From: a virus
IMG/VR virus record: IMGVR_UViG_3300045920_000048
Span: 1 to 22,702 of that record
Length of the DNA stretch: 22,702 nucleotides
Direction: 5' to 3' (one strand)
The notes under the pieces are model-generated. The model saw nothing but the letters and a program-made list of their open reading frames with translations. It did not search any database and had not been told where the DNA came from. The translations under genes were made by a program, and so were the position numbers. Shown piece by piece: positions 1 through 22,702 of this stretch (position 1 is its first letter; the number at the start of each line of letters is the position of its first letter).

Positions 1-854
1 GTGCGGTCGCCGAACTGCTTGAAGTCCTGCCGGAAGCGCCACGCAACGTCGCCGGGGATGTACAGATTGAACGGGCCGTAGCGTCGGTGCTGAGTCTCGA
101 GCACGCGGACCATGTTCAAAATGTCGTCGAGAATTTCCTCCGGCGTGTACGTCGGGTCGGACCAATCGCCCACGGTGAGCGTGGCGCGGCCCGGGAACGT
201 CGTGAAGCCGTAGATCCGGTAGACGTTGCCCGCGGAAGGCGAGGCGCCGAGCGTCGTCCCGTAGAACAACAGCCGCTCATTCGTGCGCGCGACCGCTCGG
301 GCCGCTTCGGTGCCGGTCGTGACGTCGAGCGCCGAGCCACGGGTGCGCGAAGCGAGGAGCACGCGCTCACCGATCCGGAACGGCTTCTGAATCACGGGGA
401 TCGGCACGCCATCGAGGTCGAACAATTGCCGGTCGCCCTCGGCCTGGCTTTCGCCGTCCATTGTGATTTCAGCGTCGGTGATTTCCGAGCTCTTTTCCCA
501 CTCGGAGATGATCACGCCCAAGCCGCCCACGTTGAACGTGAGCCCGGCCGTGATCGCGTCCTGCACCGCGACGAGCCGCTCGCGGTAGCTTTCGATGACG
601 TTGTCGTCCACGCGTACCCACTCGTCCTTGCGCAGGGTCGCGTTGACGTGGACCGGGCCGCCGAAATATTGCTTCTGGAAAAGCGGCTTGCCGTTGGCGC
701 TCAGTCGGCCCGTGGGCACGAGCACGTAGGCGCGCGAAAGGTCGTCCTCGAGGATCGGCTGCCGCATCCGGATCGCATGAGCGGACAGCGCGACTTGCGC
801 GCCGTTGACCATGAGGGCCGATCCAATCGCGGCCACAAGTGCATTCGGTCCCAT
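1..854 (-). CDS. Major capsid protein, HK97/encapsulin-like (partial, C-terminus outside window)
   Basis: An open frame runs from ATG at 854 off the left edge, giving 284 residues without a stop. A GAGGAG Shine-Dalgarno lies 6 bases before the ATG (861-866). The protein should form the icosahedral shell. The translated sequence shows features I associate with encapsulin-like phage capsid proteins: an extended N-arm region, then ISEWEKSSEITDAEITMDGE-type residues of the E-loop, a FRIGERVLLASR stretch, then a region with ERLLFYGTT, YGFTTFPGR and ILDDILNMVRVLE typical of the P-domain helix. Position last in the head operon, after protease/scaffold and decoration gene, is the usual place for this protein. 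The precise capsid family is from memory and was not searched. It could only be another shell-like protein if the family call is wrong. Confidence 0.82.
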   Translation of the reverse strand, partial: MGPNALVAAIGSALMVNGAQVALSAHAIRMRQPILEDDLSRAYVLVPTGRLSANGKPLFQKQYFGGPVHVNATLRKDEWVRVDDNVIESYRERLVAVQDAITAGLTFNVGGLGVIISEWEKSSEITDAEITMDGESQAEGDRQLFDLDGVPIPVIQKPFRIGERVLLASRTRGSALDVTTGTEAARAVARTNERLLFYGTTLGASPSAGNVYRIYGFTTFPGRATLTVGDWSDPTYTPEEILDDILNMVRVLETQHRRYGPFNLYIPGDVAWRFRQDFKQFGDR

Positions 855-886
855 CGTTGTCTCCTCGCTTGCCTAAACGCCAGCCG

Positions 887-1330
887 CTAAGAATCGCGAC
901 CCGTGAACACTTCCATCTTCACGCGGCCCGGCGATCCCGTGGTCGTCACGTCCTCGAGCGCCGTGCCCACGAAAAAGTCCGTGTTGGCGGCCGATTTCAC
1001 ACGGCCGTCGCCGTTGCTCGAGAGCGATTCGCCCTTCGTGATCGTTTGCCCCGCCGCGAGCACCGCGTAGACCCACGAGCCTTGCGGCAGAACTTCGGCG
1101 AGAACTTGGTCGTCGATCGAGTAATCGTCGTCGATCCCGCGCCCCGTGAGGTCGTACTCGAGCGCGAAGCACGGCTGCGCGACATTGCCGGACGCGTTGT
1201 GCGGGATGTACTTGTTCGCCGCGTCCACGACGACGAGCATGCCGGGCTTGATCGCCGCGGCGGCTACTCGCTCGATTCGATTGCCGCAGCCGGCCAGCAC
1301 GATGGTTTTCGGGGTCGTTGCGCTCGTCAT
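887..1330 (-). CDS. Probable head decoration / capsid-stabilising protein
   Basis: This 147-residue protein starts at ATG 1330 with a GAGGAG ribosome site just upstream, the same site arrangement as the capsid gene that follows 32 bases downstream. It has no signal peptide or membrane segment. The middle reads as a small beta-rich domain (KPGMLVVVD, KYIPHNASGN, then SWVYAVLAAGQTITKGESLS and DGRVKSA), the pattern of phage capsid decoration and DUF2190-like proteins in which a turn with ITKG or similar precedes paired strands. Its place between protease/scaffold and major capsid is the classical place for a decoration protein such as lambda gpD. Sequence identity to a named family was not tested; position supports the call as much as motif content. 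Confidence 0.62.
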   Translation of the reverse strand: MTSATTPKTIVLAGCGNRIERVAAAAIKPGMLVVVDAANKYIPHNASGNVAQPCFALEYDLTGRGIDDDYSIDDQVLAEVLPQGSWVYAVLAAGQTITKGESLSSNGDGRVKSAANTDFFVGTALEDVTTTGSPGRVKMEVFTGRDS

Positions 1331-1354
1331 GTGCGTCTCCTCAGTTGGCCCGGA

Positions 1355-1951
1355 CTACTGCGCCTTCGCGGCGGCGGCTTTGATACGGCTCAAGGCGCCG
1401 CCGCCGAACGGCTCCTCGATTTCCGTTTCCGCGCCGCGATGCGCGGCCGCGTGGAAGCCGGCGGCCCCGCTGTAATCGACGGGACGGATCGAGGCCGCGT
1501 ACTTGTCGAGCGTTTCGACGCTCATGGCGTCGAGCTCGGCAGCGCCGAATGCGCACGCTTTGTTCGCGAGCACTTCGGACTTGAGTGATGCACGTCGAAC
1601 GGCGGCGTTGATCGCATCGCCGGACAATGCCGTGGTGACTGCGCTCGTGATCATCGTTTGGAGCTTCCCGAGCGTGAGCGGTTCCTGGGAAGCTGCCGCT
1701 GCGGCGTCGGCCTCGGCCTTCGCTTTGGCTTGCGCCTTCATCACGGCCTCCTCCTCCTCTTTCTTTTTGCCATCGGCGCCGTAGTTCTTCTGGATTGCCT
1801 TGATCCACGCCGACAGACCGGCCAGTTGCTTCTCGCTCATTTTCTCGAGCTCGGCCGTGTCGATGTTCGCTTTGATCTCGGCTTGCTGATCCGCGGGAAG
1901 CATCGCGATCATTGCGACTAGGCCGGCGGCGAGGGTTTTCACGTTGCTCAT
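1355..1951 (-). CDS. Candidate nested scaffold protein from internal in-frame start
   Basis: Within the protease/scaffold gene an in-frame ATG at 1951 (residue Met262) is preceded by AGGAG at 1961-1965 with a 9-base spacer. It lies exactly at the joint between the DUF2213 part and the helical, charged scaffold-like part. Translation from it would give a 198-residue protein with a Leu/Ala-rich helical start (MSNVKTLAAGLVAM), a basic-acidic patch and a helical end. Nested scaffold genes in the same frame as the protease are established in lambda (C and Nu3) and several other phages. This is inference from the ribosome site and domain border; the same AGGAG could also arise by chance from the Gln-Glu codons. 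Confidence 0.45.
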   Translation of the reverse strand: MSNVKTLAAGLVAMIAMLPADQQAEIKANIDTAELEKMSEKQLAGLSAWIKAIQKNYGADGKKKEEEEAVMKAQAKAKAEADAAAAASQEPLTLGKLQTMITSAVTTALSGDAINAAVRRASLKSEVLANKACAFGAAELDAMSVETLDKYAASIRPVDYSGAAGFHAAAHRGAETEIEEPFGGGALSRIKAAAAKAQ

Positions 1952-2734
1952 GGTCGGCGGCTCCTGGCAGTTGCAGTCGTTGGGCTTGAGTCCGAGAGCC
2001 CGCATGAGCGTCGACAGTGCGTTCGCGATCGGTTTGCGCTCGTCGTTCACTCGTGGAGCTCCGCAGCCGTCCGCAATACTGCACGCGCCGGTATCACCTG
2101 GCAAGAGCGCAACGTGGTCCGGTCGAATGTTCACGTGCTTGCGGTTGTAGGGTTTGCCCTTGAACTCGCCGTGCGTCAGTAGATCGTCGGCGAAGTAGGC
2201 CGTTGAAAGTTCGATCATTTCGCCTTCGCGCATCGCGGCCAGAAGCGGCGCGAAGCCGAGCGAATCCATGCGTTGCTCGTCGAGCCAGAATTCCGCCTTG
2301 AGGCTATCGCCGTCCATATGCGCGCCGAAAACCGTGCCCGCGGTGCGCTCGAGAATGTCCGGAAAGTTCGCGCTGATGTACTTGCCGTTCTCTTGGGGAT
2401 GCGCGATCGGAATCGGCCGGCCGTTCCACGCTTCGGCGAATTTGCCGAGCTCGTCGGCCGTTACCAGCGCCTCATTCAGCACGCCCTCGACAGCGAGCAC
2501 GGCGGGCACGACCGTGTGCATCTTGCCGTTGAAAAGTTCGCGGCGGATCGCAACGGCGCCGGAGAATTGAACGCGTAGATGGTGGACCTCGACGTTCGCT
2601 TTCGACTCGCGATAGATCGAGTGACAGATCGCCGCGGCTTGTGCGCCATCCTCGGCGGTGCCCTCGTCGATCACGATCGGAACGCAACGCGAGACGAAGT
2701 CGTTCTCGCTTTCACCTTTCGACGGCCGAGGCAT
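1355..2734 (-). CDS. DUF2213-family prohead protease fused to scaffold-like C-terminus
   Basis: This 459-residue protein starts at ATG 2734 with an AAGGAA site upstream and overlaps the preceding head morphogenesis gene by 23 bases. Residues 1-45 hold a short Cys-containing motif (SKGESENDFVSRC, then AAAICHSIYRE) that is often fused to phage head proteins. Residues about 65-240 match the DUF2213 pattern as I know it: VLAVEGVLNEALV, FAEAWNGRPIPIAHP, SANFPDILER, IELSTAYFAD, NIRPDHVALLPG and ACSIADGCGAPR. This domain is regarded as a head maturation protease. The remaining part (about 262-459) is Ala/Lys/Glu-rich and helical with a KKKEEEE patch near 325, as expected for a scaffold that is removed during maturation. 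A strong internal start at 1951 may make the scaffold part separately. Confidence 0.8.
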   Translation of the reverse strand: MPRPSKGESENDFVSRCVPIVIDEGTAEDGAQAAAICHSIYRESKANVEVHHLRVQFSGAVAIRRELFNGKMHTVVPAVLAVEGVLNEALVTADELGKFAEAWNGRPIPIAHPQENGKYISANFPDILERTAGTVFGAHMDGDSLKAEFWLDEQRMDSLGFAPLLAAMREGEMIELSTAYFADDLLTHGEFKGKPYNRKHVNIRPDHVALLPGDTGACSIADGCGAPRVNDERKPIANALSTLMRALGLKPNDCNCQEPPTMSNVKTLAAGLVAMIAMLPADQQAEIKANIDTAELEKMSEKQLAGLSAWIKAIQKNYGADGKKKEEEEAVMKAQAKAKAEADAAAAASQEPLTLGKLQTMITSAVTTALSGDAINAAVRRASLKSEVLANKACAFGAAELDAMSVETLDKYAASIRPVDYSGAAGFHAAAHRGAETEIEEPFGGGALSRIKAAAAKAQ

Positions 2735-3728
2735 GCGCGTTCCTTGTCGGGTCGATCCAGTTGAGAACTACGCCGCTGCCCCCGACCACTTTCGGCCGCC
2801 ACGAGCAGCGACAGTTCGGATGGAGCGGGATCATATTACGGGCTTCGTCGATCTCAAAGACCCGGCCCTCCATTGGCTCGCACAAGTTACACACGAGCTC
2901 GTCGCCGGCCGTGATCCATTCGGCCTCGACCTCGACGCCCTCGATGCCCGCTTCTTGGTAGGAATTGAGCGTGGCGTCGGCGTGCGCCGCGATAACCTCC
3001 GTGCGCGCGATCACGCGCGCGCGCGTAATTCCGATCTTTTCGACACGATCCGCGAGAATCCGCGCGAGTTGTCGCGGGTTTCGACCTTCCGCGAGCCCTT
3101 GCGCGAGTGTTTTCGAGATTTGCCGGTCCATTTCCTGAGTGACGCCATTGAGGGCCGAGAACACGCGGGTGTATATCTGCCCGACTCGATCGGCGTGCAC
3201 GGGCCGATTGAACGCGCTCGAGATCCACGACTCGGCGACTTTCGCGCCAGCGGCCCGGAGCCGGGCGCCGGCCTCGGCGATCCCGCGCTGGTACGCCGTG
3301 TCGATGTACACGTTGGCCCACGAGGTACGGGCCGCGCGCTCGAGCGGGAAGCCCTCGGCAACGCCGAGGATCGCGAAGCGTTCGGCATCCTTGAGCCAGC
3401 GCATAAACGCCGCGACCTTTTGTTCGCTCCTCGGGAAGTCGAACCGCGGCCGGTTCACGTGGAACGCCTCGCGAATCGATGCCGCCTTGAGCCCTTGCGG
3501 CTCGAGGTTGAAACCATCGAGGTCGACCACTTGCTGCTCGATCAATTCGATTAGCCGGCGGAAGCGTTCGACCATCGCCGCTTCGAATTGCCGCCTTAGC
3601 GTAACTGTCCGGGTCGGGTCGCGATGCCTTCGGGCCTGTATCGTGATCGGCGGCGAGGATCGATCGAGCATCGCCGCGGAAAGCGCGGGCGGATCCACTC
3701 GCCATTCGTGGCGTGGTTTATGACTCAT
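2712..3728 (-). CDS. Head morphogenesis protein, SPP1 gp7 / Mu F family
   Basis: The gene starts at ATG 3728, which overlaps the stop of the glycosyltransferase/ATP-grasp gene as ATGA; an open frame extends further upstream but has no conserved features. The product has 338 residues. The N-terminal two thirds is helical. The C-terminal domain is the MuF signature: ARVIARTEV at 238-246 followed by a helix, then EWITAGDELVCNLC with C280 and C283, and HPNCRCSWRP with H303, C306 and C308. The Cys/His set probably binds zinc. MuF proteins associate with the portal and are packaged at low copy number in the head. In most phages the gene follows portal directly; here four other genes lie between them. 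Confidence 0.88.
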   Translation of the reverse strand: MSHKPRHEWRVDPPALSAAMLDRSSPPITIQARRHRDPTRTVTLRRQFEAAMVERFRRLIELIEQQVVDLDGFNLEPQGLKAASIREAFHVNRPRFDFPRSEQKVAAFMRWLKDAERFAILGVAEGFPLERAARTSWANVYIDTAYQRGIAEAGARLRAAGAKVAESWISSAFNRPVHADRVGQIYTRVFSALNGVTQEMDRQISKTLAQGLAEGRNPRQLARILADRVEKIGITRARVIARTEVIAAHADATLNSYQEAGIEGVEVEAEWITAGDELVCNLCEPMEGRVFEIDEARNMIPLHPNCRCSWRPKVVGGSGVVLNWIDPTRNAHASAVER

Positions 3729-5392
3729 GCGATGAGCTCTGCGACCTCCACGGCAATGTCGAACGAATCGCGGCCCGTTCTGGAAGCCGGCGATAAGTTC
3801 GAGCGGTGATAGCACGGGCAGTCGGCGTAAGCGTCCATAGTCCACGCGCTCGAGAGCTCGAGCACGTAGCCGCGGCCGACCGCATCGAACACGATGTCGA
3901 ACGCCATCCATTGCGTTTCGAGCTCGGCGGCGACGAGCTTGGCGAGCTCGAGCGCGGCGCGCGCACGCCCCGAGGAATCCCCGGCGATCCGCAGCGGCAC
4001 GTGCTGGCCCGATCCCGAGGCGAACGGGGTGCCGGGGCGGTTCTCGCGCACGAGCCCGTAGAGAAAATCCCCGACCACGCAAACGCGATAGTCGCGCGCG
4101 TTGCCCGCGATGAAGTCCTGCCAGTAGACATAGCCGCGCTGATGCCGGCCGTATACCGAGGGCACGCCGGCCCCCGAGAACACGCGGTCGACCTCGAGGC
4201 GCGCCTGCTCGGTGTTGTTCACGAGGCGCACGCACTTGCTCGCCGAGCCCTCGAGCGCCTTCGATACGAACGGGTAGCGCATCACCGTGAGAGCTCGCAA
4301 CGCCTCGGCCCGCGAGGTTGCGTAGATCGTCGGCGGGAGCCACGGCCCGAGCGGCCGAAGCTGCGCGACTTTATCGTCATACCAGCGGGCCTCCTCGAGC
4401 CGCGGGAGCGTGCGGTGCCCGAGTTGCGCGAGCTCCTCGACGAGCGCCTTCGATCGCTCGCGCTCGCCGCCCTGCTGATCGAGGCGCACGAACGCGAGGC
4501 CCGGCGAGGTCGGGCGGCCACGCGTGAACAGCGCGACATTGTGCCCGCGCTTCTGAGCGGCGACCGCGAATTGCCGGCCCCATCCTTTGCGATCGTCATA
4601 AGCGTGGAGCCGCGCCGGCCGTTCTCGTCGCGGCCGGAGCGGGCGGCCGTCCCACGAATCGCGTACCCAAGCCCAGGGCACGTCGCGCGACCACGGCTTC
4701 ACCGTGCCGGGATAGAAAACCATGCGCGCGCCTCGAGGCGGCCCGACTTGCAACGACGGGTACTGGCGCACGAGCCGCGGCGAATAGTGGAACACTCCGT
4801 CCGCCTCGGCCCACGTCGGCACCGCTCGAGCCCCGAGGAGGAGCGACAGCACCGCCTGATCCGAGCCAATGAATCGCTTGCGCGCTTCGCCCGCGATGTT
4901 CTCGGGAGCCTCCATGAACCGAGCGTAGATATCGGGCCGCGCGCCGGCTTTGAGCATCACGAGGCCGCCGTTGTAATGCGCGCGCGCGCACGTGCCGCGG
5001 TAGAGCTTGAGCGGGGCCGAGTCCGGCCGAATCCGGAAAAGATCGTCGACCGAGCCGTGGAACGTGACGTCGACGTCCATGCTCACGAGCCAGTCGGCGC
5101 CGTAGCGTTGTGCCGCGTCGGGCCGGAAAAGATCGAGCCGGCGAAGGCATTGCGGCGCGCCTGTCGATTCACGCCAATGGCGCACGGCCACGTTCGGAAA
5201 GTCGGCCGGCAGCGGAATCACCGCGATCGAAGGGTCGAGGCCGCCCGGAATGTTCGTGACGCACGCGAGCTCGACGTCGGGAAGCGTGCAGTGCTCGCGG
5301 AAGCGGCGCGCCCACGTGTTGACCTTTTCGGCGTCGAATCCGTGACGGTCCGGTTCCTGCCGCCATAGCCAAACCATCGCGCGCGTTTTCAT
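3725..5392 (-). CDS. GT8-like glycosyltransferase fused to an ATP-grasp domain
   Basis: ATG at 5392 overlaps the preceding stop as ATGA and gives 555 residues. Residues about 1-240 look like a GT8-type glycosyltransferase: a nucleotide-binding start (MKTRAMVWLWR), a metal-binding DVD at 106-108 in WLVSMDVDVTF, an acceptor-side NGG at 141-143, GSDQAVLSLLL from 176, and FYPGTVKPW at 226-234, which resembles the HxxGxxKPW end motif. Residues about 260-555 look like a pre-ATP-grasp plus ATP-grasp ligase: Lys in PFVSKALEGS, then VYWQDFIAGNARDYRV, and MAFDIVFDAVGRGYVLELSS, with acidic residues near 499 and 512 as metal ligands. The fold of part two is RimK/carboxylate-amine ligase-like. I know no named family with this order. 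A gene of this kind between structural genes suggests modification of a virion component, but substrate and acceptor are unknown. Confidence 0.72.
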   Translation of the reverse strand: MKTRAMVWLWRQEPDRHGFDAEKVNTWARRFREHCTLPDVELACVTNIPGGLDPSIAVIPLPADFPNVAVRHWRESTGAPQCLRRLDLFRPDAAQRYGADWLVSMDVDVTFHGSVDDLFRIRPDSAPLKLYRGTCARAHYNGGLVMLKAGARPDIYARFMEAPENIAGEARKRFIGSDQAVLSLLLGARAVPTWAEADGVFHYSPRLVRQYPSLQVGPPRGARMVFYPGTVKPWSRDVPWAWVRDSWDGRPLRPRRERPARLHAYDDRKGWGRQFAVAAQKRGHNVALFTRGRPTSPGLAFVRLDQQGGERERSKALVEELAQLGHRTLPRLEEARWYDDKVAQLRPLGPWLPPTIYATSRAEALRALTVMRYPFVSKALEGSASKCVRLVNNTEQARLEVDRVFSGAGVPSVYGRHQRGYVYWQDFIAGNARDYRVCVVGDFLYGLVRENRPGTPFASGSGQHVPLRIAGDSSGRARAALELAKLVAAELETQWMAFDIVFDAVGRGYVLELSSAWTMDAYADCPCYHRSNLSPASRTGRDSFDIAVEVAELIA

Positions 5393-6108
5393 AGGTGCTC
5401 GATCCACTCGTCGTCATCGCGAATTATGCGCCGAGACCGTTCCGCCTCGAGCTCGTCGCGTGCGTGCTGCGCGTTTACCGCTGCGACGATCCGCTGCAGC
5501 ATGGGCAGCCCGGCCTCGATCGTCGGGCGGCCGAATCCATTGCGCGACGTGAAGCCTTGCGTGCTGATCGTGTGGAAGGGGATCGGCTGCGCCTTGGGCT
5601 CGTGCCGGCGCTTCATGATGCGTCGGAGCCAGCCACCGCCCGAGACCGGCGGCGCCGGGCCTGGCCCCGGTCCCGGCCCAGGGCCGCCCGTGATCGTCGG
5701 CACGCCGAAAAAGTCCGGATCTGCGAAGCCTATGGGCGCAATGGTCGCGTTCAAGGCGACCGTGCCGAACGCGCTCACATTCGCAAAAGCCTCGGGCCCG
5801 ATCGTCGCGTTCAGCGATACCGTGCCGAAGGCGCTGGCGTTGGCGAAGCCGGCCGGCGCTATCGTCGCATTGAGAGCCGGAGTGCCGAACGCGCTTACAT
5901 TCGCAAAACCGGCGGGCGCGATGTTGGCGTTGAGAGCCACAGTGCCGAACGCCGAGACATTGGCGAAGCCGTTCGGAAATATCTCGCCGCTCGCTGCCTC
6001 GAGCGGGACGATCCACGCTGGATCTTTGGCGGTGAGTGTCGGCGCCCACCATTTGCGCCAGCCGTCAGGGTTGCCCGGCCCGCCCGCGCGCTGAATGCCC
6101 GCGCGCAT
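5389..6108 (-). CDS. Putative virion protein with 20-residue tandem repeats and Pro-Gly linker
   Basis: The gene begins at ATG 6108, six bases after the previous gene, and encodes 239 residues. Residues 47-140 contain four full and one partial copy of a 20-residue unit close to GFANVSAFGTVALNATIAPA. Similar G-x-A-x-x-x-x-F-G-T-x-x-L repeats occur in phage and bacterial surface or virion proteins and are expected to form short beta-strand pairs. Residues 143-154 are an alternating Gly-Pro linker, followed by a basic patch (RRIMKRRHEPK) and a helical charged C-terminus (RDELEAERSRRI). There is no signal peptide. The first 46 residues are Trp-rich (GWRKWWAP, AWIVP). Neighbours are virion-like genes, so a structural role such as an appendage or a linker protein is likely, but the function is not known. 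Confidence 0.6.
   Translation of the reverse strand: MRAGIQRAGGPGNPDGWRKWWAPTLTAKDPAWIVPLEAASGEIFPNGFANVSAFGTVALNANIAPAGFANVSAFGTPALNATIAPAGFANASAFGTVSLNATIGPEAFANVSAFGTVALNATIAPIGFADPDFFGVPTITGGPGPGPGPGPAPPVSGGGWLRRIMKRRHEPKAQPIPFHTISTQGFTSRNGFGRPTIEAGLPMLQRIVAAVNAQHARDELEAERSRRIIRDDDEWIEHL
5689..5970 (-). repeat. 60-bp in-frame tandem repeat, four full and one partial unit
   Basis: Starting from residue 47 of the encoded protein, the DNA repeats with an exact 60-base period (units ending near 5910, 5850, 5790, 5730 and a partial unit to 5689). Each unit contains the plus-strand word GTGCCGAA followed by a variable part and a TCGCAAA or TGGCGAA word. Units differ mostly at third codon positions and at a few residues (Val/Pro/Ser at position 11, Asn/Thr, Ala/Gly), so they are diverged copies and not a recent expansion. 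The period is a multiple of three and the frame is kept throughout. Confidence 0.85.
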
Positions 6109-6114
6109 GGCGCG

Positions 6115-7233
6115 CTATCCGTGGACGGCCGTGATGCCGGCGTTATAGGTCGTCGCGCTCGTGGAGGGCTTCATGACCTCGAGCCACGCGAGCGCCGCGT
6201 CGTCGAAAATTCGCACGAGGTTGAACGCCGTACCGATGAAGTCGTAAAGCGTGGTCATGTTCGCGAGCGGGCACGGCATCCAGCCGAGCGGGTGCCCAAT
6301 CACGAAGTTGATAACGCCCGTGGCGACAGCGGCCGAGCATTGCATTTGGTCAAGCTGTTGAATGCCCGTGTCGTCCGTCGCGAGCGGCGCGAACCATTGC
6401 TGCGCCGGGTGATCGAGGCGCCGCACGATCGCGGCCGAGTTCCCGGTCAAGCTCGGGAGCGTCGCGCCCGTGTTGCCGGCCTGATCGGTGTACAAGCAAA
6501 CGGTCCAGTTGTGCGCGGTCGCGGCGAGCGCGGTGCCCCCGACCTCGACGAAAAGGAAATTCCCCTCGGCCGAATCCTGGGCGCCCTGGGTCGTTGATTG
6601 ATAGCGCGTCGGGACGCCGGTCACGGATTCCGTGGCCGTGGAGTTCATCGTCTTGTTCACACCGAACAGCCGGTCGTACAGCAGCAGCGTATTGCCCGCG
6701 TCCTCGCACGAGACGTAGCCCGCGACCAAATGCCGCGTATCCGTGCTCACGTTGTCGAACGGCATCGCGCCGGTCGTCGCGTCGGTCGGGATCGTGCCGC
6801 CCGGCGCCGCCGCCGAGTTCGCGCCGGCCGCCGGTTGCGGGCCTACGCCCCACAGCGAGTTCGTGACGCCCACGACGCCCGTGGCCCCGGCCTTTTGCCA
6901 GTGGAACTCGCGGCGCTTGCCGGCGGTCGCTTCGGCGATCAGATCGGAAAGGCTCGAGAATCCCCCAAGTTGCCGCGACAGAATCGCGAAGCGTTCGGTG
7001 CGTAGGCGCCGCTCACGCCGGAGTATCTCGTCGGCACGATCGTAGGCGCACGCCAATTGGCCGCCCTCGATCGGCCCGACAAAATCGCCGCCACGCGCGG
7101 CGAACACACGACCGGGCACGCCCATGAGCGCAATGGGCGGCCCATACCAATCGCGCATCGCCCTCGAGACGTGCGCGACGTTGCGAGCCCCGAGCCAACG
7201 CTCGAGCCGATCCGAATGAGTGTGCAGGCTCAC
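6115..7233 (-). CDS. Putative virion structural protein, 372 residues
   Basis: GTG at 7233 overlaps the previous stop as GTGA. The N-terminal third is charged and helical (RADEILRRERRLRTERF). From about residue 115 the protein is Gly/Ala/Thr-rich with many short beta strands: HWQKAGATGVVGVTNSLW, LLLYDRLFGVNKTMNST, NFLFVEVGGTALAATAHNW, then LPSLTGNSAAIVRRLD and NFVIGHPLGWMPCPLA. I recall proteins with this composition and the TGNSA and WFAPLA motifs next to portal and head genes in other phage genomes, annotated only as structural. No enzyme motif, signal peptide or membrane segment is present. Together with the 130-residue protein before it, it may form part of the head, connector or an appendage. 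Confidence 0.6.
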   Translation of the reverse strand: MSLHTHSDRLERWLGARNVAHVSRAMRDWYGPPIALMGVPGRVFAARGGDFVGPIEGGQLACAYDRADEILRRERRLRTERFAILSRQLGGFSSLSDLIAEATAGKRREFHWQKAGATGVVGVTNSLWGVGPQPAAGANSAAAPGGTIPTDATTGAMPFDNVSTDTRHLVAGYVSCEDAGNTLLLYDRLFGVNKTMNSTATESVTGVPTRYQSTTQGAQDSAEGNFLFVEVGGTALAATAHNWTVCLYTDQAGNTGATLPSLTGNSAAIVRRLDHPAQQWFAPLATDDTGIQQLDQMQCSAAVATGVINFVIGHPLGWMPCPLANMTTLYDFIGTAFNLVRIFDDAALAWLEVMKPSTSATTYNAGITAVHG

Positions 7234-7622
7234 AGAGCGAAAATCCGATTCGCGCCGTTATCCCAAACGACCGGGCACACTTGCGACGCCTCGGGAGTGA
7301 ACGGCAAGCCCACGGCACTATCCACGTAGGCGAGCAAGCGCGCGGTCGCGTCGCTGCCCGTGTGCTGGAAAATGATCAGCGCGTTGCACGCGCTTCCGGC
7401 CGTGGCCGTGATCGTCGTGTCGGCTGCGTCGAACACGCCATCGGGGAACGCTTTCGAGCCGAGCGCCGCCGATCGTCCGTTGTCCACGGCCCCGAGGTCG
7501 GCGATAAACGTGTCGGTCGGGTCGAACGTGTACGTGCTCAACACGAGCATCGCCCGAATGTCATCGGTCAGAATGTTCGGGAAGGCGTAGAGCTCTTTCG
7601 CGTTCGGAAAAATCGCGCTCAT
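7230..7622 (-). CDS. Small putative virion protein, 130 residues
   Basis: ATG at 7622 overlaps the portal stop as ATGA. The 130-residue product follows a pattern common to a family of small phage proteins: an opening PNAKELYAFPNILTDDIRA, a strand ML VLSTYTFDPTDTFIADLG, a middle GSKAFPDGVFDAADTTIT, and an end with LIIFQHTG, LLAYVDSAVGLPFTP and WDNGANRIFAL. Proteins with this ending are, as far as I know, predicted beta-sandwich virion components, with no enzymatic role. Translational coupling to portal suggests that it is made together with the portal. The exact position in the virion cannot be told from sequence. Confidence 0.6.
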   Translation of the reverse strand: MSAIFPNAKELYAFPNILTDDIRAMLVLSTYTFDPTDTFIADLGAVDNGRSAALGSKAFPDGVFDAADTTITATAGSACNALIIFQHTGSDATARLLAYVDSAVGLPFTPEASQVCPVVWDNGANRIFAL

Positions 7623-9727
7623 TCGTCGCTTTCCTCCTCGATCACGTGGTCGATAAAGCCGGCGGCGTTGCGCACCGCCGTTTTCTTAATTCTGCGGGGC
7701 CGATCGCGCTCGCGGATCAGCGGCACGATAGTTTCGCGCACGGCCTCCGAGACGCTCGTCGCGACTGTAGTGGCGAGCTCGCGCAACGTGTTCGTGCGTC
7801 GCTCCTCGGCCTGGCGCTGCGCGTTCACACTGTATTCGATGATGTGCTCGGCGAAGTTGTCGTCGAGCTCCTCGAAAATCTCGGGGCCGAGTTCGATGCC
7901 GCCGCGGTACGGCTCAAGCTCCTCGACGTTGAGCTCGCCCACGTCGTAGGTGAGCGTCACGTGCGGCTGATAGGTCGCGTAATCCCACGAGGCCCCCGCG
8001 CGCTTTATGTCCTCGTGGCGCCACGCAAGCGACGAGCTCGCAAAGTGAAGCACCACGGCACCGTTCGGCCCGAGCGCCTCGACTACTCGGGGGCCGCCCG
8101 GAGCCACGGACATTTCGCCAGCGGCGTCCGAGTCGAACGCCTGGCCCGCCTTGATCCAATCGACCGGGCTGCGGCTGTAGGCGATCGTGACGTGCATCGC
8201 TTCGCCGAGCGTGCTCTTGAGCCCTTGCTCTTTCGCCCAACGCTCGAGCGCGCGCCAGTTTTTCACTTGCCGGCGGACGTACAGCGGCCGCGGCGTCGCG
8301 TTCACGATCGGGCTGGCCGGGGCCCCATCGCCGTTCGTGGCGGGAGGATCGCCCCGCCGGGCCTGCCGATGTTGGTCGAATTGAACGACGACCTGATCGT
8401 CCTCCTCGGGGAGCGGCGCCGATCCGGGCGGCCCGTCGACCACGTCGAGTTGTTCGGGCATGAACTCGGATTCCTCGTCCTCGCCGAGCCAGCGCCGGAA
8501 CTCCTCGGTCGGGATCACGAGCGAAGCGCCTGGCGAATTGGCGTAGGCCGCGACCGCCTCGGCTTTAGTCTTTGCGATCGTCGCGCGCTTTTCCTCGCCG
8601 AGCGCGTCGGACTCCGACCAAATGACCTCGAACTCGCCGCCCGGCGGTTCCGCGAGCACGCCGAGCTCGATCATGCGCGAAACGAACGGGGTAATGATCA
8701 TCGGCCCGGCGAACACGGTGCGCCGTTCCGCCACGCGCGCGGCCCAATTGTTTTCGTCTTGCTCGCTCGAGAGCTCGCCACGCTCGGAGCCGACGAGGAT
8801 TCGCTTCGGGATGCCGGTCGCGCCCGCGATCATGTCCAATTGCTTGTCGATGTTTTGCGATGCGTCCGTGCCCTGAGTCGGCGCCGCGAGCATTTGCGGC
8901 TCAACGCCGCGCACGCGAACATCGCGCCGCAGCCCGTGTTGCGCCTCCTCGAGCTCGGCGGCCATCGCCGCTTTTTCGGGCTCGGTCCATTCGACGTCGG
9001 AGTCGGCCTTCCACGCGCGCATGCCGCCGGCATTCTGCCAGTAGATTTCGGCCGATCCGCCCAAGAGCTTGTCGAGGTCCATGAGCCGATTGAAAACGCG
9101 CTCGAGCCGCGGCACGCCGAGCGAGCGGTCGGACATCGCGCGCTCGGCAACATGCAGCGTTCGCGAGTGATGCACGTTGATCGACTTGACGCCGCCGCCC
9201 GATCCTGTCCACTCGACGCCGCTCGCCAAGAGATACGTTTCCGGCGTCCCGTAGCGCGGGTCGCGCGGTTCGCTGATCCACTTCGTAATCGAGGCCGAGA
9301 ACTCGCTGTGCGGCGTGAGGTACAAGAGCTTGTGCTTTCCGGTCACGGGTTGCGTCGTTGACTGACCGCCGTCGAGGCCGAACATCAAAACGCCGTAGTG
9401 CCCGATGCCCGTGAGCCGATCGAGCCGCGTGAGAACGCTCCACAATTGGAATTGTTCGGCGAATTTCTCGAACTCGAGCTGCCACGGCGTATCGGGCTGC
9501 GCATCCTTCGGCTTTACGACCGGCGCTTCGCGCCACGTCGCGTCGGGATACGCGTCGACGATCCGCGCGGCGATGTCGCCTCGAGAATAGACGTCGAAGA
9601 ACTCGCCGACCGAGAGCGCGCGAGGGTAGCCGAAAATCTCGTAGAGATCGCGGTTGCCGCCGAAGTGCTGGCCCGCGAGGAGCGAGAGCGCGTACCGGAA
9701 CGTGCGTCGCCAGAACGGTTGCGTCAT
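7619..9727 (-). CDS. Portal protein (DUF1073-like) with C-terminal Acb1-like 2H phosphoesterase domain
   Basis: ATG at 9727 follows a GAGG site; the gene encodes 702 residues, longer than a usual 450-550 residue portal. Residues 1-430 match the DUF1073-type portal: SRGDIAARIVDAYPDATWRE, LDRLTGIGHYGVLMFGL, NVHHSRTLHVAERA, LMDLDKLLGGSAEIYW, DMIAGATGIPKRILVGSERG and QDENNWAARV. After an acidic and Pro-rich linker (about 420-475), residues 478-620 form a separate domain with two HxT motifs, H512-V-T514 in MHVTIAYSRSP and H589-V-T591 in YQPHVTLTYD, plus VVLHFASSSLAWRHEDI. This is the 2H phosphoesterase layout and closely resembles the anti-CBASS nuclease Acb1, which cleaves cyclic oligonucleotide signals. 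A charged helical tail ends the protein. The portal part is firm; the anti-CBASS activity is inference from motifs. Confidence 0.85.
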   Translation of the reverse strand: MTQPFWRRTFRYALSLLAGQHFGGNRDLYEIFGYPRALSVGEFFDVYSRGDIAARIVDAYPDATWREAPVVKPKDAQPDTPWQLEFEKFAEQFQLWSVLTRLDRLTGIGHYGVLMFGLDGGQSTTQPVTGKHKLLYLTPHSEFSASITKWISEPRDPRYGTPETYLLASGVEWTGSGGGVKSINVHHSRTLHVAERAMSDRSLGVPRLERVFNRLMDLDKLLGGSAEIYWQNAGGMRAWKADSDVEWTEPEKAAMAAELEEAQHGLRRDVRVRGVEPQMLAAPTQGTDASQNIDKQLDMIAGATGIPKRILVGSERGELSSEQDENNWAARVAERRTVFAGPMIITPFVSRMIELGVLAEPPGGEFEVIWSESDALGEEKRATIAKTKAEAVAAYANSPGASLVIPTEEFRRWLGEDEESEFMPEQLDVVDGPPGSAPLPEEDDQVVVQFDQHRQARRGDPPATNGDGAPASPIVNATPRPLYVRRQVKNWRALERWAKEQGLKSTLGEAMHVTIAYSRSPVDWIKAGQAFDSDAAGEMSVAPGGPRVVEALGPNGAVVLHFASSSLAWRHEDIKRAGASWDYATYQPHVTLTYDVGELNVEELEPYRGGIELGPEIFEELDDNFAEHIIEYSVNAQRQAEERRTNTLRELATTVATSVSEAVRETIVPLIRERDRPRRIKKTAVRNAAGFIDHVIEEESDE

Positions 9728-9764
9728 CGTGCGGTGCCTCGAGCGGTCGGCCTGGCGCTGAACA

Positions 9765-11393
9765 TTACCACACGCCGGCCCGCTTACGCTTGAGCCGTTG
9801 CGACGGCGCGTAGGCCATCATCACCGCATCGCCGTGATTCGGTGAGGCGATGCCGTCCGGCACCTTGTCGACCTCGATCTTGCCGGCTTTGTTGATCGAG
9901 TAGACCGGCTGCGATAGTTCCACGATCACGCGCGAAAGGTCCGCGCAGTCGGGCGCTATGCTGATAATGTCATCGGGGTCGAACGGTAGGCCCTGCAACG
10001 CGCGAACGGTTTGCTGGAAGCGAAACCGCAGATCCCACCAGCCCTGGGCCTTGGCGTTCGCGAACATATCGCGGTTGCGCCGATCGAGCGGCAGGCCGTC
10101 CGGGCCGCGGACGAACTTGTCGGCGTCGACGAGGGCCTCGCCCGAGGCGCTCCCGCGGAACATACCGACGTCGATTACGGGCGGCTGGCCCTTCCCGCCG
10201 CGGCCTTCGTTGATCTTGCGCGCATCACCGCGCACTCCGGCGCCGAGGCCGTCGCCATCGAAGTCGAGTTCGCGCACGCCACGAAGGTCACAGATTGCAA
10301 AGGCCCGCTCCGTGGTCTCGAAAAGGTCCTCCGTATCGGTGCGCCCGCTCCACGCTTGCACGTGCTCGAGCAGGATGCCGTAGCGGATCGCGAGCGCGTT
10401 TTTGTCCATGCCTCGATCGGCAACGTCGAGAGCGGCGCGGCGAGATCCGGACGGGGTTATTCGGAGCCTCACGTGCGCGCCGATCGCTTGCTGTACCCAT
10501 GCGGCCGGGATGATCACGCCTTCGACCGAGGCCGTGTAGCTGATATCGATTTCCTGAGCGCGAGTGATCGGGTCGAGTTTCTCGCATTGCTTCGCGTACC
10601 ACGCGTCGTTCTTCCGCGGGTCGTCGCGCCAGTGGAACGTGAACACGTCGATGAAGCCGCTATGCCGGCGCTTCGCGAAACTGTTCGCCATGCCCTTCAC
10701 GCTCGAGGCATCAATCCGGCAATCCGTGGTCGAGGCGAGCGACGCGTCGACGAGCTCGGGCCGCTCAAGATGCGCGGCCTCGTCAACGAACACGATCGCC
10801 TTGCGGCCGCCACGGCCGATGTTGTCACCGGCTTCGCCCGTGACGCTCGAGCCAGTAGCCGGGAACGTGAGCCGCATGTGCGCGCTGTTTTCCTCGAGCG
10901 ACCAGCCGGCCCTGAACTCTGCCGGCAGATTGCCGAGGAACATTCGGGCCTTGTAGAAAAGCGTGTCCGGGTCGCCCGATCGGTCGAGCTTGTCCTCTTT
11001 CGAGGAGCCGACGCCGATCATCATTTCGTGGCGGAAGATACAGAGCGTGCAGGCGAGCGCCATCATGATCCACGAGGCGCCGACGTCACGCGACTTTTCG
11101 ATGATCCCCGGCTGCCCCGAGCGCCAGTGCGCAAGAATCCACGCGATGAGCTCGCGCTGCTTCTGGAATAGCACGAACGGCATGATCGAGGCGCGGCCCT
11201 GAGCCGCCACGCGCGGGTCGACCGTCACGCCCCATCCGGAAATGAAGTCGGCCGGGTTGTCTCGGTAATACTTGCGGAGGTTCGGCAGTCGGCGCGGATC
11301 ACGCCGGAGCTCGGAAAGGCGCCGGCCGCGTTCGTTGAAAATCTCGGCCGGATCGGGCGCGCGCCAATCGTAGGTTTTCTCAAGCGGGTCCAC
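9765..11393 (-). CDS. Terminase large subunit
   Basis: The gene starts at GTG 11393, three bases after the small terminase stop, and encodes 542 residues, normal for a TerL. The N-terminal ATPase has a phage-type Walker A variant, EKSRDVGASW at 99-108, and a Walker B IVFVDEAAHLE at 200-210. The C-terminal nuclease has the acidic set expected for an RNase H-like fold: ALDVADRGMD at 321-330, ELDFDGDGLG at 375-384 and a late acidic D522 in SPNHGDAVMM. The enzyme cuts concatemeric DNA and pumps it through the portal. It sits between small terminase and portal in the standard order. Whether packaging is headful or cos cannot be decided from this sequence. Confidence 0.92.
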   Translation of the reverse strand: MDPLEKTYDWRAPDPAEIFNERGRRLSELRRDPRRLPNLRKYYRDNPADFISGWGVTVDPRVAAQGRASIMPFVLFQKQRELIAWILAHWRSGQPGIIEKSRDVGASWIMMALACTLCIFRHEMMIGVGSSKEDKLDRSGDPDTLFYKARMFLGNLPAEFRAGWSLEENSAHMRLTFPATGSSVTGEAGDNIGRGGRKAIVFVDEAAHLERPELVDASLASTTDCRIDASSVKGMANSFAKRRHSGFIDVFTFHWRDDPRKNDAWYAKQCEKLDPITRAQEIDISYTASVEGVIIPAAWVQQAIGAHVRLRITPSGSRRAALDVADRGMDKNALAIRYGILLEHVQAWSGRTDTEDLFETTERAFAICDLRGVRELDFDGDGLGAGVRGDARKINEGRGGKGQPPVIDVGMFRGSASGEALVDADKFVRGPDGLPLDRRNRDMFANAKAQGWWDLRFRFQQTVRALQGLPFDPDDIISIAPDCADLSRVIVELSQPVYSINKAGKIEVDKVPDGIASPNHGDAVMMAYAPSQRLKRKRAGVW

Positions 11394-11396
11394 GGA

Positions 11397-11888
11397 TCAC
11401 TTGCCGCTCACGAGCTCGAGGTACGCGCGCGCGGCCTCCTCCTCGGTCGCATCCTCGGCAATCTCGAACGCGATCGGCTTGCCGCCTGGGCCGATGTGCT
11501 CGCGGCGCGCGGCCGCGGCTCGGAACTCCGGATGCCGGCGGTCGAGCATGTGGACCAGGCACTTGTCGGAAATGTGCAGCCGCTCCTCCTCGGTCACCGT
11601 GGTTTTCGTAATCGTGCCGTGCTCGTCGGTCTCGACGACCGTGCGCTTCGTTTTGACCGGCTCGCCGATCGTGGCGCGGCGGGCCTCGATCGCGGCCACT
11701 GTGTCATTGAACCGCGCCTCGGCATCCTCCCATTGTTCGGCGAACTCGGGGTCGTGCTTTCGCTTGTAGTAGAGCCACACACGGCTCACGCCGATCGACT
11801 CGGCGCACGCGGACACGTTGCCGTTCTTCCCGAGTTGCTCGAGGAACAAGCGGCGGCGCTTTTTCGTGAGGGCCTTTTCGCGCGGCAT
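11397..11888 (-). CDS. Probable terminase small subunit
   Basis: ATG at 11888 overlaps the stop of the ParB-methyltransferase gene as TAATG. The 163-residue product starts with a basic stretch (PREKALTKKRRRLFLEQL) and then a helix-turn-helix: GNVSACAESIGVSRVWLY, the arrangement seen in DNA-binding small terminases. The middle is a charged helix (FAEQWEDAEARFNDTVAA), followed by a Thr/Glu-rich beta part and a C-terminal region with ISDKCLVHMLDRRHPEFR, typical of small terminases that end in a DRRHP(E/D)xR-like motif. It would recognise the packaging site and load the large subunit encoded next. Family assignment comes from motif and position. Confidence 0.83.
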   Translation of the reverse strand: MPREKALTKKRRRLFLEQLGKNGNVSACAESIGVSRVWLYYKRKHDPEFAEQWEDAEARFNDTVAAIEARRATIGEPVKTKRTVVETDEHGTITKTTVTEEERLHISDKCLVHMLDRRHPEFRAAAARREHIGPGGKPIAFEIAEDATEEEAARAYLELVSGK

Positions 11889-13261
11889 TACGGCGTCGTG
11901 GTCTCAGGCTTCGGTGCGGGTTTCGGTTTGCGTGTACGCTTCGGGGCCGGCGTTGGCGCCTTCGCGGCCCGATCGCTCACGACCTCGCGATAGGTCGGGC
12001 CGTCCGGAGCGTTCAGCCGCGCTTCTATTTCGCGGACCTTCATCATGCGCCCAATGGTCACGTCGCACCACTTGGGCTCAATGTCCACGGCGATGCAGCG
12101 CCGGCCGAGTTGATCCGCGGCGACCATCGTTGAACCGCTCCCGCAGAACGGCTCGAGCACGACGTCGTCCGGCCCCGTGGAGTTCTCGATGAGCTCGCGC
12201 ATTAGCTTCACGGGCTTCGCGGCGTTGTGCTGGCGCTCGAGGCCGGCGGGCCGATCGTGGCGCAAGATGTTCGGCTTGTGAACGGGCCGCACGCCGACCG
12301 CGCGGTGCCCCATCGCGGTTTGCGGCGGGAGCTTCGCGAAGAATGCGACGAGCTCGTGCGTATTGGCGTAATTGCTCCCGAGCCCCGAGCCGCCCTTATC
12401 CCACACGAGCAAGTTGCGGAGCTCGACCGTCTCGACGCGCTTGCGCATCATGGCGAGCGTTGGGTAGCTGCGCCAGTCGCAGAAAATGTACGCGTGCCCG
12501 AACCACGGCAGATAGTCCCGCACGAGCCGAAGCACGCCCTCGAAAAACGGCTGCACCATCCGATCGTCGGCAATGTCAGATGCCATCCCGGTCGCGCTTC
12601 CATAGATCGCGTAGGGCGGATCGGTCGCGATGCATTGCACCGTGTAGTCGCCCACGAGCTCGCGCAGCGATTCGCCGTAGAACACGTCGAAGCATCCAAG
12701 GCGGTGCCGGCCGATGTGCCACACGTCGCCGGGCCTCGTGATCGGATCGACCGGGATCGTGCCGAACTCGTCCTCGCCCTCTTGCCCTGGGTCGGCTCCG
12801 GGCTCGGCCTTCGCTGCGCGGCGCCGGACGTCGCGTTGCTCCTCGAGCGTGAAGCCCGCGAGCTCGAGCGAGAAACCCGCCCCGAGGAGCTCGTCGAACT
12901 CGAGAGCCAGCGTCTTGTCGTCCCATCCGGCTTTTTCGGCTAGCCGATTGTCGGCGATCACGTAAGCCTTCGCCTGGATCTCGGTTAGGTGATCGAGGCG
13001 AATGCACGGCACGAACTCGAGGCCGAGCTTGCGCGCGGCGAGCACTCGAGCGTGTCCGGCAATGATGCCGGCGGCCTCGCCTTTCGGATCGGTGCGGATC
13101 AGCACGGGATTTGTCCAGCCGAACTCGCGGATGCTCGCGGCGATCGCGGCGACTTGCTCCTCGGAATGCGTGCGGCTGTTTCGTGCGTAGGGAATGAGCC
13201 GCTCGATCGCAACGCGTTCGATTTTCTCGGGAGTGATTGCGCCCTCGGGTTTCTTCGCCAT
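11888..13261 (-). CDS. ParB-domain DNA methyltransferase (N6-adenine or N4-cytosine, beta class)
   Basis: ATG at 13261 has GAGGAG three bases upstream; the product has 457 residues. Residues about 16-110 form a ParB/sulfiredoxin-like domain (IERLIPYARNSRTHSEEQ, FGWTNPVLIR, IIAGHARVLAARKLG, AYVIADNRLAEKAGW). The methyltransferase follows: ATDPPYAIYG with DPPY at 214-217, then HNAAKPVKLMRELI at 345-358, and EPFCGSGSTMVAA from 370 for SAM binding. Motif IV before motif I is the beta-class order, and DPPY favours adenine-N6 over cytosine-N4. The C-terminus is a Pro/Lys/Arg tail with AT-hook-like character. Such fusions are frequent in phages and mobile elements, often beside terminase genes. It probably protects phage DNA from restriction or marks it. 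Target sequence is unknown. Confidence 0.88.
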   Translation of the reverse strand: MAKKPEGAITPEKIERVAIERLIPYARNSRTHSEEQVAAIAASIREFGWTNPVLIRTDPKGEAAGIIAGHARVLAARKLGLEFVPCIRLDHLTEIQAKAYVIADNRLAEKAGWDDKTLALEFDELLGAGFSLELAGFTLEEQRDVRRRAAKAEPGADPGQEGEDEFGTIPVDPITRPGDVWHIGRHRLGCFDVFYGESLRELVGDYTVQCIATDPPYAIYGSATGMASDIADDRMVQPFFEGVLRLVRDYLPWFGHAYIFCDWRSYPTLAMMRKRVETVELRNLLVWDKGGSGLGSNYANTHELVAFFAKLPPQTAMGHRAVGVRPVHKPNILRHDRPAGLERQHNAAKPVKLMRELIENSTGPDDVVLEPFCGSGSTMVAADQLGRRCIAVDIEPKWCDVTIGRMMKVREIEARLNAPDGPTYREVVSDRAAKAPTPAPKRTRKPKPAPKPETTTP

Positions 13262-13386
13262 TGGCTCCTCGGCTCAAAGTGTAAAGGGTTGTTAAGCGCC
13301 GATGGTAACGCGACGGTGCGCCGAGCGCACGCGGCCTCGGTCACGCTATGGTGCAGCGCGCGCGATTCTGATAGCTTTTTCGGCTC
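13262..13386. promoter_or_regulatory. Divergent intergenic control region with candidate minus-strand promoter and hairpin
   Basis: This 125-base stretch separates the only plus-strand gene from the minus-strand packaging operon. For the minus strand, TTACCA (plus-strand 13303-13308) and TTTACA (13280-13285) are 17 bases apart and lie just before the GAGGAG site of the ParB-methyltransferase; match to sigma70 boxes is 4/6 and 3/6, so this is weak. A perfect 6-bp stem with a CGA loop spans 13316-13330. The region is less GC-rich than its surroundings around 13271-13300. A promoter here is expected from gene orientation, but no strong box was found. Confidence 0.35.
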
Positions 13387-13818
13387 GTGGATTCCAAAAC
13401 GCGCAAGGGCTTGATCTGGGCGGGCTCGATCGTCGGGGCCTTGAGCGTGATTTGGACGTTCGGTGGCAAGGTCCACGACGCCGTGTGGCGTCACGTTGAC
13501 CTGTACGTCGTGAGCGAAGTCGAGGCCGCCGAGCTGCAAGCCGAAGTGAAAGCCGCCGCGGAAACCGCGACACAAGCGGCCGAGGCCGTTACGGCGATCG
13601 CCTCGCAATTGTCGGACTACATCGAACGTCAGGATCTCAAGGAGGAGCGCGGGAACCTCGAGCGATTGAACGGCGAGCTTACCGAGACGCGCCTGTGGGA
13701 ATCAGCGAACGGTGAGAACGCGATGAGCCGCGCGCGCAAAGCCGACCTCGAACGCCGCATCGCCGAGACTCAAGAGCGAATTCGCTGCCTCGAGAATCCC
13801 GAGGCGAACGGCTGTTGA
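13387..13818 (+). CDS. Single-pass membrane protein with long coiled coil (spanin- or holin-associated-like)
   Basis: This is the only convincing gene on the plus strand, 143 residues from GTG at 13387; no clear Shine-Dalgarno is seen, so the start may be a little later (in-frame TTG at Leu9 is the next option). After a short charged N-terminus (DSKTRKG) one hydrophobic segment follows, GLIWAGSIVGALSVIWTF. The rest, about residue 45-140, is Ala/Glu/Arg-rich helix: EVEAAELQAEVKAAAETATQ and DLKEERGNLERLNGEL, probably a coiled coil outside the inner membrane. This build occurs in inner-membrane spanins and other phage membrane proteins, but no sequence-specific spanin motif is visible and no outer-membrane partner was recognised. 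A divergent tRNA-like sequence starts four bases after its stop. Confidence 0.6.
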   Translation: MDSKTRKGLIWAGSIVGALSVIWTFGGKVHDAVWRHVDLYVVSEVEAAELQAEVKAAAETATQAAEAVTAIASQLSDYIERQDLKEERGNLERLNGELTETRLWESANGENAMSRARKADLERRIAETQERIRCLENPEANGC

Positions 13819-13821
13819 TCT

Positions 13822-13893
13822 AGCGGGCGTCGTAGGAACAGCGAAGGCTCATAACCTTAAGCCAGCGGGGTGCGATGCCCCGGCCCGCTTCCA
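13822..13893 (+). tRNA. Divergent tRNA-like sequence with CAU anticodon (Met/Ile2 type)
   Basis: The sequence folds as a tRNA on the plus strand. A perfect 7-bp acceptor stem pairs 13822-13828 with 13883-13889, followed by U and an encoded CCA (13891-13893). The anticodon loop is CTCATAA at 13848-13854 with CAT at 13850-13852, closed by AAGG/CCTT. The T arm is a perfect 5-bp stem (13866-13870 with 13878-13882) around a 7-base loop TGCGATG. The D arm is shortened: only about three pairs around a loop containing AGGAACA, and positions 8-9 are GT in place of the usual T-A. The T loop has G where U55 is normal, and the discriminator is U. It may be a degenerate phage tRNA, a tRNA relic or an attachment remnant. 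CAU could be Met or a lysidine-requiring Ile tRNA. Confidence 0.55.
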
Positions 13894-13904
13894 AACTTCT
13901 CCGG

Positions 13905-14426
13905 CTATTTCAATTGTTCGCACTCGAAGCATTGCTCGAGGCGAAGCACTTCGGCGCGCGCGCGATCGCGCTCGGCCTGGGCGCGTAGTTCCTCGGCTGC
14001 CGCAAGGCGGCGCTCGACCTCGAGGCGGTCACGATCAAGCTGGCGCTGGTGCTCGGCTTGGGTGATGTACTCGGCCCAACAATCGTCGTCGCGGCGCGCC
14101 TTACTCCGGCCCCCGCCGCCTATCGGGACGCTGATCCCGACCGAGTTCACGTAGTAGCACGGCGCGGTCGGCGCGGCTGCACCGATGAACGTCGAGGGCG
14201 CCTGGTGCTCGCTTTCGATGTTCGAGACGGCCGAGGACGCGGATTCCGCGGCCGCGTCGGCATCGGACGTCGCGTTCGCGTCGGCTTCCGCTGCAGCGTC
14301 GGCTTCCGCGTTCGCGTGCGCCTCGGGCGCGGGATCGGGGGTTTTGCCGCGGTCGTTCGCCCATGCGGACGACGCGAGGAGGAACGCGAGGGCGGCAGTA
14401 TATGGCAGTATAACGGCCCGATTCAT
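13905..14426 (-). CDS. Secreted Ala/Asp-rich protein of unknown function
   Basis: ATG at 14426 encodes 173 residues beginning with a signal peptide: basic start MNR, hydrophobic core ILPYTAALAFLLASS, and a likely signal peptidase I site after AWA (residue 23). There is no lipobox Cys. Residues about 30-75 are low complexity with Ala, Asp, Glu and Asn (ADAAAEADANATSDADAAA). Then comes a short conserved-looking part with CYYVNSVGISVPIGGGG and a DDDCWAEY pair, and a helical Arg/Glu-rich C-terminus ending in CFECEQLK. Four cysteines could form disulfides in the periplasm. It faces the plus-strand membrane protein and tRNA-like element. A lysis or superinfection role is possible, but nothing in the sequence proves it. 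Confidence 0.6.
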   Translation of the reverse strand: MNRAVILPYTAALAFLLASSAWANDRGKTPDPAPEAHANAEADAAAEADANATSDADAAAESASSAVSNIESEHQAPSTFIGAAAPTAPCYYVNSVGISVPIGGGGRSKARRDDDCWAEYITQAEHQRQLDRDRLEVERRLAAAEELRAQAERDRARAEVLRLEQCFECEQLK

Positions 14427-14465
14427 GGGCCGCGATACTGACGCGCTCTCACGCGATGTGCAAGC

Positions 14466-14702
14466 CTAGCGGCCGATCATCGCCGCGGGAACCTCGAACA
14501 CGTCGTAGCGGCGGTGCGCGGTTTCGATCACGGTCACGAACCGGCCGTCCTCGGCTCGGTGTACGTTCCAGTCCGGGCTGTAGCAATAAGGGCGCGGAAT
14601 GTCCGTCTGTCGCGGGATCGTGGCGACGTTCCAAGCGCGGACGCTCGCAAGATAGCGGGCGCATCCGGCGTGGCTCGTGATTCGCTTGATTCGTTTCAAC
14701 AC
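14466..14702 (-). CDS. Small conserved-looking protein, 78 residues, unknown function
   Basis: GTG at 14702 is chosen since a perfect GGAGGA ribosome site lies eight bases upstream (14711-14716); a longer reading from ATG 14762 has no such site. The product has a basic start (MLKRIKRITSHAGC), then YLASVRAWNVATIP and a C-terminal part with PYCYSPDWNVHRAEDGRF followed by a strand VTVIETAHRRYDVFEVPA. It looks like a small alpha/beta protein. No membrane segment or catalytic motif is present. It follows the Mom-like gene by about 120 bases and has its own strong ribosome site preceded by a hairpin, so it may be translated independently. Function is not recognised. Confidence 0.55.
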   Translation of the reverse strand: MLKRIKRITSHAGCARYLASVRAWNVATIPRQTDIPRPYCYSPDWNVHRAEDGRFVTVIETAHRRYDVFEVPAAMIGR

Positions 14703-14728
14703 TTGGGCTTTCCTCCGTGTTCCGTCTC

Positions 14729-14748
14729 GCCTGGGAGCCATCCCAGGC
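14729..14748 (-). other. Perfect 8-bp hairpin in the leader of the 78-residue gene
   Basis: The plus strand reads GCCTGGGA, a four-base loop GCCA, and TCCCAGGC. On the minus-strand transcript the stem ends 12 bases before GGAGGA at 14711-14716. No uracil tract follows, so it does not look like an intrinsic terminator. It lies in the 119-base gap 14703-14821, which also holds a 5-bp dyad GTGAC/GTCAC at 14786-14799. Possible roles are an RNA processing or stability element, or a protein-binding site; none is shown. Confidence 0.5.
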
Positions 14749-14821
14749 ACGGGTAAAGGCATCGCTCGAGCTCGCCACGCCAGCCGTGACGCCGGTCACA
14801 GATCCAGAGCTTTCGGGCGGA

Positions 14822-15292
14822 TTATGGTGATTTGGCGAGCACGAGGAGCCGCGGCCGGCCGTGGCCGCCGGCCGTCTCGCCGAGCTCGTGCCAGCCGGCT
14901 TTTCGGAAGCACCAGCCGGGCTTCCCGATTGCGCGCACGAGCGAGGGCGCCACGTATGTGTAGAGCGTGCGCGGCCCCCACCGTAGAAACGCGAAGGGCT
15001 CGGCGGCGAGGATCAGCGCCGATGCTTTGAGCGGGCCGTTCTCGCGGCGGAATACCGCGCAGTTGACGCCGCCCTCGGGCGCGAGCCGGCACATATCGCG
15101 GAAGCGTCGCCACACGAGGAGCGCGTCGACCGCTGGCGTGAGGAGCGCGACGTACTCGCCCGGCCCACTGATTTTCGGCGCGGTGCTGCCGCGGCTCGAG
15201 TAGTGGCGGTTGTAGATCGGCCGAAGCCTCGGGTCGCCATCGCGGACCGCGATCCACGGCGAATCGCCGAAGTCGAGCAACGGCTGCGTCAC
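14822..15292 (-). CDS. Mom-like / GNAT-type DNA-modification protein
   Basis: GTG at 15292 overlaps the ASCH gene stop as GTGA; the product has 156 residues. The order of motifs is that of Mom-related phage proteins: RLRPIYNRHYSSR at 22-34, GPGEYVALL at 43-51, a strand VDALLVWRRF, GVNCAVFRREN at 75-85, then the acetyltransferase-like end with LYTYVAPSLVR at 110-120 and GKPGWCFRKAGWHELGET at 123-140, finishing in LLVLAKSP. Mu Mom converts adenine to N6-carbamoylmethyladenine and protects from many restriction enzymes. Relatives with a GNAT core occur in other phages without proven chemistry. The gene is in the same polycistron as two or more DNA methyltransferases, which supports a DNA-protection role. 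Family assignment is from recalled motifs. Confidence 0.65.
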   Translation of the reverse strand: MTQPLLDFGDSPWIAVRDGDPRLRPIYNRHYSSRGSTAPKISGPGEYVALLTPAVDALLVWRRFRDMCRLAPEGGVNCAVFRRENGPLKASALILAAEPFAFLRWGPRTLYTYVAPSLVRAIGKPGWCFRKAGWHELGETAGGHGRPRLLVLAKSP

Positions 15293-15753
15293 GCTTTGAG
15301 CGCCGGTCCCGGTTCGATGTTCTCGAGCAACGACGCGAATGCGGCCGGGATCGCGGAGGTCGGCACCTCAAAGAAACGCTGCCGCCCGATGAACGGTATC
15401 GGCCGGTCGAGCTCCATGCCGAGCGCTCGGCGCCACGCGAAGCGGCCGTCCGAAAAGTCGCCGCATAGCATGTCGCTCTCTGTGAGCTTGACGCGCAGCG
15501 CGGCGTCGCACGGCACGCAAGCGTCGATGTATACGGCTCCGATGATAGCGCCGAGCGGGAACGGGCCGTTCTCGAGGCCGGCCTCGCGCAACGGTTCGGC
15601 GAGCCACGCCCGTTCCTCGACGGTCGGCGGCCGCTTCGCGGCGTGGACGAGGAGCCAGCCACGATGATGCGTCGGCCAGTGCCGCGTCTCGTGTTCCTTG
15701 TCGCCGACGACCCAAAGCGATGCCCACGGCTGCCACATGCTTATCGCTTTCAT
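15289..15753 (-). CDS. ASCH-domain (PUA-like) protein
   Basis: ATG at 15753 overlaps the previous stop as ATGA. The 154-residue protein opens with MKAISMWQPWASLWVVGDKE, then HETRHW at 21-26 and RGWLLVHAAK at 31-40, the classic start of an ASCH domain (KAISIRQPWA, K-x-x-E-x-R-x-W, G-x-x-x-I-x-A). Further on are PLGAIIGAVYIDACV and FAWRRALGMELDRPIPFIG, the second half of the fold. ASCH domains bind nucleic acid or nucleobases; E. coli YqfB with this fold hydrolyses N4-acetylcytidine. In phages it is commonly found next to modification genes. Here it is coupled to the Mom-like gene, so recognition or processing of modified bases is a fair guess. Confidence 0.82.
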   Translation of the reverse strand: MKAISMWQPWASLWVVGDKEHETRHWPTHHRGWLLVHAAKRPPTVEERAWLAEPLREAGLENGPFPLGAIIGAVYIDACVPCDAALRVKLTESDMLCGDFSDGRFAWRRALGMELDRPIPFIGRQRFFEVPTSAIPAAFASLLENIEPGPALKA

Positions 15754-16364
15754 AACCGGCTACACGTCGGGAGCGCGACGAGGTAGCCGCCATCCCGCAG
15801 AATTCGCTCGCAGCGGTGCGTTTCCTTGAGCAAGTCATCGAGCCACGCGAGACCGCCCTGGAATGCGAGCGCGGCCCTGAGCTCGGCGGCGTCCGTCTCA
15901 TAGTTGCCGGGCTCGAAAAGGCAAAGGTCGTCGACCACGATCACGTCGCCGGACAAGTCGCGATGCTCGCGGATCACCGAAACCTCGCCAGCGATCGGCA
16001 CGAGCATGGCCGGCGACTGCTCGGCCACGGTCATTGGCAGGGGATCGAGACGCCCGCTTCCAGGGAAGTGCGCGTCAAGAAACCAAAGCACGCGCCGATC
16101 GAGCGCGTCGAGCTCGACCGCGATTTCCTCGAGCAAGTCCGTCGAATCGCCCCAATAAAGCCGAACGCGCGGCTCGGTCGCGAACACGACGCGGTTGCGG
16201 TGATACGTCTCGTGGTCGATTTCGATCGACCGAATATCCACGAGCTCCGGCACTTGTAGCGCCGCGAGCAAGCTGTGGCCGTGGCCCGTGCCGGTTTCCA
16301 CGAGCGCGTTGAGCTCGTGAGCTCGCACGAGGCCCGGCAATCCGAGCCGGGAAAGCGTTCCCAT
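15750..16364 (-). CDS. Class I SAM methyltransferase-like protein
   Basis: ATG at 16364 overlaps the stop of the DPPY methyltransferase as TAATG; an open frame continues upstream but has no conserved content. The 204-residue product has a Rossmann methyltransferase layout: ALVETGTGHGHSLL at 20-33 (motif I), an acidic strand end RSIEID at 45-50, VRLYWGDSTDLL from 67 (motif III-like), RVLWFLDAHFPG at 91-102, and DVIVVDDLCLF at 130-140. The pair DAH and VDD could bind a metal, as in small-molecule O-methyltransferases of the TylF type. There is no NPPY-type DNA methyltransferase motif, so DNA is an unlikely direct substrate. Target may be a sugar, a base precursor or a protein. Confidence 0.6.
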   Translation of the reverse strand: MGTLSRLGLPGLVRAHELNALVETGTGHGHSLLAALQVPELVDIRSIEIDHETYHRNRVVFATEPRVRLYWGDSTDLLEEIAVELDALDRRVLWFLDAHFPGSGRLDPLPMTVAEQSPAMLVPIAGEVSVIREHRDLSGDVIVVDDLCLFEPGNYETDAAELRAALAFQGGLAWLDDLLKETHRCERILRDGGYLVALPTCSRL

Positions 16365-17050
16365 TAGTGCGCCCTCCAATCGAAAAGCCGCCCCTGTGCG
16401 TGCGCGGCTTCGATCCGCTCGCACGCTTGCTTGTACCAGCACCACTCGCGCTCGATCCCGAGGAACGGAAGGCCGAGGCGCGCGCACGCTACGCCAGTCG
16501 TGCCCGTGCCCATGAACGGGTCGACGACGTGCCCCTCGGGGTGCATCGCAAGTTTCGCGAGGAGCCAATCCATAACCTCGACCGGCTTCTGGTACGGGTG
16601 CCCGGTCGCGACTGTATCGCGATTCAGGCGCGGCGTGCTCGCCTCGAGCAAGTCCGTGCCGCCGAAAAGTTGGAAGCCCTCGGCCGATAGCACGACGATC
16701 GGCTCAACGGACCACGCGACGCGCCCCGCGACTTGTGGCTTCGGGTCGCGCTTGCGCATGTAGAGAAACCGGCATTTTCGGTACCCGGCCTCGGTCGCCG
16801 CCGCGAGGAGCTCGGGCATATTGGCCGGCGCGTAGAACGTGAGCACCGGGGCCGGCGCGACTTCGCGGAGCCAATCGACGCTGCAAGCATCCCACGGTTC
16901 GCGCACGAGAGCCGCGGCCGGGTTGCTTCCCAGGCCCGATTCCGGTCGACGCCATCCGCCGGTTCCGTAGGGCGGATCGGTCACGACGACGTCCTTTGCG
17001 CGATGCACGAGCGTGCCGAGCATCCCGCGGGAGTCGCAGCAGAAAAGCAT
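16364..17050 (-). CDS. DNA methyltransferase, beta class, probably adenine-N6
   Basis: ATG at 17050 is preferred because family members begin shortly before a phrase like FCCDSRGMLGTL; ATG at 17077 in the same frame is the alternative. The product has 228 residues. VVVTDPPYGTGG has DPPY at 25-28 (motif IV). ATGHPYQKPVEVMDWL at 148-163 and VVDPFMGTGTTGVACA at 175-190 (motif I) follow. Motif IV before motif I is the beta order; DPPY favours N6-adenine. The target-recognition part between them is short, so the enzyme is compact. It follows the C5-methyltransferase by 13 bases and no restriction enzyme is encoded nearby, so it is an orphan protective methylase. Target sequence cannot be predicted. 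Confidence 0.87.
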   Translation of the reverse strand: MLFCCDSRGMLGTLVHRAKDVVVTDPPYGTGGWRRPESGLGSNPAAALVREPWDACSVDWLREVAPAPVLTFYAPANMPELLAAATEAGYRKCRFLYMRKRDPKPQVAGRVAWSVEPIVVLSAEGFQLFGGTDLLEASTPRLNRDTVATGHPYQKPVEVMDWLLAKLAMHPEGHVVDPFMGTGTTGVACARLGLPFLGIEREWCWYKQACERIEAAHAQGRLFDWRAH

Positions 17051-17063
17051 CGCCCGGCCGATC

Positions 17064-18362
17064 CTACGCGAGAACATGGTCGAGCTTGCGGCCGATCCAC
17101 GCGAGCACGGGCACGGCCATCGAATTGCCGAGCGCCGCGTAGCGCAGCGTGTCCGCGGCCGGCGCGATCGCTCGCCGCCGTTTCGGGCGGTACGGGATCT
17201 CGGTGAAGTCATCGGGGAATCCCTGCAAGCGTTCACACTCGCGCGGTGTGAGCCTCCGAACCGCGACGTCGGAGACCATCGCCCTCGAGGCGCCGCCATC
17301 GGCGGACCGCAACGCCGGGCTCACCGTTGAGAGCTCGAGCGCGAGGCCCTCACGGTCGCGCATGGCGAGAGCGACGGCGGGCGGCTTCGCGCTCGAGGCA
17401 AGGGCGGCCGTCTCGGGATCGCACGCGGAGCGGTTCTCGGGGTGCGTCAATTGCGTTTCATCGAAGCACGCGACCACGTTGCGCAGCCGGAAGTTGTTGC
17501 CCTCGTGCGTGTAGTTCCGCGCGTTCATCGCCGTCAACGGCTCGGCGATCTCCTCGACGATCACGTGGTTGCCGGTCGCCTCCTCGGCGCCCGTTCGCGG
17601 GCCGGCTCCGTGCGAGTTCGAGAGCAACGGCCCCGCGACGAGGAGCCCTTCGCGGCCGTCGCCGCCACACGGGCTGCTACCGTCGAGAGCGCGCGCTGTA
17701 AGTGTTCCGGAAGCACGCGCCCCCGGCGCTCGGCGCGGCGGATGATCCCCGCGCACGCTTTCGCGCTCAAGTAGTACCGGGGCGCGATCGTGCCAGCGTC
17801 CAGAATCGACGAGAGCGAACAAGCGTTCGCGCCGCTGCGCCACGCCGAACCATTGCGCGTCCAGCACGCCCCACTCGAGGAGGCCGATCTTGCCGAGCGC
17901 CAGCCCTTCAGTGTCCCATCCGTCTCGGGGCGGCTCGAGGTCGGCCCCTGCCAGCGTAGAAACCACTTGAGCAAAATCTCGGCCGCCGCGGTTCGTGAGC
18001 GCCCCCGGCACGTTCTCCCAAAGAGCGAATCGGGCGCCGCAAAAGCGTCGTGCTGCATTGAAAAGCCTCGCGTAGTGGAAGAACAACGCCGAGCGCGTGC
18101 CCTTGAGGCCGGCGCGCTTACCCGCAACGGATAGATCCTGACACGGCGTGCCCCCGACCACGAGGTCGAGCGGCCCGAGCTCGGCGATCGCCGTGCTCGT
18201 CAATTTCGTGATGTCGCCCAAGTTCGGCACGTGCGGCCAATGATGCGCGAGCACGGCCGAGCAATAGCGGTCGTTCTCGGCGAAGGCGGCCGGCTGCCAT
18301 CCGAGCGGCGCCCAGGCGATCGTCGCGGCCTCGATTCCGCTGCAAAGGCTAAGGTAACGCAT
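17064..18362 (-). CDS. DNA (cytosine-5) methyltransferase
   Basis: ATG at 18362 gives 432 residues beginning MRYLSLCSGIEAATIAW (motif I) and overlaps the preceding stop by 14 bases. All main motifs are present: GGTPCQDLSVAGKRAG with the catalytic Cys74, WENVPGALTN with the ENV around 116, QRRERLFALVD from 176 (motif VIII), RRLTPRECERLQGFPDDF near 370 (motif IX) and LRYAALGNSMAVPV near 408 (motif X). A long target-recognition region, about 200-360, contains SGTLTARALDG and EEIAEPLTAMNAR repeats of the kind common in phage enzymes of this family. It makes 5-methylcytosine. No cognate restriction endonuclease is present, so it likely defends phage DNA against host restriction. Confidence 0.94.
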   Translation of the reverse strand: MRYLSLCSGIEAATIAWAPLGWQPAAFAENDRYCSAVLAHHWPHVPNLGDITKLTSTAIAELGPLDLVVGGTPCQDLSVAGKRAGLKGTRSALFFHYARLFNAARRFCGARFALWENVPGALTNRGGRDFAQVVSTLAGADLEPPRDGWDTEGLALGKIGLLEWGVLDAQWFGVAQRRERLFALVDSGRWHDRAPVLLERESVRGDHPPRRAPGARASGTLTARALDGSSPCGGDGREGLLVAGPLLSNSHGAGPRTGAEEATGNHVIVEEIAEPLTAMNARNYTHEGNNFRLRNVVACFDETQLTHPENRSACDPETAALASSAKPPAVALAMRDREGLALELSTVSPALRSADGGASRAMVSDVAVRRLTPRECERLQGFPDDFTEIPYRPKRRRAIAPAADTLRYAALGNSMAVPVLAWIGRKLDHVLA

Positions 18363-18615
18363 CACTCGCCGCCGCGACGATTGCCGCCAGTCGTTCGAGC
18401 GCATGGAATTCGGTCATTTGATGCCAGCGCCGATCCTCGAGAATCGCGACAGCCTCGCATGGTGAGAGCCCGCCGCGTTCCCGTAGCCTGGCGAGGCTTT
18501 GCATGTGATTCCGCTGCGCCTGTTTCTCGTGGCCGGCGATGATTCGCCACGGTAGCGGAGCCAATTTCACCGTGCGGAATTGGCTCACGATCGGCATGGG
18601 CGCCTCGTCACGCAT
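18349..18615 (-). CDS. Conserved small phage protein, 88 residues, unknown function
   Basis: ATG at 18615 overlaps the winged-helix-like gene by 8 bases; the end overlaps the C5-methyltransferase start by 14. The sequence has a conserved-looking core LAPLPWRIIAGHEKQAQRN followed by LARLRERGGLSPCEAVAILE and DRRWHQM. Small proteins with the pattern H-x-x-QAQRNH and RGGLSxxEAVAxLExR are, to my memory, frequent in phage early regions and lack a known function. It is helical, soluble and without a signal peptide. The tight overlap suggests that it is made at a ratio coupled to the methyltransferase. Confidence 0.65.
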   Translation of the reverse strand: MRDEAPMPIVSQFRTVKLAPLPWRIIAGHEKQAQRNHMQSLARLRERGGLSPCEAVAILEDRRWHQMTEFHALERLAAIVAAASDALP

Positions 18616-18877
18616 CGGCCAAGGCGCGCTCGCCCTCCGGCGTGAGCACGTAACGCGAGAAACGCGGCCCCGTGAACGGTTCGTCGGGCTTGTACGGCAC
18701 CATGAGGTCGCGCAGATACCCGCGCGCGCGTAGGTGCCGGATCACGTTCACCGTGCGCCGCGGGTTTTTCGGCGCTTGCAACAGCGCGAACTCGGTCCAC
18801 ATGGCCGGGCGCTTGAGGTCGCGAAGCCGCTCGAGCGCGAGGCGAAGGGCGGGCGGCAGTCGCTTGCTCGGCATCAT
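18608..18877 (-). CDS. Small winged-helix-like protein, 89 residues
   Basis: ATG at 18877 overlaps the preceding stop as ATGA. The 89-residue product has helices in LPPALRLALERLRDL and AMWTEFALLQAPK, a basic helix RRTVNVIRHLRARGYLRDL that could be a recognition helix, and an end with a strand FSRYVLTPEGERALADA, the common end of winged-helix regulators. A role as a small DNA-binding regulator of the polycistron is reasonable, but the family was not identified. A longer reading upstream lies mostly over the neighbouring gene in another frame and was rejected. Confidence 0.55.
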   Translation of the reverse strand: MMPSKRLPPALRLALERLRDLKRPAMWTEFALLQAPKNPRRTVNVIRHLRARGYLRDLMVPYKPDEPFTGPRFSRYVLTPEGERALADA

Positions 18878-19059
18878 CGGTTCCCGAAGTCGTCGCGCGG
18901 CGGCGGCAGCGGGCCGCGACGCAGCGGAGGCCGCTCGTCGCGCATCGTTTGGCGTTCGATGTCGGCTTCGACCTCGCGAATGACCCAATGCGCGAGCATC
19001 GGGTAGGCCCACCAGCGTGCGCGCGGGCTCGGGCCGCCTTCGTCGCCGTAATCGTTCAC
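18874..19059 (-). CDS. Small hypothetical protein, 61 residues
   Basis: GTG at 19059 overlaps the stop of the DUF1064 gene as GTGA and its own stop overlaps the next gene as ATGA, so it fills the space between two clear genes without gaps. It has a central helix AHWVIREVEADIERQTMRDE and a Pro/Arg-rich end LRRGPLPPPRDDFG. No family is recognised. Support comes from overlap pattern and space, not from homology. Confidence 0.5.
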   Translation of the reverse strand: MNDYGDEGGPSPRARWWAYPMLAHWVIREVEADIERQTMRDERPPLRRGPLPPPRDDFGNR

Positions 19060-19406
19060 ACGAGCTCCACGTGAACGCCGTAGATTGCGCGCACGAGGGC
19101 GCGCTTGATTTTCGAGGCCGGCGTATCCACGCCCTTCGCATCCTCGACGTGCAGGATGCCATCGGCGTCGAGGTAGCGGAAGTCGGCGCGGTAGATCATC
19201 GGGCGCCCCGAGTCGTAGCGCACGACGCGGCTCGCGATTTCGATCGGGTAACTCGGCTGCCGCTGGAGTTGCATGATCTTGCCGAGGCGCTCAAGCGTTA
19301 GAAGCTGCTGCCATCGCCGGGCCTCGCGCTTCGAATCGAACTTTTCGCCCTCGATCGTGACGCGAGTCGCCCCGTACTTGTTTCTTTTTTTTCTCGGCCA
19401 ACGCAT
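19056..19406 (-). CDS. DUF1064 family protein (predicted nuclease-like)
   Basis: ATG at 19406 has GGAGCGG about nine bases upstream. The 116-residue protein shows the DUF1064 order: KYGATRVTIEGEKFDSKREARRW at 10-32 (KYGA...FDSK-EAR), a helix LLTLERLGKIMQLQRQPSYP, RVVRYDSGRPMIYRADFRYL with the acidic D in YRADF, and HVEDAKGVDT with the E-D-x-K of a PD-(D/E)XK-like nuclease. Members are regarded as possible Holliday-junction or related endonucleases; activity of this group is not firmly known. A run of eight A on the coding strand near the start encodes RKKR. It leads a block of four tightly overlapping small genes. Confidence 0.85.
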   Translation of the reverse strand: MRWPRKKRNKYGATRVTIEGEKFDSKREARRWQQLLTLERLGKIMQLQRQPSYPIEIASRVVRYDSGRPMIYRADFRYLDADGILHVEDAKGVDTPASKIKRALVRAIYGVHVELV

Positions 19407-19666
19407 TGCTGCACCGCTCCGCTATATGAGTTCGGACGTAAGCCGCTTACCAGCGTGCGGCGCCGGTCTCCGAGCCGGCGGCCCCTTTCTCGGCGGCATC
19501 CGCCGCGGTGCTCGAAGGGCTTCCCGGTCGGCGCGTCGCAAAAACCGCGCCGAGAGCCGCCCCATCCCTGTCGCGGGCCGCGCCCGCGGATCGTCCCGCG
19601 CGGCGGTTAATCACTTGGGTTGAAACGCTAAAAGCGCGGCCCGCTTGCCTCGAGTATAGCGTGCGC
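19407..19666. other. Longest intergenic stretch, with three perfect GC-rich hairpins
   Basis: No convincing gene is seen in these 260 bases. Three perfect stems occur: 6 bp with an 8-base loop at 19461-19480, 6 bp with a 3-base loop at 19491-19505, and 7 bp with a 3-base loop at 19572-19588. None is followed by a U tract on either strand. Just before the DUF1064 start a CATATAG word at about 19421-19427 is the only AT-rich promoter-like box, with no good -35. The stretch lies between the glycosyltransferase cassette and the DNA-modification block and may separate two transcription units. Confidence 0.45.
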
Positions 19667-20500
19667 CTAGCGCATCATGGAAGCGGCCAGCCGCGCGAGT
19701 TCCGCGGCCGGCGGGGCGGTCGGCGTATCGACTGGCAGATACGGGGCCTCGGGCGCGACCCAGGCCCGCGGATTCAAGGGCACGATCGGCCGCAAGGCTA
19801 CGCATGGCGTCCGGAAATGGTTCGCCAAGATCGTCATCCCCGAGATAACGCCGATGACCACGCGCGCGTGTTGAATGATCCCGGCGACTTGCGGGAGCGA
19901 CGTGCGCCCGACGAGGTCGACCACTTTACCCGCGACCGAGCGCGAGAAATTCGCATCCCACGCGGCGCCGATCAGCGTCGGCGGGGCGCCCGTGATGATG
20001 CCGAGCTCCTCGATTAGTGCGCGCCAGTAGTCCGGCCCGAGGTTCGGAGCCCAGGCGGCGTTTACGCCATCGCTCGAGGCGTAGACCACGGCGCCCGGAG
20101 CTCGCCCCGGCGCGATCGTGTTGACCGGAAACGCCAGATCCGGCGGGCCGAGCTCGGGGAGCCAATCGGCGAGCATCCCGCCACGATCGAGCACGCCGTT
20201 CGGCCAAAGCGTCGTGTGAAGCCCCGCGTTGTTGTAGTTCGAGTAGCCAACGGTGAGGCATCCCTGATCGGGGCGGAAGGGCCGCTCGGCGGTCGCGGTC
20301 ACAAGCTGCGGCACCATTTTCGACCAATCGAGCGCGCGCGTAAGGCTCGTTTTCTGCACGTACATGGTGAGCGTGTGCGCGCCGTAGAGCCGGCGGATCG
20401 CCGCGAGCTTGGTCAATACCCAATAGCAGTCGCCCACGCCCGGGGGCGCGCCGATGCGGACGTGGCGCGCGGGCCTTATATGCTTCGGGAAGAAAGCCAC
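19667..20500 (-). CDS. GT9-like glycosyltransferase (second of pair)
   Basis: GTG at 20500 is the start: a GAGGAG site lies eight bases upstream and the open frame before it is low-complexity and lies over the first glycosyltransferase. The product has 277 residues: MAFFPKHIRPARHVRIGAP, then GVGDCYWVLTKLAAIRRLYG (G-x-G-D at the start of the first Rossmann unit), and a C-terminal unit with PTLIGAAWDANF, VVDLVGRTSLPQVAGIIQHA and RVVIGVISGMTILANHFRTP. The last stretch parallels the heptosyltransferase pattern D-x-x-G-x-[TS]-L-x-x-x-A-x-[LI] and GxDSGxxHLA, but ISGMT replaces DSGxxH, so catalysis may differ. A role in adding a sugar to LPS, virion protein or DNA base is possible. Overlaps the upstream partner by 25 bases. 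Confidence 0.66.
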   Translation of the reverse strand: MAFFPKHIRPARHVRIGAPPGVGDCYWVLTKLAAIRRLYGAHTLTMYVQKTSLTRALDWSKMVPQLVTATAERPFRPDQGCLTVGYSNYNNAGLHTTLWPNGVLDRGGMLADWLPELGPPDLAFPVNTIAPGRAPGAVVYASSDGVNAAWAPNLGPDYWRALIEELGIITGAPPTLIGAAWDANFSRSVAGKVVDLVGRTSLPQVAGIIQHARVVIGVISGMTILANHFRTPCVALRPIVPLNPRAWVAPEAPYLPVDTPTAPPAAELARLAASMMR

Positions 20501-21324
20501 GCTGCGATCTCCTCGAGCACTTGCGGGGGCTCGAGCCGGGGGACGATCTTGAGGTGCGGCGATCGGAACGCGAGCCGGTTTTGCCGCGCGTGCGGTAGGT
20601 CGGTTTGGTGCCCGTCGTAGATCGTCACTTGTGGCACTCCGAGGTAGCCGGCGAGCACCGTCAGGCCGTTCTCCGGGCCGAGATAAAACCGGCACGCGCA
20701 CATGAGCCGGCAAAGATCGAGGAACGGCCGCCCGAGCTCGCGACGTCGGGCGGACGGCAACGGGTGATCGTGGCGAGCTCCCGTCTGGACGACGATCATT
20801 TGGCGGCCTAATTCCTGGGCGGTAGCGCACCAGTTCACGTAGCCCCACTCACGGTTGCCGCGCTCGGTGAATTTCGAGTGCGCGACCATGAGCGCGTAGG
20901 AGCCGCCACGCTTCCACGCGAACGGCGCCTGAGACGGTCCAAAGATCGGAAACAAGTCGGGCTCGTAGCGGATCGGCAAGCCCGTGATGTCGCCCCAATT
21001 GATCGCGGTCGACTCGAGATACGAATCGGGCGGCCACTTGCGATAGATGAGCTCGAACGCCTCGTGGTACGGCACGCGCGGCTGGCCGATCCGAAACCGG
21101 ACGTCCGATGCGCGCCACGCTTGCGCGGCGATGCCCTGGGGATCTCGGTGTCTCGCCCATAGCTCCACGTCGGGCCGTTGCCGGTTGACCATTTTCGCGA
21201 CGGCCAACGCAAAGAGCCAATCGCCGAAACCTTGGTAGCGGCGGCTGATGTAGACACGGGGGCCGGTTACGACGCGATCCCGTAGGCGACGATCTTGCCC
21301 GGCACCGGCCGATCGACGACCCAC
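20476..21324 (-). CDS. GT9-like glycosyltransferase (first of pair)
   Basis: The conserved part begins at RVYISRRYQGFGDWLFALAV. The start before it is uncertain: GTG 21324 is used here; GTG 21381, with GGGAG eight bases before it, is possible but would overlap the methyltransferase by 115 bases. From 21324 the product has 282 residues. GFGDWLFALAVAKMV is the G-x-G-D N-terminal motif of heptosyltransferase-like enzymes. The C-terminal half has ELGRQMIVVQTGARHDHPLP and FLDLCRLMCACRFYLGPENG followed by LTVLAGYLGVPQVTIYDGH, equivalent to the GxDSG-x-x-HLAAALGxPxVxLxG motif. It is coupled to the methyltransferase before and glycosyltransferase after, so these three probably act on one acceptor. 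Acceptor and donor are unknown. Confidence 0.65.
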   Translation of the reverse strand: MGRRSAGAGQDRRLRDRVVTGPRVYISRRYQGFGDWLFALAVAKMVNRQRPDVELWARHRDPQGIAAQAWRASDVRFRIGQPRVPYHEAFELIYRKWPPDSYLESTAINWGDITGLPIRYEPDLFPIFGPSQAPFAWKRGGSYALMVAHSKFTERGNREWGYVNWCATAQELGRQMIVVQTGARHDHPLPSARRRELGRPFLDLCRLMCACRFYLGPENGLTVLAGYLGVPQVTIYDGHQTDLPHARQNRLAFRSPHLKIVPRLEPPQVLEEIAAWLSSRSI

Positions 21325-21992
21325 GGCCGGAAGCCGCTGCGGCGTAGGAGCTCGTGGAGTGCCTCGTCGGTGAAGAACCACAAGTGCTCCCGCTTAAAGT
21401 GATGATCGCCGACGCCAGCCGGCGCGAACACGTCCGGCACGTCGACCACGATCACGCCGCGGCTGCACAATCGCGCGCGCGCGCGCTCGAGCTCGGCGAG
21501 CGGGTCGACCAAGTGCTCGAGAACATCGTGGTAGGTGAGCAGCGAGAACTCGCCGTCGACGTCGTCGATCGTCCCGTGTTGCACGGCGTCCCGCGTCATC
21601 GTTGGGTCGGGATCGACGCCGAGCGCCGGGAGCTCGAGGCGGCGCAAGTAGTCCACGAACGCGCCGTTCGCGGCGCCGACGTCGAGCGCGCGGAAGTGCG
21701 GGACCTCGAGTTGCCCGTCGAGGATCGACCGATAGTGCGCCCATCGGACTTGCGCGACGTGGAGGTCGTGCGCGTAGCGGTCGCGGTAGGGCACGCATCC
21801 CGGGTGCCGTTCGGCGTTCGCGTGATAGGCGCCCTCGTATTGCTCCTCGATCGCGGCGCGCGTCTCGGTCGTGATTTGATGCAGCGTCCCGCAATGCTGG
21901 CATCCGGCCACGGGCAGGCCCGTGAGCGGCGCAGCGAATTCGCGGAACGGCCCCGCGGAGCCGCACAAGCACCGCACGATCAGTCGACCCAT
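21267..21992 (-). CDS. SAM-dependent methyltransferase with N-terminal zinc ribbon
   Basis: ATG at 21992 is preceded by AAGGGG five bases upstream; a perfect hairpin lies 18 bases before the start. The 241-residue product has a likely zinc ribbon: two Cys in VRCLCGSAG (residues 8 and 10) and two in GCQHCGTLH (about 31 and 34). The methyltransferase follows: FRALDVGAANGAFVDYLR (motif I), ALGVDPDPT, FSLLTYHDVLEHLVDPLAEL (D-V-L-E-H of Methyltransf_23), CSRGVIVVDVPD and HLWFFTDEALHELLRRSGF. Enzymes of this build are frequent in surface-sugar biosynthesis gene clusters, where they methylate sugars or glycans. The gene opens the glycosyltransferase cassette. Substrate cannot be read from the sequence. 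Confidence 0.8.
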   Translation of the reverse strand: MGRLIVRCLCGSAGPFREFAAPLTGLPVAGCQHCGTLHQITTETRAAIEEQYEGAYHANAERHPGCVPYRDRYAHDLHVAQVRWAHYRSILDGQLEVPHFRALDVGAANGAFVDYLRRLELPALGVDPDPTMTRDAVQHGTIDDVDGEFSLLTYHDVLEHLVDPLAELERARARLCSRGVIVVDVPDVFAPAGVGDHHFKREHLWFFTDEALHELLRRSGFRPWVVDRPVPGKIVAYGIAS

Positions 21993-22010
21993 GATTGCCC
22001 CTTGTCCGAA

Positions 22011-22036
22011 GCGGGGCGGCCTGATTGCCGCCCCGC
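22011..22036. other. Perfect 10-bp inverted repeat with 6-base loop
   Basis: The plus strand reads GCGGGGCGGC, loop CTGATT, GCCGCCCCGC. The stem is uninterrupted and very stable. On the minus-strand transcript it is followed by TTCGGAC and then AAGGGGC before the methyltransferase ATG, so no U tract follows. It may be a Rho-assisted terminator of the upstream gene, a processing site, or a regulatory leader for the glycosyltransferase cassette. On the plus strand there is no U tract either. Confidence 0.6.
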
Positions 22037-22040
22037 CGTT

Positions 22041-22121
22041 CTAGTACGCCCAGGCGGGCCGTCGTGTTGGGGGCGGTGAGCCGATCCTCGCCGGTTTGCC
22101 CTGTACCCTCGCGGGTTTCAT
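22041..22121 (-). CDS. Candidate tiny basic peptide, 26 residues
   Basis: A short frame from ATG 22121 to TAG 22041 lies in the 172-base gap between two clear genes and ends just before the 22011-22036 hairpin. The peptide is basic and Pro-rich, with KPARVQGKPARIG containing two KPAR copies, and ends in RRPAWAY. The upstream sequence lacks a good ribosome site. Such short basic frames occur in phage genomes, but without comparison this remains a weak candidate; chance is possible in GC-rich DNA. Confidence 0.25.
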   Translation of the reverse strand: MKPARVQGKPARIGSPPPTRRPAWAY

Positions 22122-22164
22122 AACAGGCACCGCCCCGTTCGTGTATGGCGAGACTGTATCGCAT

Positions 22165-22702
22165 TCAGCCGACCGGCGGTAGTTCGTCATCGGGCGGCGA
22201 ATCGTCGTCGTCGAAGTCGATCAGCAGCCGCGCTTGGTCGGGATCGCCGCGAATTGCTTCCATGCCCTGCACGTAAGCGTCCGGCGATGCGAGCACGACC
22301 ACGACGCCGCGGCCCGCATGATCCGAGAGCGCGTGCCGATACTCCGACGACGCCTCGAGCGAGAGCGTGCCCTGCACGCCCTTGCTCGTGAAGGCGACCT
22401 TCTCGAGCGTCGCGTTCGCGTGCGGGAAGCCCGCGACTATGATCGCCTCGAATCCGCGCCGGATCGCGCCGCGCACGGCTTGGCCGAGCCGTTCAATCGT
22501 GGCGTTTTGTTGCTCCTCGGTGAGCACCGAGAACGGGACGCCGATTTTCTTGAGCTCCTCGACGATCACCGAGAGCACGTCAGATCCGGCCCCGGTCGCG
22601 GCGGCGAGGCGGTCCCGCTCCTTTGCCTTGTCGGCCTCAAGCTGCTCGCTCAGTGTGTCGGGGCGCGCCGGCGGCGCATCCTCGGGCGGTTTACTTTTTC
22701 GC
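22165..22702 (-). CDS. Conserved phage protein of unknown function (partial, N-terminus outside window)
   Basis: The minus frame is open from the right window edge to TGA at 22165, at least 178 residues; a GTG at 22578 is an internal Val, not a needed start. The first visible part is charged and Pro-rich (RKSKPPEDAPPARPDTLSEL), then a helix, and a globular part with VIVEELKKIGVPFSVLTEEQ, RLGQAVRGAIRRGFEAIIVA, a strand TLEKVAFTSKGVQGTLSLEA and GRGVVVVLASPDAYVQGMEA. The end is acidic (DFDDDDSPPDDELPP). I recall similar phage proteins that carry the VVVVLxxPxxYxxG pattern without assigned function. An acidic tail could suggest protein or DNA-mimic contacts, but this is speculative. Confidence 0.7.
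   Translation of the reverse strand, partial: RKSKPPEDAPPARPDTLSEQLEADKAKERDRLAAATGAGSDVLSVIVEELKKIGVPFSVLTEEQQNATIERLGQAVRGAIRRGFEAIIVAGFPHANATLEKVAFTSKGVQGTLSLEASSEYRHALSDHAGRGVVVVLASPDAYVQGMEAIRGDPDQARLLIDFDDDDSPPDDELPPVG

Follow-up and report, generated by a model that had tools for sequence, protein, structure and literature searches.

The window, a 22,702-base virus record from IMG/VR, encodes a phage portal protein whose C-terminus is, by profile match and modelled fold, a complete Acb1 domain of the 2H phosphoesterase type. Activity of this domain would make an essential structural protein double as a counter-defence enzyme linked to head assembly. The recurrence of the fusion on dissimilar portals, together with close relatives that carry or lack the domain, amounts to a natural experiment on the time and place at which phages need to destroy CBASS signals.

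The portal gene and its Acb1 domain

The gene is a single open reading frame on the minus strand (positions 7619–9727; 702 amino acids plus the stop codon), with matches to Phage_portal_3, Acb1 and phrog_146. Its portal core (residues 45–393; 8549–9595, minus strand) matches the Pfam family Phage_portal_3 (PF06381; E = 3.2e-33), the phrog_146 portal profile extends across residues 23–623 (E = 1.2e-81), and Foldseek comparison of the full-length model returns the portals of Sf11, Pam3 and T1. The terminase large subunit gene lies directly upstream in a packaging-module context (9765–11393, minus strand; phrog_2, E = 1.1e-26), and profile, fold and terminase-adjacent position all agree that the window protein is a phage portal. 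The next gene after it (7230–7622, minus strand) belongs to phrog_644, which has no known function, and its ATG shares four bases with the portal stop codon. MuF, DUF2213 and other genes follow downstream, the DUF2213 product being a candidate head maturation protease within the gene cluster of the portal (1355–2734, minus strand; DUF2213, E = 1.8e-7; phrog_530, E = 1.7e-11).

The original prediction had placed an Acb1-like 2H enzyme at the portal C-terminus, between positions 7868 and 8296 (residues 478–620), behind a linker rich in proline and acidic residues and with two HxT motifs 77 residues apart. The location on the minus strand within one reading frame is correct, the motifs are as described, and the linker is present (residues about 415–478; 8294–8485, minus strand), mostly modelled at low confidence with pLDDT of 47–74 in blocks; relatives that lack the domain terminate inside this region, near the equivalent of a VVQF stretch. 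The Acb1 domain itself occupies residues 481–627 (7847–8287, minus strand). What was overlooked is that a further 75 residues lie beyond it (628–702; 7622–7846, minus strand), predicted to form two helices (634–674 and 683–701). Most relatives stop 1–10 residues past the Acb1 domain and lack such an extension, which found no match among 50,697 phage records.

Several lines of evidence identify the domain as Acb1. The Pfam profile PF23474 matches it with 135.5 bits, against a curated cut-off of 27 (E = 1.5e-39), and a phmmer search of the PDB finds the solved Acb1 7t26 at E = 4e-12; in the ranking of the PDB sequence search the Pam3 portal 8hds comes first (residues 126–624) and FBB1 Acb1 third. 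A model of the domain built with AF2 from 49 sequences (pLDDT 90.9) also bears out the proposed fold with its paired HxT site, the best PDB match by Foldseek being FBB1 Acb1 (7t26; E = 1.1e-8, TM 0.77 of target), followed by 7t27 and then by the Burkholderia phage BCSR5 phosphodiesterase and E. coli LigT. Among viral models the matches are mostly Acb1-named or unnamed 2H relatives. Assignment to LigT or to RNA end healing was rejected, as the LigT_PEase and 2_5_RNA_ligase2 profiles reach only 16.6 bits (cut-off 23.3; E 0.0092) and 18.5 bits (cut-off 27; E 0.0022) and structure places Acb1 above LigT; chance occurrence of the HxT motifs is ruled out by the Acb1 profile, the structure and the conservation.

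The functional residues of T4 Acb1, whose roles are taken from PMC9117128, were mapped onto the window by alignment. The catalytic tetrad H44, T46, H113 and T115 corresponds to H512 and T514 of the first motif (H512-V513-T514; 8186–8194, minus strand) and H589 and T591 of the second (H589-V590-T591; 7955–7963, minus strand), and the adenine-contacting E141 is kept as E619. Three of the four stacking positions are aromatic (Y12 is Y483, F107 is Y583, W147 is F625) and the fourth, W74, is E550, with some uncertainty in the alignment of the hairpin. The His and Thr of the first motif are invariant in all 83 distinct fused domains. In the second, in a sample retrieved in part by patterns that included this very motif, His is present in 82 of the 83 (the exception being a row short of full length) and Thr in 80, or across 96 rows Thr in 93, Ser in two and a gap in one; both motifs are intact in all 12 complete fused proteins retrieved through the portal half alone. 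The domain shares with the Acb1 enzymes of T4 and FBB1 (PMC9117128; PDB 7t26 and 7t27) the 2H fold, the HxT/HxT tetrad, the adenine-contacting Glu and, as far as the alignment can be relied on, aromatic residues at three of the four stacking positions, and differs in being the C-terminal domain of a portal, whereas those are free enzymes of about 150 amino acids. It further departs from them at the W74 position, occupied by Glu or Asp in all but one of the 96 fused rows, and in the invariants that the fused class has of its own (R486, N490, D523, W524 and R547); because of these two differences the substrate preference of the fused class may differ from that of T4 Acb1.

Portal C-termini point into the head interior, and one virion structure bears on where the domain is found. 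The portal of cyanophage Pam3 (8hds) has the same architecture of portal plus C-terminal Acb1 domain and is homologous to the window protein across residues 126–624, with domains 43–45% identical, although its second motif reads HIS and it has no C-terminal extension. The Pam3 chain has 621 residues by sequence and 442 in the Foldseek library entry, such that about 180 are missing, and comparison of the window domain model with that entry by Foldseek gave no match; the Acb1 domain thus appears to be absent from the structural model. As the missing stretch is about as long as linker plus domain, the domain would be either flexibly tethered or cut off. The suggestion that the enzyme might be present at entry consequently gains no support here, the domain apparently not being in the model of the only solved virion portal with the fusion.

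Distribution, exchange and selection

A search of IMG/VR confirmed relatives of the Acb1 domain at 299 places, of which the best 80, ranked by domain similarity, were kept for analysis; in nearly all of these the domain is at the C-terminus of a protein of roughly 600–700 amino acids. Pfam Acb1 matched 47 of the 48 full-length proteins aligned, the exception (L013) being a portal added as domain-free. The fusion is also present in about 30 phage records, with cultivated representatives infecting Pseudomonas, Rhizobium, Aminobacter and cyanobacteria; a scan of genome contigs with a single domain as query returned no relatives. The expectation that portal-Acb1 fusions would already be in databases was well founded, with phrog_146 covering both parts. 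This profile and the portals of phiPSA1, RHEph05, Ssp-JY39 and Erebus include the domain, but these portals are only about 27–36% identical to the window protein over their full length, compared with 36–58% in the domain alone.

The domain is C-terminal on three portal classes: class i, to which the window belongs; class ii, which accounts for 34 of the 48 sampled proteins; and class iii, which falls in another Pfam portal family (PF04860) and has no detectable similarity to either. Portals of classes i and ii share a median of 18.5% identity and their domains 55.7%, and class iii domains are 52–57% identical to those of the other classes, figures that the ranking of hits by domain similarity inflates. 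The ranking does not, however, account for the attachment to portals that are dissimilar, and from these comparisons the Acb1 domain has been repeatedly fastened to the same end of portals that are themselves unlike one another.

Gain and loss are also evident within class i. Many of its portals, retrieved through the portal half alone, end just past the core around a VVQF-like stretch and have no Acb1 domain, and in the flanks examined these domain-free portals have no separate Acb1 reading frame. A tree of class i portals has 38 rows, of which 14 are fused, 23 have no domain and one is undecided; its well supported branches force at least two gain or loss changes in the clade of the window portal. 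Synonymous divergence of the domain in some pairs is well below that of the portal (0.22 in the domain vs 1.12 in the portal for L051 and L056; 0.41 vs 0.81 for L069 and L075), which points to exchange of the domain between portals, and constraint at the protein level alone does not explain the low synonymous values. The domain tree has poor resolution and long branches that join one another, and indicates no more than that portal class has likely changed several times. The domain dN/dS is about 0.05–0.23 in most pairs whose dS is 0.1–1, so the domain is under purifying selection. Taken together, the pattern of presence and absence on the portal tree, the mismatch in dS and the dN/dS values show a mobile domain that the portal can do without and that selection maintains.

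A few loci depart from the common arrangement. Separate-gene near relatives lie close to packaging genes in L018 (158 amino acids) and in phage ZHS (L002). The apparent fusions to a 'prohead protease' in DSS3P8 (L001, 3992–4444) and ZHS (2116–2715), so annotated, are instead separate genes of 150 and 199 amino acids that match Acb1 and are probably mis-named; the ZHS gene adjoins genes annotated as portals. In L096 (4848–5897) Acb1 is in a separate reading frame of 350 amino acids from stop to stop, with about 147 residues besides, and no portal family matched it. L017 (2564–4996, on the contig of L090) encodes an 811-residue portal with Acb1 followed by a C-terminal PBECR3-like nuclease domain, matched at 23 bits against a curated cut-off of 30, and would apparently carry two effector domains on one portal.

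Proposed function and its alternatives

Fusions of 2H domains to portals, and a role for them against immune nucleotides, are already known. Iyer et al. 2017 (PMC5512222) describe fusions in which a 2H domain is joined to a MuF or a portal domain, propose that these act as RNases or degrade the nucleotides of nucleotide-activated defences, and say that these 2H domains were never found together with RNA ligases; a 2022 paper (PMC9503650) repeats the immune-nucleotide proposal for 2H-MuF and 2H-portal proteins, adding packaging and injection. The type of fusion is therefore not new, and neither is the proposal, although the passages of those two papers contain no experiment and do not touch on the independence of the fusions, swapping, or Acb1 residues. 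Hobbs et al. 2022 (PMC9117128) found nine of nine further Acb1 homologues active; their text makes no mention of portals and, as far as consulted, does not say whether any of the nine was portal-bound. In a literature search largely confined to papers available without subscription, no paper was found with an activity test of an Acb1 attached to a portal. New here are the recurrence on three portal classes, the swapping, the purifying selection, the pattern of presence and absence, the residue-level comparison with T4 Acb1, and the residues that the Pam3 model lacks.

The reading that we favour, and consider moderately likely, is that the portal carries a working enzyme of the Acb1 type, which hydrolyses CBASS di- and trinucleotides mainly while late proteins accumulate. 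A catalytically competent 2H phosphodiesterase would hang by a flexible linker from the inward-facing end of the portal chain, and its translation would coincide with that of the other late structural proteins. Both free chains and newly formed rings would then cleave adenosine-containing cyclic di- and trinucleotides by metal-free acid-base catalysis at the HxT/HxT tetrad, holding back the abortive response of the host during head production. The portal would serve as an abundant and reliably expressed carrier that works without the domain, and such a role would account for the repeated attachment of one enzyme to one and the same end of different portals. Against this reading stand the replacement of W74 and the class-specific invariants, and also the small amount of cytoplasmic nucleotide that twelve copies enclosed in a head might encounter.

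An opposite timing follows if the domain is packaged in the head, freed when the maturation protease cuts the linker, and ejected together with the DNA, in which case it would be at work within the first minutes after infection; of these steps, packaging and injection come from PMC9503650, and release by cleavage is our addition. Such delivery has been proposed in print for 2H-MuF and 2H-portal fusions (PMC9503650, PMC5512222) and agrees with the long linker, flexible by pLDDT, and with the candidate DUF2213/phrog_530 protease of the window. The L017 portal, with its nuclease-like PBECR3 domain after Acb1, would also suit a delivered cargo, as would the inward orientation of portal C-termini in general, while the Pam3 virion model, with 442 of 621 residues and no domain match, fits flexibility or cleavage alike. 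However, neither a cleavage site nor an ejected fragment is known, the intact portal remains in the particle, and the dose would be small at about 12 molecules per virion, and we regard delivery as unlikely. Rather doubtful, too, is a version in which the fused domains constitute a distinct, recurrently grafted class, with the portal as carrier of an immune-nucleotide hydrolase built into each particle, an altered substrate preference associated with the replacement of W74, and possible release by the maturation protease so as to act at entry.

The remaining alternatives concern chemistry. The replacement of W74 and the class-specific invariants could accommodate an enzyme that repairs or generates 2',3'-cyclic phosphate ends on RNA, or an RNase, in place of one that degrades CBASS signals; this is within the chemistry of the 2H superfamily, and an RNase role is among the options in PMC5512222. 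It seems quite unlikely, given that the Acb1 profile is far ahead of LigT and 2_5_RNA_ligase2 and Acb1 is placed above LigT in structure, that no RNA ligase or polynucleotide kinase is among the window proteins scanned, and that co-occurrence with RNA ligases is not seen for these domains according to PMC5512222. The change of W74 to Glu or Asp beside a near-invariant tetrad could also reflect a nuclease that resembles Acb1 but whose substrate has shifted, perhaps to some other cyclic nucleotide signal or to a specificity that avoids decoys, but retention of the adenine contact as E619 and of aromatic residues at the other three stacking positions in the window makes this very unlikely. That the domain is a non-catalytic structural appendage, as its place in a structural protein and its apparent absence from the Pam3 model might suggest, is scarcely credible when the catalytic residues are near-invariant across 83 distinct domains, close portals do without it, and it is grafted on dissimilar ones.

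Other genes in the window

Three DNA methyltransferase genes are located near the packaging genes (11888–13261, 16364–17299 and 17064–18404), encoding a fusion of ParB_N to an N6/N4 methylase, another N6/N4 methylase, and a C5 methylase. Weak glycosyltransferase matches are found at 19667–20848 (Glyco_transf_9, E = 1e-5) and 3725–5407 (phrog_1962, E = 3.5e-5).

Follow-up and report, generated by a model that had tools for sequence, protein, structure and literature searches.

The window, i.e. the whole stretch of DNA analysed, is an IMG/VR virus record of 22,702 nt. It carries on its minus strand a small open reading frame, termed here the target, which is listed in Table 1 together with its neighbors. 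Downstream of the target, the same strand encodes the portal protein and the large and small terminases; a Holliday-junction resolvase gene is upstream. The first 4 nt of the target overlap the end of an ASCH-like gene, including its stop codon, and from this overlap the two genes are probably translationally coupled. The start of the N6/N4 DNA methyltransferase is probably internal, since the open reading frame overlaps the next gene. A second amino-methyltransferase, fused to a ParB-N domain, lies upstream of the small terminase gene both here and in L006, the contig that has the closest relative of the target.

A sequence-only reading of this region had placed the target in a DNA-methylation context with two DNA methyltransferases. 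The context is borne out by the same-strand methyltransferases in the window and by their enrichment across the family (see below), but the number was an undercount: there are three DNA methyltransferases on the same strand (C5, DPPY and the ParB fusion), in addition to a weak SAM-methyltransferase-like open reading frame.

Table 1. Positions of the target gene, its conserved codons and neighboring genes in the window. Residue counts are from a 196-sequence family alignment; secondary structure is from the AlphaFold model.
Feature	Positions	Strand	Remarks
Target gene, Mom-like GNAT (phrog_24928)	14822..15292	-	156 aa; GTG start at 15292, stop ending at 14822; AlphaFold model
H30-Y31-S32 codons, HYS motif between alpha1 and beta2	15197..15205	-	H and Y 194/194, S 187/194 (aligned letters)
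F81-R82-R83-E84 codons (family FRNE), end of beta4	15041..15052	-	F 196/196, R82 194/196, E84 195/196
S91 codon, N-terminus of alpha3	15020..15022	-	Ser 195/196; opposite S124 of Mu Mom (P0002 S114) in the alignment
C128-F129 codons, PGxCF motif, start of alpha4	14906..14911	-	C 193/196; F 176/196, Y 19/196; F129 aligned with Mom Y149 (P0002)
ASCH-like gene	15289..15753	-	phrog_3193, E 4e-27; Pfam ASCH just E 0.075, under the cut-off; 4-nt overlaps with target and with SAM-methyltransferase-like ORF
SAM-methyltransferase-like ORF, weak; start probably internal	15750..16568	-	Pfam Methyltransf_24, E 0.027, under the cut-off
N6/N4 DNA methyltransferase, DPPY; start probably internal	16364..17299	-	PF01555 3.5e-15; phrog_67
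C5-cytosine DNA methyltransferase	17064..18404	-	PF00145 5.5e-39; phrog_116
ParB-N domain + N6/N4 DNA methyltransferase fusion	11888..13261	-	PF01555 1.1e-28, PF02195 2.3e-7; phrog_498; also in L006

All five amino acid motifs quoted by the sequence-only reading are present in the target translation. Searches of the target protein against Pfam gave no family at E ≤ 1, NCBIfam likewise gave no match, and a PF13302 search of the record found none. In PHROGs the sole match at E ≤ 0.1 is phrog_24928 (7.8e-16), a family that carries the label "unknown function", and a term-based literature search yielded no paper on it. Relatives are found in six phage records, which include Paenibacillus phage Lily, Salinibacter phages and Micromonospora pMLP1. 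An alignment query of IMG/VR showed 225 of 314 pattern-matching stretches to be relatives, and two additional scans identified 159 relatives among 171 stretches and 106 among 147 (the best 80 of each of the three sets were used); in genome contigs, 12 of 31 such stretches are relatives. The resulting set has 253 loci, with some contigs fetched twice, and reduces to 196 distinct domains and to 175 non-redundant loci at 85% identity. Comparison of the target with its relative in L006 (65% identity) gives a dN/dS of 0.29/0.71 over 153 codons. This value, together with the presence of relatives in phage, IMG/VR and genome records, confirms by sequence comparison that the target is a real gene and not a chance open reading frame. 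Near-invariant residues of the family (window numbering) are H30, Y31, F81, R82, E84, S91, G126, C128, A132 and G133.

The L006 locus has the gene order resolvase – GNAT – ParB-methyltransferase – small terminase. No counterpart of the C5 methyltransferase, the DPPY methyltransferase or the ASCH gene of the window is found in the 10.5 kb of this locus. Thus the target gene does not depend on these three neighbors.

An AlphaFold model of the target protein, built with a 65-sequence alignment, has a pLDDT of 92.5 and a pTM of 0.88, and the order of its strands and helices is that of a GNAT. VIA alignment of the model gave Z ≥ 5 for 833 of 999 aligned chains, and the 50 matches listed are GNATs; acetyltransferases are also among the matches listed by Foldseek. 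On the model, the GNAT fold is certain, as the sequence-only reading had proposed. The structure comparison does not favor Mom over other GNATs, however. Mu Mom (8bv8) aligns to the model with Z = 11.8 (rmsd 3.7, 143 aligned residues), where it is tied with many others and is rank 31 of the listed matches; the top match has Z = 13.0. Mu Mom is absent from the 50 PDB matches that Foldseek lists.

The slightly better scores of solved small-molecule and protein acetyltransferases (Z 13.0 vs 11.8) are in keeping with an ordinary GNAT that acts on a host protein or on a small molecule, with the methyltransferase neighbors reflecting a shared phage accessory-gene region. A phage GNAT of this kind, Rac of phiKMV, is described in a section of PMC7824862 as acting on RNA polymerase. 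From the features given below, such a function for the target appears quite unlikely.

The target protein does not match the Mom models PF25680 and phrog_1384 in the profile search that the sequence-only reading had proposed; Mu Mom itself, used as the positive control, matches both (2e-75 and 7e-84). With hhalign, the target family and ten diverse Mom sequences give a co-linear alignment with a score of 23.7 over 108 columns (108–116 columns across runs). Reversed Mom gives 23.9 over 17 columns, the highest of 30 column shuffles is 18.3, and two ordinary GNAT sets give 21.4 and 17.6. The two GNAT sets (53 and 52 sequences) are largely the same proteins and are therefore counted as one control. 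With a 95-sequence Mom alignment the score is 21.1, in this case over 52 columns, compared with 23.0 for the reversed alignment and 21.3 for the best of the shuffles. Membership of the target in the Mom family is not supported by these sequence comparisons.

In individual motifs the family is like Mom and unlike ordinary GNATs. The motif HY[STN] is present in 194 of 196 family domains and 90 of 95 Mom sequences, but in none of 53 control GNATs. The canonical acyl-CoA loop, [QRK]xxGx[GA] (also given as [QR]xxGx[GA]), shows the opposite distribution, i.e. 3/196 in the family, 0/95 in Mom and 38/53 in the controls, the control pattern being slightly looser. Its presence in just three of the 196 domains argues against an ordinary GNAT. 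The title of PDB entry 8bv8 names the "inactive mutant S124A" of Mu Mom; this site is S114 in the phage-record translation P0002, and in the profile alignment it is opposite S91 of the target, a position that is nearly always Ser in the family (Table 1). Of the 38 control GNATs in which the loop could be read, only 2 carry Ser at the corresponding position. Thus the earlier statement that the target resembles Mu Mom and its relatives stands with respect to the HYS motif, the serine at the S124 site and the lost CoA loop; it does not stand as an assignment to the Mom family, with neither model matched and an hhalign score no better than the reversed null.

Two residues that are invariant in ten Mom sequences, D139 and Y149 (P0002), are A115 and F129 in the target protein. 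Column 115 of the family has N in 77 and D in 71 of the 196 domains, and column 129 is predominantly Phe. The target is also shorter, 156 aa compared with 231 aa for Mom, and an approximate 70-residue C-terminal extension of Mom is unaligned, a region where several of the Mom sequences compared were incomplete. Because of the loss of D139/Y149 and of the C-terminal part, the chemistry of the target family may differ from that of Mom, as judged from these alignments.

A family member and a canonical Mom are found together in L049. The family member is at positions 4950–5420 and the Mom gene at 7348–8136 (PF25680, 2.9e-56), about 1.9 kb downstream on the same strand; L050 shows the same arrangement. 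Thus one phage can carry both.

The family shows an association with DNA methyltransferases. Among 65 loci (the non-redundant ones of the first 80), a DNA methyltransferase is present within 300 bp in 14, compared with 2 of 52 Mom loci and 1 of 40 SSB control loci. Within 2 kb the numbers are 25/65, 4/52 and 4/40 (Fisher p = 1e-4 against Mom and 0.0015 against SSB), and within 5 kb the difference is not significant (31/65 vs 14/40 for SSB, p = 0.23); the iterated methyltransferase models were applied alike to the family, SSB and Mom loci, and their seeds came from the family loci, which favors the family. A methyltransferase is present within 2.5 kb in 51 of the 175 loci of the larger set (C5 22, N6/N4 27, D12 5, plus fusion loci); L462, classed here as an adjacent gene and not as a fusion, is included in this count. 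The remaining 124 loci show no methyltransferase within 2.5 kb by the models used, as might be expected if the target were an ordinary GNAT; the higher methyltransferase frequencies within 300 bp and within 2 kb argue against this.

Other genes also recur near the family. Genes for DUF5131/Gp88-like proteins lie no more than 2.5 kb from the family gene in L034 (4077–4940), L183 (5216–5980) and others, with 6/175 loci for the L034 cluster; the Pfam name is from L183. PP-loop (PAPS-reductase/SspD-like) genes are found upstream in 5/175 loci, e.g. L049 (3863–4720) and L056 (3933–4790; PADLOC 5e-15 for L056).

In three contigs (L010, L017 and L323) the whole family domain lies within a helicase-N6/N4 methyltransferase, inserted at a single point in the C-terminal lobe. 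In L323, for example, the phrog_24928 match (1.9e-21) is within the phrog_16 helicase and methyltransferase matches. The unfused helicase-methyltransferases of L376 and L331 continue through the insertion point without a GNAT domain. L314 and L315 repeat two of the three contigs and are left out of the count. The fusion proteins are 49%–69% identical to one another, thus the fusion has been long maintained and, from this sequence divergence, probably originated in a single event. Retention of the insertion across about 50% divergence is further evidence against an ordinary GNAT. In 13 of the 175 loci an unfused helicase-methyltransferase gene is present within 2.5 kb, so that the fused and the adjacent forms agree.

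A fourth candidate fusion, L462 725–2494 (GNAT to a TSPPY methyltransferase), was rejected. The last part of its GNAT domain is not in frame, which indicates an adjacent gene rather than a fusion, probably two genes with a frameshift. The helicase-methyltransferase part of L017 (3987–7925) has an in-frame insert of ~325 aa with intein-like ends, which is absent from L010.

The Mom-type active-site features, together with the insertion into a helicase-methyltransferase in some viruses, suggest that the family probably decorates viral DNA, in a so far undescribed manner. It is likely that the target works like Mom. The proposed function, which is considered probable, is that of a Mom-like GNAT that would attach a small substituent of the acyl or amide type to a base of the phage genome, at an exocyclic amino group, and so aid escape from restriction. 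By analogy with Mom, H30 and Y31 would line the acceptor site and S91 would be catalytic. The GNAT-fold transferase would move the small group in the fashion of Mom, and the modification would act alongside the phage DNA methyltransferases so that the DNA escapes restriction. The layered protection from restriction and the modification of adenine or another base, as put forward by the sequence-only reading, are likewise inferences.

The base that would be modified may be considered from the linked methyltransferases. Motif IV of 30 neighboring or helicase-linked amino-methyltransferases is SPPY in 8, SIPF in 6, SPPF in 4, TIPF in 1, DPPY in 6 and DIPY in 1, and 4 have none. S-type motifs (SPPY/SPPF/SIPF) thus make up 18 of the 30. 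S-type motif IV is often found in N4-cytosine methyltransferases, and TmcA is a helicase-GNAT that synthesizes N4-acetylcytidine in tRNA. The target may then be a DNA counterpart of TmcA that acylates cytosine N4 and not adenine N6, the fused or neighboring amino-methyltransferase marking or priming the same amino group. The preponderance of S-type motifs makes this a live rival, and the three contigs with a GNAT domain inserted in a helicase agree with it. However, motif IV is a poor predictor of N4 versus N6 specificity and the window's own two amino-methyltransferases are DPPY. Cytosine N4 acylation is on balance somewhat unlikely.

The ASCH neighbor was considered as an eraser of such a mark. 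ASCH amidohydrolases of the YqfB type, which act on N4-acylcytosine, have the motif Lys-x-x-Thr-x-Arg with Thr as the nucleophile. The window protein reads K19-E-H-E22-T-R24 (by hand): Lys and Arg are kept, and Glu is at the position of the Thr nucleophile. A YqfB-like role was therefore rejected, which also speaks against the cytosine N4 reading.

The same neighbor might indicate that the acceptor is RNA or free nucleotides and not DNA, as nucleic-acid-modifying GNATs are known; in addition, according to a portion of PMC12707154, proteins of the ASCH/PUA type often have functions connected with RNA or nucleotides. Only a minority of the loci have an ASCH gene nearby, however (13 open reading frames among 253 loci, repeats included), and the conserved partners of the family act on DNA. 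An RNA or nucleotide acceptor thus appears highly improbable.

A bolder proposal, considered unlikely, is that the family consists of phage DNA-modifying enzymes separate from Mom. Its fullest form would be a helicase, an inserted acyl/amide transferase and an amino-methyltransferase, i.e. a motor that moves along DNA and installs a bulky modification of an undescribed kind on a base, with cytosine N4 as a possible site. Few modifications other than methylation are known in phage DNA, and with each of them came new enzyme chemistry and a new means of evading restriction. If the proposed function of a Mom-like DNA modifier is correct, a widespread family labelled as of unknown function writes such a DNA mark, and the helicase-methyltransferase insertions are a direct clue to its substrate. 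Mom acts on adenine N6, as stated in part of PMC7824862; the proposed function, if correct, would raise the question of whether chemistry of the Mom type is limited to this base.

GNATs have been proposed to modify the bases of DNA, either in phages or as part of defence systems, as a GNAT-ABC ATPase and as GNAT/TGT (in the portions of PMC7824862 and PMC12839542 concerned). These resemble the present family in the link of a GNAT to DNA base modification. Their partners as described there are different (ABC ATPase; TGT/BREX-like), and these accounts include neither the target family nor a GNAT inside a helicase-methyltransferase. Phage helicase-methyltransferases (phrog_16/phrog_67) are a frequent neighbor of the family and form the same polypeptide with it in the three fusion contigs, whereas unfused ones, e.g. 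in L376, are without a GNAT domain. Mu Mom (PF25680, phrog_1384; 8bv8) and the target have in common the GNAT fold, the HYS motif, the serine at the start of alpha3 (S124), the absence of a canonical CoA loop, a co-linear order of strands and helices, and a phage-encoded origin. The target differs from Mu Mom in having no HMM match, in the replacement of the invariant Asp and Tyr, and in missing ~70 C-terminal residues of Mom. Unlike the Mom loci compared, the target family is strongly linked to DNA methyltransferases (25/65 vs 4/52).
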